Shown here: positions 1-64,000 of the stretch, piece by piece
Numbering within the stretch: the stretch's first letter is position 1
How the letters are laid out: each line of letters opens with the position of its first letter
From: Kineococcus rhizosphaerae
GTDB lineage: Bacteria; Actinomycetota; Actinomycetes; Actinomycetales; Kineococcaceae
Direction of reading: 5' to 3'
Assembly (NCBI RefSeq): GCF_003002055.1
Contig: NZ_PVZF01000012.1
Span: 1 to 64,000, forward strand
DNA length: 64,000 nt
The notes under the pieces: model-generated
Seen by the model: only the letters and a program-made list of their open reading frames with translations
Database searches by the model: none
Told to the model about the DNA's origin: nothing
Position numbers and translations under genes: made by a program

Positions 1-135
1 CACGCGTTCTACCTGGACTACAAGAACGTCAAGCCCGACTACGTCAAGGCGTGGTGGAACGTGGTGAACTGGGCCGACGCCCAGGCCCGCTTCGAGCGCG
101 CCCGCACGCAGACCGTCGGGCTCATCGTCCCCTGA
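1..135 (+). CDS. Superoxide dismutase (Fe/Mn family), C-terminal 44 residues
   Basis: The window opens inside this gene; only the last 44 codons and the TGA stop are present. The visible residues [19 protein letters not shown] followed by NVVNW match the C-terminal signature of Fe/Mn superoxide dismutases, in which the His belongs to the metal-binding DxWEHAYY segment. The enzyme dismutates superoxide to peroxide and oxygen in the cytosol. Whether Fe or Mn is used cannot be judged from this fragment. The family assignment is firm because the tail is highly conserved; start and regulation lie outside the window. Confidence 0.93.
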
Positions 136-174
136 CCTAGCCGGGGAGCCGGTCGCGGTGGGACGCTCGACCAC

Positions 175-981
175 GTGGACACGTTGACCACCGACCGCGT
201 CGGCGGACTGGCCGTGCGCAGGACCGGGACCGGTGAGCCCGTGCTGATGCTCCACGGGTCCGGCGGGGGACTGCACTCCCTCGCCGGGCTCGCCGCGGAG
301 CTGACCGGGTTCGAGGTGTGGCGCTGCGCCCGCCGCGGCTACCGGCCGAGCCCGGGGTCCTTCGGCCGCAACACGTTCGACAGCGAGGTGCGCGACGTCC
401 GCGCCCTGCTGGAGACCGTGCGCGCCGTCACCGAGTCCGACGTCCACCTCGTCGGCGTCGGCTACGGGGCGAGCCTGGCCCTGCACACGGCGGCGAGCGA
501 ACCGGCGGGCATCCGGTCCCTGGCGCTCGTGGAGCCGCCCGTGCTGCTGGCCGGTCCCCACCTCGAGGCCGTCCTGACCCGCTACCGGGGGCTGGTGGCC
601 GACGGCGACTTCCGCGCCGCGCAGGACCTGCTCTCGCGCGAGGTCGACCGCGTGCCCGAACCGCTGCTCGCGGCGCTGAGCACCCTGGCCGACCCCGACC
701 CGGTGCGGGCCCGGGCCGGGGCCGCCGGGTGGGTCCACGACCTCGAGGCCCTGGCCGGTGACGACGCCGACCCGGCGCGCTGGGTGTCGCTGCGCACGCA
801 GCTGCCCGTGCTGCTCGCGCAGGGCGCCCACAGCCGGGAACCGGTGCCCGCGGGGATGGACGCCCTCGCGGCGGCCCTCCCGCACGCCCGGCGGGTCGTG
901 TGGGAGGGCCAGGTGCACGGCGCCACGGGTGCGGCGCCCGCCGTCGTCGCGCGGACGCTGCGCGAGTTCTACTCGGCCTGA
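175..981 (+). CDS. Alpha/beta-hydrolase-fold protein lacking the Ser nucleophile
   Basis: A 268-residue protein with the alpha/beta-hydrolase layout: an oxyanion-type LHGSGGG near residues 26-32, a nucleophile-elbow strand at residues 92-98 and a C-terminal histidine in GQVHGATG (H248). The elbow reads GVGYG where active members have G-x-S-x-G, so residue 96 is Gly in place of the catalytic Ser. It may be a non-catalytic or differently catalytic fold member; substrate unknown. The start is GTG. A GACGCT box 7 nt upstream would fit a leaderless transcript, and no good ribosome site is seen. Its 3' end overlaps the opposing ABC-ATPase gene by 13 nt. A second protein with the same defect lies at 16938-17762. 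Confidence 0.8.
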
Positions 982-1748
982 TCCTTCAGCATCCGCGCCA
1001 GGAAGGCGCGGGTGCGTTCCTCGCGCGGGTTGCCGATGACGTCGGCCGGGGCCCCGCGCTCGACGACGACGCCGCCGTCCATGAAGACGACCTGGTCGGC
1101 GACGTCGCGCGCGAACGCGACCTCGTGGGTGACGACGACCATCGTCGTGCCGTCGGCGGCGAGTTCGCGCATGACGGCCAGCACCTCGCCCACGAGCTCG
1201 GGGTCCAGCGCCGACGTCGGCTCGTCGAACAGCATCAGCTTGGGCTGCATGGCCAGGGCCCGCGCGATGGCCACGCGCTGCTGCTGACCACCGGACAGCT
1301 GTGCCGGGTAGTTCTGCGCCCGGTCGGCCAGCCCGACCCGTTCGAGCAGTTCGGTGGCCCGCCGCCGCGCGTCGGCCCTGGAGACCCCGCGCACCTTCAC
1401 GGGCGCCTCCACGACGTTCTCCAGCGCGCTCATGTGCGGGAACAGGTTGAACCGCTGGAACACCATGCCGATGTCGCGGCGCTGCCGGGCGATCTCCTTG
1501 TCGGTCAGCCGGTGCAGCCGGCCGTCGCGCTCGGCCAGACCGACGAGGTCGCCGTCGACCCAGATCCGCCCCGCGTCGATGCGCTCCAGGGAGTTGATGC
1601 AGCGCAGGAACGTCGTCTTGCCCGACCCCGAGGGTCCCAGCAGGCACACGACCTGCCCGGCGTGGACGTCCAGGTCGATGCCTTTGAGCACCTCGACGTG
1701 CCCGAAGTTCTTGTGGACGTTGCGGGCCTTGACCAGCGGTTCGCTCAC
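969..1748 (-). CDS. Polar amino-acid ABC transporter, ATP-binding protein
   Basis: A 259-residue ABC ATPase of the GlnQ/HisP type that energises import by the permease encoded just upstream. It has Walker A GPSGSGKT, a Q-loop in [12 protein letters not shown], signature LSGGQQQR, Walker [13 protein letters not shown] and the H-loop VTHE, which is a complete set. The GTG start (1748) overlaps the TGA of the permease gene (GTGA), so translation is probably coupled; the open frame continues upstream but there only shadows the permease. It is the third gene of a three-gene importer operon (binding protein, permease, ATPase). The substrate (glutamate, glutamine or another polar amino acid) is inferred from the family. 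Confidence 0.93.
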
Positions 1749-2716
1749 TTCGCACCCCCCGGCCCCAGCGAGACCCCGGCCGCGGCGGGACGCTGCTGCG
1801 GGGCGTTGCCGCCGTACCCGCGGCTGAACCGCTTCTCCAGGAAGTACTGCCCGACCATCAGCACCGACGTCGCGATGAGGTAGTACGCCACGGCGGCCAT
1901 GTTGCCCGCCATGACCTCGAACGTCCGGTTCTTGATGTTCGTGACGCGGAAGAACAACTCGGTCTGGACCGGGATGGCGGCCAGCAGCGACGTGTCCTTG
2001 AGCATGGCGATGACCTCGTTGCCCGTGGGCGGCACGATGACCCGCATCGCCTGCGGCAGCACGACCCGGCGCATCGCCAGGCCCCTCGACATGCCCAGCG
2101 CCTCGGCGGCCTCGTGCTGACCGCGGTCCACGCTGAGCAGCCCCGCGCGGGAGATCTCGGCCATGTACGCGGCCTCGGAGACCCCCAGCCCGACGATGCC
2201 GCCGAACACCCCGCCGAACAGGGCGTACAGCGTCGTCTGCGACACCGTGAGCAGCCGCAGGTCGGGCGTGCCGAACCACTGCGCCAGCAGGAAGTCGAAG
2301 GGGATCCCGACGGACAGGCCCGTGGCGAACAGCGCGCCCAGGCCGCCGGTGATCGACAGCAGCACGTAGCGCGGGACGGCGCGGAAGAACCACGTGAACG
2401 TCCACGCCACCCCGGCCAGGACCTTGTTGTCGCTCAGGCGCAGGATCGCCAGCAGCACCCCGCCGACGATCCCGATGACCATGGCGCACACCGTCGTGAA
2501 CAGCGTCCCGACGAGGAAACCCCGGATGACGATGGTCTGGTTCATCACCTCGAGGGTGAAGGGCCAGTTGAAGTTCGAGTTGGTCAGGAGCAGGTGCGCC
2601 AGCATGAGGACCAGCACCGCGATGACCGCGATGACGACCCAGCGCCACGGGTGGCGCACCTCGACCGCGTCGATGCGGCCGGGGCGCTCCTCCTCCTGCG
2701 TGGGCTGCGACGTCAC
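1745..2716 (-). CDS. Polar amino-acid ABC transporter, permease
   Basis: A 323-residue inner-membrane permease of the HisM/GlnP family. After a charged cytoplasmic N-terminus (about 30 residues) it has a first helix in [20 protein letters not shown], then several more helices. The EAA-type cytoplasmic loop is visible near [20 protein letters not shown] and contacts the ATPase. A single permease gene suggests a homodimer. The GTG start at 2716 shares the GTGA overlap with the stop of the binding-protein gene, and its own stop overlaps the ATPase start in the same way. A much longer open frame exists upstream but runs antiparallel in register with the binding-protein gene and is not real. Confidence 0.92.
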
Positions 2717-3645
2717 GACGCCGCGGGGTTGACCGGGAACTCGGTCACGGCGCCGCTCTCGCCACCCCACGGCGCCAGTGCGGCCTCGTAGGAACCGTCC
2801 TTCGCGATCTCCTCCAGGGCCTTGGACACGGCGTTCGCGGCGTCCGTCTCGGCCTTGGGCAGGACGATCCCGTACGGGGCGGAGTCGTAGACCTTGCCGG
2901 ACAGCTCCAGCTTGTCGCCGGTCTGCTTCACCGCGTAGGCGGCGATGGGGGAGTCGGCCAGCATGCCCGCCGCGCGGCCCTGGACGACGGCCGCGGTGGC
3001 GTCCTCCTGGGAGTCGAAGGACAGCACCTGGATCTCCGGCTCGCCGGCGTCGGTGCAGGCCTTCTGCCGCACGGGCAGGTCGTCGTCGGACTGGGTCGTG
3101 CCGGTCTGCACGGAGACGATCTGGCCGCAGGCGTTGTCGGGGTCGATCTTCTTCGGGTTGCCCTTGGCGACGACCCACTGGGTGCCGGCGTTGTAGTACT
3201 GGACCATGTTCACCTGCTCCAGGCGGGCGGAGGTGATGGTGAACGAGGAGATCGCCGCGTCGTAGCGGTTGCTGGCCACACCGGTCAGCAGGGAGTCGAA
3301 GCTGGCGTTGGAGTACTCGACCTTGACGCCGAGCTTGGCGCCGACGGCGTTCATGAGGTCGATGTCCATGCCCTTGACGGTCGTGCCGTCGAGGAACTCG
3401 TTGGGGGCGTACTCGGCGTTGGTGCCGACGCGCAGGGTGCCGGAGCTCTGGACCGACTCAGGCAGCATCGCCTTCAGCGCAGGGTCGGCGGTCGCCGCCG
3501 AGCTCGCCTTCGTGGTGGTCGTCGAGGAGCTGGTGGCGTCCCCCGACAGGGTGTTCGAGCCGCAGCCGGCGGCGGTGAGGCCGACGACGGCGACGGCTCC
3601 CAGAGCGCCCAGGAACGGACGGCGGGCGGTGGGTCGAGCAGGCAC
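2713..3645 (-). CDS. Polar amino-acid ABC transporter, substrate-binding lipoprotein
   Basis: A 310-residue extracytoplasmic solute-binding protein (SBP family 3). It has a basic N-terminus with twin Arg, a hydrophobic stretch and a lipobox LTAAGC, giving a lipid-anchored Cys28, then a Ser/Thr-rich spacer. The mature part carries the family signature [16 protein letters not shown] and the D-Y/F-D-A-x-I-S segment ([12 protein letters not shown]). I chose GTG 3645 because GGAGG lies 5 nt upstream (+ strand 3651-3655); an in-frame GTG at 3678 would bury that ribosome site in the coding region. It is the first gene of the importer operon. Confidence 0.92.
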
Positions 3646-3650
3646 GGGAA

Positions 3651-3655
3651 CCTCC
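3651..3655 (-). promoter_or_regulatory. Ribosome binding site deciding the SBP start
   Basis: GGAGG on the minus strand, 5 nt before GTG 3645. It fixes the start of the substrate-binding lipoprotein and excludes the in-frame GTG 33 nt upstream. The 100-nt gap to the phosphatase gene (3646-3745) shows no convincing promoter. Confidence 0.7.
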
Positions 3656-3745
3656 GGGGACGGGAGTGGAGCGTGCACAGTGTGGACCAGGTGGGCCCCG
3701 GACCGTGCATCCTGCGCGGTGTCACCCCCGTTCGTAACGCACTCG

Positions 3746-5491
3746 TCACACGGACGCGCGATCCCGGACCGGTTCCCGGGCGGGGGCGTGCACGACGGGT
3801 GTCCGCAACCGGCGGGTCAGGGTGCGCCGCAACCGGGGGCGGTCCTGGCTGCGGCCCGCGTGGTCGACCTGCACGTCGACGGCCCCGTCCGGGCCCAGGA
3901 CGACGGTCGTGACCCCGTTGTCGAACCACGGCCCGTGCTCGACCCGCCACGCCACGTCGGGTCCGCGGACCCCCGCCAGCAGGGACAGGCCCCGCAGCAG
4001 CCCGCGCACGGGCGCGCGGTCCAGGAGGCGGTTGGCGACCTTCATCCCGCGCTCGAGCGGGTTGCGGAAGGGGGACATGACGAGCTGGTGGACCACCGTG
4101 CGGGCGGGGTCCACCCCGGGGACGCGGACCTGCGCGGTGTAGCTGCAGTGCACGTCGCCCGACAGCAGCAGCACGCTGGCCGGGGCCCGCGGGATGCGTC
4201 CCACCTCCCCGAGCAGGTCGACGAGCTGGCCGAACGAGCGCCCGAACGCGGCCCAGTGCTCCAGGTCGGCGGCCTGGCGCAGCGCCTCGGCCCAGCCGGC
4301 GGCGCGGGCGCCGAACCGGCCGTCGGCCACGGCCTCGTCGAACGCCTCGGCGTGGTGGATCCCGTGCAGCAGGAAGGCGGGCAGGGTGGTGGCCAGCAGC
4401 AGGTGCCGCGCCCCCGGGGCCAGCGCCCGGGCCCGGACCCACTCCCACTCCGTGGCGTCGGTCATGTACCGCGCCCCCGGCTCCAGGCGCCGCGAGCAGC
4501 GCGAGTCGATCGCCACCAGCCGGGCCGCCCCCAGCTCGCGCGTGAAGCTCCAGCGCGCCGTGGACGGGTCGGCGTCGGCGCCCCACGCGAACGCGTCCAG
4601 CAGCGCGTCGCGCTCGTCGTCGTCGGCGGTCGCGCGCAGCGTCCGGTACAGCCGGTCCTCGGCCAGCTCGGTCGGCGACAGGTTGCCCAGGTGCTGGTAG
4701 ACCCAGTAGCTGGCGAAGGCGCCCGTCACCCGGTCGCGCCACCACGGCCGCCGCCGGACCTCCTCGCGCCAGGCCTGCGAGGTGTTCCAGTCGTCGCGCA
4801 GGTCGTGGTCGTCGAGCAGCATGCACGTGGGGACGGTCGACATCAGCCAGCGCACCGGGTCCGGGCCCCACGTCTCGTGGTAGAGCCAGGTGTACTCCTC
4901 GAAGTCGCCGATCTCGTCGCGCACCTCCGGGGACCCCTCGGGCCGGCCGTCGTTGCGCTCCCGCAGCCGGTCCACGATCCCCGGGTTCGGGTCGTCGGCG
5001 TACACCTGGTCACCGACGAACAGCAGCACGTCCGGGGCCTCGGCCCCGTCGAGCACGATGCCGTGCGCCAGGGCCGACAGCGCGTCCACCCCCACCAGCC
5101 GCGTCGACTCCTCGCCGTCGTCGCCGGCGCGGCGGCACGACCCGAAGGCCAGCCGCACCGGGTCCCCGGGCGCCGGGGTGCTGATCCGGCTGGCCGGCCA
5201 GTCCCACACCGGCGGCCACAGCCGTTCCTCCTGCCCGTCCACCTCCTGGGACACGCCGTAGGGCAACGACTCCCCGGTGGGCAGCCCGTCGACGACGACG
5301 AGCGCGAAGTGGTGACCGTGCAGGCTCAGGGTCGGCTCCGACCCGCGCCGGGTCGACCCGTCGGGCAGTTCGACGTCGACGTGGACGTGGCCGGGGGCGG
5401 CGACCTCCACCCACACGGTGGCGCTCGTCGCGTCGACGTGGCGCAGGACCGGTCCGAGCAGCGGCAGGGGCACCGGGCCATGCTGGACCAT
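3746..5491 (-). CDS. PhoD-like metallophosphoesterase
   Basis: A 581-residue protein of the alkaline phosphatase D / PhoD-like superfamily. An N-terminal beta domain (about 1-110) precedes the metallophosphatase core, where FGSCRRAG, LLFVGDQVYADD, LLDDHDLRDDWN and LSGDVHCSYTAQV supply the dinuclear metal ligands. No Sec or Tat signal is seen, so it is probably cytosolic, unlike classical secreted PhoD. It would hydrolyse phosphomono- or diesters; the substrate is unknown. The ATG start at 5491 sits inside a CCATGG and overlaps by 2 nt the ATG of the divergent ATPase gene. Upstream in-frame codons are shadows of that gene. No strong ribosome site is visible, so the start is moderately sure. 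Confidence 0.88.
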   Translation of the reverse strand: MVQHGPVPLPLLGPVLRHVDATSATVWVEVAAPGHVHVDVELPDGSTRRGSEPTLSLHGHHFALVVVDGLPTGESLPYGVSQEVDGQEERLWPPVWDWPASRISTPAPGDPVRLAFGSCRRAGDDGEESTRLVGVDALSALAHGIVLDGAEAPDVLLFVGDQVYADDPNPGIVDRLRERNDGRPEGSPEVRDEIGDFEEYTWLYHETWGPDPVRWLMSTVPTCMLLDDHDLRDDWNTSQAWREEVRRRPWWRDRVTGAFASYWVYQHLGNLSPTELAEDRLYRTLRATADDDERDALLDAFAWGADADPSTARWSFTRELGAARLVAIDSRCSRRLEPGARYMTDATEWEWVRARALAPGARHLLLATTLPAFLLHGIHHAEAFDEAVADGRFGARAAGWAEALRQAADLEHWAAFGRSFGQLVDLLGEVGRIPRAPASVLLLSGDVHCSYTAQVRVPGVDPARTVVHQLVMSPFRNPLERGMKVANRLLDRAPVRGLLRGLSLLAGVRGPDVAWRVEHGPWFDNGVTTVVLGPDGAVDVQVDHAGRSQDRPRLRRTLTRRLRTPVVHAPAREPVRDRASV

Positions 5492-6257
5492 GGTCACCGT
5501 GACGGCCACCGTGACCGGGCGCCCACGGCCCGACCGCCTCGTGCGGCGGGTCCAGCCGCTGCCGGGGACGGCACCCGACCCCGGCACGTGGCCCGACACC
5601 GTCCCGGCCGTGGCGCAGCTGCTGACGCGCGGTCTCGACCTGCCGGCCGGCGTGACGTTCCTCGTGGGGGAGAACGGGGCGGGCAAGTCCACCCTCGTCG
5701 AGGCCGTCGCGCAGGCCGTCGGCGTGCCCGCCGAGGGCGGGCTGCGGCGGCACGCGCCCGGCCGGGACGAGCCGCAGGTCGACGCCTCCGGGCTCGGGGA
5801 CCGCCTGCAGGTGGTGCGCGGCACGTCCCGGTTCCGGGAGGCGTTCTTCCTGCGCGCCGAGACGATGCACCGGTTCTACTCCTGGCTGCGGGAGGTCGGC
5901 TCCGAGGCGCACTCCGGTCTGCACGAGCTGAGTCACGGCGAGTCGTTCCTGGACGTCCTGGGCGCGGGCTGGATGCGGCACGTCGGGCTGCTGCTGCTCG
6001 ACGAGCCGGAGTCGGCGCTGTCGTTCGGCAACCAGCTCGTCCTGGGGGCGGCCTTCGCGCGGATGGCCGCCGAGGGCCGGCAGGTGCTGTGCGCGACGCA
6101 CTCGCCGCTGCTGACGGCCCTGCCGGGCGCGCGGATCCTGCAGGTCGACGGGAACGGACTGACCCGGGTGGACGATTGGGAGGACCTCGCGGTCGTCAGG
6201 GACTGGCGGTTCTTCCTGGACGCCCCGGACCGCTACTGGCGCCGGGTCCTGGATTGA
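5490..6257 (+). CDS. Predicted ABC-type AAA ATPase (COG3910-like)
   Basis: A 255-residue soluble P-loop ATPase resembling stand-alone predicted ATPases of the COG3910 type. Walker A is GENGAGKS (about residues 56-63), a signature-like HGESFLDVL comes later, Walker B is LLLLDEPESALS, and a His switch lies in CATHSPLL. It has no transmembrane domain and no permease neighbour, so it is not a transporter subunit by context; the role is unknown. The ATG at 5490 overlaps the start codon of the divergent phosphoesterase gene. The stop lies 62 nt inside the opposing kinase-like gene. An in-frame start at 5418 is possible but would encode phosphoesterase antisense. Confidence 0.82.
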   Translation: MVTVTATVTGRPRPDRLVRRVQPLPGTAPDPGTWPDTVPAVAQLLTRGLDLPAGVTFLVGENGAGKSTLVEAVAQAVGVPAEGGLRRHAPGRDEPQVDASGLGDRLQVVRGTSRFREAFFLRAETMHRFYSWLREVGSEAHSGLHELSHGESFLDVLGAGWMRHVGLLLLDEPESALSFGNQLVLGAAFARMAAEGRQVLCATHSPLLTALPGARILQVDGNGLTRVDDWEDLAVVRDWRFFLDAPDRYWRRVLD

Positions 6258-6903
6258 GCGCCCAGCCGCCGGGGACGACTGGGGGGACCTCCCGGCGCCC
6301 GCGCCGGGGGACGAGGGAGGCGATCACCCGCGCCCGCTCCCACGGGCGCTGACCGGCGACGAACGGTCGCTCCTCGCGCTCCCACTCGTTCCAGAACGCC
6401 ACGGTCTGCGCCGGGTCGCCGTCGACGCCGGAGGCGACGTCGCGCGCCAGGCCGCGCTCGCGGGCCAGGACGTGGTCGGACTGCACCCGCACGACGGCGT
6501 CGAGGAGACCGGCGACCTCGCGCCGTCCTGCGCCGACGCCCTCGACGAGCAGCAGGTCCACGCCCGCGGGGACCTCGACGGCCCCGGCCCTGCCGTGCGG
6601 GGCCCAGCCCGGCGGCACGTGGGCGACGTCACGGCCCGCGCGCCAGGGCCGGAGGACACCGTCGGCCAGCAGGCCGGCCCAGCCGAAGAACGAGTGGTGC
6701 CAGGCGAGGTCGTCGGTGTGGACGACCGCGGCCCGCAGACCGCGCCGCTGCGCCTCCTCGCGCAGCAGCCCGGCCAGCGTCGTCTTGCCCGAGGCGCTGC
6801 GGCCGTCCACCGCCACGACCCCGGTCCCGGTCAGGTCGAGGACGTCACCGGGTGCGGCGGGCCGCCACGGGCCCGCCGCCGGTTCGTCCTCGTGCAGCTC
6901 CAC
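6196..6903 (-). CDS. Uridine-kinase-like P-loop protein
   Basis: A 235-residue P-loop protein resembling uridine kinases (COG0572-like). It has Walker A GRSASGKTT near residues 35-43, a strand ending in VHTDDLAWHHSFFGW at the substrate position, and LLLVEGVGAG as the Walker-B-like strand. Kinases of this type phosphorylate uridine or related small molecules; many actinobacterial relatives have no tested substrate. The gene follows the SGNH gene with a 21-nt gap, so they are probably co-transcribed. The last roughly 20 codons overlap the 3' end of the convergent ATPase gene and encode a low-complexity Gly/Pro tail, which may be dispensable. The GTG start has only a weak ribosome site. Confidence 0.75.
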   Translation of the reverse strand: MELHEDEPAAGPWRPAAPGDVLDLTGTGVVAVDGRSASGKTTLAGLLREEAQRRGLRAAVVHTDDLAWHHSFFGWAGLLADGVLRPWRAGRDVAHVPPGWAPHGRAGAVEVPAGVDLLLVEGVGAGRREVAGLLDAVVRVQSDHVLARERGLARDVASGVDGDPAQTVAFWNEWEREERPFVAGQRPWERARVIASLVPRRGRREVPPVVPGGWALNPGPGASSGPGRPGRTASP

Positions 6904-6924
6904 CAGGGCCGACTCAGGGCCGGG

Positions 6925-7527
6925 TCACGGCTGGGGGACGCCCAGCCAGTCGTACCAGCCGCTGTGCAGCACCAGCCACGCCAGCAGGCCGTACCCGGCC
7001 TGGCCGGGGTGGACGCCGTCGGAGGCGGCGAGGTCGGCGTACCAGTCCTCGTGCTCCAGCAGCGGGGAGAAGGTGTCGACGTAGGCGATCCGGCGGCGCG
7101 CGCAGACGTCCGCGAACGCGTCGGCGAGGTCGCCGATGCGGTCGTTGCGCTCGGCGTCCGAGACGGGCGTGGGACCCACGACGAGGGTCGGCAGGCCGCG
7201 GGCCTCGCACTCGTCGAGGACGTTGGCCAGGTTCAGGCGGCTGCGCGCCAGGGTCGTGCCCGCGTCGAGGTCGGCGTGGCCGAGGCCCACGACGAGGCGG
7301 TGCTCGTCGCCGCCGACGAACCGGCGGGAGGTCTCCTCGCGCCAGCGGTTGTTCAGCTCCGTCGTCGTCTCACCCGGGACCCCGAGGGGGAAGAACGTGA
7401 CGTCGCGGTCCTCGCGGGGCGTGCGGGCCGAGACCCGGCCCACCCAGCCCAGGGCGCGGGGGTCGCCGACACCCGTCACGAACTCGTCGCCGATCAGGCA
7501 CACCCGCACGTCGTAGCGGCCGTTCAC
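6925..7527 (-). CDS. SGNH/GDSL-fold protein with Glu replacing the nucleophilic Ser
   Basis: A 200-residue protein with SGNH-hydrolase architecture. Block I reads LIGDEFVTGVGD where active GDSL enzymes have GDS, so Glu15 replaces the serine. The expected G-x-N-D block III is GHAD (residues 83-86). The C-terminal block V DGVHP (D170, H173) is intact. It is probably a diverged family member whose catalytic use of the site, if any, is not by serine esterase chemistry. GTG 7527 is preceded by GAGGA 6 nt upstream. It is first in a pair with the kinase-like gene. Function unknown. Confidence 0.75.
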   Translation of the reverse strand: MNGRYDVRVCLIGDEFVTGVGDPRALGWVGRVSARTPREDRDVTFFPLGVPGETTTELNNRWREETSRRFVGGDEHRLVVGLGHADLDAGTTLARSRLNLANVLDECEARGLPTLVVGPTPVSDAERNDRIGDLADAFADVCARRRIAYVDTFSPLLEHEDWYADLAASDGVHPGQAGYGLLAWLVLHSGWYDWLGVPQP

Positions 7528-7587
7528 TGCTGGTCCTCGCTCACGCGGGTGGTGCTCCTCTGGAGAAGGGGGGAGATGCTCGGGGCG

Positions 7588-7593
7588 AGGATA
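7588..7593 (-). promoter_or_regulatory. Putative -10 box for the SGNH-kinase pair
   Basis: TATCCT on the minus strand would start transcription near 7580, leaving a leader of about 50 nt with the GAGGA ribosome site. No clear -35 is visible. Confidence 0.4.
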
Positions 7594-7655
7594 GTCGCTC
7601 GCACCGCGGGCCCACGTCGTCGTCCCGCCGGGCGGGTGGGCCGGGAACGACGAAA

Positions 7656-7681
7656 CCCCGCCACCCGCGAGGGTGACGGGG
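7656..7681 (-). terminator. Hairpin terminator downstream of kgd
   Basis: CCCCGCCACC pairs with GGGTGACGGGG across a GCGA loop with one mismatch, followed on the minus strand by GTTTCGTC. It sits 22 nt past the kgd stop and is the only strong structure in the 175-nt gap before the SGNH gene. Confidence 0.65.
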
Positions 7682-7702
7682 CTCGCCCGGTGGACGACTT
7701 CC

Positions 7703-10700
7703 TCAGCGGGTGAACGCCTCGTCCACGATCTGGCGCTGCTCGGCCTGGTGACGCTTGGCCGAGCCGGCGGCGGGGGAAGCGGACGCGGGGCGCGAGACGA
7801 GGCGCAGCTTGGCCGCCAGCGACGGGAACAGGCCCATCGCGACGTGCCACCAGCCGCCCTGGTTCGACGGCTCCTCCTGCACCCACACGACCTCGGCGCC
7901 CGGGTACTTCGACAGCTCGGCCAGGACCTGCTGCACGGGCAGCGGGGCGAGCTGCTCGAGGCGGACGACGGCCGTCGTCGTGTCCTTGCGCGCGGCCCGC
8001 TCGGCGGCGAGGTCCCAGTAGACCTTGCCCGAGCACAGCAGCACGCGGTCGACCTTCGCGGGGTCGAGACCGCCCTGGTCGCCGATGACCTCCTGGAAGG
8101 TCCCCGTCGTGAAGTCCTCCACGTCCGACTGCGCGGCCTTCAGGCGCAGCATCGACTTCGGGGTGAAGACGATGAGCGGGCGGCGCGGGCGGGCGTACGC
8201 CTGGCGGCGCAGCAGGTGGAAGTGGCTCGCGGGCGTCGAGGGCACCGCGACCGTCATGTTGTCCTCGGCGCACAGCTGCAGGAACCGCTCGATGCGGCCC
8301 GAGGAGTGGTCCGGTCCCTGGCCCTCGTAGCCGTGCGGCAGCAGCAGGACGACCGAGGAGTGCTGACCCCACTTCTGCTGGCCGGCGGCGATGAACTCGT
8401 CGATGACGGTCTGCGCCCCGTTGAAGAAGTCGCCGAACTGCGCCTCCCACAGCACCAGCGCGTCGGGCCGTTCCACGGAGTACCCGTACTCGAACCCCAT
8501 GGCCGCGTACTCGGACAGCAGGGAGTCGTAGATCCAGAACTTGGCCTGCTCGGCGCCCTCGCGGCCCAGGTACAGCAGCGGGGTCCACTCGTCGCCGGTG
8601 ACCCGGTCGGTCAGGACCGCGTGCCGCGACACGAACGTCCCGCGACGGGAGTCCTGGCCGGACAACCGGACCGGCACGCCCTCCATGAGCAGCGACCCGA
8701 AGGCCAGCAGCTCGCCCCAGCCCCAGTCGATGCCGCCCTCGGTCGACATCTGCTCGCGCTTGTCGAGCAGCTGCCGCAGCTTGGGGTGGACGGTGAAGCC
8801 CGCCGGCGGGTTCGCCTGGACCTGCCCGATGTGCTTGAGCACCGCGGCGTCGACGGCCGTGGAACGCGCCGAGCGGGGGGCCTGCTCGTCGGCCTCCTGC
8901 GCGGACGGCTTCTCCAGCCCGCCGCGGGAGTCGCCGTCGCCGGAACCACCTGCCTTGGAGCCCTTGGTCTCGGCGAAGGCGCGCTCGAGCTGGGCCGAGT
9001 AGTCGCGCAGCGCCTCCTCGGCCTCCTCCACGGAGATGTCCCCGCGGCCGATGAGGCCCTCGGTGTAGCTCTTGCGCACCGAGCGCTTCTTCTCGATGAG
9101 GTTGTACATGAGCGGCTGCGTCATCGACGGGTCGTCGCCCTCGTTGTGGCCGCGACGGCGGTAGCAGACCATGTCGATGACGACGTCCTTGTCGAACTCC
9201 TGACGGAACTCGAAGGCGAGCTGCGCCACGCGGACGCACGCCTCGGGGTCGTCGCCGTTCACGTGGAAGATCGGCGCCTGGATCATGCGGCCGACGTCGG
9301 TGCAGTAGAACGACGAGCGCGACGACGCCGGGGCCGTGGTGAACCCGACCTGGTTGTTGATGACGACGTGGACGGTGCCGCCCGTGCGGTACCCGCGCAG
9401 CTGCGACAGGTTCAGCGTCTCGGCCACCACGCCCTGGCCGGCGAAGGCCGCGTCGCCGTGGATGAGGACCGGCAGCACCGGGAACGAGGCGCCCCCGAGG
9501 TTGATGCGGTCCTGCTTGGCGCGCGCCACGCCCTCCAGCACGGGGTCGACGGCCTCGAGGTGGGAGGGGTTCGCGGCGACGTAGACCTTGGTCTGCTCGC
9601 CGTCCTCGCCCGTGAAGGTGCCCTCGGTGCCCAGGTGGTACTTCACGTCGCCCGAGCCCTGGACGGTGCGCGGGTCCTGCATGCCCTCGAACTCGCGGAA
9701 CACCTGCGAGTAGCTCTTGCCCGCGATGTTCGTCAGGACGTTCAGGCGCCCGCGGTGGGCCATGCCGAGGCAGACCTCGTCCATGCCCGCGCTCGCCGCG
9801 CGCGACAGCAGCCCGTCGAGCAGGGCGATGACGGACTCCCCGCCCTCGAGGCTGAACCGCTTCTGCCCCACGTACTTCGTCTGCAGGAACGTCTCGAACG
9901 CCTCGGCCGCGTTGAGCCGGCGCAGGATCCGCAGCTGCTCGGCCGCGGTCGGCTTGGCGTACGGGCGCTCGACGCGGTCCTGGATCCACTTGCGCTGCTC
10001 GGGTTCCTGGATGTGCATGTACTCGATGCCGACGGTGCGGCAGTACGAGTCGCGCAGGACGCCGAGGATGTCGCGCAGCTTCATGTGCGCCTTGCCGCCG
10101 AAACCCCCGGTCGGGAACTCGCGGTCGAGGTCCCACAGCGTCAGGCCGTGCGTCTCGATCTCGAGGTCGGGGTGCATCCGCTGCCGGTACTCCAGCGGGT
10201 CGGTGTCGGCCATGAGGTGCCCGCGCACGCGGAACGCGTGGATGAGCTCGACGAGGCGGGCCGTCTTGTTGAGCTGGTCGTCGTGGCTGATCGAGATGTC
10301 CGGCGTCCAGCGGATCGGCTGGTACGGGATGTGCAGCGCCTGGAAGACGCGGTCGTAGAACCCGTCCTCGCCCAGCAGCTTGCTGTGCACGATGCGCAGG
10401 AACTCACCGGACCCCGCGCCCTGGATGATGCGGTGGTCGTAGGTCGAGGTGAGCGTGATGACCTTGCTGACCGCCAGCCGGGTCAGCGTCTCCTCGCTGG
10501 CGCCCTGGTACTCCGCCGGGTACTCCATCGCGCCGACGCCGATGATCGCGCCCTGGCCCTTGACCAGGCGCGGGACCGAGTGGACGGTCCCGATCGTGCC
10601 GGGGTTGGTCAAGCTGATCGTCGTGCCGGCGAAGTCGTCGGCCGTGAGCTTGCCGCCGCGGGCCCGGCGCACGACGTCCTCGTAGGCGCTCCAGAACTCC

Positions 10701-11530
10701 GCGAAGTTCTTGGTCTCGCACTCCTTGACCGCCGGGACCATGAGCTGGCGGGTGCCGTCGGGCTTGGGCAGGTCGATGGCGATGCCCAGGTTCACGTGCG
10801 CCGGCTGCAGGACGGCGGGCTTGCCCTTGGCGTCGGTCGTGTACGCCGCGTTCATCGACGGCATCGCCGCCAGCGCCTCGACGAGCGCGAAGCCGATGAG
10901 GTGGGTGAAGGAGACCTTGCCGCCGCGGGCGCGCTTGAGGTGGTTGTTGATGACGATGCGGTTGTCGACCAGCAGCTTGGCCGGGACCGCGCGCACGCTC
11001 GTGGCCGTGGGGACCTCGAGGGACTCCTCCATGTTCGTCACCACGCGGGCGGCGGGACCGCGCAGGGGGGAGACGAGGTCCTGCGCCGCGGGGGCCGGCT
11101 GCGCGGGCGCCCCGGCAGCGGGCTTCTCGGCGGGCTTCTCGGCGGCCTTCTCCACGGGCTTCACGGGGGACTTCTCGGCGGGGGCGGCGGATCGCGCCGC
11201 CGGGGCCGGGGCCGGGGCCGGGGTCGGAGCGGGGGCCGGCGGGGCCGTGCGGGGCTTGGCGGTCGCCGGCGCCCCGGCGGGAGCCGCGCCGTTGGCGGAC
11301 CCGTTGGCGGACCCGTTGCCCGAGCCGTTGCTCGAACCGTTGCCGCCCGTGCTCTGGGTCGTCCCGGCCGGGCTGTCGGCCGGGGAGTAGTCCTCGAAGA
11401 AGTCCCACCACGCCTTGTCGACGGAATCCTTGTCGGTCTTGTACTGCTCGTACAGCTCGTCGACGAGCCACTCGTTCGGGCCGAAGGTGGCGGCGATCTT
11501 GTCCTCGTGGTGCGAGGGCTGCTGAGGCAC
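7703..11530 (-). CDS. kgd: Multifunctional 2-oxoglutarate decarboxylase/dehydrogenase (E1-E2 fusion)
   Basis: A 1275-residue fusion typical of actinobacteria. It has an N-terminal E1 segment ([15 protein letters not shown]), a long Gly/Ser/Asn then Ala/Pro/Lys linker (about residues 50-150), an E2 succinyltransferase-like domain ending in [16 protein letters not shown], and the thiamine-diphosphate E1 domain ([36 protein letters not shown]) with the transketolase C-terminal half. In the TCA cycle it decarboxylates 2-oxoglutarate and, with lipoamide dehydrogenase and an E2 partner, yields succinyl-CoA. GTG 11530 fits best: it has a purine-rich GAGGAAGAAGG upstream, and the longer GTG at 11584 lies within the putative -10. 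Monocistronic. Confidence 0.96.
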
Positions 11531-11582
11531 GGCGGTGTCGCCTTCTTCCTCGTTCGTTTGTTCCGACTGCGGGCGCCCGTCC

Positions 11583-11588
11583 ACCCTA
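11583..11588 (-). promoter_or_regulatory. Putative kgd -10 box
   Basis: TAGGGT on the minus strand (context GATAGGGTGG) would start transcription near 11576 and give a leader of about 45 nt. Its position argues against the longer reading frame start at 11584. Confidence 0.45.
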
Positions 11589-11630
11589 TCCCGGTGTGGT
11601 ATGCGCCCGCCCGCCGCCCTGGGAACGGGA

Positions 11631-12845
11631 CTACCCGCGCCCCTGCGCGTGCGCGGCCGCGTCCGTCACGGCGTTCGTCACGGTGGGTGCCTCGCCCGTG
11701 ACCCTCGGCAGGTGGACGTCGATGCGGCAGCCACCCTCCTCCGGCGTCGGCGCCACCCGGATCGTCCCCCCGTGCAGCTGCACGGCCCAGCGCGCGATGG
11801 CCAGCCCGAGCCCGGTGCCGCCGTCGGTGCGCGCGCTGCCGCGCTGGAAGCGCTCGAAGACGCGCTCGCGGTCGGCGTCGGCGATGCCCGGGCCCTGGTC
11901 CTGCACGGTGATCCGCACGACCTGGCCCACGGCCTGCGCCGAGACGAAGACCTTCCCGCCGGGCGGGGAGTGCCGCGAGGCGTTGTCCAGCAGGTTCGCC
12001 ACCACCTGGTGCAGCCGGGCGGAGTCCACGACCACGTCCAGGTCGCGCGGCTCGACGTCGAGGACGTACTCCACGTCGCGGCCCGTCATCGACATCGCCC
12101 GCACGGCCTGCCCCAGGAACGGCTCCAGCGCCAGCAGCTCGCGGTCCAGCTCCACGGCCCCGGCGTCCAGCCGCGACAGGTCCAGCAGCTGCTCCACCAG
12201 CCGGCCCAGCCGCTCGGTCTGGGCCAGGGCCGTGTTCAGCGTCTCCTGGTCCGGTTCGGTCACCCCGTCGACCAGGTTCTCCATCACGGCGTGCAGCGCC
12301 GAGACCGGCGTGCGCAGCTCGTGGCTGACGTTCGCGACCAGCTCGCGCCGCTCCCGGTCCACGGCCTCGAGGTCCTCGGCCATCCGGTTGAACGCGTCGG
12401 CGAGCTCACCGACCTCGTCGCTGGACGTCGAGCGCACCCGCCGGGAGTAGTCGCCCGTGGCCATCGCGCGCGCCGCGGCCGTCATCTCCCGCAGCGGCGA
12501 CGTCATGCCCCGCGCCAGCAGCTGGGTGAACACCAGGGTGACCACGATCGAGGCCGGCAGCGTGTAGCGCGGACCGATGTGGATCTCGGCCAGCCGCAGC
12601 CCCGCCCACACCAGCAGCGAGGCCATCGTCACCGAGGCGGCCACGAGCAGCGCGAGCTTGGTCTTGATCGAGTGCACCGGGTCCAGCGGGCGCACGTCCG
12701 GCCACGGCCGGCGCGTGGCCGTCCTGGCCGCCGTCCGGGTCGCGGTCCCGGTCGCCCGCAGCCGGGCGTCGTGCGCCGCCCCGCTGATCGGGATGGGGCC
12801 CGTCAGGCCCGAGCCGGCGGGTTCGGACGGGTGGCCGGAGCTCAC
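11631..12845 (-). CDS. Sensor histidine kinase
   Basis: A 404-residue membrane kinase. After a variable cytoplasmic N-terminus come two helices ([20 protein letters not shown] and [18 protein letters not shown]) with only about ten residues between them, then a HAMP domain, the HisKA box [12 protein letters not shown] (phospho-acceptor His), N box [10 protein letters not shown]1 DQGPGI and G2 GTGLGLAIA. The minimal external loop is the pattern of intramembrane-sensing kinases, so a membrane or envelope stress signal is a fair inference. GTG 12845 overlaps the response-regulator stop (GTGA). It transfers phosphate to the neighbouring regulator. It resembles the MprB/TcrY class but I do not assign a name. 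Confidence 0.92.
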
Positions 12846-13615
12846 GGGGCCTCCTGGCCGCCGGTCGGCTCGAACGCGTACCCCACCCCGTGCACGGTGC
12901 GGACCAGGTCCGGGCCCAGCTTGCGCCGCAGGGCCTTCACGTGGCTGTCGACCGTCCGGGTGCCGGAGGCGTCCACCCAGTCCCAGACCTCCTCGAGCAG
13001 CTTCTCGCGGGTCAGGACCGTGCGCGGGGACTGCGCCAGGCACACCAGCAGGTCGAACTCCGTGGGCGTCAGGTGCTTCTCGTCCCCGGCCCGGCGGACC
13101 CGGCGCTGGGCGCGGTCGATCTCCAGCTCACCGCCCTCGACGGCGAAGACCATGGCCTCCGACGCCGACGCGGGCGAGCCCACCAGCGCCCGCGCGCGCT
13201 CGACGCGGCGCACGAGGCCGTTGACCCGCGCCACCAGCTCGCGCATCGAGAACGGCTTGGTCATGTAGTCGTCCGCGCCCACGCCCAGGCCCACGAGCTT
13301 GTCCGTCTCGTCGTCGCGCGCGGTGAGCATGAGCACCGGCACCGGGCGCGAGGCCTGCACCCGCCGGCACACCTCCAGGCCGTCGAACCCCGGGAGCATG
13401 ACGTCGAGCACCACGACGTCGGGGGAGACCCGCTCGCACAGCTCCACCCCGCTGGGGCCGTCGCCGGCGGTCTCGACCGTGTAGCCCTCGGCCCGCAGCC
13501 GGCGGGCGACGGCGTCGGCGATCGTGGGTTCGTCCTCGACGACCACGGCCGTGCGCGGCGGCTGACCGTTCTGCTGCGCGCCACCCTGGGGCGCCGACGT
13601 GGCTCCGATGCTCAT
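12842..13615 (-). CDS. OmpR-family response regulator
   Basis: A 257-residue regulator with a CheY-like receiver (VVVEDEPTIADAV acid pocket, phospho-acceptor Asp in VVVLDVMLPGFDGLEV, Thr in LMLTARDD, Lys in DDYMTKPF) and a C-terminal winged helix (HLTPTEFDLLVCLAQSP, TRTVDSHVKALRRKLG). It binds DNA and controls target promoters on phosphorylation by the adjacent kinase. ATG 13615 is chosen because a TACGCT -10 box lies 7 nt upstream, the spacing of a leaderless mRNA; the open frame continues further upstream without support. It is the first gene of the kinase pair and is divergent from the chemoreceptor gene. Confidence 0.94.
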   Translation of the reverse strand: MSIGATSAPQGGAQQNGQPPRTAVVVEDEPTIADAVARRLRAEGYTVETAGDGPSGVELCERVSPDVVVLDVMLPGFDGLEVCRRVQASRPVPVLMLTARDDETDKLVGLGVGADDYMTKPFSMRELVARVNGLVRRVERARALVGSPASASEAMVFAVEGGELEIDRAQRRVRRAGDEKHLTPTEFDLLVCLAQSPRTVLTREKLLEEVWDWVDASGTRTVDSHVKALRRKLGPDLVRTVHGVGYAFEPTGGQEAP

Positions 13616-13622
13616 GGCGACC

Positions 13623-13628
13623 AGCGTA
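13623..13628 (-). promoter_or_regulatory. Putative -10, leaderless start of the two-component operon
   Basis: TACGCT on the minus strand, 7 nt before ATG 13615, so transcription would begin at or next to the start codon. Confidence 0.5.
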
Positions 13629-13727
13629 GGCCGGTCCCGGCCCCGTGAACCCGGACGCGAGCTGGACGGCGGCTGCGTGCACGAGCCCTGCACACGCTCT
13701 CCGCGAGGACCGTGCGCGGGCCGCGGC

Positions 13728-13754
13728 TCAGGGCAGCGCGCGGTGCGCCGATGG
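13728..13754 (+). promoter_or_regulatory. Possible FliA/WhiG-type sigma promoter for the chemoreceptor
   Basis: TCAG, exactly 15 nt, then GCCGATGG. The flagellar sigma consensus is TAAA-N15-GCCGATAA, so the -10 half matches 6 of 8 and the -35 half 2 of 4. It lies about 55 nt before the GTG of the chemoreceptor gene. Confidence 0.35.
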
Positions 13755-13807
13755 ACCCCGGTGCCGCTCGTCCGACGGCGCTCGCGCGACGCACACCGGG
13801 AGACGAC

Positions 13808-16886
<3,079 letters not shown>

Positions 16887-16937
16887 GCGCGTGAGCGAGC
16901 AGGCCCCGGCGCCCGGCCCGGGCGGACGGTCCGACCG

Positions 16938-17762
16938 GTGATCCTGGAGGGCGTCCGGCGGGCGAACGGCGAACCCGTCGACGTCGTCACCACCGGGACC
17001 GGCCCCGGTCTGGTCCTCGTCCACGGCACCCGTGCCGCCGCCGACTACACCAGGCTCGCCGAGCGACTGGGCGCCCGGTTCACCGTGCACCGCTACGACC
17101 GCGAGCACACCGGCCGCGACGGCGCCCGCTACGCCGTCGCCGACGACGTCGCCCTGCTCGGAGCCGTCCTGACCCGCACCGGTGCCCGCCTCGTCCTGGG
17201 CCACGGCCTCGGCGGGCTCGTCGCCCTGCTGGCCACCGCCGGCCTGCTCGACCGCTGCGTCGAGCGCGTCGCCGTCTACGACGCCGTCCTGCCCATCGAC
17301 GGGTCCGTGCCCGAGGAGGCCCTCGAGCAGGCCGCGCGGGCGCTGGCGACCGGCTCGCCCGAGCTGGCCCTGGCCCACCTCGACCGGCACCTGCGGACCT
17401 CCTCGCTGCAGGCGGTGGGACGCTCCGAACGCGTGCAGCGCCTGGTCGGCGGCCTGCTGGCCCGCACCGAGTGGGGCCGGTCCACCGCCGCCCGGCTGCC
17501 GCAGGTGCTCGCCGAGACCCGGGCCGGGCTGCAGTTCGACGGCCCCGCCGACAGCTACGCCGACCTGCCCGCCCGGGCCCTGCTGCTGACCGGGGAACGG
17601 TCGCCCGCGTTCTTCGGCGAGGCCGCCCTGGCGATGGCCGCCGCCGTCCCGAGCGCGACCGCGCTCGTCGCCGGCGGCTGCGGGCACGACTCCCTGCTGC
17701 GGGCCGCGCGCCGCTGCGTGACGCCGCTGGAGACGTTCCTGGCGGGGGACACCCTGTTCTGA
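16938..17762 (+). CDS. Alpha/beta-hydrolase-fold protein with Gly at the nucleophile
   Basis: A 274-residue alpha/beta-hydrolase-fold protein. The oxyanion motif LVHGTRAAA sits at about residues 27-35. The nucleophile elbow reads LGHGLGG (residues 87-93) where active members have G-H-S-x-G, so residue 90 is Gly. The late histidine is retained in GGCGHDSLL. As with the 175-981 protein, it lacks the serine needed for ester hydrolysis, yet the frame is intact and shows normal codon use, so it is not a decaying gene. GTG start without a strong ribosome site; an adjacent GTG cannot be excluded. Function unknown. Confidence 0.75.
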   Translation: MILEGVRRANGEPVDVVTTGTGPGLVLVHGTRAAADYTRLAERLGARFTVHRYDREHTGRDGARYAVADDVALLGAVLTRTGARLVLGHGLGGLVALLATAGLLDRCVERVAVYDAVLPIDGSVPEEALEQAARALATGSPELALAHLDRHLRTSSLQAVGRSERVQRLVGGLLARTEWGRSTAARLPQVLAETRAGLQFDGPADSYADLPARALLLTGERSPAFFGEAALAMAAAVPSATALVAGGCGHDSLLRAARRCVTPLETFLAGDTLF

Positions 17763-17801
17763 GGGCCCGCGCGGTCGCGGTGCCGGAATCCGGGCACCCA
17801 C

Positions 17802-17807
17802 TACGAT
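17802..17807 (+). promoter_or_regulatory. Putative -10 box upstream of the CNNM operon and its mini-ORF
   Basis: TACGAT with transcription expected near 17814, a few nt before the ATG (17818) of a 35-codon upstream ORF. No clear -35. Confidence 0.45.
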
Positions 17808-17817
17808 CGTCGGTGTC

Positions 17818-17925
17818 ATGAGCTCAAGTTCCAGGGCCGAGACCGGCCCCCCCAGCAGCGACCCTCCCAGTACCAGCCCCGTGACCGGCCCCCTGACCCG
17901 TCCCTCAGGAGTCCCCGCGTGCTGA
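17818..17925 (+). CDS. Possible 35-residue Pro/Ser-rich leader peptide
   Basis: An ATG 10 nt after a TACGAT box opens a 35-codon frame rich in Ser, Pro and Thr (MSSSSRAETGPPSSDPP at the start; eight prolines in total). Its TGA lies at 17923-17925, so it overlaps the GTG start of the CNNM gene (17919) by 7 nt in another frame. Ribosomes translating it would therefore reach the downstream start. Proline-rich leader peptides are known to control Mg transporter genes in enterobacteria (mgtL, mgtP); a similar role is only an analogy here. Coding status is uncertain because no homologue can be checked. Confidence 0.35.
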   Translation: MSSSSRAETGPPSSDPPSTSPVTGPLTRPSGVPAC

Positions 17926-19283
17926 CCGAATGGCTCCTCCTGCTCGTCGGGATCGTCCTGACCCTGGGCACCGCGGTGTTCGTCGCCGCCGAGTTCGCGT
18001 TCGTCACCCTCGACCGGTTCACCGTCGAGAAGGCCGTCGAGGACGGTGACCGCCGGGCCGCCGGGGTGCTGCCCGCGCTGCGGACGCTGTCGACCCAGCT
18101 GTCGGGCGCCCAGGTCGGGATCACCCTGACGACGCTGCTCGTCGGCTACCTCACCGAACCGTCCCTCGCCTCGCTGCTGCACGGCCCGCTGAGCGCGCTG
18201 GGGCTCGGCGACGGCCTCGCGGACACCGTCGCCGGCGTCGTCAGCGTCGTCGTCGCGGCCGCGTTCTCGATGGTCGTGGGGGAGCTGATCCCCAAGAACC
18301 TCGCCCTGTCGGTGCCGCTGCGCACCGCCGGGGTCGTCGCCCCGCTGCAGCGCGGGTTCACCTGGTTCACCGGGCCCCTCATCACGGTCCTGAACGGCAG
18401 CGCGAACTGGTTCCTGCGGCGCATCGGCGTCGAACCCCAGGAGGAGCTGTCCGGGGCCCGTTCGGCGCGCGAGCTGGCCGCGCTCGTGCGGCGCTCGGCC
18501 GACCTGGGGACCCTCGACGAGGGCACCGCGAACCTCATCAGCCGCTCGCTGCTGTTCGGAGACCAGACCGCCGCCGACGTCATGACCCCGCGCGTGCGGA
18601 TGGAGGTCGTGCGGCTGGAGGAGACCGCCGCCGACGTCGTCGCGCGCGCCCGCACCACGGGCCACTCCCGGTTCCCCGTGACCGGGGACGACGACGACGA
18701 CGTGCGCGGCGTCGTGCACGTCAAGGCCGCCGTCGCGGTCCCGCCCGAGCGCCGGCACGACGTGCCCGCCGCGGCCCTGATGTCCACCGCCCGCCGCGTG
18801 CCGGACTCCCTGACCCTCGAACCGCTGCTGGTGCAACTGCGGCAGAAAGGGTTGCAGCTCGCCGTGGTCGTCGACGAGTACGGCGGCACGGCCGGCGTGG
18901 TGACGCTGGAGGACCTCGTCGAGGAGATCGTCGGGGACGTCTCCGACGAGCACGACCGCGACCGCGGCGGCCTGCGCCAGCACCGCGACTCCTCCTGGAC
19001 CGTCCCCGGCCTGGCCCGGCCCGACGAGGTCCGCGACGCCTGCGGGGTCGACGTCCCCGACGACCCCGCCTACGAGACCGTCGGCGGGTTCGTCATGGCC
19101 CGCCTCGGCCGCATCCCCGCCGTCGGCGACGAGGTGGAGATCGACGGCGCGGTCCTGCGCGTGGCGCGCATGGAGGGCCGCCGGGTCGAACGGCTGCGGC
19201 TGCGCCCCCGGCCCGTCACCGTGTCCGAAGCCGTCTCGGGGGCCGTCTCCGGGGCCGTCGCGAGCGCGGGAGGTGCCCGGTGA
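17919..19283 (+). CDS. CNNM/CorC-family membrane protein (DUF21-CBS-CorC), full length
   Basis: A 454-residue protein of the hemolysin-C/TlyC/CorC class related to CNNM Mg transporters. It has an N-terminal DUF21 domain with about four helices (VFVAAEFAFVTLDRF; VVGELIPKNLALS), a CBS pair (AADVMTPRVRMEVVRL; LQLAVVVDEYGGTAGVVTLEDLVEEIVGDVSDEHD) and a C-terminal CorC_HlyC domain (residues about 345-430). Family members are implicated in Mg/Co efflux; a haemolytic role is not implied. GTG 17919 is preceded by CAGGAG at 8 nt. It forms a two-gene operon with a shorter paralogue (GTGA overlap), suggesting a heteromer. Confidence 0.9.
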   Translation: MLTEWLLLLVGIVLTLGTAVFVAAEFAFVTLDRFTVEKAVEDGDRRAAGVLPALRTLSTQLSGAQVGITLTTLLVGYLTEPSLASLLHGPLSALGLGDGLADTVAGVVSVVVAAAFSMVVGELIPKNLALSVPLRTAGVVAPLQRGFTWFTGPLITVLNGSANWFLRRIGVEPQEELSGARSARELAALVRRSADLGTLDEGTANLISRSLLFGDQTAADVMTPRVRMEVVRLEETAADVVARARTTGHSRFPVTGDDDDDVRGVVHVKAAVAVPPERRHDVPAAALMSTARRVPDSLTLEPLLVQLRQKGLQLAVVVDEYGGTAGVVTLEDLVEEIVGDVSDEHDRDRGGLRQHRDSSWTVPGLARPDEVRDACGVDVPDDPAYETVGGFVMARLGRIPAVGDEVEIDGAVLRVARMEGRRVERLRLRPRPVTVSEAVSGAVSGAVASAGGAR

Positions 19284-20320
19284 GCAACCAGGCCTCGCTG
19301 CTCCTGGCGGTGTTCCTGATCCTGGGCAACGCCTTCTTCGTCGGCGCCGAGTTCGCCGTGCTGTCGGCCCGGCGCAGCCAGATCGAGCCGCTGGCCGAGT
19401 CCAGCGCCCGGGCGCGCTCGGCGCTGACCGCCATGGAGCACGTCTCGCTCATGCTGGCGGCCTGCCAGCTGGGGGTGACCCTGTGCTCCCTGGGGCTGGG
19501 CGCCGTGGCCGAGCCGGCCATCGCGCACCTGCTGGAACCGCTGTTCCACGCCGTGCACCTGCCCGAGGTGCTGATCCACCCCGTCGCCCTCGTCATCGCG
19601 CTGTCGATCGTCACGTACCTGCACGTCGTCGTCGGCGAGATGATCCCCAAGAACCTCTCGATCGCCGGCCCCGACCGCGCGGTGCTGCTCCTGGCCCCGC
19701 CGCTGGTCGCGATCGGGCGGGTCATCGGGCCCGTCATCCGCGCCCTGAACGCCCTGACGAACGCCGCCCTGCGGGCGCTGGGCGTCGAGCCCAAGGACGA
19801 GGTCTCCAGCGCGTTCACCGTCGAGGAGGTGCAGTCGATCGTCGCCGAGTCCCGCCGGGAGGGCACGCTCGACGACTCCGGCGGGCTGGTGACGGGGGCG
19901 CTGGAGTTCTCCGACCGCACGGTCGGCGACATCGCCGTGCCGCTGGCCGAGCTGCGCACCCTGCCCGCCGGTTCGACCCCCGCCGACGTGGAGGCCCTCG
20001 TGGCCCGCACGGGGTTCAGCCGCTTCCCCGTCGTCGACGCCGCCGGCGACCTGGAGGGCTACCTGCACCTGAAGGACATCCTGTACGCGGACGACGACCG
20101 GTACGCCGAACCGGTGCCGGAGAAGCGGGTCCGGGCCCTGGGGACCCTCGGGGCGGGCGAGGAGGTCGAGGACGCCCTCGCCGCGATGCGCCGCACGGGC
20201 GCGCACCTGGCCCGCGTCGTCGACGCGGCCGGTGAGGTCACGGGCGTGGTGTTCCTCGAGGACGTCCTGGAGGAGCTCGTCGGCGAGGTCAGCGACGCCA
20301 TGCAGCGCGCCCGCGGCTGA
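19280..20320 (+). CDS. CNNM-family membrane protein, short paralogue lacking CorC domain
   Basis: A 346-residue paralogue of the preceding gene. It has a DUF21 domain (FFVGAEFAVLSARRSQ; VVGEMIPKNLSIA) and a CBS pair ending in GVVFLEDVLEELVGEVSDAM, then stops at once, so the C-terminal CorC_HlyC domain of its neighbour is absent. Paired long and short DUF21 proteins are a recurring arrangement in actinobacteria, consistent with a heteromeric membrane complex. GTG 19280 overlaps the upstream stop (GTGA), so translation is likely coupled and near-equimolar. Probable role: divalent cation (Mg) homeostasis, by family. Confidence 0.9.
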   Translation: MSNQASLLLAVFLILGNAFFVGAEFAVLSARRSQIEPLAESSARARSALTAMEHVSLMLAACQLGVTLCSLGLGAVAEPAIAHLLEPLFHAVHLPEVLIHPVALVIALSIVTYLHVVVGEMIPKNLSIAGPDRAVLLLAPPLVAIGRVIGPVIRALNALTNAALRALGVEPKDEVSSAFTVEEVQSIVAESRREGTLDDSGGLVTGALEFSDRTVGDIAVPLAELRTLPAGSTPADVEALVARTGFSRFPVVDAAGDLEGYLHLKDILYADDDRYAEPVPEKRVRALGTLGAGEEVEDALAAMRRTGAHLARVVDAAGEVTGVVFLEDVLEELVGEVSDAMQRARG

Positions 20321-20340
20321 CCCGCTCTGCAGTCAGTCGC

Positions 20341-20376
20341 GGGTCAGCCGCAGGGTCGGCCGCAGGGTCAGCCGCG
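20341..20376. repeat. 12-bp tandem repeat, three copies
   Basis: GGGTCAGCCGCA, GGGTCGGCCGCA and GGGTCAGCCGCG in tandem, with partial units on both sides, just beyond the stop of the PRC-barrel gene. Read on the minus strand in that gene's frame past its TGA, the array would encode Pro-Ala-Ala-Asp repeats. Confidence 0.75.
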
Positions 20377-20378
20377 GG

Positions 20379-20750
20379 TCAGCGCCGGGCCAGGTGGCGG
20401 CCGCTGGGCGTGTCGGCGGCCGAGTACTCCATGGCGTAGGCGGCGTAGATGCGCGGTTCGTCGTCGGGGCCGAGCTCCTCGTCGGTCCCGAACGACGGCG
20501 AGGCCTTGACGGTCTCCTTGGGGAAGGCCACCCGGATGTCGTGGCGGCCGACGGCGGCGCCGTCCAGGGGCACGAGCACGACCTTCTTGAACCCCACGAC
20601 GCCGGTCTCGACGGCCGCGAACAGCCACTCGTCGGTGGCGGCGTCGACGTAGACGGAGCTGAGGGTGCCGATCTTCGCGTCGCTGACGTCGAGGACGGCC
20701 GCGCCCTTCCACTGGTTCAGGTCCTGCACGAGGATCGTCATGGCGATCAC
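20379..20750 (-). CDS. PRC-barrel domain protein
   Basis: A 123-residue protein. The N-terminal two thirds look like a PRC barrel (MTILVQDLNQWKGAAVLDV, DAKIGTLSSVYVDAATDEWLF, FKKVVLVPLDGA), a small beta-barrel found in photosynthetic reaction-centre H subunits, RimM and many stress-associated bacterial proteins of unknown role. The C-terminus is charged. GTG 20750 has AAGG 9 nt upstream and is taken as the start; ATG 20741 is possible and would remove three residues. It is divergent from the Thr-rich membrane protein gene, and a CTGTG-N9-CACAG inverted repeat (20750-20768) lies between them. Function unknown. Confidence 0.72.
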   Translation of the reverse strand: MIAMTILVQDLNQWKGAAVLDVSDAKIGTLSSVYVDAATDEWLFAAVETGVVGFKKVVLVPLDGAAVGRHDIRVAFPKETVKASPSFGTDEELGPDDEPRIYAAYAMEYSAADTPSGRHLARR

Positions 20751-20825
20751 TGTGGCGCACCTTCACAGGACTCGCTCGCCGGGTGGCCGGAACCCCCGGA
20801 CCCGGGTGACACCATGGGACGCGGC

Positions 20826-21677
20826 ATGAGCGAGCAGACACCCCAGCGGACCACCCTGACCATCAACTGGCTGCAGATCGCGGGCGGAGCGGGCGCGGCC
20901 GTCACGTCGGCCGTGCTGCTGGCCGGGCTGAAGAGCTTCGGCGCGTACGGCACCCTCGTCGGCGCGGCCCTCGGCAGCGTCATCGCCTCCACGGCGGCGG
21001 CGATCTACGGCTTCACCCTGAACCGGAGCCGGGAGCACCTCGCCGAGGTCGCCCGTCGCGCCCGCGACCGGCGCACGGGTCCGGTGCCCCCGGCGCAGGA
21101 CGAGCACCCCGACCGCACCGAGCCGCCCGTCGTCGACGAGGCCGGTGCGCCCGGCCCCGGCCCGGCGCCGACCCCGGGACCGCCGCGGCGCAAGCGGTTC
21201 CGCGCCCGGCACGCCGTGCTCCTCGGCGTCGTCGCGTTCGTCCTGAGCGTGGGCGGGATCTTCGTCTTCGAGTCCGTCAGCGGCAAGAGCGTCGCGGCCG
21301 AGCGCCAGGGCGACACCGCGACCACGAGCAGCACCATCCTCGGCACCACGGTGACGTCGACCCCGTCGACGCCCACCCCCACCCCGACGGGCACCCCGAC
21401 GGACACCGCCACCGAGACCGCCACGAGCACGGCGACGGATTCCCCGACGGGTACGGCGACGGGCACCGCGACCGAGGACCCCACGAGCACGGCCACCGCC
21501 ACGGGCGAGCGCACGGGCACGGCGACGTCCTCGCCGGAGGCGACCGCCACCGCGACCGGCACCCCCACGGACCGGGCGACGAGCACCGCCACCGCGCAGC
21601 GGGACGAGGCCGCCGTCAGCGCCCCGACCGCGAGCGCGGCCGCGCTGGCCGGGGCGACGGCGACCGCCGCGCCCTGA
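20826..21677 (+). CDS. Membrane protein with Thr/Ala-rich mucin-like C-terminus
   Basis: A 283-residue protein. An N-terminal conserved segment (INWLQIAGGAGAAVTSAVLL and LVGAALGSVIASTAAAIYG) forms one long or two short membrane helices. A charged Pro-rich cytoplasmic stretch follows, then a second hydrophobic helix after a basic PPRRKRFRARHA patch (ARHAVLLGVVAFVLSVGGIF). The last 120 residues consist almost only of Thr, Ala, Ser, Pro and Gly, as in O-mannosylated actinobacterial surface stalks. By the positive-inside rule that tail would be outside. The ATG start (20826) lacks an obvious ribosome site. The N-terminal part looks like a widespread actinobacterial hypothetical protein; function unknown. 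Confidence 0.78.
   Translation: MSEQTPQRTTLTINWLQIAGGAGAAVTSAVLLAGLKSFGAYGTLVGAALGSVIASTAAAIYGFTLNRSREHLAEVARRARDRRTGPVPPAQDEHPDRTEPPVVDEAGAPGPGPAPTPGPPRRKRFRARHAVLLGVVAFVLSVGGIFVFESVSGKSVAAERQGDTATTSSTILGTTVTSTPSTPTPTPTGTPTDTATETATSTATDSPTGTATGTATEDPTSTATATGERTGTATSSPEATATATGTPTDRATSTATAQRDEAAVSAPTASAAALAGATATAAP
21346..21609 (+). repeat. Degenerate Thr-codon minisatellite inside the mucin-like gene
   Basis: Irregular reiterations of ACGGGCACG / GCGACCACG-like units encode the T-x-T-A tail of the surface protein. Units are 12-18 nt and imperfect, so slippage in multiples of three would change tail length without frameshift. Confidence 0.6.
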
Positions 21678-21702
21678 CGGCCCCCTCCCGCCGGAGGCGC
21701 AT

Positions 21703-21737
21703 CTCGCGCCCGCGATCCCCGCCGTGACGGGCGCGAG
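21703..21737. terminator. Inverted repeat, probable terminator
   Basis: CTCGCGCCCG pairs with CGGGCGCGAG over a 15-nt loop in the 173-nt gap after the mucin-like gene. No U-tract follows. It may end transcription before the methyltransferase gene; nothing else is seen in this gap. Confidence 0.5.
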
Positions 21738-21850
21738 GTGTGCCTGCGGCCGGGCCGACCGGCGGCCCCGCGCGGCCGGCGCCGGGGTGGTGCCTGGTAC
21801 TCATGACCAGGCGCGCCCACGGCGGGCGCCGGCGACGAAGGGGAGCCGTA

Positions 21851-22723
21851 GTGCACTCGTGGGTGGATCGACTGGCGGTGGAGCGGCTCACGGCCGTGGT
21901 TGACATCGGGGCGAACCCGATCGACGGTGACCCCCCGTACAAGGACATGCTCACCGCGGGCCTGTGCACGGTCACGGGATTCGAACCGCAGGCCGAGGCC
22001 CTCACCGCCCTGCTCGAGGCCGCGGGACCGAACGAGCGGTACCTGCCGCACGCCGTCGGCGACGGCGGCGAGCACGAGCTCAAGGTCACCTGGATGAACG
22101 GGATGACCAGCCTCTTCGAGCCGGACGTGCGGCGGCTGTCCGCGCTGAACGAGTTCGCGCGCTACGGGGAGGTCCTGCGCCGCGGCACCGTCGCCACGAA
22201 GCGCCTGGACGACCTCGACGACCTCGGGCCCCTGGACCTGCTGAAGATCGACGTCCAGGGCTCGGAGCTGACGATCTTCCAGAACGGGCGGCGGACCCTG
22301 GCCGGGGCCGTCGCCGTGCACACCGAGGTCTCCTTCGTCCCGCTGTACGAGGGCCAGCCGCTGTTCGGCGAGGTCGACGCCGAGCTGCGCGCCCAGGGGT
22401 TCCTGCCGCACACCTTCGCGGCGATCAAGAAGTGGCCCATCGCCCCGGGCGTGCTGGACGGGAACATCTTCGAGCACCACCAGCAGGTCATCGAGGCCGA
22501 CGTGGCCTACGTCAAGGACTTCGGGCGGCTGGAGGTGCTGGAGGCCGAGCAGGTCAAGCACCTGGCCCTGCTGGCCCACTTCGTCTACGGCTCCACCGAC
22601 CTCGTCGTGCGCTGCCTGGTGCAGCTGGTCTCCGACGGGGTCGTGGACGAGCAGGTCGTCGCCGACTACGGCGCGGCGATCGGCCGCTCGCTGACGACGA
22701 ACGGCGTGCGCAGCGACCGCTGA
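21851..22723 (+). CDS. FkbM-family methyltransferase
   Basis: A 290-residue SAM-dependent methyltransferase of the FkbM family. The SAM-binding strand reads AVVDIGANPIDGDPP, FEPQAEALTAL is the second acidic strand, and LDLLKIDVQGSELTIFQNG carries the family-defining KIDVQGxE motif. These enzymes usually O-methylate sugars or polyketides; beside glycosyltransferase genes, methylation of a glycan is the natural inference. The start GTG 21851 is chosen for its ribosome site AAGGGGAG 5 nt upstream; a longer open frame encodes only a basic tail. Its 3' end overlaps the convergent glycosyltransferase gene by 58 nt. Confidence 0.88.
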   Translation: MHSWVDRLAVERLTAVVDIGANPIDGDPPYKDMLTAGLCTVTGFEPQAEALTALLEAAGPNERYLPHAVGDGGEHELKVTWMNGMTSLFEPDVRRLSALNEFARYGEVLRRGTVATKRLDDLDDLGPLDLLKIDVQGSELTIFQNGRRTLAGAVAVHTEVSFVPLYEGQPLFGEVDAELRAQGFLPHTFAAIKKWPIAPGVLDGNIFEHHQQVIEADVAYVKDFGRLEVLEAEQVKHLALLAHFVYGSTDLVVRCLVQLVSDGVVDEQVVADYGAAIGRSLTTNGVRSDR

Positions 22724-23985
22724 AGGCGGACGTGGCGTCGGTGGTCGTAGCGGCCCCAGGCCCGCTGCAGGTCGACCCCGTCCAGGGGGTCGGCCCGCAC
22801 GGCGGGGTCGGCCGGCACGGCCACGTCGGCGGCGCCGGCGGACCGGGCCACGTCCCGGGTCCGCCGCACGAGCAGGTCGTCGCCGACCCGCACCGGCGCG
22901 ACGTCGGTCAGCTCGGCGAGCGTGGCCCCGGTCAGGACCACGGGCCGGTCCAGGTCGACGCGGAAGCGGCAGCGGCCCAGCACGTCCGCCGGCGGGGTCC
23001 CGCGGTGCACGCGCGGGTCCGCGAGCTCGTCGCAGGCGTCCCCCGAGCGCAGCCAGACCCCGCCGTCGGTGCCCGCCAGCAGGCTCGCGACGCAGGCCAC
23101 GACGTCGGCCACCTCGGCCCCGGTGTCGTCGAGGGTCACGACGACGTCGGGGAAGGCCCAGACCAGCCCGGCGCCGCGGGTCGCGGGACCGGGGACGAAC
23201 CGGGCCAGCGCCAGCCCCTCGGCGTTGCGGGAGCGGCGGGCGTCCGCGTCGTCGGTGCGGCCGGCGAAGTCGGGCCCGTCGTGCCAGGCGACCGCGTCGG
23301 GGGCGTGGGCGAAGTCCGCCCCCCGCAGCCAGCACCGGTGGGCGAACTCCCAGTCCTCCCCGCCGTACTGCGTGAACGACTCCTCGAAGCCGCCCACCGC
23401 GTCGAACAGCTCGCGGGTGACGCTGAGGACCGCGGAGATGACGAAGCGGTACGCGTCGTCACCGGCGTCGCGCAGGTCGCCGGTGCGCTCGTACGCCTCG
23501 CGCAGCCAGGCCGGGTCCTCGAAGAGCTCCGGGGCGGGCCCCTGCCCGCGCCACCACGCCGCGAGGGCGCCGGGGGTGGCCGCGGACAGGTCGGCGTGGC
23601 GACGGCGGCCGACGACGAGGTCGGCTCCCGCGCGCACCGCCCGCAGCACGGCCGCGACGTACCCCGGTTCGGGGACGGTGTCGGCGTCCAGGAAGCACAG
23701 GACCTCGCCGGTGGCGTGCGCGGCCCCGAGGTTGCGGGCGGCGGCTGCGCGGAACCCGGCGTCCTCCTGGGCGACCACGCGCACCGGGAACGGCCGCGGC
23801 CCCGGGGCCGGCGGGGTGCGCGAGCCGTCGTCGGCCACGACGACGTCCAGCAGGTGCAGGGGGTGGTCCTGCAGCGCGAGCGCGCCCAGCACGAGCTCGA
23901 GGTCGTGCGGGGCCTCGTAGTGGGGGACCACGACCGACACCCTCACCGCTGCCTCCGGGGTCGCCGCCACGTCCGCCCCGCTCAC
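22666..23985 (-). CDS. Glycosyltransferase family 2 with galactosyltransferase-type C motif
   Basis: A 439-residue GT-A enzyme. The N-terminal fold (RVSVVVPHYEAPHDLELVLG, VVADDGS) leads to the metal-binding DxD in CFLDADTVPEPG; a later FTQYGGEDWEFAHRCW is the GGEDW acceptor-side motif of the glyco_transf_7C type. A further 130 residues of unclear role follow. No membrane helix is seen, so it probably acts at the cytoplasmic face. GTG 23985 overlaps the stop of the upstream GT4 gene (GTGA). It is last in the minus-strand trio wcbI-like, GT4, GT2. Its tail lies antisense to the end of the FkbM gene. Sugar specificity cannot be read. Confidence 0.88.
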   Translation of the reverse strand: MSGADVAATPEAAVRVSVVVPHYEAPHDLELVLGALALQDHPLHLLDVVVADDGSRTPPAPGPRPFPVRVVAQEDAGFRAAAARNLGAAHATGEVLCFLDADTVPEPGYVAAVLRAVRAGADLVVGRRRHADLSAATPGALAAWWRGQGPAPELFEDPAWLREAYERTGDLRDAGDDAYRFVISAVLSVTRELFDAVGGFEESFTQYGGEDWEFAHRCWLRGADFAHAPDAVAWHDGPDFAGRTDDADARRSRNAEGLALARFVPGPATRGAGLVWAFPDVVVTLDDTGAEVADVVACVASLLAGTDGGVWLRSGDACDELADPRVHRGTPPADVLGRCRFRVDLDRPVVLTGATLAELTDVAPVRVGDDLLVRRTRDVARSAGAADVAVPADPAVRADPLDGVDLQRAWGRYDHRRHVRLQRSLRTPFVVSERPIAAP

Positions 23986-25052
23986 GGGGTGGGCACCCGG
24001 GCGCCGTCGCGCACGTCGATCAGCACGTGCCGGCCGGCGGCCCGCAGGACCGCGCGCAGCCGGGCGGTGGTCTGCGCGACCGTCGGGCCCGGCGGCCCGG
24101 CGGCCGCCCCGGCCCAGGTCGAGGCCGGGTCCGCCCAGGCCCGCGCCAGGGCCGTGCGCAAGTCGTCGTAGACCGTCACGCACCCCGGGGAGCGTTCCAG
24201 CAGTTCCTCGGCGTAGTCGCTGCGCGGGACCAGGGGACGGCGGCCGGCGCCGATCCAGGTGCTGATGGAGCCGGACGCCGACAGGTGCTCGTGCGGGGCG
24301 ACCGGCAGCACGGCCGAGCGCAGCCGCGCCGGCAGCTCGGCCGACGGCACGAAACCCGTGATCCGGCAGGAGCGCCCCGCCGCCGCCGCGCGGATGACGA
24401 GCTCGTCGACGAGGTCCTCGTGACCGTCCGAGGGGCGGCCCAGCGCGAGCAGGCCCACCCCGGCGGGGAGCGCGTCGAGGGCCTCCACGACCTGCAGGTG
24501 CCCCTTGCCGGGGTACAGGTACCCGAGCACGGCCACCGCGGTCGGCGTCGTGCCGGGGGCGGCGGCGGGCGAGGGGGCCACGTGCGGCACCGGCAGCGGG
24601 ACGACGGTGCACGGCCGCTCGACGCCGCAGGCGGCCAGGAGACGTTCCTCGTGGCGGCTGGCGACGACCACGTGGGCCGCGACCCGCGCCATGCGCCCGT
24701 AGGCGGCGGCGCGCCGGGGGTGGTTGACGGCCCCGTCGCTGGCCTGGGGCAGGTCGTGCAGCGTGAGCACGAGGGGCCGCTGCCGGGCCAGGCCCTCGAC
24801 GAGCGCGGCGGCGTCCTCGGGGCTCGGGCCCAGCAGCCGGTCGGTCACGTGCAGCGAGACGACCCCGGCCGGGACGTCGCGCAGGGCGGCGGTGAGGTCG
24901 GTGAGGTCGGGCGGGCCCTCGCGGCGGACCAGGTGCACCGGTCCGCGGCCGTCGGTCCGCAGCACGTCCCACTGGGCCAGCGCCTCGGCGGTGACGCCGT
25001 GGGTGGCGGGGCCGAGCACCAGGCAGACGACGGCCGCCTCGGGGACCCTCAC
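23982..25052 (-). CDS. Glycosyltransferase family 4 (GT-B)
   Basis: A 356-residue GT-B glycosyltransferase. The N-domain contains LVLTLHDLPQAS and AAHVVVASRHEERLL, typical of family 4 acceptor domains; the C-domain starts at VAVLGYLYPGKGHLQVVEAL and continues to HEHLSASGSISTWIGAGRRP, near the usual donor-binding loop. The classical E-x7-E is not obvious. The GTG start overlaps the stop of the wcbI-like gene and its stop overlaps the GT2 start, so all three are co-translated. Role: sugar transfer in assembly of a surface glycan, by context. Confidence 0.85.
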   Translation of the reverse strand: MRVPEAAVVCLVLGPATHGVTAEALAQWDVLRTDGRGPVHLVRREGPPDLTDLTAALRDVPAGVVSLHVTDRLLGPSPEDAAALVEGLARQRPLVLTLHDLPQASDGAVNHPRRAAAYGRMARVAAHVVVASRHEERLLAACGVERPCTVVPLPVPHVAPSPAAAPGTTPTAVAVLGYLYPGKGHLQVVEALDALPAGVGLLALGRPSDGHEDLVDELVIRAAAAGRSCRITGFVPSAELPARLRSAVLPVAPHEHLSASGSISTWIGAGRRPLVPRSDYAEELLERSPGCVTVYDDLRTALARAWADPASTWAGAAAGPPGPTVAQTTARLRAVLRAAGRHVLIDVRDGARVPTP

Positions 25053-25969
25053 GCGGCCAGCGCCTCGTACGCCGCGGCGTGCCGCACCAGCCCGGCCTCG
25101 GCGACCCCTGGGTGCTCGCCGTACCAGCGCAGGTGCTCGGCGCGCACGACGTCCTGCGGCACGCGCTCGCCGTGCACGAGCCAGTCCTGCGCGCCGGGCC
25201 CGCTGGTGGAACCGGCGGCGGGGGCCAGCCCCAGGGCGTCCAGCACCTGCGGGGCCACGGGGGTGTGGATGCTGTCCAGCAGCGTCCGGCCCGGGTCGGG
25301 GACGTCGGCCTCGACGCCCAGCGCGCCCAGGACCCGCCCGGCCAGACCCCGCAGGACGTCGTTGCCCGGGTGGTTGACCGTGTGGGTGGCCGCCGCCCCG
25401 GCGGCCAGGAGCAGGTCGGTGACGGGCAGCGACCCGTGCGCCTCGTGCCGGCGCGCCAGCTCCCCGACGGACAGCTCCCGCACGGCCCGGACGGCCGCGG
25501 GGGCCGGGACCTCCGGCAGCGGCGGTCGTCCCGCGGCCTGCGCCAGCACGCGCAGGTCGTGGTACGGCACGACGGGCGGTTCCCCCGCGGCGGGGGAGCG
25601 GACGATGACCTGGAAGGGGTGCAGCGCGGCCCAGCGGACGACGGGCACCACCACGAGCCGCGGACGGCGCGCGCCCGCGGCGACGACCTCGGCGGTCCCC
25701 ACGGGCAGGTCCCGGTAGCCGTCCCGGACCGGCTGCGAGACGACCACGTCGACCTGCTCGAGCAGGGCGTGCAGGTGCGGCAGGTCGTCGGCGGTCAGCT
25801 CGTGCACCGGCGGCACCCGGACCGTGCGCACGGGGGAGGCGGGGAAGTCGAGCAGCACGCGCACGGACTCGGCCTGGCAGTTGCCGTGGACCAGCACCAG
25901 CGGCCGGTCGTCCCGGGTGACCGGCGCGAGGCCGTAGAAGTGCGCGTAGTGTCGTCGGCGTCCGGTCAC
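25049..25969 (-). CDS. WcbI-type polysaccharide biosynthesis protein
   Basis: A 306-residue protein with the N-terminal signature LVLVHGNCQAESVRVLLDF of the WcbI family, a CoA-binding fold implicated in acetylation of capsular polysaccharide in Burkholderia. Further family-like features are VVSQPVRDGYR and the NHPGNDVLRGLAGRVL segment with conserved His/Asn. It probably O-acetylates the glycan made by the neighbouring transferases. GTG 25969 is chosen because TACGCT lies 6 nt upstream, indicating a leaderless transcript; the open frame extending beyond is antisense to the divergent GT4 gene. First gene of a three-gene operon. Confidence 0.82.
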   Translation of the reverse strand: MTGRRRHYAHFYGLAPVTRDDRPLVLVHGNCQAESVRVLLDFPASPVRTVRVPPVHELTADDLPHLHALLEQVDVVVSQPVRDGYRDLPVGTAEVVAAGARRPRLVVVPVVRWAALHPFQVIVRSPAAGEPPVVPYHDLRVLAQAAGRPPLPEVPAPAAVRAVRELSVGELARRHEAHGSLPVTDLLLAAGAAATHTVNHPGNDVLRGLAGRVLGALGVEADVPDPGRTLLDSIHTPVAPQVLDALGLAPAAGSTSGPGAQDWLVHGERVPQDVVRAEHLRWYGEHPGVAEAGLVRHAAAYEALAA

Positions 25970-25975
25970 AGCCGC

Positions 25976-25981
25976 AGCGTA
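25976..25981 (-). promoter_or_regulatory. Putative -10, leaderless start of the wcbI-GT4-GT2 operon
   Basis: TACGCT on the minus strand 6 nt before GTG 25969. The 138-nt region 25970-26107 separates this operon from the divergent GT4 gene and must hold both promoters; no clear plus-strand box is visible. Confidence 0.5.
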
Positions 25982-26107
25982 GGGGCTGTTCGGAGCCCGT
26001 ACGGACGGGTGGAGTGCGCGGTGGCGGCCACTTCGTGCTTTCCTCAGCCGGTGCACCCGCCTCTCCTGTCCCGCACCCCGTCGCCCGTCCACCCCGACAG
26101 GTCCCTC

Positions 26108-27268
26108 GTGCGGTCGACGCGGACGGCGGGCACGAGCACCCGGGGGCGGTCCCTGACCGTCGCGGTCCTGGGACCGAGCAGGTACCCCGTCGCCGAGCCC
26201 TACGCGGGTGGGCTGGAGTCCTTCGTCGGCGGCCTGGTCCGCGGGCTGCGCGAGCGCGGCCACCGGGTGCTGCTGTTCGCGGCCCAGGGCTCGGACGACG
26301 CCCAGCCGGAGGTCCTGGACGGCGGCGGGTGGGAACCGGACGAGCTGTCGCGCCGCGACCCGTCGATGCCCGCCGCGGCCTTCATGGCCGAGCACCACGC
26401 CCACCTGCGCGTGATGGACGCGCTGCGCACGCGCTACGCCGACGAGGTCGACCTGGTCCACAACAACTCCCTGCACTACCTGCCGCTGTCGTTGTCGGCG
26501 ACGCTGCCCTTCCCCACGGTCACGACGTTCCACACGCCCCCGACCCCGTGGCTGACGTCGGCCCTGGCGGCCGGCGGCGGCTCCGCCCGGTTCACCAGCG
26601 TCAGCCGGTTCACCGGCCAGCAGTGGGCCCCGTGGGCCCCCCGCGCGCACGTCGTGCACAACGGCGTCGACCCGGGCCGCTGGACGCCGGGACCGGGCGG
26701 GACGAACCTGCTCTGGTTCGGCCGGCTGGTCCCCGAGAAGGGCCCGCACCTGGCCATCGCCGCCGCGGCGCGGGCGGGCCGGCACCTGGACCTGGTGGGG
26801 CCGGCGCTGGACGAGGAGTACTTCGCGCGGCGCATCGCCCCCCACCTGGGCCGGGGCGTGACGTGGCACGGCCACCTGGGGGGCTCCCCGCTGGCCCGGG
26901 CCGTCGGCCGCGCGGGCGCGGTCCTGGTGACCCCGGTGTGGGACGAGCCGTTCGGCCTCGTCGCGGCCGAGGCCGCGATGTGCGGCACGCCGGTGGTCGC
27001 CCTCGACCGCGGGGGACTGCGCGAGGTCGTCCGCCCCGGCTCGGGCAGCGCCCTGGGCGAGGTCGTCGCCGCCGGGGACGTCGACGCCCTGGCCGCCGCC
27101 GTCGGCCCGGCGCTCGCGATGGACCGGGCCCGCGTCCGGGCGGCGGCGGAGGCGCGGCTGTCCGCGCCGGCCATGATCGCCGGCTACGAGGGCGTCTACC
27201 GGGCGGTGCTGTCCGAGGCCTCCGCCGAGGCCCCCGTCGAGGACCACGTGCGGGTCGCGGCGTCGTAG
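26108..27268 (+). CDS. Glycosyltransferase family 4 (GT-B)
   Basis: A 386-residue classical GT4 enzyme. The N-domain Gly loop reads PYAGGLESFVGGLVRGLRER; SVSRFTGQQW and HVVHNGVDPGRW precede the C-domain, which opens with LLWFGRLVPEKGPHLAIAAA and carries the donor-site PVWDEPFGLVAAEAAMCGTP, containing the E-x7-E motif. It transfers an activated sugar with retention. GTG 26108 (AGG 6 nt upstream) is preferred; GTG 26051 is an alternative adding 19 residues without recognisable function. It is the only plus-strand gene between two minus-strand operons and overlaps the end of the next one by 73 nt. Confidence 0.88.
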   Translation: MRSTRTAGTSTRGRSLTVAVLGPSRYPVAEPYAGGLESFVGGLVRGLRERGHRVLLFAAQGSDDAQPEVLDGGGWEPDELSRRDPSMPAAAFMAEHHAHLRVMDALRTRYADEVDLVHNNSLHYLPLSLSATLPFPTVTTFHTPPTPWLTSALAAGGGSARFTSVSRFTGQQWAPWAPRAHVVHNGVDPGRWTPGPGGTNLLWFGRLVPEKGPHLAIAAAARAGRHLDLVGPALDEEYFARRIAPHLGRGVTWHGHLGGSPLARAVGRAGAVLVTPVWDEPFGLVAAEAAMCGTPVVALDRGGLREVVRPGSGSALGEVVAAGDVDALAAAVGPALAMDRARVRAAAEARLSAPAMIAGYEGVYRAVLSEASAEAPVEDHVRVAAS

Positions 27269-28104
27269 CGGGCCAGACCGGCCGCCGCGAAGGCGTCGAG
27301 CCACCCCGTCATCGGGAACCACCCCCACCGGGCGTGGAAGACGCCGGCGTTGCGCACGACGGCCTCGACGTGCTGGACGGGCGGGTTGGTCGTGGGGTGG
27401 TGCTGGTGGAAGGCCTCGGCGCCCCCCACCCAGAACAGGCTGCCGCCCAGGGAGCGCACGGTGGCGGCGACGTCGGTGTCCTCGCCGCCGTACCCGCGGT
27501 ACTCCTCGCAGAACCCGCCGAAGCGCTCCCAGTCCCGGGCGCTCACCGCGAACGACAGGGACCAGAACAGCCACCACTGCGACTCGTCCGCCGCCAGCAC
27601 CTCGTGCTCGGCGGGGGCGGGCCGGGCGGGGTGCGGCGAGGCCGCCCGCGCGAGCCCGGCGAGGTCGGCGGCGCGCTCGACCCGGACGCCGGGGGGCAGG
27701 TAGGTCACCGCCCCGCACAGCAGGGACGGTCCCGCCACCGAGCGCACCGGCGCCGACGCGGCCGCGTCGCGGTAGGTCCGCAGCAGCCCCGGGGAGGGGA
27801 CGCAGTCGACGTCGAGGAAGACGAGCAGCTCGGCCCCGGCCGCGAGGGCGGTCGCCGCGGCGACGTTGCGCGCCCGCGACAGCGGCAGCTCGCCGTCCGG
27901 TGGGACGGGGACGTCGACGACGACGGTGCGGGTCCGGTCCCCGGCCCGCGCCTCGACGAGGGGACGGACCCCGGGGTCGCCCATGGCCACGACGACGTGC
28001 AGGTCCGGGACGGTGTCGGAGTGCTGCAGACCCACCAGCTGACCCACCAGGTGCTCGTGGCGGCCGGCGACGATCGTCAGCACGGCCACCTGCGGGGACC
28101 TCAC
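27196..28104 (-). CDS. Glycosyltransferase family 2 with galactosyltransferase-type C motif
   Basis: A 302-residue GT-A enzyme. The N-domain has an AVLTIVAGRHEHLVGQL start and a DxD in LLVFLDVDCVPSPG; the acceptor-side motif is YRGYGGEDTDVAATVRSLG, the same GGED type as in the 22666-23985 enzyme, so the two may act on related linkages. HQHHPTTNPP near the C-terminus resembles the metal-binding His region of this subfamily. GTG 28104 overlaps the upstream stop (GTGA). It is the last gene of the minus-strand trio GT4, GT28-like, GT2. The tail is antisense to the convergent GT4 gene. Confidence 0.88.
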   Translation of the reverse strand: MRSPQVAVLTIVAGRHEHLVGQLVGLQHSDTVPDLHVVVAMGDPGVRPLVEARAGDRTRTVVVDVPVPPDGELPLSRARNVAAATALAAGAELLVFLDVDCVPSPGLLRTYRDAAASAPVRSVAGPSLLCGAVTYLPPGVRVERAADLAGLARAASPHPARPAPAEHEVLAADESQWWLFWSLSFAVSARDWERFGGFCEEYRGYGGEDTDVAATVRSLGGSLFWVGGAEAFHQHHPTTNPPVQHVEAVVRNAGVFHARWGWFPMTGWLDAFAAAGLARYDAATRTWSSTGASAEASDSTAR

Positions 28105-29120
28105 GCGAGCACCCCCTGCGCCGCGGCGGTCTCGTCGAGGAACCGGGCCGCGCGCTGGGCCCCGTCCCCGGGCGCCCACCGCCGCCAGGGTCCGGCCCCG
28201 ACGGCGCGGGCGCGCGCGAGCAGCCCGGGCCAGCGGTCGGCCGCCGGCCAGCCGTCGAGGGCGACCAGGCCCTCCGCGCGCAGCAGGTCCACGCGACGGC
28301 GCTGCTCGGCGAAGGGCCGGTCCTGGGCGACCACGACGGCCGCTCGGCGGGCGGCGGCGACCTCCGCGACGGCGTTGTGGCCGCCGTGCACGACGACGAC
28401 CTCGGCCTCCAGCAGCGCGTCCCAGACGTCCTGCTCGTCCTGCGGGCTGGTCAGGCGGGACCCGGGCACGCGGAACCGCCAGGTCCACCCGGGCGTCGCC
28501 TCCCGGGCCGCCAGCAGCTCGTCGTCGCTCACGTCGCGCCCGCCGCTGCCCCACAGGACCAGGACCGTGCCCGGCCGGGTGGCGCCGGTGGGGGCGGGTC
28601 GGCCGTCGAAGCGGGAGAAGGCCCCCACGTGGACGACGGGGGTCCTGCCGGACGGGGCGGGGGTCTGCGGCGCGGGCTGCGGCGCGGGCTGCGGCCAGGG
28701 GGCCAGCAGCGCGGTCGCGAGGTCGCGGCCCAGCCGGTGGGGCGCGTCGTCGCGGTCGCCGAGCATGGCGGCGACGACGACGGGCGCACCGCACAACCGG
28801 GCCAGGACCGTGACCTCGACGGAGACGTCCGTGACGACCAGCTGCGGGCGCGCCTGCGCGATCCACCCGGCGACGACGGCGTGGCGCCGCCCCAGCCCCC
28901 GGTGGTGCAGGGGCACCCAGTGCAGCGCGCCGCCGGCCGTGGCCGAGGCGCGGTCGACGTCGCCGTCGTCGTCGCGGTCGAGCTGCACCCACCCGCCCGT
29001 GAAACCGGCCGGGCGCGGCGCCGAGCTCAGCGCCGTCACCGGCGTGCGCAGGTGCCGGGTCACCGCGACGAGGCGCTGCAGGTGCCCGGCGCCGTGGTGG
29101 TGGACGTACCAGCCGATCAC
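28101..29120 (-). CDS. MurG/GT28-like glycosyltransferase
   Basis: A 339-residue GT-B protein. The N-terminus IGWYVHHHGAGHLQRLVAV resembles the Gly-His loop of MurG-type (GT28) enzymes; the C-domain contains VLVLWGSGGRD and VVVVHGGHNAVAEVAAARR, the donor-binding HGGHN motif of GT28/GT1. A Pro/Ala/Gln-rich linker (QPAPQPAPQTPAPSG) separates the domains. The donor is likely a UDP-sugar by family. It starts at GTG 29120, overlapping the upstream stop. It is not the cell-wall MurG by context, because no mur or fts genes are nearby. Confidence 0.82.
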   Translation of the reverse strand: MIGWYVHHHGAGHLQRLVAVTRHLRTPVTALSSAPRPAGFTGGWVQLDRDDDGDVDRASATAGGALHWVPLHHRGLGRRHAVVAGWIAQARPQLVVTDVSVEVTVLARLCGAPVVVAAMLGDRDDAPHRLGRDLATALLAPWPQPAPQPAPQTPAPSGRTPVVHVGAFSRFDGRPAPTGATRPGTVLVLWGSGGRDVSDDELLAAREATPGWTWRFRVPGSRLTSPQDEQDVWDALLEAEVVVVHGGHNAVAEVAAARRAAVVVAQDRPFAEQRRRVDLLRAEGLVALDGWPAADRWPGLLARARAVGAGPWRRWAPGDGAQRAARFLDETAAAQGVLA

Positions 29121-30193
29121 GCGTCCACCCGCGGCCCGGCCGCCCCGTGCGGGGCGACCTGCGAGACCACCCGCAGGTAGAGGTCCCGGTGCGCCTGCGC
29201 CACCCGTCGGCGCTGGGCGGCCCGGCTCCCGGCGTCGGCGGCCGTGCCCGGGCCGGCGGCCGCGGCGCGGTCCAGGGCCGCCGCCAGGGCCTGCGGGTCG
29301 AGCAGGTCGACCTGCTCGAGCCGCTGCTGCTGGTGCAGGTAGCCGACGTGCCCGGCCACGACGGGCACGCCCAGGTCGTGGCACAGCTCCAGCCAGCCCG
29401 AGTGCGTGCCGTGCCCGTAGGCCAGCAGCGAGACGTCCAGCTCCCGCAGGTAGCCGAACAGCTCCTCGTCGTCGAAGCGGTCGTGCACGCGCAGGTCGAC
29501 GCGCCCGTCGGCGTGGGCGTCCCGCAGCCAGGCCGACAACGCGGCGTCGTGGCGGGGGAAGGACGGCTCGAGCGCCTCGCCGTGCACGTCCACGCGCAGC
29601 ACCGTGCCGGGCAGGCGCCGCACGGCCTCGGCGGCGGACTCCAGCACGGGGCCGGCGACCAGGTTGGCGCGCAGGCTCTTCAGGTGCACGCCGACGACCC
29701 GCGGACCGCTGCGCGGCGGGCGGGGCGTCATCGCCTCGAAGGGCGCCACGTGCGGGTGCGGCACGACCTGCGGGCGACGCGACCAGCGGCGCTCGACCTC
29801 GTCGGCCGCCCCCGGGGTCAGGGTGACGACCTCGTCGGCGGCGGGGACCAGCACGTCCAGCAGCCGGTCGTGGTCGTGCTGCGTCGTCAGGTGCGGGTTC
29901 TGCAGGTCGTGGACGGTCAGGACCAGGCCCCGGCCCCGCCGGCGCAGCGCCGTCGTCAGCTCGCGCAGCTGCGCGGGCGTGCGGCCCTCGAACCCGAAGT
30001 GCAGGTGCAGCACGTCGAAGAGGGCGGCGTTCTCCTCGACCCACCCGGCGTCCAGGGCGGGGGAGGGGGCCCAGCGCGACGGGTCGGGCCGGGCGAGGCG
30101 GACGACCTCGACGCCGTCCACCCCCTCGTGGGTGAGGTGGTCCACGTAGCCGTGGTCGCCCGGGACGTGGAGCACTGCGACGGAAGCCGACAA
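29117..30193 (-). CDS. Glycosyltransferase family 4-like
   Basis: A 358-residue GT-B glycosyltransferase-like protein. HLHFGFEGRTPAQLREL, LVLTVHDLQNPH and EVVTLTPGAADEVERRW form the N-domain; GVHLKSLRANLVAGPVLES opens the C-domain and SLLAYGHGTHSGWLELCHDL lies near the donor loop. I place the start at TTG 30193, because AGGAG stands 7 nt upstream, rather than at GTG 30292, whose extra 33 residues are basic low complexity without a ribosome site. First gene of the second glycan operon; its promoter is not obvious. Confidence 0.8.
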   Translation of the reverse strand: MSASVAVLHVPGDHGYVDHLTHEGVDGVEVVRLARPDPSRWAPSPALDAGWVEENAALFDVLHLHFGFEGRTPAQLRELTTALRRRGRGLVLTVHDLQNPHLTTQHDHDRLLDVLVPAADEVVTLTPGAADEVERRWSRRPQVVPHPHVAPFEAMTPRPPRSGPRVVGVHLKSLRANLVAGPVLESAAEAVRRLPGTVLRVDVHGEALEPSFPRHDAALSAWLRDAHADGRVDLRVHDRFDDEELFGYLRELDVSLLAYGHGTHSGWLELCHDLGVPVVAGHVGYLHQQQRLEQVDLLDPQALAAALDRAAAAGPGTAADAGSRAAQRRRVAQAHRDLYLRVVSQVAPHGAAGPRVDA

Positions 30194-30200
30194 ACGACGT

Positions 30201-30205
30201 CTCCT
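30201..30205 (-). promoter_or_regulatory. Ribosome binding site deciding a TTG start
   Basis: AGGAG on the minus strand, 7 nt before TTG 30193, supports the shorter form of the GT4-like protein. Confidence 0.6.
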
Positions 30206-30306
30206 GGGACTGGGCGCAGACGCCGGGACGCTGCGCGCGGGCACCACGGGCCCTCGTCTCGAACGCGCGGTCTTGGCACCGCCATTGAACACCGGCGGAC
30301 GGGCTC

Positions 30307-30331
30307 CCCCGGTCCCAGCTGCGAACCGGGG
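30307..30331 (-). terminator. Hairpin downstream of NAD kinase
   Basis: CCCCGGT pairs perfectly with ACCGGGG over an 11-nt loop, 13 nt beyond the NAD kinase stop. No U-run. Confidence 0.55.
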
Positions 30332-30343
30332 CGGGTCGCGGCC

Positions 30344-31294
30344 TCAGCGGCGCTGCGTGGACTCGCTGCGCCGCAGCTCCGCCGGCACCAGCTCGAGCAT
30401 CTCCTCGGGCAGCAGCGGCAGGTCGAGCAGGCTGAGCTTGACCCGCGAGCGCCGCCCGTGGCCGGCGGCGTCGAGCCGGATGACGTGGCCGGCGTCGCGC
30501 ACGGCCCGGACCTCGATGACCGAGCCGGCCGGCAGCTCGCCGGAGGCGATGCCGTCGACCTCGACGGTGGGCGGGCCGGACTTCTCGAGCAGTTCGAGGC
30601 GGACGGGTTCGTCGACGCCGAGCACGATGGGCCGGCCGATGCCGGACATGGGCGCGACGGGGGTGACGAGCAGGGCCTCGGCGCCGGGGGAGACGACGGG
30701 ACCACCGGCGGCGTAGTTGTACGCGGTGGAGCCGGTCGGGGTGGCGAGCACGATGGCGTCGCAGCGCAGGTACCCGATGCGCTGGTCGGCGACCGACAGC
30801 GCGGCCGTCACCGTCCCGCGGCCGGGGGTGCGGGCCAGGGCGATGTCGTTGAACGCCACGGCCTCGCGGTGCTCGCTGCCGGTGCGCAGCTCGGTGCGCA
30901 GGGACAGGTGCGGTTCGACGGTGAAGTCGCCGGCGGCGATGCGTTCGAGGGCGCCGGGCAGTTCGCTGGGTTCGAGCTCGACGAGGAAGCCGAGGTGGCC
31001 CAGGTTCACCCCGAGGACGGGCACGGTGCGGCCCACGAGCAGGCGCAGGGCGCCGAGCATCGTCCCGTCGCCGCCGAGGCTGACGACGGCGTCGACCGTC
31101 GCGGCGAACTCGGTCTGGCCCACCAGGCGGACGTCGGGGGGCAGCCGGGTCGCGTCGGTGCGCAACCCGACGACCTCCTTGCCGTGCTCGTGCGCCCACC
31201 GCTGGACGACGCGGGCCTGCTCGACGGTGTCGCGCACGGGGTGCACGACGAGCCCGAGCCTGCCGAGGGGTCCACCGCCGCGTCCGGGTTGCAC
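30344..31294 (-). CDS. nadK: NAD kinase
   Basis: A 316-residue ATP/polyphosphate-NAD kinase making NADP. It has the GGDGT motif in VSLGGDGTMLGALRLL, NDIALAR, and the second conserved block TPTGSTAYNYAAGGP with the C-terminal beta-domain motif SGIGRPIVLG. The start GTG 31294 (VQPGRGGGPLGRLGLVVHP) is set by a TAGCGT box 7 nt upstream, which would give a leaderless mRNA; the open frame extends far upstream only as antisense of the transporter ATPase. In many actinobacteria the gene sits with recN and tlyA; here it stands between the glycan and iron-import operons. Confidence 0.95.
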   Translation of the reverse strand: MQPGRGGGPLGRLGLVVHPVRDTVEQARVVQRWAHEHGKEVVGLRTDATRLPPDVRLVGQTEFAATVDAVVSLGGDGTMLGALRLLVGRTVPVLGVNLGHLGFLVELEPSELPGALERIAAGDFTVEPHLSLRTELRTGSEHREAVAFNDIALARTPGRGTVTAALSVADQRIGYLRCDAIVLATPTGSTAYNYAAGGPVVSPGAEALLVTPVAPMSGIGRPIVLGVDEPVRLELLEKSGPPTVEVDGIASGELPAGSVIEVRAVRDAGHVIRLDAAGHGRRSRVKLSLLDLPLLPEEMLELVPAELRRSESTQRR

Positions 31295-31301
31295 CTGCGA
31301 C

Positions 31302-31307
31302 ACGCTA
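31302..31307 (-). promoter_or_regulatory. Putative -10, leaderless start of nadK
   Basis: TAGCGT on the minus strand, 7 nt before GTG 31294. It lies in the 44-nt gap after the transporter ATPase gene. Confidence 0.5.
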
Positions 31308-31316
31308 AACGCCCGC

Positions 31317-31348
31317 ACCGGCCCCGGGCCCCGCGGGGTCAGGCCGGT
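31317..31348 (-). terminator. Compound inverted repeat at the end of the iron-type ABC operon
   Basis: ACCGGCC/GGCCGGT as outer arms and CCCC/GGGG inside, straddling the stop of the ATPase gene. A possible terminator, though it overlaps coding sequence. Confidence 0.35.
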
Positions 31349-32166
31349 CGGGGTTCGCGGTCGCGGCCCGGGCGGGCGGCCCGGGCCCGGGGCACCACGA
31401 GCGGGGTGCCGGTCTCGGGGTCGGGGATGACGACGCAGGGCAGGCCGAAGACCTCCTCGACGAGGTCGGCGGTCACGATCCGCGCCGGGTCGCCCTGGGC
31501 CACGACCCGGCCGGCCTTGAGGGCGACGAGGTGCGTGGCGTAGCGGGCGGCGTGGTTGAGGTCGTGCAGGACGGCGACCAGAGTGCGGTCCTGCTCCTCG
31601 TGCAGCTGGGCGCACAGGTCCAGGACCTCGATCTGGTGGGCGATGTCGAGGTAGGTCGTCGGTTCGTCGAGCAGCAGGATGGGCGTCTCCTGCGCCAGGG
31701 CCATGGCGATCCAGACCCGCTGGCGCTGCCCGCCGGACAGTTCGTCGACGGTGCGCTCGGCCAGGTCGTCGACCTGCGTCCAGGCCATGGCGGCGTCCAC
31801 GGCGCGCTCGTCGTCCGCCGACCACTGGCGCAGCAGCTTCTGGTGCGGGAACCGGCCGCGGGCCACGAGGTCGGCGACGGTGATGCCGTCGGGCGCGGTG
31901 GCGGTCTGCGGCAGCAGGCCCAGGCGCCGGGCGACCTCCTTGGACGGCAGCGAGTGGATGTGCTGGCCGTCGAGGAAGACGCTGCCGACGGTGGGCTTGA
32001 GCATCCGGGCCAGGGCCCGCAGCACGGTGGACTTGCCGCACGCGTTGGGTCCGACGACGACGGTGAAGGAGCCGTCGGGGATCTCGATGTCGAGGCCGGC
32101 GGCGATGGTGCGCTCGTCGTAGGCCAGCGTCAGGTCCTGGCCGCGCAGCCGGTTCGGGGTGCTCAC
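31339..32166 (-). CDS. Iron-siderophore-type ABC transporter, ATP-binding protein
   Basis: A 275-residue ABC ATPase of the FepC/FecE/BtuD class. It has Walker A VGPNACGKSTVL, the Q-loop LGLLPQTATAPDGITV with the family ARGRFPHQ segment, signature VDELSGGQRQRVWIAMALAQ, Walker B LLLDEPTTYLDI and H-loop VLHDLNHAARY. ACG in place of GSG in the P-loop is common in this class. GTG 32166 has GAGGA upstream (5 nt). It follows two FecCD permease genes in an operon without a binding-protein gene. The likely substrate is a ferric siderophore; vitamin B12 or haem cannot be excluded. Confidence 0.92.
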   Translation of the reverse strand: MSTPNRLRGQDLTLAYDERTIAAGLDIEIPDGSFTVVVGPNACGKSTVLRALARMLKPTVGSVFLDGQHIHSLPSKEVARRLGLLPQTATAPDGITVADLVARGRFPHQKLLRQWSADDERAVDAAMAWTQVDDLAERTVDELSGGQRQRVWIAMALAQETPILLLDEPTTYLDIAHQIEVLDLCAQLHEEQDRTLVAVLHDLNHAARYATHLVALKAGRVVAQGDPARIVTADLVEEVFGLPCVVIPDPETGTPLVVPRARAARPGRDREPRPA

Positions 32167-32195
32167 AGGTTCCTCTCGTGTCGGGTGGGGCCGGG

Positions 32196-33293
32196 TCAGC
32201 CGCGGCCGCGGCGCCACTGGGTGACCAGCAGCCAGGCGAGGTAGACGCCGCCGACGGCGCCGGTCACGACGCCGACGGGCAGCTGGGTGGGGGCGAAGAG
32301 GCGCTGGGCGGTGAGGTCGCTGACGAGCAGCACCAGCGCGCCGGTCAGCCCGGCGGCGACGAGCCCGGACCCGACGGCCCGCGTCAGGCGGCGGGCGATC
32401 TGCGGGGCGGCCAGCGCAACGAAGGCGATGGGCCCGGCGGCCATGGCGGCCAGCGCGGTGAGGGCGGTGGCGGCGACGAGGACGACGAGCCGGGTGCGGG
32501 CGACGTCGACGCCGAGGGCGCGGGCCGCGTCGTCGCCGAGGTCGAGCACCGTCAGCGAGCGCCCGCTCAGCAGCAGGACGGGCAGCAGCAGCGCGAGGCC
32601 GACGCCGACGGGGGTGGCCTGCTCCCAGCCGCGGCCGTTGAGCGAGCCGGTGATCCACACCGTGGCCGCCTGGGCGTCCTCGACGCGGGAGCGGGTGAGC
32701 AGGTAGCTGTTGGCGGCCTGCAGGACGGCGGAGACGCCGATGCCGACGAGGATGAGCCGGTAGCCCTGCACGCCGCCGCGGGTGGACAGCAGGTAGACCG
32801 CGATCGCGGTCACCCCGCCGCCGACGAGCGCGCCGAAGGACGTCTGCCAGCCGCCGCCGCCCAGGACGAGCAGGACGACGAGGGCGCCGGTGACGGCCCC
32901 GGAGGTGAAGCCGATGACGTCGGGGGACCCCAGCGGGTTGCGGGTGACGAGCTGGAACACCGCGCCGGCCACGCCGAGGGCGAAGCCCACGAGCAGGCCC
33001 GTGGCCACGCGCGGCAGCCGCAGCCCCAGGACGATGAACTCGTCGGCCCGCCGCCCCTGGCCAGCGAGGGTCTTGAGGACCTCGGGCACGGAGATCGGGT
33101 AGTCGCCCGTGGTGAGGCTGACGGCGACGACCGCGACCAGCGCCACGAGCAGGCCCAGGCACACGGTCAGGGTGCGGCCCTGGACGCGCACGGAGAACCC
33201 GCGCCCGGCGCGGACGGTGCGCCCGGCGCGCGCCCGGTCGGCGACGCGCCGGTGGGGGACGGCGACGGACCGGGACGCCGCGTGCGCGCTCAC
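32196..33293 (-). CDS. FecCD-family permease (second)
   Basis: A 365-residue polytopic permease with about ten helices. It shows the FecCD hallmarks LRLPRVATGLLVGFALGVAG after the first helix, TRNPLGSPDVIGFTSGA, and the conserved cytoplasmic coupling loop near GDDAARALGVDVARTRL. A 35-residue basic N-terminal extension precedes the first helix. GTG 33293 overlaps the stop of the first permease (GTGA). Together they form the heterodimeric channel used by the ATPase encoded 29 nt downstream. Confidence 0.93.
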   Translation of the reverse strand: MSAHAASRSVAVPHRRVADRARAGRTVRAGRGFSVRVQGRTLTVCLGLLVALVAVVAVSLTTGDYPISVPEVLKTLAGQGRRADEFIVLGLRLPRVATGLLVGFALGVAGAVFQLVTRNPLGSPDVIGFTSGAVTGALVVLLVLGGGGWQTSFGALVGGGVTAIAVYLLSTRGGVQGYRLILVGIGVSAVLQAANSYLLTRSRVEDAQAATVWITGSLNGRGWEQATPVGVGLALLLPVLLLSGRSLTVLDLGDDAARALGVDVARTRLVVLVAATALTALAAMAAGPIAFVALAAPQIARRLTRAVGSGLVAAGLTGALVLLVSDLTAQRLFAPTQLPVGVVTGAVGGVYLAWLLVTQWRRGRG

Positions 33294-34354
33294 AGCTGCG
33301 CCAGCCGGCGGCGGCGGACGAGGGCCACGAGGACGGGCGCCCCGAGCAGCGCGGTCACGATGCTGACCTCCAGTTCACCGGGGCGGACCACGATCCGGCC
33401 CAGGACGTCGCTGAACAGCACCAGCGCGGGGGCCACGAGGCAGGACAGGGGCAGGACCCAGCGCTGGTCGGGCCCGGTGAGGGCGCGCACGAGGTGCGGG
33501 ACGGCGAGGCCGACGAAGGCGATGGGCCCGGCGGTGGCGGTCGCGGCCCCGCACAGGAGGGTGACGGCCAGCGCGGTGAGCACGCGCGTGCGGCCCACGT
33601 GGGCACCCAGCGCCCGGCCGGAGTCCTCCCCGAGGGCGAGGGCGTTCAGGGCGCGGGCCTGCGAGAGGGCGAGGACGGTGCCGACGACGAAGAAGGGCAG
33701 CACCTGCCGGAAGGTCGTCGTGTCGTGCCCGGCGAGGGAGCCGACCTGCCAGAAGCGGAACCGGTCGAAGGTCCTGGAGTCCAGCAGGACCTGCGCGCTG
33801 GTGTAGGCGTACAGGGCCGCGGAGACCGCGGTGCCGGCCAGGGCCAGCCGGACGGGGGTGGCGCCCCCGCGGCCGGTCGCGCCGAGCACGTAGACGCCGA
33901 CGGACACGACCGCGGCGCCGGCCATCGCGGCCCACACGAGCTGCAGCCGCGACGTCAGGCCGAGGACGCCGAGGGCGGTGACCATGGCGGCCGCGGCGCC
34001 GGCGTTGACGCCGAGCAGCCCGGGGTCGGCCAGCGGGTTGCGGGTCAGGGCCTGCATGAGGGCTCCCGACAGGCCCAGCGCGACGCCCACCGCGACGCCG
34101 ACGAGGGTGCGCGGTACGCGCAGCTCCCGGACGACGAGGACGTCCTGGGAGCCGGCGCCGATGCCGCGCAGTGCGTCCAGGACGGTGCCCAGGGGGATCT
34201 CGCGGGACCCGACGGCGAGGCTGGCCAGGACCGCCAGGACGAGCAGGACGGCGGCGACGGCGACGGCGACGGGCCGTCGCGCGCCCCACCGCCGGGGCGC
34301 CGCCGGCCGTGCGGTGGCGGCCGTCGGGGGCGGCGCGCTGGTCGAGGTGGGCAC
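33290..34354 (-). CDS. FecCD-family permease (first)
   Basis: A 354-residue polytopic permease, paralogous to its neighbour: LRVPRTLVGVAVGVALGLSG, LTRNPLADPGLLGVNAGAA and GEDSGRALGAHVGRTRVL are the family segments. GTG 34354 is chosen because a TACCCT box lies 8 nt upstream; a GTG eight codons earlier would overlap that box. It is first of three genes (permease, permease, ATPase). The promoter contains a GAGG-N4-CCTC palindrome that could be an iron-regulator site. Confidence 0.92.
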   Translation of the reverse strand: MPTSTSAPPPTAATARPAAPRRWGARRPVAVAVAAVLLVLAVLASLAVGSREIPLGTVLDALRGIGAGSQDVLVVRELRVPRTLVGVAVGVALGLSGALMQALTRNPLADPGLLGVNAGAAAAMVTALGVLGLTSRLQLVWAAMAGAAVVSVGVYVLGATGRGGATPVRLALAGTAVSAALYAYTSAQVLLDSRTFDRFRFWQVGSLAGHDTTTFRQVLPFFVVGTVLALSQARALNALALGEDSGRALGAHVGRTRVLTALAVTLLCGAATATAGPIAFVGLAVPHLVRALTGPDQRWVLPLSCLVAPALVLFSDVLGRIVVRPGELEVSIVTALLGAPVLVALVRRRRLAQL

Positions 34355-34361
34355 GAGGAGT

Positions 34362-34373
34362 GAGGGTAGCCTC
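34362..34373 (-). promoter_or_regulatory. -10 box within a possible IdeR/DtxR-type palindrome
   Basis: On the minus strand GAGGCTACCCTC contains the -10 TACCCT (34363-34368) and is an inverted repeat GAGG-N4-CCTC. DtxR/IdeR/DmdR iron boxes have AGG and CCT half sites around a TA-containing centre, so iron repression of the importer is plausible. Flanks match the 19-bp consensus poorly. Confidence 0.4.
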
Positions 34374-34486
34374 TCCACCGCTGGAGCGGGAAAGGGTCAC
34401 CTCACTCGCCCCGCCGGGCGCGAGTGGGATCGGTCACGAACTGCGCTGCGGGCCCTCACCTGCCGATGGAGGGGTGTGACGGCGAC

Positions 34487-34523
34487 TAGGGTGGTCGTCG
34501 GCGGTCGCCCCTGCGGCGACCGC
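34487..34523 (+). promoter_or_regulatory. Putative promoter and 5' leader hairpin of the DEAD-box helicase
   Basis: TAGGGT (34487-34492) would start transcription near 34499. GCGGTCGCC (34501-34509) and GGCGACCGC (34515-34523) then form a 9-bp stem with a 5-nt loop at the very 5' end of a leader of about 100 nt. Confidence 0.4.
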
Positions 34524-34600
34524 GGTCGAGTGTTCAGTCCGGTTCGTTCCGCGGGCACCACGGCCGATCCCCGTCGTGTCCGATCACCGGAAGGCTCCAC

Positions 34601-36154
34601 GTGAACACGTCCGCGTCCCGCGGCCCCCGCACGTCCACCCCCACCTCGAACGACTCCTCGGTGCCCCGCCCGCGCCGTCGTCGCCGCTCCGGCGGCGGTG
34701 GCCAGAGCGGCGCCCAGAACGGCGCGCAGAACGGCGCCGGGCGGAACGTGCCCGCGCAGCGGGCCGAGGCGCCGCGCCCGCAGGTCGTCTCCGACACGGT
34801 CACCGAGGTCGTCACCGACGACCGCTCCTTCGCCGAGCTCGGCGTCCCGCAGGCCCTCGTCGACGTCCTAGCCGCCGGCGGCGTCACCAGCCCGTTCCCC
34901 ATCCAGACCGCGACGCTGCCGGACTCCCTGGCCGGGCGCGACGTGCTGGGCCGGGGCCGGACCGGCAGCGGCAAGACCATCGCCTTCGCCCTGCCGCTGG
35001 TGGCCCGCCTGGCGGCCTCGACGCGGCCGCGCCGCAGCACCCGCCCCCGCGCGCTGGTGCTCGTCCCGACCCGCGAGCTGGCCAACCAGGTCGCCGCGAC
35101 GGTCACCCCGCTGGCCACCGCCGCGGGGCTGAAGACCACCGTCGTCTTCGGGGGGGTGGGCCAGAACCCGCAGGTCAGCGCCCTGCGCGACGGCGTCGAC
35201 GTCCTCATCGCCTGCCCCGGCCGGCTCGAGGACCTCATCGGTCAGGGCCACTGCCGCCTCGACGCCGTCGAGGTCACGGTCCTCGACGAGGCCGACCACA
35301 TGGCCGACCTGGGCTTCCTGCCCGGCGTCAAGCGGCTCATGGACGCGACTCCGGTCGTCGGCCAGCGCCTGCTGTTCTCGGCCACCCTGGACAACGGCAT
35401 CGACGTCCTCGTCAAGCGGTACCTGTCCGAGCCCGTCGTGCACTCCGTCGACCCGGCCGTCGCGCCCGTCTCGACCATGGAGCACCACGTCCTGGAGGTC
35501 GCGGCCGACACCAAGAACGCGCTCGTGCGCGAACTGGCGGGCGGCCAGGGCCGGACCGTGCTGTTCACCCGCACCAAGCACGCCGCCAAGAAGCTGGCCA
35601 AGCAGCTGACGGCCGCGGGCATCCCGGCGGTCGACCTGCACGGCAACCTCAGCCAGAACGCCCGCGAGCGCAACCTCGGCGCGTTCTCCGACGGGTCGGT
35701 CAAGGTGCTGTGCGCCACCGACATCGCCGCCCGCGGCATCCACGTCGACGACGTCGGCCTCGTCGTGCACGTCGACCCCCCGACCGAGCACAAGGCGTAC
35801 CTGCACCGCTCGGGCCGCACGGCCCGCGCCGGTGCCGGCGGCCTCGTGGTCACCGTCGCGACCCCCGACCAGCGCGGCGACGTGCGGACCCTGGCCCGCC
35901 AGGCCGGCATCTCCCCACAGTGGACGCCGGTCGGGACCGGTCACCAGCTGACCTCCCGCCTCGTCGGCCCGGCGGCCGCGTGGGTCGACCCCGCCGACTC
36001 GCCCGTCCCGACGGCCCCGCCGCAGCCGCAGCGGGCCCCCAAGCCCAAGACCGAACCCCGTGCGCCGCAGCGCTCCTCGGCCCCGGCCGGGGGTGCGCCG
36101 CGACGCCGTCGCCGCGGTGGCGGCGGACGCGGTGCGGGCGCCGGGACGAACTGA
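34601..36154 (+). CDS. DEAD-box ATP-dependent RNA helicase
   Basis: A 517-residue RNA helicase. A basic, low-complexity N-terminus (about 1-65) precedes the Q motif (FAELGVPQALVDVLAAGG...FPIQ), motif I GRTGSGKT, Ib/GG, motif II VLDEADHM, motif III SAT, motif IV VLFTRTK, V ATDIAARGIHVDDV and VI HRSGRTARAG; a Pro/Arg/Gly-rich tail (about 465-517) likely binds RNA. It unwinds structured RNA in ribosome assembly or decay; members of this group are often cold-induced. GTG 34601 has GGAAGG 6 nt upstream. Transcribed divergently from the ABC importer operon. Confidence 0.94.
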   Translation: MNTSASRGPRTSTPTSNDSSVPRPRRRRRSGGGGQSGAQNGAQNGAGRNVPAQRAEAPRPQVVSDTVTEVVTDDRSFAELGVPQALVDVLAAGGVTSPFPIQTATLPDSLAGRDVLGRGRTGSGKTIAFALPLVARLAASTRPRRSTRPRALVLVPTRELANQVAATVTPLATAAGLKTTVVFGGVGQNPQVSALRDGVDVLIACPGRLEDLIGQGHCRLDAVEVTVLDEADHMADLGFLPGVKRLMDATPVVGQRLLFSATLDNGIDVLVKRYLSEPVVHSVDPAVAPVSTMEHHVLEVAADTKNALVRELAGGQGRTVLFTRTKHAAKKLAKQLTAAGIPAVDLHGNLSQNARERNLGAFSDGSVKVLCATDIAARGIHVDDVGLVVHVDPPTEHKAYLHRSGRTARAGAGGLVVTVATPDQRGDVRTLARQAGISPQWTPVGTGHQLTSRLVGPAAAWVDPADSPVPTAPPQPQRAPKPKTEPRAPQRSSAPAGGAPRRRRRGGGGRGAGAGTN

Positions 36155-36165
36155 GGTTCCCGCCC

Positions 36166-36171
36166 TAGATT
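36166..36171 (+). promoter_or_regulatory. Putative -10, leaderless start of the HExxH membrane protein
   Basis: TAGATT 7 nt before GTG 36179. The TTG at 36170 that also opens the frame lies inside the box and is therefore rejected. Confidence 0.5.
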
Positions 36172-36178
36172 GAGCGGG

Positions 36179-36973
36179 GTGGGCCGACGCGAGCGCCAGT
36201 GGTGGGGGTACAGCCACCCGCACAGCCGCTCCGCGGTCCACCTCCTCTTCTGGCTGCTCGTCGGTGGGGTCCTGGGCGCGGCCTACTGGTGGTTCCGTGG
36301 TCGGCACGCCCCGCTGCGCTCCGGTCCCGTCCGCGTCGCCCAGGGCGTCGTGGCCGGGCTCGCCGTCGGCCTGATCCTCGTCGGGACGACCTGGCGCAGC
36401 GTCACCGACCTCGGTGACGCGCCGATCTGCGCGGCCCCGCCCGGTGAGGAGTGGGGGTCCACCGCCGAGGTCGGCCCCCTGACCGTCTCGGTGGCCGCGC
36501 AGAAGGTCGCGACCTGGCCCGAGACGGGGCTGGCGATGCTCTACGCCGACGCGCGCGGGCTCACCGTCTGCCGCTACGCCGCCGCCGACTACTACGTCGG
36601 CGTCGTCTCGAAGGCCGTGGCGGGCAAGCGGACCACGAACTTCGGCGACATGGTCGTCTCGCCCCGCTTCCCGACGGTCCCCTCCGAGGCCGCCGCGCTG
36701 GCCGAGCACGAGTCGCACCACCGGCCGCAGTGGGCGGTCGCGACGGTGCTCGCGGGCCCGGCCGCCTTCCCCGTCGCCTACGGCGTCGACGACTTCTTCT
36801 TCCCCGGGGCCCGCAACCACTTCGAGCGCCTCGCCGGTCTGGCGGCGGGCGGCTACGAGTGGGAGGGCGCCGGGCCCGTCCTGGGCGTGCGGCAGGTCCT
36901 CGCCCTCGTCCTGGTGCTCGCCGCGGGGACCGCCGGGGTGGTGCGGCGCCGCCGCCGGGCCCGGGCAGGATGA
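36179..36973 (+). CDS. Membrane protein with HExxH metallopeptidase-like motif
   Basis: A 264-residue protein of unknown function. Two N-terminal helices (about 20-39 and 53-71) precede a soluble domain, and a last helix (about 236-255) ends in an Arg-rich tail. Residues 177-181 read HESHH, matching HExxH, in the context AALAEHESHHRPQWAVATV; about 30 residues later NHFERLAG offers N-x-F-E with Glu216 as a possible third ligand. The spacing resembles small bacterial zinc-peptidase-like domains with H-E-x-x-H...N-P-F-E. Protease activity is inference. It lies 4 nt before hrpB, so the two may be co-transcribed. Confidence 0.75.
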   Translation: MGRRERQWWGYSHPHSRSAVHLLFWLLVGGVLGAAYWWFRGRHAPLRSGPVRVAQGVVAGLAVGLILVGTTWRSVTDLGDAPICAAPPGEEWGSTAEVGPLTVSVAAQKVATWPETGLAMLYADARGLTVCRYAAADYYVGVVSKAVAGKRTTNFGDMVVSPRFPTVPSEAAALAEHESHHRPQWAVATVLAGPAAFPVAYGVDDFFFPGARNHFERLAGLAAGGYEWEGAGPVLGVRQVLALVLVLAAGTAGVVRRRRRARAG

Positions 36974-36977
36974 GCGG

Positions 36978-39455
36978 GTGCTCGCCGACGGACTGCTGGA
37001 CACCCTGCCGGTCGGCGCCGCCGTCCCCGACCTGCTGAGAGCCCTCGACGAGGCCGGCACCGCCGTCCTGCAGGCCCCGCCGGGCACGGGCAAGACCACC
37101 CTGGTGCCCCTGGCGCTGGCCGACCACCTCTCCGGGCGGGCCCCGGGCCGGGTCGTCGTCGCCGAACCCCGGCGGGTCGCCGCCCGCGCCGCCGCGGCCC
37201 GGATGGCCTCGCTGCTGGGCGAACCGGTGGGCGAGACGGTCGGGTACGCGGTGCGCGGCGAGCGGCGCTCCGGGCCGCGGACCCGCGTCGAGGTCGTCAC
37301 GACCGGCCTGCTGCTGCGCCGGATGCTGCACGACCCGGAGCTGCCCGGCGTCGGCGCCCTGCTGCTCGACGAGGTCCACGAGCGCCAGCTCGACGCCGAC
37401 CTCGTCCTCGCCTTCGCCCTGCAGGCGCGCGAGCTGCTGCGCGAGGACCTGCGGCTGGTCGCCGCGTCGGCCACCCTCGACGTGCCGCGCCTGGCGCAGC
37501 TGCTCGGGGGCCCGGTCGTGACGGCCACCGCCCCCGTGCACCCGCTGGAGGTGCGGTGGTGCCCTCCGCCGCGGCCCGTGCGCCCGCCCGAGGGGCTGCG
37601 CGTGGACCCGGCGCTGCTGGACCACGTGGCCGCGCTGGTCCGCCGGGCCCTCACCGAGCTCACCGGGGACGTCCTCGTCTTCCTGCCGGGCGCGGGGGAG
37701 ATCCGCGCCGTCGAAGGCCGGTTGTCCGGCCCGGGGGCGGACGTCGACGTGGTCCCGCTGCACGGCAGGCGCTCCGGGGCCGAGCAGGACGCCGCCCTGC
37801 GGCCCGGTCCCCGGCGCCGGGTGGTGCTGTCCACGGCCGTGGCCGAGTCCAGCCTCACGGTCCCGGGGGTGCGGGTCGTCGTCGACGCCGGGCTGTCGCG
37901 GGTCCCGCGGATCGACCACGCCCGCGGTTTCGGGGGGCTGGACACCGTGCGGGTCTCGCGCGCCTCGGCCGACCAGCGCGCCGGCCGCGCCGCCCGGCAG
38001 GGCCCGGGCACGGTCCTGCGCGCCTGGTCGCAGGCCGAGCACGCCCTGCTGGCGGCCCACTCCGCGCCCGAGGTCCTCACGGCCGACCTGACCGGCTTCG
38101 CCCTGCTGACCGCGGGGTGGGGCGAGGTGGACGACCTGGCCCTGCTCGACGCCCCACCGGCCGGACCGCTGGCCGCCGCGCGCGAGGCGCTGACCCGGCT
38201 CGGTGCCCTGGACGGCGGGGCGATCACGCCGCTGGGACGCCGGATGGCCGACGTGGGGCTGCACCCGCGGCTGGCCCGCGCGCTGCTGCAGGGGGCCGAG
38301 CGGGTCGGTTCCCGCGCGGCCGCCGAGGTCGTCGCCCTGCTGTCGGAGGACTCCGCGCGCTCCGGCGACGACCTCGTCGCGGCGTGGCGCTCGGTCTCCC
38401 GCGACGCCTCCCGCGAGGGGTCCGGGACCTGGCGCCGGGAGGTCGCCCGGCTGCTGGCCGCCGCCGGCGAGCACCGCGGGACCGGGGCCCCGCGCGACCT
38501 CGTGGCCGGGACCGTCGTGGCGCTGGCCCACCCCGAGCGCGTCGCCCGGCAGCGGTCGGCCGGGGGCACGGCGTACGCGACGGCGGGCGGGACGGGCGTC
38601 GAGCTCGACGCGGGCAGCGGGCTGCGCCAGGCCCGGTGGCTGGCGGTCGCGGTCGCCGACCGCGCCCCCGGCCGGGCCGCCGCCCGGGTGCGGGCCGCCG
38701 CCCCCCTCGACGAGGACACCGCGCGCGACGTCGTCGGTGTCGAGGTCGTCGAGGAGGTCCGCTGGGACGGCGACGTGCGCGCCCGCCGCGTCGAGCGGCT
38801 GGGGGCCCTCGAGCTGTCCGCCCGCCCCCTGCCCGACCCGCCCGCGGACGCGGTCGCCGAGGCGGTCGCCGAGGGGGTCCGGCGCGAGGGGCTGGGGCTG
38901 CTGACCTTCGGGCCCGCCGCCGCGTCGCTGCGGGCCCGGGTGGCGTGCTGCCGCGCGGCGCAAGGCGATCCGTGGCCCGATCTCGGCGACGAGCACCTGC
39001 TGGCCACCCTGCCGCGGTGGCTCGACCTGGGCGGTGTCCGTTCCCGGCGCGACCTGGCCCGGCTCGACGTCGCCGGCGCCCTGCGCGCGCTGCTGCCCTG
39101 GCCGCAGGCCGGTCGTCTCGACGAGCTCGCCCCGCTCGAGCTGCCCGTGCCGACCGGCCGCAGCGTCCGGGTCGACTACTCCGACCCCGCGCTGCCCGTC
39201 GTCGCGCTCAAGCTGCAGGAGGCCTTCGGGTGGACCGCCACCCCGCGCCTGGTCGAGGGTCGGGTCCGGGTCGTCCTGCACCTGCTCTCACCCGCCGGCC
39301 GGCCCCTGGCGGTCACGTCCGACCTGGCGTCGTTCTGGCGGGGCGCCTACCCGTCGGTGCGCGCGGAGATGCGCGGTCGCTACCCCCGGCACCCGTGGCC
39401 GGAGGACCCCTTCACCGCCGCACCCACGGCGCGCACGACCCGCCGCTCAGGCTGA
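36978..39455 (+). CDS. hrpB: ATP-dependent helicase HrpB
   Basis: An 825-residue DEAH/RHA-type helicase. Motif I QAPPGTGKTT, motif II LLDEVHERQ, motif III AASATLD, motif V STAVAESSLTVPGV and motif VI DQRAGRAARQGPG are in order in the first 370 residues; the ratchet domain and the HrpB-specific C-terminus follow (AFGWTATPRL, LASFWRGAYPSVRAEMRGRYPRHPWPEDP). It presumably remodels RNA or RNP; its bacterial role is poorly defined. GTG 36978 with GGCAGGA upstream. The last 9 nt overlap the convergent phosphoribosyltransferase gene. Confidence 0.93.
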   Translation: MLADGLLDTLPVGAAVPDLLRALDEAGTAVLQAPPGTGKTTLVPLALADHLSGRAPGRVVVAEPRRVAARAAAARMASLLGEPVGETVGYAVRGERRSGPRTRVEVVTTGLLLRRMLHDPELPGVGALLLDEVHERQLDADLVLAFALQARELLREDLRLVAASATLDVPRLAQLLGGPVVTATAPVHPLEVRWCPPPRPVRPPEGLRVDPALLDHVAALVRRALTELTGDVLVFLPGAGEIRAVEGRLSGPGADVDVVPLHGRRSGAEQDAALRPGPRRRVVLSTAVAESSLTVPGVRVVVDAGLSRVPRIDHARGFGGLDTVRVSRASADQRAGRAARQGPGTVLRAWSQAEHALLAAHSAPEVLTADLTGFALLTAGWGEVDDLALLDAPPAGPLAAAREALTRLGALDGGAITPLGRRMADVGLHPRLARALLQGAERVGSRAAAEVVALLSEDSARSGDDLVAAWRSVSRDASREGSGTWRREVARLLAAAGEHRGTGAPRDLVAGTVVALAHPERVARQRSAGGTAYATAGGTGVELDAGSGLRQARWLAVAVADRAPGRAAARVRAAAPLDEDTARDVVGVEVVEEVRWDGDVRARRVERLGALELSARPLPDPPADAVAEAVAEGVRREGLGLLTFGPAAASLRARVACCRAAQGDPWPDLGDEHLLATLPRWLDLGGVRSRRDLARLDVAGALRALLPWPQAGRLDELAPLELPVPTGRSVRVDYSDPALPVVALKLQEAFGWTATPRLVEGRVRVVLHLLSPAGRPLAVTSDLASFWRGAYPSVRAEMRGRYPRHPWPEDPFTAAPTARTTRRSG

Positions 39456-40007
39456 GGGCAGCGCCGCGCCCAGCTCGGGCACCGGTCCCTGCACCGACCA
39501 CGGGAAGTCGATCCAGCGGTCGGTCTCCTTCCACGCGTACTCCGGTGCCAGCGTCGTGGTCGGCTTGCGGTAGACGACGGCCGCCCGCGCCCGCACCCCG
39601 GCCTCGGCGCACATCCGCACGACCACGCCCAGGGTCCGGCCCGTGTCCGCGACGTCGTCGACGACGAGCACGTCGCGGCCCGCGAGCTCGGACAGGTCCA
39701 CCGACGGGGCCAGGACCACGGGCTCGGGCAGCCGGGAGTCGACGCCGGTGTAGAACTCGACGTTGATCGTCGCGGTCTCCTTCACGTCCAGCGCGTACGC
39801 CAGCCCGGCGGCCAGCGGCAGCCCGCCGCGGGCGATGCCGAGCATCACCGCGGGGCGGTACCCGTCGCGGGCGATGGCCGAGGCCAGGTCCCGCACCGCC
39901 TGCCCGAAGGTCGACCAGGTGAGCACTTCGCGGTCGGGGCCGCCGGAGCCGATCGCGCCGTCGGGGTCGCCGGAGCCGTCGCGGTCACCGGGGGAGGAGG
40001 TCGTCAC
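39447..40007 (-). CDS. Phosphoribosyltransferase (xanthine/guanine type)
   Basis: A 186-residue type I phosphoribosyltransferase. MLGIARGGLPLAAGLAYAL gives the PPi loop region and VLVVDDVADTGRTL the PRPP-binding motif; VVYRKPTTTLAPEYAWKETD and WIDFPW resemble the hood of Gpt-like hypoxanthine/xanthine/guanine enzymes. It would salvage a purine base to its nucleotide. The Ser/Gly/Asp-rich first 25 residues are probably disordered. GTG 40007 follows a TACCCT box by 6 nt, indicating a leaderless mRNA. Confidence 0.88.
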   Translation of the reverse strand: MTTSSPGDRDGSGDPDGAIGSGGPDREVLTWSTFGQAVRDLASAIARDGYRPAVMLGIARGGLPLAAGLAYALDVKETATINVEFYTGVDSRLPEPVVLAPSVDLSELAGRDVLVVDDVADTGRTLGVVVRMCAEAGVRARAAVVYRKPTTTLAPEYAWKETDRWIDFPWSVQGPVPELGAALPSA

Positions 40008-40013
40008 GCGGCG

Positions 40014-40019
40014 AGGGTA
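40014..40019 (-). promoter_or_regulatory. Putative -10, leaderless start of the phosphoribosyltransferase
   Basis: TACCCT on the minus strand, 6 nt before GTG 40007. Confidence 0.5.
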
Positions 40020-40065
40020 GCCGCGCCCGCCGCCCGCTCTCCCTCCGCGTCGGGCCCCGGACGAT

Positions 40066-40071
40066 TACGAT
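40066..40071 (+). promoter_or_regulatory. Putative -10 upstream of a 14-codon mini-ORF and the flavoprotein
   Basis: TACGAT with transcription expected at about 40078-40080, where a GTG opens a 14-codon frame. The box lies 46 nt from the divergent box of the phosphoribosyltransferase. Confidence 0.5.
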
Positions 40072-40079
40072 CACTCGCT

Positions 40080-40124
40080 GTGACGACTCCTTCGCGCGGC
40101 CGGTCGAGCGGCGGGCGGCCGTGA
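40080..40124 (+). CDS. Possible leaderless 14-residue upstream peptide
   Basis: GTG 40080 lies 8 nt after TACGAT and opens 14 codons (VTTPSRGRSSGGRP, Arg/Ser/Gly-rich). Its TGA at 40122-40124 overlaps the GTG start of the flavoprotein gene at 40121 (GTGA). The flavoprotein start has no Shine-Dalgarno, so coupling to this mini-ORF would explain how it is translated. Peptide function, if any, is unknown. Confidence 0.4.
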   Translation: MTTPSRGRSSGGRP

Positions 40125-41173
40125 GCCCCGCGCTCGCCACCGTCGACGTCGTCGTGATCGGCGCCGGTCAGGGCGGGCTGTCCGCCGCGTTCTTCCTCGA
40201 CCACGCCGGTCTCGCCCCCGGACGCGGGTACGTCGTGCTCGACAGCGACGACGAACCCGGCGGCGCCTGGCGCCACCGCTGGCCCGGGCTCGTCATGGAG
40301 CGCGTCAACGGCGTCCACGACCTGCCCGGCTACCCCCTCGGCGCCGTCGACCCCCGGGCCCCCGCCCGCGAGGTCGTCCCCGCCTACTTCGCCGAGTACG
40401 AGCTGCGGCTCGGCGGACCCGTGCGCCGCCCCGTCGCCGTGCACGAGGTCCGCCCGGCCGGGGCGCGCCTGCTCGTCGACTCCAGCGCGGGAGCCTTCGC
40501 CGCCCGGGCCGTCGTCAACGCCACCGGCACCTGGACCAAGCCGTTCTGGCCGTCCTACCCCGGCCGCGACGTCTTCCGCGGCCGCCAGTTGCACACCGCC
40601 GACTACGCCGGCCCGGCCGAGTTCGTCGGCCGGCACGTCGTCGTCGTCGGCGGCGGCATCTCCGCCGTCCAGCACCTCGCCGACCTCGCCGACCTCGGCG
40701 TCGCCACCACGTGGGTCACCCGCTCCGAGCCGGTGTTCCGCGACGACTTCGACGTCGAGGCCCGCCGCGCCGCCGTCGAGGTCGTCGCCCGCCGCGTCGC
40801 GCACGGCGAACCACCCGGCAGCGTCGTCTCGGCCACCGGCCTGGTCCTGACCCCCGAGGTCGCCGCCCTGCGCGAGCGCGGCGTCCTCAAGCGGCACCCC
40901 GCCTTCGCCCGCCTGCGGCCCGACGGCGTGCAGTGGGCCGACGGGTCCACCCAGGCCGCCGACGTCGTCCTGTGGGCCACCGGCTTCCGCCCCGCCCTGG
41001 ACCACCTGCGCCCGCTGCACCTGCGCGAACCCGGCGGCGGGATCCTCGTCGAAGGCACCCGCGTCGTGCGCGAACCCCGCCTGCACCTCGTCGGGTACGG
41101 CCCCTCCGCCAGCACCGTCGGGGCGAGCCGGGCCGCCCGCGAAGCCGTCCGCGAGGTCCTCGCCGGGCGTTGA
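40121..41173 (+). CDS. FAD-dependent NAD(P)-binding oxidoreductase
   Basis: A 350-residue flavoprotein of the flavin monooxygenase/pyridine nucleotide-disulfide type. The FAD-binding GxGxxG is in VVIGAGQGGLSAAFFLDHAG (residues about 7-26) and the NADPH-binding one in VVVVGGGISAVQHLADL (about 169-185); VLWATGFRPALDHLRPL is the ATG motif linking the domains, and PGGAWRHRWPGL follows the first dinucleotide site as in YUC/CzcO-like enzymes. No redox-active CxxC is seen. The substrate is unknown. The start has no ribosome site and is probably coupled to the upstream 14-codon frame. Confidence 0.88.
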   Translation: MSPALATVDVVVIGAGQGGLSAAFFLDHAGLAPGRGYVVLDSDDEPGGAWRHRWPGLVMERVNGVHDLPGYPLGAVDPRAPAREVVPAYFAEYELRLGGPVRRPVAVHEVRPAGARLLVDSSAGAFAARAVVNATGTWTKPFWPSYPGRDVFRGRQLHTADYAGPAEFVGRHVVVVGGGISAVQHLADLADLGVATTWVTRSEPVFRDDFDVEARRAAVEVVARRVAHGEPPGSVVSATGLVLTPEVAALRERGVLKRHPAFARLRPDGVQWADGSTQAADVVLWATGFRPALDHLRPLHLREPGGGILVEGTRVVREPRLHLVGYGPSASTVGASRAAREAVREVLAGR

Positions 41174-41195
41174 ACCGCCCCCGGCAGGCCCGGTG

Positions 41196-41201
41196 TACGT
41201 T
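41196..41201 (+). promoter_or_regulatory. Putative -10, leaderless start of glutathione-peroxidase-like gene
   Basis: TACGTT 6 nt before GTG 41208, in the gap after the flavoprotein stop. Confidence 0.5.
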
Positions 41202-41207
41202 CCGGCC

Positions 41208-41699
41208 GTGACCTCCCCGTTCCAGACCCCCCTCACCGCCCTCACCGGCGGCCCGCTGGACACCGCGGCCCTCACCGGCCGGGCCGTCCTCGTCGTCAAC
41301 GTCGCCTCCCGCTGCGGGTTCACCCCCCAGTACGAGGGGCTCGAGGCGCTGCAGCAGGAGTACGGCGAGCGCGGGTTCACCGTCCTGGGCGTGCCCTGCA
41401 ACCAGTTCAAGGAGCAGGAACCCGCCTCCAACGAGGAGATCGCCGAGTACTGCTCCGCGACCTGGGGCACCACGTTCCCCATGACGGAGAAGCTCGAGGT
41501 CAACGGCGCCGGCCGCGACCCGCTGTACGCCACCCTCACGCAGGTCCCCGACGCCGACGGTCGGGCCGGGGACGTCGCCTGGAACTTCGAGAAGTTCCTC
41601 GTCGCCCCCGACGGCACCGTCGCGGGCCGCTGGCGCTCGCGCACCACGCCCGAGGACCCCGCGCTGCGCGCCGCGCTCGAGGCCGTCCTGCCGGGCTGA
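41208..41699 (+). CDS. Glutathione peroxidase-family thiol peroxidase
   Basis: A 163-residue peroxidase. NVASRCGFTPQYEGLEAL has the peroxidatic Cys (about residue 32) with no selenocysteine codon; VPCNQFKEQEP provides the conserved Gln and resolving Cys region; WNFEKFLV carries the catalytic Trp and Asn. It reduces H2O2 or lipid peroxides, in actinobacteria probably with thioredoxin or mycothiol-linked reductants rather than glutathione. GTG 41208 is set by the upstream -10 box. Next to a flavoprotein, but a functional link is not shown. Confidence 0.94.
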   Translation: MTSPFQTPLTALTGGPLDTAALTGRAVLVVNVASRCGFTPQYEGLEALQQEYGERGFTVLGVPCNQFKEQEPASNEEIAEYCSATWGTTFPMTEKLEVNGAGRDPLYATLTQVPDADGRAGDVAWNFEKFLVAPDGTVAGRWRSRTTPEDPALRAALEAVLPG

Positions 41700-41706
41700 G
41701 ACCCGC

Positions 41707-42411
41707 TCACCGTCCCGCCTCGGCCAGCGCGAACGGGACGGTGAGCACCCCCGCCCGGGTGCGCACGTGGTAGCGCGTCCGGCCGAGCTTGACGACCTGC
41801 CCCGTGGTGCCCGTGTACGGGCCGCCGCCCACCACGCGCACCCACGACCCGACCGGGAGCCGGCGCACCCCGGCGGGTGCTGCGGTGCGGCCTGCGGTGG
41901 AGGCGGCGACGTCCTGCAGCCGGCGCAGGTCCGCGCGGTAGCTGTCCGGCATCTCCGCGGGCGGCACCTCGCGGCCCCGCAACCGCCAGCTCACGACGTT
42001 CGCCGGGTCGAACCCCGGCCCGCACCGGCCGCAGGACAGCACCCGGGTCGGGCGGCGGTGGCGCGTCGTGGTGTGCCCCGCCGGGCACGTCCCGGCCCAC
42101 GGCCCCGGCGCCCGCGGGCCCGCGGAGGTCCGCTCGCCCGAGCAGCCCAGGCGCCGCGCCGTCGCCCGCCACACCGCGTCGTGGCCGTGCCCGGGCCCCA
42201 CGAGGGCGTGCGCGATCTCGTGCAGCACGGTGTCGCGCACCTCGGCCTCGTCGTGCAGCGCCGTCAGCGGCCCGCTCAAGCCGATCCAGCGCCGGTCCGC
42301 GCGGCACACCCCCGCGCGCGTGCGGGCCCGGTCCAGCCCGACCGTCCAGTCGTGCAGCCCGTGCTCGGCCAGCAGCTCGCGCGCCATCGCCAGCGCGTCC
42401 TGCACGTCCAC
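41707..42411 (-). CDS. SprT-like zinc metallopeptidase-family protein
   Basis: A 234-residue protein. The N-terminal half is SprT-like: LHEIAHALVGPGHGHDAVW has the HExxH and the downstream third His. A zinc-ribbon-like region follows (CPAGH and SCGRCG), then a C-terminal beta segment (PVGSWVRVVGGGPYTGTTG) resembling a KOW-like or SH3 fold. SprT relatives cleave DNA-protein crosslinks or act as metal-dependent proteases; activity here is inferred. GTG 42411 has GAGGAGGGGG upstream; GTG 42405 is an alternative. Convergent with the peroxidase gene, 7 nt apart. Confidence 0.85.
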   Translation of the reverse strand: MDVQDALAMARELLAEHGLHDWTVGLDRARTRAGVCRADRRWIGLSGPLTALHDEAEVRDTVLHEIAHALVGPGHGHDAVWRATARRLGCSGERTSAGPRAPGPWAGTCPAGHTTTRHRRPTRVLSCGRCGPGFDPANVVSWRLRGREVPPAEMPDSYRADLRRLQDVAASTAGRTAAPAGVRRLPVGSWVRVVGGGPYTGTTGQVVKLGRTRYHVRTRAGVLTVPFALAEAGR

Positions 42412-42472
42412 CCGCGACCCCCCTCCTCGACCTGCCCGGTCCGGCACGGATCCCAGCACGGGGCTCGGACAC

Positions 42473-42509
42473 GACGAAGGGCGCCGCACGGTGTGCGGCG
42501 CCCTTCGTC
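42473..42509 (-). terminator. 17-bp perfect hairpin after tRNA-Arg
   Basis: GACGAAGGGCGCCGCAC and GTGCGGCGCCCTTCGTC form a perfect 17-bp stem with a 3-nt loop directly downstream of the tRNA on the minus strand. It separates the tRNA from the SprT-like gene that follows in the same direction. Confidence 0.85.
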
Positions 42510-42513
42510 TGCG

Positions 42514-42585
42514 TGCCCCCGGCAGGACTCGAACCTGCGCACACGGCTCCGGAGGCCGATGCTCTATCCGCTGAGCTACGGGGGC
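42514..42585 (-). tRNA. tRNA-Arg (anticodon CCG)
   Basis: A complete cloverleaf on the minus strand: acceptor GCCCCCG/CGGGGGC, D-stem GCTC/GAGC, anticodon loop CTCCGGA with anticodon CCG at 42552-42550, T-stem GCAGG/CCTGC with loop TTCGAGT, discriminator A. CCA is not encoded. It reads CGG, one of the commonest Arg codons in this genome. The first anticodon-stem pair would be U27-U43, a mismatch. It lies divergently 109 nt from argS, the gene for its own synthetase. Confidence 0.95.
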
Positions 42586-42602
42586 CCTGCGGTGCGTCGC
42601 AG

Positions 42603-42608
42603 ACACTA
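42603..42608 (-). promoter_or_regulatory. Putative -10 box of tRNA-Arg
   Basis: TAGTGT on the minus strand, 17 nt before the mature 5' end. No clear -35. Confidence 0.4.
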
Positions 42609-42680
42609 CCAGTGGTCGGCGCGCGCCCCGACCACCGTTCCCCCGATCGGTGCGCGCGAGGGTGGGGCCCGTCGCGCCGG

Positions 42681-42686
42681 TAGGCT
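42681..42686 (+). promoter_or_regulatory. Putative -10, leaderless start of argS
   Basis: TAGGCT 8 nt before GTG 42695; the upstream in-frame codons would precede the transcription start. Confidence 0.5.
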
Positions 42687-42694
42687 TGCCCCTC

Positions 42695-44359
42695 GTGACT
42701 CCCGCCGAGCTCTCAGCTGCCCTGAGGGATGCCCTGACCGCGGCCGTCGCCGCCGGAGAGCTGACCCTCGACCCCGCCGACGTCCCGGCCGAGGTCCGCG
42801 TGGAGCGCCCCAAGAACCGCGACCACGGCGACTGGGCGACCAGCGTCGCCCTCCAGCTCGCCAAGAAGGCCGGCCGCCCCCCGCGCGACGTCGCCGCCGT
42901 CCTGCAGCAGCGCCTGGTGCGGGTCGACGGCGTCCGGGCCGTCGACATCGCCGGTCCCGGCTTCCTCAACGTCACCCTGGAGGCCGCGGCGGCCGGCGAG
43001 CTCGCCCGCGCGATCGTCGAGGCGGGCACGGCCTACGGGAACGCGGCCGAACCCAGCGGCGAGAAGGTCAACCTCGAGTTCGTCTCGGCGAACCCGACCG
43101 GCCCGATCCACCTCGGCGGCACCCGGTGGGCCGCGGTCGGCGACTCCCTGGCCCGCGTCCTGCAGGCCTCGGGCGCGTCGGTGACGCGCGAGTACTACTT
43201 CAACGACCACGGCGGCCAGATCGACCGGTTCGCCCGCTCGCTGCTCGCCCGCGCCAACGGCGAGCCCGCCCCCGAGGACGGCTACGGCGGGGACTACGTC
43301 ACCGACATCGCCGAGGCGGTCCGCGCCCGCGTGCCCGGTGTGCTCGACCAGCCGCGCGAGGAGCAGCAGGAGACGTTCCGCCGCGAGGGCGTCGACCTCA
43401 TGTTCGCCGAGATCAAGAAGAGCCTCGCCGACTTCGGCGTCGAGTTCGACGTCTACTTCCACGAGGACTCCCTGCACTCCTCCGGCGCCGTGGAGCGCGC
43501 GGTGCAGAAGCTGCGCGACCTCGGCCGGATGTACACCGCCGACGGTGCGGAGTGGTTGCGCACGAGCGACTTCGGGGACGACAAGGACCGCGTCGTCCTC
43601 AAGAGCGACGGTCAGCCGGCGTACATCTCCGGCGACATCGCCTACTACCTGGACAAGCGCGAGCGCGGGTTCGACCGCTGCGTGCTGATGCTCGGCGCCG
43701 ACCACCACGGGTACGTCGGCCGGATGATGGCCATGTGCGCCGCGTTCGGCGACACCCCCGGGGTCAACCTCGAGATCCTCATCGGCCAGATGGTGAACCT
43801 CGTCAAGGACGGCGCGCCGGTCCGCATGAGCAAGCGCGCCGGGACGGTCGTGACGATGGAGGACCTCGTCGGTGCCGTCGGCGTCGACGCGGCCCGCTAC
43901 TCCCTCGTGCGCTCCAGCGTCGACTCCAGCATCGACGTCGACCTGGACCTGCTGACCCGGCGCAGCAACGACAACCCGGTCTTCTACGTGCAGTACGCGC
44001 ACGCCCGCACGGCGAACGTCGGCGTCAACGCCGCGAGCGCCGGGGTGCGCCGCGAGGACGCCTTCGAGCCCTCGCTGCTGACCGACGAGACCGAGTCGCT
44101 GCTGCTGGCCGCCCTCGCCGAGTTCCCCGACGTGGTCAAGCGCGCCGCGGAGCTGCGCGAACCGCACCGGGTCGCGCGCTACCTCGAGGAGCTCGCGGGC
44201 AGGTTCCACAAGTTCTACGACGCGTGCCGCGTCACCCCGCGCGCCGACGAGGAGGTCACTGACGTGCACCGGACGCGCCTGTGGCTCAACGACGCCACGA
44301 AGCAGGTCCTGGCCAACGGCCTGGGTCTGCTGGGCGTCTCCGCCCCGGACCGCATGTGA
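42695..44359 (+). CDS. argS: Arginyl-tRNA synthetase
   Basis: A 554-residue class I synthetase charging tRNA-Arg. An N-terminal Arg-specific domain (about 1-110) is followed by the HIGH-type motif in [20 protein letters not shown], the KMSKS counterpart [14 protein letters not shown], and a C-terminal DALR anticodon-binding domain ending in [14 protein letters not shown]. The GTG start is indicated by the TAGGCT box 8 nt upstream. It begins the argS-lysA pair (14 nt gap) and faces the tRNA-Arg(CCG) gene across a short divergent region. Confidence 0.97.
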
Positions 44360-44373
44360 TCGGGGGTAGGTGA

Positions 44374-45765
44374 GTGGCGGACATCGCGGTCGTGCCGGCG
44401 TGGCTCAAGCCCCCGGCCGACGTCAACGAACTCCTCCCGCAGCTGTGGGCGCGCACGGTCGCCCGGGACGCCGCCGGGGCCCTGACCGTGGGCGGTGTCC
44501 CGGTCGCCGACCTCGCGCGGACCTTCGGCACGCCGCTGTTCGTCGTCGACGAGCTCGACTTCCGGTCCCGGGCGACCGCCTTCCGCAACGCGTTCGCGGA
44601 CGCCTTCGCCGACCTGTGCGGCGGGGCGGACGTCTACTACGCCTCGAAGGCGTTCATCGCCACCGGCGTCGCCCGGTGGATCGCCGAGGACGGCCTGCAC
44701 CTGGACACCGCCTCGGGCGGGGAACTGGAACTGGGTCTGCGCGGCGGGGTGCTGCCGGGCCGGATCGCGTTGCACGGCAACAACAAGTCGCGCCGCGAGA
44801 TCGTCACGGCGCTGGAGGCCGGGGTCGGTCGCATCGTCGTGGACTCCCTGGAGGAGATCGACGTCGTCGCCGACCTGGCCCGTGAGCGCGGGGTCGTCGC
44901 CCCCGTGATGCTGCGCGTGACCGTCGGGGTCGAGGCCCACACGCACCAGTACATCGCCACGGCCCACGAGGACCAGAAGTTCGGCCTGTCGCTGGCCGGC
45001 GGGGCCGCCGAGGCCGCCGTGGCCAAGGCGCTGTCGCGCCCGGAGCTGCAGGTCCTGGGGTTCCACAGCCACATCGGTTCGCAGATCTTCGACCTCGGCG
45101 GGTTCGAGGTCTCGGCGCGCCGGCTGCTGGAGCTGCACCGCAGGGTCGAGCGCGAGCACGGCGTGGAGCTGCCCGAGATCGACCTCGGCGGCGGGTACGG
45201 CGTGGCCTACACGTCCGAGGACAAGCCGCTGGCCCCCGTCGAGATCGCCGGTCGCCTCGCCGAGATCGTGGCCCGCGAGTGCCTCGTGCAGGGCATCGCG
45301 GTCCCGCGCGTGTCCGTCGAGCCGGGCCGGGCGATCGCCGCCCCCAGCACGTTCACCCTCTACGAGGTCGGCACGACGAAGGTCGTCGACCTCGACGGCG
45401 GGACGAGCCGGCGCTACGTGTCCGTCGACGGCGGGATGAGCGACAACATCCGCACCGCGCTGTACGACGCCGACTACTCCGCGACGATCGCCTCGCGCGC
45501 CTCCGCCGCCCCGGGCGTGCTTTCGCGCGTGGTCGGCAAGCACTGCGAGAGCGGCGACGTCGTGGTGCGCGACGAGTTCCTGCCGGCCGACACCTCGGCG
45601 GGCGACCTGCTCGCGGTGCCCGGCACGGGCGCCTACTGCCGCAGCATGGCCAGCAACTACAACCAGGTGCCCCGCCCCGCCGTGGTCGCGGTGCGCGACG
45701 GGTCCTCCAAGCTCCTGGTGCGCCGCGAGACGCCGGAGGACCTGCTGGCGCTCGACGCCGGCTGA
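44374..45765 (+). CDS. lysA: Diaminopimelate decarboxylase
   Basis: A 463-residue PLP enzyme of fold type III that converts meso-diaminopimelate to lysine, the last step of lysine synthesis. The PLP-lysine is in VYYASKAFIATGVARWI; HSHIGSQIFDLGGFE and SVEPGRAIAAPSTF bind the phosphate; GKHCESGDVVVRDEFLP brings the catalytic Cys from the partner subunit, and MASNYNQVPRPAVV closes the active site. GTG 44374 has GGGGGTAGG upstream. It heads the amino-acid block lysA-hom-thrC-thrB that shares aspartate-semialdehyde. Confidence 0.97.
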   Translation: MADIAVVPAWLKPPADVNELLPQLWARTVARDAAGALTVGGVPVADLARTFGTPLFVVDELDFRSRATAFRNAFADAFADLCGGADVYYASKAFIATGVARWIAEDGLHLDTASGGELELGLRGGVLPGRIALHGNNKSRREIVTALEAGVGRIVVDSLEEIDVVADLARERGVVAPVMLRVTVGVEAHTHQYIATAHEDQKFGLSLAGGAAEAAVAKALSRPELQVLGFHSHIGSQIFDLGGFEVSARRLLELHRRVEREHGVELPEIDLGGGYGVAYTSEDKPLAPVEIAGRLAEIVARECLVQGIAVPRVSVEPGRAIAAPSTFTLYEVGTTKVVDLDGGTSRRYVSVDGGMSDNIRTALYDADYSATIASRASAAPGVLSRVVGKHCESGDVVVRDEFLPADTSAGDLLAVPGTGAYCRSMASNYNQVPRPAVVAVRDGSSKLLVRRETPEDLLALDAG

Positions 45766-45788
45766 GGACCGAGCCGGTCGGGACGGAG

Positions 45789-45810
45789 CCGGTCAGGACG
45801 CCCTGACCGG
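45789..45810 (+). terminator. Hairpin between lysA and hom
   Basis: CCGGTCAGG and CCTGACCGG form a 9-bp stem with a 4-nt loop, 24 nt after lysA. No U-tract. It may end the argS-lysA message or act as an intercistronic element. Confidence 0.5.
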
Positions 45811-45860
45811 GGTGAGAGGGTGGGGCGGATCGTGCAGGACGAACTGAGGGAGCGCAAGCG

Positions 45861-47159
45861 GTGGAGCCGGTGAAGGTCGCGCTGCTCGGGTGCGGCGTGG
45901 TGGGCGCCGAGGTGGCGCGGCTGCTGACGACGCAGGCCGACGACTTCGCGGCGCGCGTGGGCGCGCCGCTCGAGCTCGTCGGGATCGCGGTGCGCCGGCT
46001 GGGCCGCGACCGCGGGGCGGGCATCGACACGTCGCTGTTCACGACCGACGCCGAGGAGCTGGTGACGCGCGCCGACGTCGTCATCGAGGTCATCGGCGGC
46101 ATCGAACCGGCCCGCTCGCTCATCCTGCGCGCCTTCGAGCACGGCGCCTCGGTCGTCACCGCGAACAAGGCGCTGCTGGCGGCCGACGGCCCGACCCTGT
46201 ACGAGGCCGCGGCCAAGAACTCCGTCGACCTGTACTACGAGGCGTCCGTGGCCGGGGCCATCCCGCTGCTGCGGCCGCTGCGCGAGTCGCTCGTGGGGGA
46301 CCGCGTCACGCGGGTCCTCGGCATCGTCAACGGGACGACGAACTACGTCCTGGACCAGATGCACACCACGGGCATGGGGTTCGCCGAGGCGGTGGAGCAG
46401 GCCCAGGCCCTCGGGTACGCCGAGGCCGACCCGACGGCCGACGTCGAGGGGTTCGACGCCGCCGCCAAGGCCGCGATCCTCGCCTCGCTGGCCTTCCACA
46501 CCCGGGTCAGCCTCGACGACGTTCACCGCGAGGGGATCACCGAGGTCAGCGCGGCCGACGTGCGCGCCGCCGAGCTGCAGGGCTGCGTCGTGAAGCTGCT
46601 GGCCATCTGCGAGCGGGGCACCGACGCCGAGGGCAACGAGGCCGTCTCGGTGCGCGTGCACCCCGCGATGCTGCCGCGCGAGCACCAGCTCGGCGGCGTG
46701 CGGGGCGCGTTCAACGCCGTCTACGTCGAGGCCGAGGCGGCCGGTGAGCTCATGTTCTACGGTCCCGGCGCGGGCGGGCGGCCCACGGCCAGCGCCGTCA
46801 TGGGCGACGTGGTGGCCGTCGCCCGGCACAAGGTCGTCGGGGGCCGCGGACCGGGGGAGTCGGCCTACGCGCAGCTGGCCGTGCAGCCCATGAGCGAGAC
46901 GGTCACCCGGTACCACGTGCGGCTCGACGTGGCCGACAAGCCCGGCGTCCTGGCCCAGGTGGCCGGGGTCTTCGCCGCGCACGGCGTCTCGATCGAGGCC
47001 GTGCAGCAGCGTCACGACGACTCGGGCCGCGCGGTCCTCGTCGTCGTGACCCACAGCGCCACGGACGCGGCGCTGTCGACCACGGTCGACGAACTGGAAC
47101 GACTGGACATCGTGGACTCCGTGGCCGGCGTGCTGCGGGTCGAGGGGGGAGACGCCTGA
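45861..47159 (+). CDS. hom: Homoserine dehydrogenase
   Basis: A 432-residue enzyme reducing aspartate semialdehyde to homoserine, the branch point to threonine and methionine. The Rossmann loop is [27 protein letters not shown] holds the conserved active-site Lys, and [14 protein letters not shown] plus [20 protein letters not shown] are the substrate-binding blocks. A C-terminal ACT domain ([20 protein letters not shown]) implies feedback by threonine. GTG 45861 has GGGAG upstream. Its stop overlaps the thrC ATG by 1 nt (TGATG). Confidence 0.97.
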
Positions 47160-48229
47160 TGGCGCACGTGTGGCGGGGTCTCGTCGAGGAGTACCGGGAC
47201 CGGCTGCCCGTGACCGAGGACACCCCGGTCGTCACGCTGGGGGAGGGCGGCACGCCGCTCGTCCCGGCGCGCCACCTGTCCGAGCTCGTGCGGGGCCGGG
47301 TGCTCCTCAAGGTCGAGGGCTGCAACCCCACGGGGTCCTTCAAGGACCGCGGCATGACGATGGCCATGACCAAGGCCAAGGAGAACGGCGCCGAGGTCGT
47401 CATCTGCGCCTCGACGGGCAACACGTCCGCCTCGGCCGCGGCGTACGCCACGGCCGCGGGCATCCGCAGCGTCGTGCTCGTCCCGGACGGCAAGATCGCC
47501 ATGGGCAAGCTGTCCCAGGCCGTCGCCCACGGCGCGACGATCCTGCAGGTCGACGGCAACTTCGACGACTGCCTGAACCAGGCCCGCAAGCTCGCCGAGG
47601 CGTACCCCGTCGAGCTGGTGAACTCGGTCAACCCGTTCCGCATCGAGGGCCAGAAGACGGGCGCCTTCGAGGTCGTCGACGTCCTGGGTGACGCCCCCGA
47701 CATCCACGCCCTGCCCGTGGGCAACGCCGGCAACATCACGGCGTACTGGAAGGGCTACACCGAGTACGCCGCCGACGGCGTGGCGAAGAAGACGCCCAAG
47801 ATGTGGGGCTTCCAGGCCGCCGGTGCCGCCCCCATCGTCAAGGGCCACCCCGTCGACGAGCCCGAGACCGTCGCGACGGCGATCCGCATCGGCCACCCGG
47901 CCTCCTGGACCGGCGCCACGACCGCCCGCGACGACTCCGGCGGCCGCATCGACGCCGTCAGCGACGAGCAGATCCTCGCCGCGCACCGCTGGCTGTCCTC
48001 CCGCGAGGGCGTCTTCGTCGAGCCCGCGTCGGCGGCCGGGGTCGCCGGCCTGCTCGCCGCGGCCGAGGCCGGCGAGGTCGAGGCCGGCCAGACCATCGTC
48101 ATCACCGTCACCGGGCACGGGTTGAAGGACCCGCAGTGGGCCATCGACCTCGCCGGCGAGGCGGCCCAGCCGACGCGCGTCCAGCCCGACGCCGTGACCA
48201 TCGCCCGCGCGATCGGTCTGGACGTCTGA
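47159..48229 (+). CDS. thrC: Threonine synthase
   Basis: A 356-residue PLP fold type II enzyme converting O-phosphohomoserine to threonine. The PLP lysine lies in [20 protein letters not shown], the phosphate cup in [15 protein letters not shown], and [16 protein letters not shown] is the Gly loop binding the cofactor. Length and motifs fit the short, SAM-independent bacterial form. The start is TGATG-coupled to hom; thrB follows after 5 nt. Confidence 0.97.
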
Positions 48230-48234
48230 GCCGC

Positions 48235-49221
48235 GTGTCCGAGGCGGTGAGCACCCCCGCGCGTCCGCGCGCCCTCGCGCCGCTGCCGGTCGGCACGGCC
48301 GTGACCGTGCGCGTCCCGGCGACGAGCGCGAACCTCGGACCCGGCTTCGACGCGTTCGGCCTCGCGCTCGACCTGTGCGACGAGGTGCGCGCCGAGGTCC
48401 TGCCCGAGGGGCTCTCGGTGACCGTCGAGGGCCAGGGCGCCGGGACCGTCCCGACGGACGGCCGGCACCTCGTGGTCCGTGTCCTGCGCGAGGAGCTGGC
48501 CGCGGAGGGGTACGCGCTGCCGGGGCTGAACCTGCTGTGCCGCAACGTAATCCCGCACGGTCGGGGGCTCGGGTCGTCGGCGTCGGCCATCGTCGCCGGG
48601 CTCGCGGCCGCGCGTGGGCTGCTGCTGGCCGTCGGGGTCGTCGACGAGACGGACGAGCAGACCCGCACGCGGGTCCTCGTGGAGAGCTCGCGCCGCGAGG
48701 GGCACCCGGACAACGCCGCGCCCGCCGTCCACGGCGGGTTCACCATCGCCTGGACGCGGGGCGAGGACCCCACGCACCCCGACGCCGTGAAGTCCGTCCG
48801 GCTCTCCGTGCACCCGGACGTCCGCGCCGTCGTGTGCGTGCCCGAGGTGGAGCTCGCGACGTCGCGGGCCCGGGCGCTGCTGCCCGCCGGTGTCCCGCAC
48901 GCCGACGCGGCACTGACGGCCGGTCGCGCCGGTCTGCTCGTGCACGCCCTGACGGCCGACCCCTCCCTGCTGCTCGACGCGACGGAGGAGCGGCTGCACC
49001 AGGCCCAGCGGGCCCCGGCCATGCCGGCCTCGGCGCGGCTGCTCGGGGTGCTGCGGGAGCAGGGCCTGGCCGCCGTCGTCTCGGGGGCCGGGCCCAGCGT
49101 CCTCGTCCTGACCGACGCGGCCGGGGTCGCGCGGGTGCACGAGACCGCTGCGGCGCAGGGCACGTGGGACGTCCACGACCGCCCCGTGCACCCGACCGGG
49201 GTGTCCTGGCGCGTCGGCTGA
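48235..49221 (+). CDS. thrB: Homoserine kinase
   Basis: A 328-residue GHMP kinase that phosphorylates homoserine. VRVPATSANLGPGFDAFGLA is the N-terminal motif 1, IPHGRGLGSSASAIVAGLAA the ATP-binding motif 2, and VVSGAGPSVLVLT the C-terminal motif 3. GTG 48235 gives an N-terminus (VSEAVSTPARPRALAPLPVG) slightly longer than usual; the frame remains open upstream but overlaps thrC. Third gene of the threonine operon. Confidence 0.96.
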   Translation: MSEAVSTPARPRALAPLPVGTAVTVRVPATSANLGPGFDAFGLALDLCDEVRAEVLPEGLSVTVEGQGAGTVPTDGRHLVVRVLREELAAEGYALPGLNLLCRNVIPHGRGLGSSASAIVAGLAAARGLLLAVGVVDETDEQTRTRVLVESSRREGHPDNAAPAVHGGFTIAWTRGEDPTHPDAVKSVRLSVHPDVRAVVCVPEVELATSRARALLPAGVPHADAALTAGRAGLLVHALTADPSLLLDATEERLHQAQRAPAMPASARLLGVLREQGLAAVVSGAGPSVLVLTDAAGVARVHETAAAQGTWDVHDRPVHPTGVSWRVG

Positions 49222-49224
49222 GAC

Positions 49225-49252
49225 CGGTGGTGCGCCGTCCAGCGGGCCACCG
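49225..49252 (+). terminator. Weak hairpin after thrB
   Basis: CGGTGG/CCACCG with a 16-nt loop right after the thrB stop; a possible terminator of the threonine operon. Confidence 0.3.
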
Positions 49253-49314
49253 CCGCGCGCTGCCGCAGGGGTCCGGCGCCACGACGCGCGGCGCGTCCGA
49301 ACGGGGGATGGGGA

Positions 49315-49342
49315 AGGACAGCGGGCCGGTGGGTGTTAGCAT
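49315..49342 (+). promoter_or_regulatory. rho: Putative rho promoter
   Basis: AGGACA, 16 nt, TAGCAT. Transcription would begin near 49349 and give a leader of about 240 nt before the rho GTG. Confidence 0.5.
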
Positions 49343-49588
49343 CGTCATCAGCACTCACGGCGGGACCGTTTCTGGCGGACGCTGGTCGAAGAACAACCGC
49401 TCGTAGGAACGTCTTCCTGCAGCGGCCGTCCCCCTGCCTCCGGGTGCGTCTCCACGTTCGTCCTGCGCTCCTTCGCGCGGCCGTGGATTCCCAATTCCTG
49501 CCCGATCGGGCAGTCAACGCGACACCCCCGGACCCGACGAAGCGCCGGGTCCGCCGGTCCGTCGCTCCGACGAGGGGGAAGGACCTTC
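49343..49588 (+). promoter_or_regulatory. Long structured rho leader
   Basis: A leader of about 240 nt without a convincing ORF. It contains the perfect 16-bp palindrome CTGCCCGATCGGGCAG (49498-49513) and, 16 nt later, a 7-bp hairpin GGACCCG/CGGGTCC (49530-49552). Rho genes in several bacteria are autoregulated by termination in their leaders; that is a plausible use here. The rest of the thrB-rho gap (49253-49314) shows nothing. Confidence 0.4.
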
Positions 49589-51691
49589 GTGACCGACACC
49601 ACCGACATCGCAGCCACCGACGCCGCGACCGCCGAGGCGCCCGCGCGCCGCACCGGGAGCCTGTCCGCACTCCGCCTGCCGCAGCTGCAGGCGCTCGCGA
49701 CCGAGCTCGGCATCTCGGGCACCGGCCGCATGCGCAAGGTGGACCTGCTCGCGGCCATCCGCGAGCACCAGTCCGGCGCCCCGCAGCGCAGCGGCCGCCC
49801 CGAGGCCGGGACCGCGGCTCCCGCCGCCCCGGCCCAGACCTCCGCTCCCGCGCAGGACGTCCAGACCCCCGCTCCCGCGCAGGACCCCGCCCCCGTGCGG
49901 GCCGAGGCCCCGGAGCGGGCCGAGGTCTCCGCGCAGGCCGAGGCGCCGGCGCTGGAGGGCGCGCGCGCCCCGCGGACCCGTTCGCGTCGCGCCGGAGCCC
50001 CGGCGGGTGCCCCGCCGGTCGCCGACGCCGCGCCGGCCGACGCCGCGCCGGTCGCCTCCCAGCAGCCGGCCCAGCAGCGCCCCGAGCCCACGCTCGACGA
50101 CTTCACGAACGCCCGCACGGAGCGGGCCGAGCGCCCGGAACGCGCCGAGCGCTCCGAGGACGCCCCCCAGCGCCTGTCGCGCCGCGAGCGCGCCCGCCGC
50201 GACCGCGTCCGCGAACCCGACCAGCAGGTCGAGCTGCCCGTCCTGCCCCGTCGCGACCGCGACGGTGCCGAGGGCGAGCCCCGTGGCGACCGGGCCGAGG
50301 GCCGGGGCGAGAACCGCACCCGTCCCGAGCGCCAGGACCGTCCCGAGCGCCAGGAGCGCCAGGACAACCGGTCCGACGAGCGTCCCCAGGCCGCCTCGGG
50401 CGGCGGGCCCGGCAACGGCCCGGCCGACGACTTCGACGGCGAGGGCCGTCGCGGTCGGCGCAACCGCTACCGCGACCGCAAGGGCCGTCGCGGCGGCCGC
50501 GAGGGCGGCGGCGCTCCCGAGGTCGACGAGCAGATCAACGAGGACGACGTCCTGCTGCCCGTCGCGGGGATCCTGGACGTCCTCGACAACTACGCGTTCA
50601 TCCGCACCTCGGGCTACCTCGCCGGGGCCAACGACGTGTACGTCTCCCTCGGCCAGGTGAAGAAGAACAACCTGCGCCCCGGCGACGCCGTCACCGGTGC
50701 CGTCCGTCAGCCCCGTGAGGGCGAGCAGTCCGGCCAGCGCGCCAAGTTCAACGCGCTCGTGCGCGTCGACACCGTCAACGGCGCGGCGCCCGAGCAGGCC
50801 CGCCACCGCCCGGAGTTCACCAAGCTCACGCCGCTGTACCCGCAGGAGCGGCTGCGCCTGGAGACCGAGCCCAACGTCCTGACGACGCGCATCATCGACC
50901 TGATGTCGCCGCTCGGGAAGGGCCAGCGCGGTCTGATCGTGGCCCCGCCGAAGGCCGGCAAGACGATGGTCATGCAGGCCATCGCCAACGCCATCACGAC
51001 GAACAACCCCGAGTGCCACCTCATGGTCGTGCTCGTGGACGAGCGTCCCGAAGAGGTCACCGACATGCAGCGGACGATCAAGGGTGAGGTCATCGCCTCC
51101 ACCTTCGACCGTCCCGCCTCCGACCACACCGCGGTCGCCGAGCTCGCCATCGAGCGGGCCAAGCGCCTCGTGGAGCTCGGCAACGACGTCGTCGTGCTGC
51201 TGGACTCCCTGACCCGCCTGTCGCGCGCCTACAACATCTCGGCGCCGGCCAGCGGCCGCATCCTGTCCGGCGGTGTCGACGCCTCGGCGCTGTACCCGCC
51301 GAAGCGGTTCTTCGGCGCGGCCCGCAACGTCGAGAACGGCGGCTCGCTGACGATCCTGGCCTCGGCCCTGGTCGAGACGGGCTCCAAGGCCGACGAGGTC
51401 ATCTTCGAGGAGTTCAAGGGCACCGGGAACATGGAGGTCCGCCTGTCGCGCCAGCTGGCCGACAAGCGCATCTTCCCCGCCGTCGACGTCCCGGCCTCGG
51501 GCACGCGGCGCGAGGAGATCCTCATGTCCCGCGAGGAGCTGCAGACCGTCTGGAAGCTGCGTCGCGTGGTCACCGCGCTGGACGCGCAGGCCTCCATCGA
51601 GCTGCTGCTCGACCGCCTCAAGAAGACCCGCAGCAACCTCGAGTTCCTGCACCAGGTGCAGACCTCGACGCCGCTGGTCAACAAGGACTGA
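49589..51691 (+). CDS. rho: Transcription termination factor Rho
   Basis: A 700-residue hexameric RNA-dependent ATPase that terminates transcription. The Rho_N helical domain ([15 protein letters not shown]...[14 protein letters not shown], about 25-57) is followed by a roughly 240-residue Ala/Pro- then Arg/Asp/Gly-rich insert typical of actinobacterial Rho, a cold-shock-like primary RNA site (about 310-375), P-loop [18 protein letters not shown] (about 450), [14 protein letters not shown], the [14 protein letters not shown]-loop region and the C-terminus [16 protein letters not shown]. coli Rho has 419 residues; the insert accounts for the excess and probably adds RNA affinity. GTG start with GGGGGAAGGA upstream. 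Confidence 0.97.
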
Positions 51692-51721
51692 GGCAGGACC
51701 GACGGGAATCTCCCGGGGGGT

Positions 51722-51743
51722 CGCCGGGTTCCACTACCCGGCG
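51722..51743 (+). terminator. Hairpin between rho and rpmE
   Basis: CGCCGGGT/ACCCGGCG, 8 bp, 6-nt loop, 30 nt after the rho stop. It may be a terminator or part of an L31 mRNA leader. Confidence 0.5.
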
Positions 51744-51836
51744 GCTCCTGTGGGAGACTGCTTCGACCGCAGGTACCGGCTCACGCCGCACGCGATGGGC
51801 GACCCGGTGCCGACTGAGCGCCAAGAGGAGATCACC
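51744..51836 (+). promoter_or_regulatory. rpmE leader, candidate L31 autoregulatory element
   Basis: The segment between the hairpin and the L31 start is compact and could fold. L31 mRNA leaders bound by the protein are described for actinobacteria; I cannot confirm a consensus match by eye. AAGAGGAG at 51823-51830 is the ribosome site. Confidence 0.3.
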
Positions 51837-52052
51837 ATGAAGGCCGGAATCCACCCGGAGTACGTCGAGACCCAGGTCGTCTGCACCTGCGGCAACACGT
51901 TCACCACCAAGAGCACCGAGACGTCCGGCGAGATGCGCGCCGACGTGTGCAGCGCCTGCCACCCGTTCTACACGGGCAAGCAGAAGATCCTGGACACCGG
52001 TGGCCGCGTCGCCCGCTTCCAGCAGCGCTACGGCAAGAAGACCGCCAAGTAG
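51837..52052 (+). CDS. rpmE: Ribosomal protein L31 (zinc-binding type)
   Basis: A 71-residue 50S subunit protein. C16, C18, C38 and C41 (CTC and CSAC in [13 protein letters not shown]) form the Zn site, so this is the C+ form that serves as a zinc reservoir and is replaced by a C- paralogue under zinc starvation in many bacteria. ATG 51837 has AAGAGGAG 6 nt upstream; the in-frame codons from 51750 have no ribosome site. Followed by a strong terminator. Confidence 0.97.
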
Positions 52053-52061
52053 TCGGCTCAC

Positions 52062-52102
52062 AGCGCCGGTCCCGCCACCTCGCAGGTGGTGGGGCCGGCG
52101 CT
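52062..52102 (+). terminator. 19-bp hairpin terminator after rpmE
   Basis: AGCGCCGGTCCCGCCACCT pairs with AGGTGGTGGGGCCGGCGCT over a 3-nt loop with two G-U wobbles. It lies 10 nt after the rpmE stop and is followed by GTCGCGTTCC. Confidence 0.85.
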
Positions 52103-52139
52103 GTCGCGTTCCCGCCCTTCCACCCCCAGGAGCCCTGCC

Positions 52140-53201
52140 GTGTTCGAGTCCGTCCAGCCGCTGCTCGACGAGCACGCCGAGCTCGAACGCCGGCTGGGCG
52201 AGCCCGCCGTCCACGCCGACCAGGGGCTGGCCCGCTCGCTCGGCCGGCGCTACGCCGAGCTCGGGCAGGTCGTCGAGGCGCACTCGGCGTGGCGGGCGGC
52301 CTCCGACGACCTCGAGGCCGCGCGGGAACTGGCCGCCGAGGACGCCTCGTTCGCGACGGAGCTGCCGGGGCTCGAGCAGGCCGTCACCGACGCCGCCGAA
52401 CGGCTGCGCCGCGTCCTGCTGCCGCGCGACCCCGACGACTCCCGCGACGTGATCCTGGAGATCAAGGCGGGGGAGGGCGGGGAGGAGTCCGCGCTGTTCG
52501 CCGGTGACCTGCTGCGGATGTACCTGCGGTACGCCGAGCGCCACGGCTGGGCGACCGAGCTCATCGACTCCACGGCGAGCGACCTCGGCGGCTACAAGGA
52601 CGTCTCGGTGGCCGTGAAGACGCGTGGCAGCTCCCCGGAGGGGGTCTGGCACCGCCTGAAGTACGAGGGTGGGGTGCACCGCGTCCAGCGGGTCCCCGTC
52701 ACCGAGTCGCAGGGCCGCGTCCACACCTCCGCGGTCGGGGTCCTGGTGATGCCGGAGGCCGAGGAGGTCGAGGTCGCCCTCGACCCGAACGACCTGCGGA
52801 TCGACGTCTTCCGGTCCTCCGGGCCCGGCGGTCAGAGCGTCAACACGACCGACTCGGCGGTGCGCGTCACGCACCTGCCCACGGGCGTCGTGGCCAGCTG
52901 CCAGAACGAGAAGTCGCAGCTGCAGAACAAGGAGCAGGCCCTGCGCATCCTGCGGGCCCGGCTGCACGCCCGCGCCCAGGAGGCCGCCGACGCGCAGGCC
53001 TCGGCGGCGCGCCGCTCCCAGGTCCGCACCGTCGACCGCTCCGAGCGGATCCGCACGTACAACTACGGCGAGAACCGCATCGCGGACCACCGCACGGGCT
53101 TCAAGGCCTACAACCTCGACACGGTCCTCGACGGGGACCTCGACCCGGTCATCCAGTCGGCCATCGACGCGGACGAGGCGGCCCAGCTCGCGGCGTCCTG
53201 A
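52140..53201 (+). CDS. prfA: Peptide chain release factor 1
   Basis: A 353-residue class I release factor for UAA/UAG. It has the N-terminal coiled domain, the PxT-type recognition loop region near [15 protein letters not shown], and the catalytic [10 protein letters not shown] with the GGQ (about 229-231) whose Gln is methylated by PrmC, encoded two genes downstream. [15 protein letters not shown] follows as expected. GTG 52140 has AGGAG at about 8 nt. Its methyltransferase is separated here by an inserted serine-hydrolase gene. Confidence 0.97.
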
Positions 53202-53208
53202 GCGTCAC

Positions 53209-53224
53209 CGATCGTGGCCGATCG
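53209..53224 (+). promoter_or_regulatory. Paired CGATCG palindromes, possible operator
   Basis: Two CGATCG sites 10 bp apart (53209-53214 and 53219-53224), in CCGATCGTGGCCGATCGTCGG, one helical turn apart and just upstream of the expected -35 of the next gene. Confidence 0.35.
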
Positions 53225-53252
53225 TCGGACGACGACGGGCGGCGGCGATGCC

Positions 53253-53258
53253 TAGGTT
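53253..53258 (+). promoter_or_regulatory. Putative -10 of the serine-hydrolase gene
   Basis: TAGGTT; transcription near 53265 with a leader of about 70 nt. Confidence 0.45.
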
Positions 53259-53337
53259 CGAGGCGCGGACGACGTGGGGCTGCGGGGCCGCCGTCGTCCG
53301 GTCCGTGACCGCCCGCCCGTAGGACCGAGGTGACCCG

Positions 53338-54432
53338 TTGCCGCGCAACCGTTCGTTCGTCAGGAAGCTGTCCGTCGCGGGGCTGGGTGCCGCGCTGGTC
53401 GTGGGGCTGAGCGCCTTTGCGCCCGCGCCGGCCCCGCACCCCTCGGACGCCTGGACGGGCGACCCGGCGCTCGCCGACCGGCTGCGGACCGCGACGGCCG
53501 GCCTGGCCGGACAGGGCTTCGCGGCGGCGACCCCCGAGGGGTCCGCCGCGATCGGCACCGCCGACGTCGACCGCGCCCTGACCGCGCGGACGCCGCAGGA
53601 GATCGGGTCGGTGACCAAGTCGCTGACCGGGCTGCTGCTCGCGGACATGGTCGCGCGCGGGGAGGTGGCACCGGCCACGACGCTGGGCGAGGTCTACCCG
53701 CACCTGCGCGGGGGCGCCGCCGCGATCACCCTCGACCAGCTCGCGACGCACACCTCCGGCCTGCCCCGGCTCAGCACCCGCGCGGGCGCCGCCGGGCTCC
53801 TGTCCCTGCTCACCCACGGCAACCCCTACCGCTGGGACACGCCGGACAACCTGCTGCGCGACGCCGCGTGGACGCCGCTGCGGACGGCACCCGGCACGTT
53901 CGCCTACTCCAACCTCGGCTACGCCGTCCTCGGCAACGCGCTCGCCGAGCGGACGGGGCAGCCGTACCCGCAGCTCCTGGCCGAGCGGGTGCTGACCCCG
54001 CTGGGCCTGACCCGCACCGTGGCCGCCCCCGCCGCGCCGCCGGCCGGGGCCGCCCGGCAGCTGGCCGCCGACGGGCGCGAGGCCACGGTCTGGCTCTCGG
54101 CGGGCAGCACCCCCGCCGGCACCGGCGTCTGGTCCGACGCCGAGGACCTCGGCGCCCTCGCCCGGGCGGCGGCCACGGGCGGGCTGGACCCGCTGGCGCT
54201 CGCCCCGCGCATCCCCGCGCTGGGCGGCGGGTCCGGGTGGGGCTGGTTCACCGTCGAGGTCGACGGCCGGACCCTCGTGGGGAACAACGGCGCCACCACC
54301 GGGGTCCAGGCCTCGGTGTGGGCCGAACCCGCGAGCGGGGCCTGGGTCGCGGTGACCTCGCCCAGCGGGTCGGCGACGGTGGACACCCAGACGATCGCCT
54401 TCCGGTTGCTGGGCCTACCCTCGGCGACGTGA
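53338..54432 (+). CDS. Secreted serine beta-lactamase-like / penicillin-binding hydrolase
   Basis: A 364-residue class C beta-lactamase/DD-peptidase-fold protein. A Sec signal peptide (basic RKLSVAGLGAALVVGLSAF, cleavage after about residue 30) precedes the domain; S91-V-T-K94 is the catalytic SxxK, Y190-S-N192 the YxN, and VGNNGATTG stands where HNG or KTG is expected. It probably acts on peptidoglycan peptides or a D-amino-acid substrate outside the cell; antibiotic hydrolysis is not implied. TTG 53338 has GAGGTGA 5 nt upstream. Inserted between prfA and prmC, its stop overlaps the prmC start. Confidence 0.85.
   Translation: MPRNRSFVRKLSVAGLGAALVVGLSAFAPAPAPHPSDAWTGDPALADRLRTATAGLAGQGFAAATPEGSAAIGTADVDRALTARTPQEIGSVTKSLTGLLLADMVARGEVAPATTLGEVYPHLRGGAAAITLDQLATHTSGLPRLSTRAGAAGLLSLLTHGNPYRWDTPDNLLRDAAWTPLRTAPGTFAYSNLGYAVLGNALAERTGQPYPQLLAERVLTPLGLTRTVAAPAAPPAGAARQLAADGREATVWLSAGSTPAGTGVWSDAEDLGALARAAATGGLDPLALAPRIPALGGGSGWGWFTVEVDGRTLVGNNGATTGVQASVWAEPASGAWVAVTSPSGSATVDTQTIAFRLLGLPSAT
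54416..54421 (+). promoter_or_regulatory. Putative -10, leaderless start of prmC inside the upstream gene
   Basis: TACCCT 7 nt before GTG 54429, within the last codons of the serine-hydrolase gene. Confidence 0.5.
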
Positions 54433-55274
54433 TCGATGCCGGTGAGCTGCTGCACGAGGCCGAGCAGCGGCTCGCGGGCGCCGGGGTCGCGACCCCGCGG
54501 GCCGACGCCGAGGTCCTGCTCGCCCACGCCCTCGGGGTGCAGCGCTCGCGGCTGGGCGTGCTGGTGGCGCTGGGGGAGCGGGTCGACCCCGGCCGGTTCC
54601 CCGACCTGCTCGACCAGCGCGCCGAACGCGTCCCGCTGCAGCACCTCACGGGCCGCGCCGGGTTCCGGGCCCTCGACCTGCACGTCGGCCCGGGGGTGTT
54701 CGTGCCGCGACCGGAGACCGAGACCGTGGCGGAGCTGGCGATCGTCGCCGCCCGCGAGGTCGACGCCCCCGTCGTCGTCGACCTGTGCACCGGGTCCGGG
54801 GCGATCGCCCTGGCGGTGGCCACCGAGGTGCCCGGCGCGAGCGTCCACGCCGTCGAGCTGGACCCGATGGCCCACGCCTGGGCGCGGCGCAACGTCGACG
54901 AGTTCGCCCCGGGCCTGGACCTGCGCCTGGGGGACGCGGGCACGTCGTTCGACGACCTCGACGGCGCCGTCGACGTCGTCGTGAGCAACCCGCCGTACGT
55001 CCCGCCGGGCGCGGTCCCCGTGGACGCCGAGGTCGCCCTGCACGACCCGCGGGTCGCGCTGTACGGCCTCGGGGACGACGGCCTGCAGGTCCCGCGGCGC
55101 GTCGTCGCGGCGGCGGCCCGGCTCCTGCGGCCGGGCGGGTACGTCGTCGTCGAGCACGCCGAGGTGCAGGAGCTCAGCGCCCGGGCCATGTTCGCGGCGG
55201 CCGCGTGGACCGACGTCCGCAGCCACCGCGACCTGACGGACCGCCCGCGCTCGACCTCGGCCCGCCGCCGCTGA
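54429..55274 (+). CDS. prmC: Release factor glutamine methyltransferase
   Basis: A 281-residue SAM-dependent N5-glutamine methyltransferase (HemK/PrmC) that modifies the GGQ of release factors. An N-terminal helical domain is followed by FVPRPETE, the SAM loop VVDLCTGSGAIALAVA and the NPPYVP motif that binds the substrate Gln. The C-terminal stretch ([17 protein letters not shown]) replaces the usual DLAGRDR...A ending. GTG 54429 overlaps the upstream stop (GTGA) and also has its own -10. Confidence 0.95.
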   Translation: MIDAGELLHEAEQRLAGAGVATPRADAEVLLAHALGVQRSRLGVLVALGERVDPGRFPDLLDQRAERVPLQHLTGRAGFRALDLHVGPGVFVPRPETETVAELAIVAAREVDAPVVVDLCTGSGAIALAVATEVPGASVHAVELDPMAHAWARRNVDEFAPGLDLRLGDAGTSFDDLDGAVDVVVSNPPYVPPGAVPVDAEVALHDPRVALYGLGDDGLQVPRRVVAAAARLLRPGGYVVVEHAEVQELSARAMFAAAAWTDVRSHRDLTDRPRSTSARRR

Positions 55275-55343
55275 GCGTGCCGCGGGAGGGCGCCTGACCC
55301 GCCGCGCGCGAGGCGGTCGTCGCGACACGCCCGGACGGTGGGA

Positions 55344-55349
55344 CACTCT
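55344..55349 (+). promoter_or_regulatory. Possible -10 of the sua5-wecA pair
   Basis: CACTCT 6 nt before GTG 55356; a weaker box than its neighbours. Confidence 0.3.
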
Positions 55350-55355
55350 TGCCTC

Positions 55356-56078
55356 GTGAGGCCCCCGTTCGATTGCGCTGACCCCGTCGTCCGAGACCGC
55401 GGACTGTCCGCCGCGCACAACGCCGTCAAACGCGGTGAGGTCGTCGTCCTGCCGACCGACACCGTCTACGGCATCGGCGCCGACGCCTTCAACCCCGCCG
55501 CCGTCAAGCGGCTGCTGGAGGCCAAGGGCCGCGGGCGCGACATGCCGCCGCCGGTCCTGGTGCCCGAGACGCGCACCGTCGACGGGCTGGCCAGCTCCAT
55601 CTCGTTCGCGGTCCGCGAGCTCATCGACGCGTTCTGGCCCGGGGCCCTGACCATCATCTGCCGCGCGCAGCCGTCGCTGACGTGGGACCTGGGGGAGACG
55701 AACGGCACGGTCGCCCTGCGGATGCCGCTGCACCCGGTCGCCCTGGAGCTGCTGCGCCTCACCGGCCCGATGGCCGTCTCGAGCGCCAACCGGTCCGGGC
55801 AGCCGGCGGCCACGCTCGTCGAGGAGGCCGTCGAGCAGCTCGGGGAGTCCGTGCGCGTCTACCTCGACGCGGGAGCCAGCCCGAAGGGCGCGCCCTCGAC
55901 CATCGTCGACGCCTCCGACGGCCCGCTGCGGGTCGTGCGCGTCGGGGCCCTCAGCGAGGCCGAGCTGCGCGCGGCCGTCCCGAACGGCTGGGCCGAGCCC
56001 GAGGGGCCGGCCGAGCCCGGACCGGCCGAGCCCGAGGCTCCCGTCGACGAGGAGCACTCAGGGGCCGCGAGCGGATGA
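55356..56078 (+). CDS. L-threonylcarbamoyladenylate synthase (Sua5/YrdC)
   Basis: A 240-residue YrdC-domain enzyme that makes threonylcarbamoyl-AMP for the t6A modification of ANN-reading tRNAs. VVVLPTDTVYGIGADAFNP is the signature at the N-terminus; WPGALTIICRA, VALRMPLHPVALELL and AVSSANRSGQPA line the cavity, and PSTIVDASDGPLRVVRVG ends the domain. A Pro/Glu/Ala-rich tail of about 30 residues follows. GTG 55356 fits the N-terminus of the family. The stop overlaps wecA (ATGA). Confidence 0.95.
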   Translation: MRPPFDCADPVVRDRGLSAAHNAVKRGEVVVLPTDTVYGIGADAFNPAAVKRLLEAKGRGRDMPPPVLVPETRTVDGLASSISFAVRELIDAFWPGALTIICRAQPSLTWDLGETNGTVALRMPLHPVALELLRLTGPMAVSSANRSGQPAATLVEEAVEQLGESVRVYLDAGASPKGAPSTIVDASDGPLRVVRVGALSEAELRAAVPNGWAEPEGPAEPGPAEPEAPVDEEHSGAASG

Positions 56079-57253
56079 GGGCTTACCTCCTCGTCATCGT
56101 CGTGGCCGCCGCGGTCACGTACCTGACGACCCCCCTCGTGCGGCGGCTGGCCCAGCGGGTCGGCGCCGTCACCCCGCTGCGCGACCGGGACGTGCACACG
56201 GTCCCGATCCCGCGGCTGGGAGGGCTGGCCATGCTGCTGGGGATGGGCGCCGCGCTGGTCGTCTCGAGCCGGATCCCGTTCCTGTCCCGCGTGTTCGACA
56301 CCGACCCGGGCCCGCTGTGGGTCCTCGTCGGCGCCGCGGTGGTCGTCGCCGTCGGGGTCGCCGACGACATCGTCCAGCTCGACGCCGTCACCAAGCTCGC
56401 CGGTCAGGTGCTCGCCGCGGGGATCATGGGCTGGCAGGGCGTGAGCCTGCTGCAGCTGCCGATCGGCGGGGTGACCCTGCTGTCCGGGCGGACCATGATG
56501 ATCATCACGATCCTCGTCGTGCTCGTCTCGGTGAACGCCGTCAACTTCGTCGACGGCCTCGACGGGCTGGCGGCCGGGATCGTCGGCATCGGCGCGATCG
56601 CCTTCTTCGGGTACTCCTACGCCCTGCAGCGCGGCAGCGTCCCGGACGACTTCTCCTCCCTGGCCACGCTGATCGCCGCGATCACCGTCGGCGTCTGCCT
56701 GGGCTTCCTGCCCCACAACTTCCACCCGGCGCGCATCTTCATGGGCGACTCCGGCTCGATGCTGCTGGGGCTGCTCATGGCGAGCTCGACCATCGCCGCC
56801 ACCAGCACGGTGGACCCCGAGACGGTCGCCGACGAGAAGATCGCCCCGGCCTTCTTCCCGTTGCTGCTGCCCATCGCGGTCCTGCTCGTGCCGTTCAGCG
56901 ACATGCTGCTGGCCGTCGTGCGCCGCACGCGGGCGGGCAAGGCGTTCTGGCACCCCGACAAGAAGCACCTGCACCACCGGCTGCTGCAGCTGGGCCACTC
57001 GCACCGGGTGGCCGTGCTGGTCATGTACTCCTGGGCGGCCTTCCTCAGCTTCGGCGCGGCCACCTCCGCCTTCCTGCCGCTGGCCCAGGCCCTCGCCGTG
57101 GCCTTCGCCGCGGGCTGCCTGGTGCTCGCGCTGACGTTCCTGCCCTTGTACTGGCGGCGCGGACGGCCCACCGTGGAGCCCGTGAGCGACGGAGCGAGCG
57201 ACGCGTCCGGCACGGCCCCGGTGCCGGCCCCCACCGAGACGTCCCGCACGTGA
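56075..57253 (+). CDS. wecA: Undecaprenyl/decaprenyl-phosphate GlcNAc-1-phosphate transferase
   Basis: A 392-residue polytopic membrane enzyme of the MraY/WecA family with about eleven helices. VGVADDIVQLDAVTKL holds the DD pair, VNAVNFVDGLDGLAAG the catalytic NxxNxxDGxDGL motif, FMGDSGSMLLG the next Asp motif, and HPDKKHLHHRLLQLGHSH the cytoplasmic His motif that marks WecA-type enzymes rather than MraY. It loads a hexosamine-1-P on the lipid carrier to start arabinogalactan- or teichoic-type wall glycans. ATG-coupled to the t6A gene; conserved neighbour of the atp operon in mycobacteria. Confidence 0.95.
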   Translation: MRAYLLVIVVAAAVTYLTTPLVRRLAQRVGAVTPLRDRDVHTVPIPRLGGLAMLLGMGAALVVSSRIPFLSRVFDTDPGPLWVLVGAAVVVAVGVADDIVQLDAVTKLAGQVLAAGIMGWQGVSLLQLPIGGVTLLSGRTMMIITILVVLVSVNAVNFVDGLDGLAAGIVGIGAIAFFGYSYALQRGSVPDDFSSLATLIAAITVGVCLGFLPHNFHPARIFMGDSGSMLLGLLMASSTIAATSTVDPETVADEKIAPAFFPLLLPIAVLLVPFSDMLLAVVRRTRAGKAFWHPDKKHLHHRLLQLGHSHRVAVLVMYSWAAFLSFGAATSAFLPLAQALAVAFAAGCLVLALTFLPLYWRRGRPTVEPVSDGASDASGTAPVPAPTETSRT

Positions 57254-57294
57254 GCCCCGGTGACCCACGACGCGGTGTAGGAGACCCCGGAGCT

Positions 57295-57310
57295 CGTGAT
57301 AGCTTTCACG
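57295..57310 (+). promoter_or_regulatory. CRP/GlxR-like palindrome overlapping a putative atp promoter
   Basis: CGTGA-N6-TCACG, close to the CRP-family consensus TGTGA-N6-TCACA. The six central bases are TAGCTT preceded by TGA, which also reads as an extended -10 (TGATAGCTT). Transcription would start near 57312. A CCCCGG/CCGGGG hairpin (57317-57340) follows. The site lies in the 143-nt gap between wecA and the atp operon. Confidence 0.45.
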
Positions 57311-57396
57311 AAGTCTCCCCGGTTCCACCCGAGTCCGGGGCTGCCGCCGATAGGCCTGTCCCACCGGACGACCCACCGACGACGAAAGAGAATCCC

Positions 57397-57834
57397 GTGA
57401 GCACGAGCACCGACGCAGGCGTCCAGGCCGCACAGGCCTTCGGCGTGCTGCTGCGTCGCGCCTCCCTCGTGACGGGGATCGTCGGCGTGGTGTGCGTCGT
57501 GGTGACGGCCGTCTGGCAGGGCCTGGCCCCCGCCCTCTCGTCGCTGATCGGCGCCGCGATCGTCATCGCCTTCTTCGGAGCGCGCCTGGTGGTCATGCGC
57601 AAGGTCACCGAGAAGAACCCGCACATGATCATGCTGACGGCGATGGTCGTCTACACGGTGAAGATCGTGCTCCTGGGCGTCGCGATGCTGGTGCTGACGC
57701 GGATCCACGGGATCTCCGGTCCCGCGCTCGGCTTCACCGTCATCATCACCGCGGTGGTGTGGCTGGCCGCCGAGCTGCGCGGGTTCATGAAGATGCGCAT
57801 CCCGGTCTTCATGGCGAGCGGGGACGAGAAGTGA
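57397..57834 (+). CDS. atpI: AtpI-like membrane protein of the ATP synthase operon
   Basis: A 145-residue protein with four predicted helices (SLVTGIVGVVCVVVTAVW, LIGAAIVIAFFGARLVV, MVVYTVKIVLLGVAMLVL, FTVIITAVVWLAAELRGF). Position and layout match the small membrane protein before atpB in actinobacteria (Rv1303-like), related to AtpI, which helps assemble the c-ring or aids Mg uptake. GTG 57397 has AAAGAG upstream. The stop overlaps the next start (GTGA). Confidence 0.85.
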   Translation: MSTSTDAGVQAAQAFGVLLRRASLVTGIVGVVCVVVTAVWQGLAPALSSLIGAAIVIAFFGARLVVMRKVTEKNPHMIMLTAMVVYTVKIVLLGVAMLVLTRIHGISGPALGFTVIITAVVWLAAELRGFMKMRIPVFMASGDEK

Positions 57835-58070
57835 GCCTCGCCAAGCCCGCCGCGCCGTCCTCGCAGATGCCGACCGACGCCGGCAACGGCATCACCGAGA
57901 AGATCGCCTGGAGCGTGACGTCCTACCTCATCTCCGGTGCGCTCCTCGGGGCGCTCGCCGGCTGGGGGCTCGACCACCTCTTCGGCACCCACTTCATCGT
58001 GGGCATCGGTCTGGTCACCGGCAAGGCGCTGACTTTGTACTACGTGTGGCTCCGGTACGGTACGCACTGA
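57831..58070 (+). CDS. AtpZ-like small membrane protein
   Basis: A 79-residue protein hidden in another frame behind atpI. After a short polar N-terminus, ITEKIAWSVTSYLISGALLG and FIVGIGLVTGKALTLYYVWL form two helices with a GWGLDHLFGTH loop, the pattern of AtpZ/AtpI-related proteins (putative F0F1-ATPase subunit). It probably works with AtpI in ATP synthase assembly or Mg/Ca passage. GTG 57831 is coupled to atpI by GTGA. Confidence 0.8.
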   Translation: MSLAKPAAPSSQMPTDAGNGITEKIAWSVTSYLISGALLGALAGWGLDHLFGTHFIVGIGLVTGKALTLYYVWLRYGTH

Positions 58071-58107
58071 CCGCGGGACGCTCGACCACCAGTTCGCTCA
58101 GGAACGC

Positions 58108-58122
58108 GGCCGGCCACCGGCC
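58108..58122 (+). promoter_or_regulatory. Intercistronic hairpin before atpB
   Basis: GGCCGG-CCA-CCGGCC, 6 bp with a 3-nt loop, in the 88-nt gap before atpB. Possibly an mRNA processing or stability element. Confidence 0.35.
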
Positions 58123-58158
58123 CCGTACCCACGATGAAGTTCGCACGGAGGAGTTGAC

Positions 58159-58947
58159 GTGAGCCTGCCCCTGCTGGCTGCCGCGCCCAGCGCGTACGAA
58201 GCGCCCGACCAGCACATGTTCTGGCAGCCGCTGATCGGGAGCGGCGCGTTCGCCATCACCCGGCCGGCCATCGTCTTCGCGCTGTCCGCGGTCCTCATCA
58301 TCTGGCTGCTGCTCGCGGGCACCAAGCGCCTCGCGGTGGTCCCGGGCAAGAAGCAGATGGTCGTCGAGGCCGCCTACGGCTTCGTCCGCAACTCCATCGG
58401 CCGGGACATCATCGGGTCCAAGGAGTTCCTGAAGTTCGTCCCGCTGCTGTTCACGTTCTTCTCGGTCATCCTCGTGAACAACCTGTTCGGCGTCATCCCG
58501 CCGATCCAGTACCCGACGATGTCGCGCATCGCCTTCCCGCTGGCCCTGACGATCTTCCTCTACCTCACCTACCACATCGTGGGGATCCGGAAGAAGGGCT
58601 TCGCGGCCTACTTCGCGGGCGTCGTCCCGCACGGGCTGCCCAAGCCGATCGTGCCGCTGGTCTTCCTGCTCGAGGTCCTCTCGATCGTGGTCATCCAACC
58701 GGTGACGATCACCCTGCGGCTCTTCGGCAACATGTTCGCGGGTCACCTGATCCTCGTGCTGTTCATCAGCGGCGCGGAGTACATGTTCCTCCACGGCGGC
58801 TTCGGGCTGAAGATCGTCGGGATCCCGACGATCGTCATGGCCTTCGCCCTGACGCTCTTCGAGATCTTCGTCGAGTTCCTCCAGGCGTACGTCTACACGA
58901 TGCTCGCCGCCACCTTCATCGCCAGCGCTCTCGCTGACGAGCACTGA
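58159..58947 (+). CDS. atpB: ATP synthase F0 subunit a
   Basis: A 262-residue membrane subunit forming the proton half-channels against the c-ring. The conserved helix ITLRLFGNMFAGHLILVLF has the essential Arg; the C-terminal helix FEIFVEFLQAYVYTMLAATF is also typical. GTG 58159 has GGAGGAG 6 nt upstream. Confidence 0.97.
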   Translation: MSLPLLAAAPSAYEAPDQHMFWQPLIGSGAFAITRPAIVFALSAVLIIWLLLAGTKRLAVVPGKKQMVVEAAYGFVRNSIGRDIIGSKEFLKFVPLLFTFFSVILVNNLFGVIPPIQYPTMSRIAFPLALTIFLYLTYHIVGIRKKGFAAYFAGVVPHGLPKPIVPLVFLLEVLSIVVIQPVTITLRLFGNMFAGHLILVLFISGAEYMFLHGGFGLKIVGIPTIVMAFALTLFEIFVEFLQAYVYTMLAATFIASALADEH

Positions 58948-59012
58948 CCCGCCCCACCCAGAACCCGGGGCGCGGACCTGCGCTTCGGCTACGAAAGGAA
59001 TGACAGAGGACC

Positions 59013-59237
59013 ATGTACGGCTCCCTCGCCATCGTCGGTTACGGTCTCTCCGCCATCGGCCCGGGCATCGGCATCGGCCTGATCTTCGCGGCCTACATCA
59101 ACGGCGCCGCCCGTCAGCCCGAGGCCCGCGGCATGCTCCAGAGCATCGCCATCCTGGGCTTCGTCCTCGCGGAAGCGCTCGCCATCTTCGGCATCGCCCT
59201 CGCCTTCGTCTTCTCGGGCACCAACCCCAACGGCTGA
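59013..59237 (+). CDS. atpE: ATP synthase F0 subunit c
   Basis: A 74-residue hairpin of two helices forming the rotor ring. [20 protein letters not shown] is the first helix with the R-Q-P loop; the proton-binding Glu is E54 in [19 protein letters not shown] 59013 with AGAGGA upstream. A 6-bp hairpin starts at its stop codon. Confidence 0.97.
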
Positions 59238-59251
59238 TCAGCCCCCTGATC
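59236..59251 (+). promoter_or_regulatory. Hairpin immediately after atpE
   Basis: GATCAG-CCCC-CTGATC starting within the atpE stop codon. It could protect the 5' portion of the message and help the high atpE expression that the c-ring needs. Confidence 0.4.
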
Positions 59252-59282
59252 CGTCCGTTGCCCTGAGCCCGAAGGAGGAAAC

Positions 59283-59849
59283 GTGCTCGTAGCAGCCTTC
59301 ACCGCAGCCGGTGAAGAAGTCGAGGGCGACCCGATCTACCCGATCCTTCCCCACCTGGGGGAGCTGATCGTCGGGATCATCTTCGCGATCATCATCTGGA
59401 TCGTCGTCGCCAAGAAGGTCGTCCCGCGCCTCGAAGCCATGTACGAGGAGCGGCGCGCGGCCATCGAGGGCAACGTCGAGAAGGCCGAACGCGCCCAGGC
59501 TGAGGCCCAGGCCGCGCTCGAGGAGTACAAGGCGCAGCTCTCGGACGCGCGCGCCGAGGGCAACCGCATCCGCGAGGAGGCCCGCCAGCAGGGCGCGCAG
59601 ATCCTCGCCGAGATGCGCGAGCAGGCCCAGGCCGAGTCCGAGCGCATCACGACCGCGGCGCGCGCGACCATCGAGGCCGAGCGCGCCCAGGCCACCGCGC
59701 AGCTGCGCGCCGAGGTGGGTCGCCTGGCGACCGACCTGGCGTCGCGCATCGTGGGCGAGTCGCTGCACGACTCCGCTCGCCAGAGCGGTGTCGTGGACCG
59801 GTTCCTGGCCGACCTGGAGCGCAGCGAGTCGGGGGCGACCTCCCGATGA
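59283..59849 (+). CDS. atpF: ATP synthase F0 subunit b
   Basis: A 188-residue stator subunit: one helix (LGELIVGIIFAIIIWIVVAK) then a long right-handed coiled coil rich in Ala/Glu/Arg that binds delta. GTG 59283 follows AAGGAGGAAAC. Its stop overlaps atpH (ATGA). Confidence 0.95.
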   Translation: MLVAAFTAAGEEVEGDPIYPILPHLGELIVGIIFAIIIWIVVAKKVVPRLEAMYEERRAAIEGNVEKAERAQAEAQAALEEYKAQLSDARAEGNRIREEARQQGAQILAEMREQAQAESERITTAARATIEAERAQATAQLRAEVGRLATDLASRIVGESLHDSARQSGVVDRFLADLERSESGATSR

Positions 59850-60673
59850 GCGAGCTCGACTCCGGCGTCGCGAAGGCGAGCCTCGCCGCCGCGCAGCAGG
59901 TGCTCGACGCGCAGCTGGCCGCCGAGGGTTCCGACGCGGGCCGGACCGGTGAGGACCTCTTCGCCGTCACCAGCCTGCTGGACTCCTCGGTCGGCCTGCG
60001 CCGCGCGCTGACCGACCCGTCCCGCGAGGCCGGCGCCAAGGCCGCCTTCGTCCGCGCCACGTTCACGGGCAAGATCAGCCCGGCCGCCGTCGAGACCCTG
60101 GTCTCGCTGGCGTCGGCGCGTTGGACGGCCGGGCGCGACCTGTCCGACGCCACCGAGCGGCTCGCCGTCGGGGCGGTCGTGACGCAGGCCGAGCGGTCGG
60201 GGCACCTGGACGCGCTGGAGGACGAGCTCTTCCGGTTCTCCCGGACCATCGCCGGCAACCCCAGCCTGCGCGACGCGCTCGCCGACCGCACGGCCCCGGA
60301 CGCCAACCGCGCCTCGCTGGTCTCCCGGCTGCTGCTCGACCGGGCAGTGCCCGAGACGATCCAGCTGGCCCGCCGGGTGGCCGTGGCCCCCCGCGGGCTG
60401 CGCGCCGAGCGCGTGCTCGAGGACTGGGTCGAGGTCGTGGCCCAGCGCCGCGAGCAGCTCGTCGCCCACGTCGTCAGCGCGTCCGCGCTGAGCGACGCCC
60501 AGCGGGACCGGCTCGCCGCCTCGCTGTCGCGCCAGTACGGCCGTCCGATCCGCATCAACGTCGACGTCGACCCGCACCTCGTGGGCGGGTTGCGCGTCAG
60601 CATCGGTGACGACGTCATCGACGGGTCGATCCTGGCCCGCCTCGAGGACGCCCGCCGCCGCCTGGCCGGCTGA
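59846..60673 (+). CDS. atpH: ATP synthase F1 subunit delta
   Basis: A 275-residue delta subunit (OSCP-like), longer than the 177-residue E. coli form and not fused to b as in mycobacteria. LLDSSVGLRRALTDPSREAG and the C-terminal HLVGGLRVSIGDDVIDGSI match the family. ATG-coupled to atpF. Confidence 0.94.
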   Translation: MSELDSGVAKASLAAAQQVLDAQLAAEGSDAGRTGEDLFAVTSLLDSSVGLRRALTDPSREAGAKAAFVRATFTGKISPAAVETLVSLASARWTAGRDLSDATERLAVGAVVTQAERSGHLDALEDELFRFSRTIAGNPSLRDALADRTAPDANRASLVSRLLLDRAVPETIQLARRVAVAPRGLRAERVLEDWVEVVAQRREQLVAHVVSASALSDAQRDRLAASLSRQYGRPIRINVDVDPHLVGGLRVSIGDDVIDGSILARLEDARRRLAG

Positions 60674-60691
60674 CAGCCTCCTGAACACCCG

Positions 60692-60710
60692 CCCTCGCCG
60701 CAGGCGAGGG
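60692..60710 (+). promoter_or_regulatory. Intercistronic hairpin between atpH and atpA
   Basis: CCCTCGCC-GCA-GGCGAGGG, an 8-bp stem with a 3-nt loop, in the 85-nt gap between atpH and atpA. It may be a processing or partial termination site separating F0/delta from the F1 head genes. Confidence 0.45.
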
Positions 60711-60758
60711 ACAATGGACTGAGACGTGCACGACCCGAGAAGGAGAGCAGGGCTTCCC

Positions 60759-62396
60759 ATGGCCGAGCTGACCATCCGCCCGGAGGAGATCCGGGACGCT
60801 CTCGACGCCTTCGTGGCGTCGTACGACCCCGGTACCGCCGCGCGTGAGGAAGTCGGCCGCGTGACCGACGCCGGCGACGGCATCGCCCACGTCGAGGGCC
60901 TGCCCTCGGTCATGGCGAACGAGCTGCTGCGCTTCGAGGACGGGACCCTCGGCCTCGCGCAGAACCTCGACGTCCGCGACATCGGTGTGGTCGTCCTGGG
61001 CGACTACGCCGGCATCGAGGAGGGCCAGGAGGTCCACCGCACGGGTGAGGTCCTCTCCGTGCCCGTCGGTGACGACTTCCTGGGCCGCGTCGTCGACCCG
61101 CTGGGTGCGCCGATCGACGGCCTGGGCCCGATCGAGGCCGAGACCCGTCGTGCGCTGGAGCTGCAGGCCCCCTCGGTCGTGCAGCGCCAGGAGGTCCGCG
61201 AGCCGCTGCAGACCGGCATCAAGGCCATCGACGCCATGATCCCCGTCGGCCGCGGCCAGCGTCAGCTGATCATCGGCGACCGCCAGACCGGCAAGACCGC
61301 GATCGCGATCGACACGATCATCAACCAGAAGGCCAACTGGGCCTCGGGCGACCCGAAGCAGCAGGTCCGCTGCATCTACGTCGCCATCGGCCAGAAGGGC
61401 TCCACGATCGCTTCGGTGAAGCGTTCGCTGGAGGAGGCCGGCGCGATGGAGTACACGACCATCGTCGCGGCCCCCGCCTCCGACCCGGCCGGGTTCAAGT
61501 ACCTCGCGCCCTACACCGGTTCGGCCATCGGCCAGCACTGGATGTACGCCGGCAAGCACGTCCTCATCGTGTTCGACGACCTGTCCAAGCAGGCCGAGGC
61601 CTACCGGGCCGTGTCGCTGCTGCTGCGCCGCCCGCCGGGCCGCGAGGCCTACCCCGGTGACGTCTTCTACCTGCACTCCCGCCTGCTGGAGCGTTGCGCG
61701 AAGCTGTCCGACGAGCTCGGCGCCGGCTCGATGACGGGTCTGCCCTTCATCGAGACCAAGGGCAACGACGTCTCGGCGTACATCCCGACCAACGTCATCT
61801 CCATCACCGACGGCCAGATCTTCCTGCAGTCGGACCTGTTCAACGCCAACCAGCGCCCCGCCATCGACGTCGGCATCTCGGTGTCCCGCGTCGGCGGTGC
61901 CGCGCAGACGAAGGCCATCAAGGGCATCTCGGGCACGCTGAAGCTGGACCTGGCGCAGTACCGGTCGATGCAGGCGTTCGCGATGTTCGCCTCGGACCTG
62001 GACCAGGCCTCCCGCAACCAGCTCGCCCGCGGTGCGCGCCTGGTGGAGCTGCTCAAGCAGCCGCAGTACACGCCCTTCTCCCTCGAGGAGCAGGTCGTCT
62101 CGATCTGGGCGGGCACGACGGGCCAGCTCGACTCCGTCGAGGTCGAGGACATCTCCCGCTTCGAGCGCGAGTTCCTCGAGCACGTCAAGCGCAACCACGC
62201 CGAGCTGATGCAGGGCATCCGCGAGACGAAGCAGTTCTCCGACGGCGCCAAGGACGAGCTGAAGAAGGCCATCGACGCCTTCAAGCCGCAGTTCTCGGCC
62301 GGGGAGACCAGCCACACGGTGCCCGCGGACGAGGACCACGGTCAGACCGACGCGGACGACATCTCGCAGGAGCGGATCACCACCACCAAGCGCTGA
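60759..62396 (+). CDS. atpA: ATP synthase F1 subunit alpha
   Basis: A 545-residue non-catalytic nucleotide-binding subunit. P-loop [15 protein letters not shown], then [16 protein letters not shown] 60759; the GTG at 60726 lies upstream of the ribosome site and is rejected. Confidence 0.97.
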
Positions 62397-62448
62397 GCAG
62401 CGCTGGGGTAGTCGAAGGACCGAGCGGAGCAAGGAAGAGGAGCAGGAC

Positions 62449-64000
<1,552 letters not shown>

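Follow-up and report, generated by a model that had tools for sequence, protein, structure and literature searches.

Gene content and family assignments

What might the eight glycan enzymes encoded side by side in the soil bacterium Kineococcus rhizosphaerae build, and do their genes belong together? We analyzed a 64,000-nucleotide stretch of the genome (the window) and found all eight reading frames that a sequence-only reading had placed at 21851–30193. Gene A (21851–22723, forward strand) encodes an FkbM-family methyltransferase (PF05050, 2e-19), the sole PF05050 match in this genome. It is followed on the reverse strand by B (22666–23985), a GGED-type GT2 enzyme (GT2a; PF00535, 9e-17), C (23982–25052), a divergent GT4-like enzyme (GT4a), and D (25049–25969), a WcbI-type putative acyltransferase (PF18588, 7e-61). 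A divergent intergenic stretch (25970–26158) separates D from E (about 26159–27268, forward strand), a canonical GT4 enzyme with an uncertain start (GT4b; PF00534, 1e-19; PF13439, 1e-16). The remaining genes are on the reverse strand: F (27196–28104), a second GGED-type GT2 enzyme related to galactosyltransferases (GT2b; PF02709, a weak 1e-5), G (28101–29120), a GT28/GT1-like enzyme that served as our core marker, and H (29117–30193), a divergent GT4-like enzyme (GT4c). For A, D, E and H we picked the start by eye from relatives; 4-base stop/start overlaps couple D-C-B and H-G-F.

The sequence-only reading had considered the domains clear from motifs, which Pfam bears out for A, B, D and E and weakly for F. 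The statement was too strong for C, which fell under the Pfam cut-off (4e-4), and for G and H, which matched no family in the Pfam scan. We settled H as GT4-like because its confident model (pLDDT 91.7) has a GT-B fold with GT4 enzymes as the top structural matches, and C as GT4-like because it is homologous to H (hhalign 98%, E 2e-13). G was settled as GT28/GT1-like because its weaker model (pLDDT 77.9) folds like YjiC, CalG and MurG, which are GT1 and MurG-type enzymes; its profile matches EspG2 and MurG. Comparison of E with H gave no clear homology. B and F are homologous to each other, and the C-B pair is related to the H-F pair. The B profile is closest to chondroitin synthase (E 2e-45), and its closest structures suggest a HexNAc-type transferase; that of F is likewise closest to chondroitin synthase (8e-14) and also finds beta-1,4-galactosyltransferases. 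The GGED motif reported in both GT2 enzymes is conserved, as YGGED in 22/22 aligned rows of B and as GGED in 22/26 (GAED in 4/26) of F. D scored 205.9 bits against a PF18588 cut-off of 29.2, covering profile positions 2–204 of 205 as a full-length match, and the CoA-site residues Cys14 and His201 of WcbI, placed through the 4bqn alignment, are invariant in 21 aligned rows.

As the sequence-only reading had also stated, Pfam found no flippase, polymerase, initiating transferase or nucleotide-sugar gene among the 20 long frames of 16.9–36.2 kb, nor did these frames include an exporter for a Wzx/Wzy- or ABC-type surface polysaccharide. The FecCD permeases in this interval are of a different kind from polysaccharide exporters. 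The proposal of an assembly or decoration module that draws its precursors from elsewhere is supported.

Distribution and layering of the cassette

G was present in 39/296 Actinomycetes genomes, C in 18/296, every one within the 39 with G, and D in 14/296, every one within the 18 with C. We kept 121 distinct G loci of 127, and in these G-F adjoin in 118, E-G in 102, H-E in 77, C-B in 47 and D-C in 29. C and B are fused into a single open frame in eight loci, and GF, HG and HF in one each. Because F follows G in 118/121 distinct loci, the gene set is beyond chance. Earlier counts that included a few duplicate genomes (119 loci; 75 promoter regions) gave the same odds as the recount with 121 loci and 74 regions; the GT28 tree omits L024, L026, L031 and L092.

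The cassette is layered: a core of E, G, F and usually H, in the order H-E-G-F, a nested add-on of C-B and then D, and A as a local extra, recovered in 8/92 loci, all of them from Kineococcus, G018 or NP160. The core recurs in many other actinobacteria, but the eight genes do not form a single unit. Scattering in relatives, which had been named as evidence against a system, occurs in part: D adjoins the core in only 7/14 genomes and lies apart from G in the other seven (G043, G017, G133, G197, G285, G228 and G340, some of them drafts), and C lies apart from G in 6/18 genomes of the class sample (some drafts), yet co-occurrence is strict. The core also occurs in some unrelated bacteria, as the E, F and G profiles match genes of Alphaproteobacteria, including plasmid genes; we found no WcbI on plasmids.

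Block insertion in Kineococcus

The genes that flank the cassette, encoding a Thr-rich protein and NAD kinase, adjoin each other in six other Kineococcus genomes (G001, G005, G006, G007, G008 and G010), and a block with approximate edges at 21678 and 30324 is missing between them. The DNA alignment with G008 covers 20001–21595 and then resumes from 30325. Because the flanking genes are directly adjacent in these six genomes, the block is an insertion, acquired as a unit in the K. rhizosphaerae chromosome. Five other Kineococcus genomes carry the cassette at four other sites, and the same six of the 11 Kineococcus genomes have both D and true G. The search behind this distinction matched 39/59 genomes, 24 of which had weak matches only (best 2.4e-12 to 8.6e-4) that we read as generic glycosyltransferases, leaving true matches in 15/59. 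No transposase was found among the 20 long frames scanned (16.9–36.2 kb). We discarded candidate mobile-element ends, since the repeats found were short and of low identity, and neither terminal repeats nor a target duplication stood out convincingly.

The empty site also bears on the proposal that the neighbouring gene's product, a Thr-rich membrane protein, is the cassette's glycosylation target. The adjacency, which is confined to K. rhizosphaerae, and the Thr-rich tail speak for this target, but the Thr-rich gene is present in all 11 Kineococcus genomes, five of which have no cassette, and in genomes with the cassette missing or at another site it still neighbours NAD kinase. The gene and the cassette are unlinked in four genomes in which both were mapped, and a search of the other cassette loci (L015–L106) at 1e-20 found no homologue of the protein. 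We therefore rejected the Thr-rich protein as a target, which its distribution and the empty site contradict and which we regard as very improbable.

Stress genes and promoters near the core

We compared 20-kb stretches around G (38 core loci, class sample) with 40 control stretches, chosen by position and unmatched. A SigB/F/G factor was found near G in 10/38 against 0/40 controls, a Zn-alcohol dehydrogenase in 16/38 against 2/40, and catalase in 9/38 against 0/40. After removal of five loci that overlap the profile sources, the counts against the same controls were 7/33 (p 0.003), 14/33 (p 0.0001) and 6/33 (p 0.007), respectively. SDR genes (7/38 against 6/40) and Dps (1 against 0) were not enriched, and no stress genes flank the cassette in the K. 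rhizosphaerae window.

The motif GGGTA lies upstream of H-E-G-F operons in 35/74 regions compared to 127/646 other upstream regions (p 5e-7), and GTTT-N13-18-GGGTA, a SigB-type consensus, in 6/74 compared to 16/646 (p 0.02). Part of the GGGTA signal reflects base composition, because GGGTA is likewise more frequent when these regions are read on the opposite strand (21/74 against 107/646). These figures replace a first count on 182 regions, duplicates included, in which the loose pattern gave 45 hits (reverse strand 22, shuffles 9.8) and the strict pattern 10 (3 and 0.2, respectively). With the SigB-type consensus, no SigB-like promoter was found before the window's operons or in the D/E intergenic stretch; a loose hit upstream of D was discarded, as it falls inside gene E.

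A parallel comes from the EcfG stress regulon of Sphingomonas melonis, which, in the available part of its description, includes a run of glycosyltransferase genes (#3505–3509), catalase and a Zn-alcohol dehydrogenase (PMC6599016). The annotation order of this run fits the core genes on a S. taxi plasmid.

The neighbourhood also bears on a possible surface-polysaccharide role, in which the cassette would decorate the polymer or provide its repeat unit while another locus, for instance the EPS-like one on contig C9, encodes the initiating transferase, flippase and polymerase. The C9 locus, judged by eye, contains a distant paralogue of C, the chondroitin synthase matches of B and F agree with a polysaccharide role, and WcbI itself comes from a capsule locus (PMC4104973). 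Core relatives in Sulfitobacter and S. taxi lie near surface-polysaccharide genes, which favours this explanation and counts against the stress-linked one below. On the other side, the identified flanking families common to at least four loci, a subset of the families, are stress, regulatory and module genes, and we consider a surface-polysaccharide role rather unlikely. In Sulfitobacter, the neighbouring genes are a flippase and TviB beyond an IS21 element; in S. taxi, the neighbour is a pyruvyl-transferase gene.

A second gene set

Some genomes have, next to the core, a second set (I-J-K) that encodes a flavoprotein, a GT2 enzyme, a PIG-L deacetylase and a NodS-like methyltransferase. Within J, the methyltransferase part sits next to the deacetylase part and finds NodS (E 1e-23). 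I-J-K lies beside the core or D in nine loci (L023, L057, L064, L072, L073, L079, L139, L142 and L143). We read four Sphingomonadales plasmid loci, and three had I-J-K beside the core, each of these with catalase adjoining. In the class sample the set is beside the core in only 4/38 loci against 0/40 controls (p 0.05), and in 2/33 without the overlaps. J was present in 25/39 core-bearing compared to 27/257 other genomes when the match covered the methyltransferase part, and in 25/39 compared to 50/257 by any match to 1e-30; within Kineococcus, it occurs in 5/6 cassette-bearing and 3/5 cassette-free genomes. K. rhizosphaerae has its own I-J-K outside the window, at about 106.4–109.4 kb of contig C6, in an island that also contains two ANTAR-type genes and genes for a SigB/F-type factor and a Zn-alcohol dehydrogenase. 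A PIG-L gene in a Pseudomonas LPS core locus was rejected as the same set, as its neighbours differ in the part of PMC8005017 available.

Proposed function

We propose, with a probability of about one half, that the cassette is a travelling glycan-assembly pathway, probably linked to stress, in which soluble enzymes build an oligosaccharide that WcbI acylates and FkbM methylates. The core (E, G and F, with H in most actinobacteria) would consist of soluble, cytoplasmic transferases that use ordinary nucleotide sugars to assemble a short chain, presumably on a small acceptor, soluble or lipid. C and B may together extend or branch this chain, D would then transfer an acyl group (probably acetyl) from CoA, and A would add a methyl group in Kineococcus. 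A link of the product to stress survival is probable and may extend to Kineococcus. Elsewhere, the joining of the core to the second set suggests a de-N-acetylated, perhaps N-methylated, hexosamine. The separation of D from G in half of the D-bearing genomes counts against this proposal.

Alternatively, the cassette could make a glycosylated small molecule whose aglycone is made elsewhere. The predicted fold of G, resembling natural-product glycosyltransferases such as CalG and YjiC, would suit a specialised metabolite, as would the patchy distribution and block movement; however, no recurring aglycone-type biosynthetic gene was found among the window frames scanned, and five or six consecutive transferases would better fit a sugar chain. 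We regard a specialised metabolite as improbable.

Extending the stress-linked assembly pathway, we tentatively suggest, at less than even odds, that bacteria of different phyla share an undescribed stress metabolite pathway, of which this cassette would be the actinobacterial version. Here soluble transferases would work with a deacetylase, a flavoprotein and a NodS-like methyltransferase to produce a glycolipid or oligosaccharide of modified hexosamine that shields cells from drought or oxidative stress; travelling add-on modules would supply the acyl and methyl decorations, which differ by lineage. The recurrent place beside general-stress genes offers a concrete prediction of the core's purpose. 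The strict nesting from core to GT4a to WcbI proposes an assembly order open to testing one enzyme at a time, and it offers WcbI, which alone had no acetyltransferase activity in vitro in the accessible part of its description (PMC4104973), a candidate acceptor in the C-B product. The core is present in 39/296 sampled Actinomycetes genomes and has relatives on alphaproteobacterial plasmids, yet our literature search found neither an assigned core product nor a described pathway matching the set, in line with the initial suggestion of an undescribed system.

Comparison with known systems

The transferase domain of K4CP-type chondroitin synthase (2z86, 2z87) is found by the profiles of both GT2 enzymes; unlike that synthase, B and F are separate single-domain enzymes paired with GT4-like partners. 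The modelled fold of H resembles those of the methylmannose polysaccharide mannosyltransferase (7qsg; E 1e-12, the best match, at 17% identity), GlgM, BshA and MshA, with identities of about 13–19% and TM-scores of 0.4–0.6. We take these four to be cytosolic oligosaccharide or small-glycoside enzymes. Nod factor tailoring, of which NodB and NodC are part, resembles the second set in that J carries a NodS-like methyltransferase with a deacetylase part, and differs in that the deacetylase of J is of the PIG-L type and J is on contig C6. D shares with WcbI (4bqn, 4bqo) its family and the residues Cys14 and His201, which contact CoA or its acetyl group in the available part of the structural description. 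The similarity to 4bqn itself is distant (E 0.0014 by single sequence, 2e-14 by profile), and D lies instead in a glycosyltransferase cassette without capsule export genes. Likened to the cassette by annotation, the run in the alphaproteobacterial host S. melonis, so far as the available part of its description goes, likewise brings glycosyltransferase genes together with catalase and a Zn-alcohol dehydrogenase.

Gene content and layout of the cassette

The eight open frames that a sequence-only reading had claimed at 21851-30193 are all real. They encode an FkbM methyltransferase (A, + strand), the glycosyltransferases GT2a (B, - strand) and GT4a (C, - strand), a WcbI-type protein (D, - strand), GT4b (E, + strand), GT2b (F, - strand), a GT28-like enzyme (G, - strand) and GT4c (H, - strand). 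Four-base overlaps at each junction within D-C-B and within H-G-F suggest that these are two coupled operons. E diverges from D and converges on F, as A does on B. Pfam matches backed A, B, D and E, and F weakly; C, G and H were not clear by Pfam. The model of H was a confident GT-B fold (pLDDT 91.7) closest to GT4 enzymes, and that of G was moderate (pLDDT 77.9), with GT1 and MurG-type enzymes as its nearest folds. Homology links C with H, and B with F. Chondroitin synthase was nearest for both B and F, with polypeptide GalNAc-transferases also near B and beta-1,4-galactosyltransferases also near F. The CoA-site Cys and His of D are invariant.

Insertion in Kineococcus and possible exchange between families

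D was present in six of the 11 Kineococcus genomes, the window's among them, and a true G in the same six. We compared the cassette site with six genomes in which it is empty, four with the cassette elsewhere and two without (G001, G005, G006, G007, G008 and G010; G002, G003, G004 and G009 were left out). In each, a Thr-rich gene adjoins the NAD kinase gene and the backbone order CNNM, CNNM, PRC, Thr-rich, NAD kinase, ABC, FecCD, FecCD, helicase is kept; further out, the guaB-like and hydrolase genes on the left were not found in the G001 stretch, and one gene on the right had no match in G010. Against G008, the backbone alignment runs up to 21595 and resumes from 30325. The adjacency of the flanking genes in these six genomes and this alignment break show that the cassette is an insertion in Kineococcus rhizosphaerae. 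Its neighbors differ in the five other Kineococcus genomes; G005 and G006 have a common site, and those in G001, G007 and G009 are each different. The Thr-rich gene (20814-21677) encodes a membrane protein whose tail is a long Thr/Ser/Pro stretch, and it occurs in all 11 Kineococcus genomes, adjoining NAD kinase in the six examined.

The GT28 tree contains a supported set of 11 rows (100/98) made up of the window, three other Kineococcus, four Blastococcus, G018 (which belongs to the same order as the window's genome), NP160 and one MAG. Since this set mixes taxa and excludes two Kineococcus rows, the tree suggests that the cassette may have been exchanged between families. When D-bearing rows and rows holding C-B alone were compared on the tree, four changes were needed, three of them forced; the test took in those two kinds of row and left out rows with neither. 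All eight genes of the cassette are present in a record labelled Streptomyces sp. NP160, whose close grouping with G018 has 100/100 support; the Streptomyces label may be wrong. In a Jiella pelagia plasmid G is split into two matches, and in one Blastococcus locus (L033) F and C are each split in two, reflecting decay or sequencing errors.

A core with layered additions

Scanning named genomes with the GT28 alignment yielded 403 relatives, and the 80 best were retained. Among 121 distinct loci with G, F followed G in 118, G followed E in 102, E followed H in 77, B followed C in 47 and C followed D in 29; C and B lie in one open frame in eight loci, and GF, HG and HF in one locus each. Within loci of 20 kb at most, which miss more distant genes, H-E-G-F stands without C, B and D in Streptomyces (all rows except NP160), Terrabacter, Nocardioides, two of three Rhodococcus rows and two of the three rows from mycobacteria (H is missing from the other). 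C-B but not D accompanies the core in Klenkia and Modestobacter, and D is present as well in Kineococcus, most Blastococcus, Serinicoccus, two of three Pseudonocardia and others. Among 296 Actinomycetes genomes, G was found in 39 (cut-off 1e-30), C in 18 and D in 14 (both 1e-15, so that the D count covers only this WcbI subfamily), and nesting was strict, with the D set wholly inside the C set and the C set wholly inside the G set. In this sample, which includes some drafts, D lies beside G in seven of 14 genomes and apart in seven, and C lies apart from G in six of 18. We conclude that this is a real, conserved and travelling glycan cassette.

Association with stress genes

We compared 38 loci around G from the class sample with 40 stretches picked by position (37 from the same genomes and three from Kineococcus). 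Genes for SigB/F/G factors (10/38 versus 0/40), Zn-alcohol dehydrogenase (16/38 versus 2/40), catalase (9/38 versus 0/40), SRPBCC (6/38 versus 0/40), ANTAR (8/38 versus 1/40), response regulators (7/38 versus 1/40) and FAD oxidoreductases (6/38 versus 1/40) were more frequent around G; SDR (7/38 versus 6/40) and Dps (1/38 versus 0/40) showed no difference. With five loci overlapping the profile sources removed, the counts were 7/33 for SigB/F/G factors, 14/33 for Zn-alcohol dehydrogenase and 6/33 for catalase. Upstream of H-E-G-F operons, GGGTA occurred in 35/74 regions versus 127/646 others, and was raised on the reverse strand too (21/74 versus 107/646); the full SigB-like pattern occurred in 6/74 versus 16/646 (p 0.02) and was absent before the window's own operons. 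In Rhodococcus opacus (L099), H-E-G-F is immediately preceded by a trehalose-6-phosphate synthase gene (6336-7778).

A second partner set

Several loci carry three more families next to the core or D: I, a flavoprotein of acyl-CoA dehydrogenase fold whose profile matches include DszC and a nitrososynthase; J, a PIG-L deacetylase fused to, or beside, a methyltransferase that best matches 4isc and NodS; and K, a GT2. Three Sphingomonadales plasmids have the order E, K-like GT2, G, I, PIG-L, methyltransferase, F, with catalase adjoining E; a fourth, from S. taxi, has neither I nor J. In the window's genome, I-J-K lies on another contig in a stress-type island (L137, G000:C6:98000-117900), at L137 positions 8375-11399. 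The island also holds a SigB/F-type factor gene at L137 positions 2989-3816, a pair of ANTAR-type genes and a Zn-alcohol dehydrogenase gene, just upstream of which, at 5825, is a GTTT-N-GGGTA match. In Acinetobacter, I-J-K occurs alone, near catalase and trehalose genes. Coupling to the core is loose: I-J-K adjoins it in only four of 38 class-sample core loci. By hand count, J with the methyltransferase part covered was in 25/39 core-bearing versus 27/257 other genomes (50/257 for any match). In Kineococcus, J was in 5/6 cassette-bearing and 3/5 cassette-free genomes.

Proposed function and comparison with known systems

As no export partner was recognized near the cassette, the simplest reading has the glycan built from common nucleotide sugars on the cytoplasmic side. 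E, G and F (and H) would make a core chain, which C-B would extend; D, with its invariant CoA-site residues, would acylate what C-B add, since it was never found without C in the sample, and A would methylate. A distant paralogue of C (3.5e-30) lies at G000:C9:139333-140277 (L138, 9229-10413) in a locus resembling exopolysaccharide genes by eye, a possible source of export functions. On a Sulfitobacter pontiacus plasmid (L217), a HAD hydrolase gene is followed by G, F and E, and an IS21 lies between this run and polysaccharide genes, a flippase gene among them, possibly a surface-polysaccharide use of the core.

We found no description of the set in literature on WcbI, PIG-L with ACAD and GT, stress regulons, galactosyltransferase-related protein or Kineococcus GT, a search that fell mostly outside subscription papers, so a description elsewhere is possible; passages of PMC4104973, PMC6599016 and PMC8005017 likewise described no such set. 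According to PMC4104973, WcbI alone was inactive in vitro and its authors proposed a partner protein; the C-B pair is a candidate for that partner here. A stress role for the cassette is plausible. The Sphingomonas melonis EcfG regulon, as given in PMC6599016, includes a GT gene run, a catalase and a Zn-alcohol dehydrogenase, with #3505 and #2499 confirmed by reporter, and the order of that run, compared by annotation order only, fits the S. taxi plasmid genes matching G, F and E.
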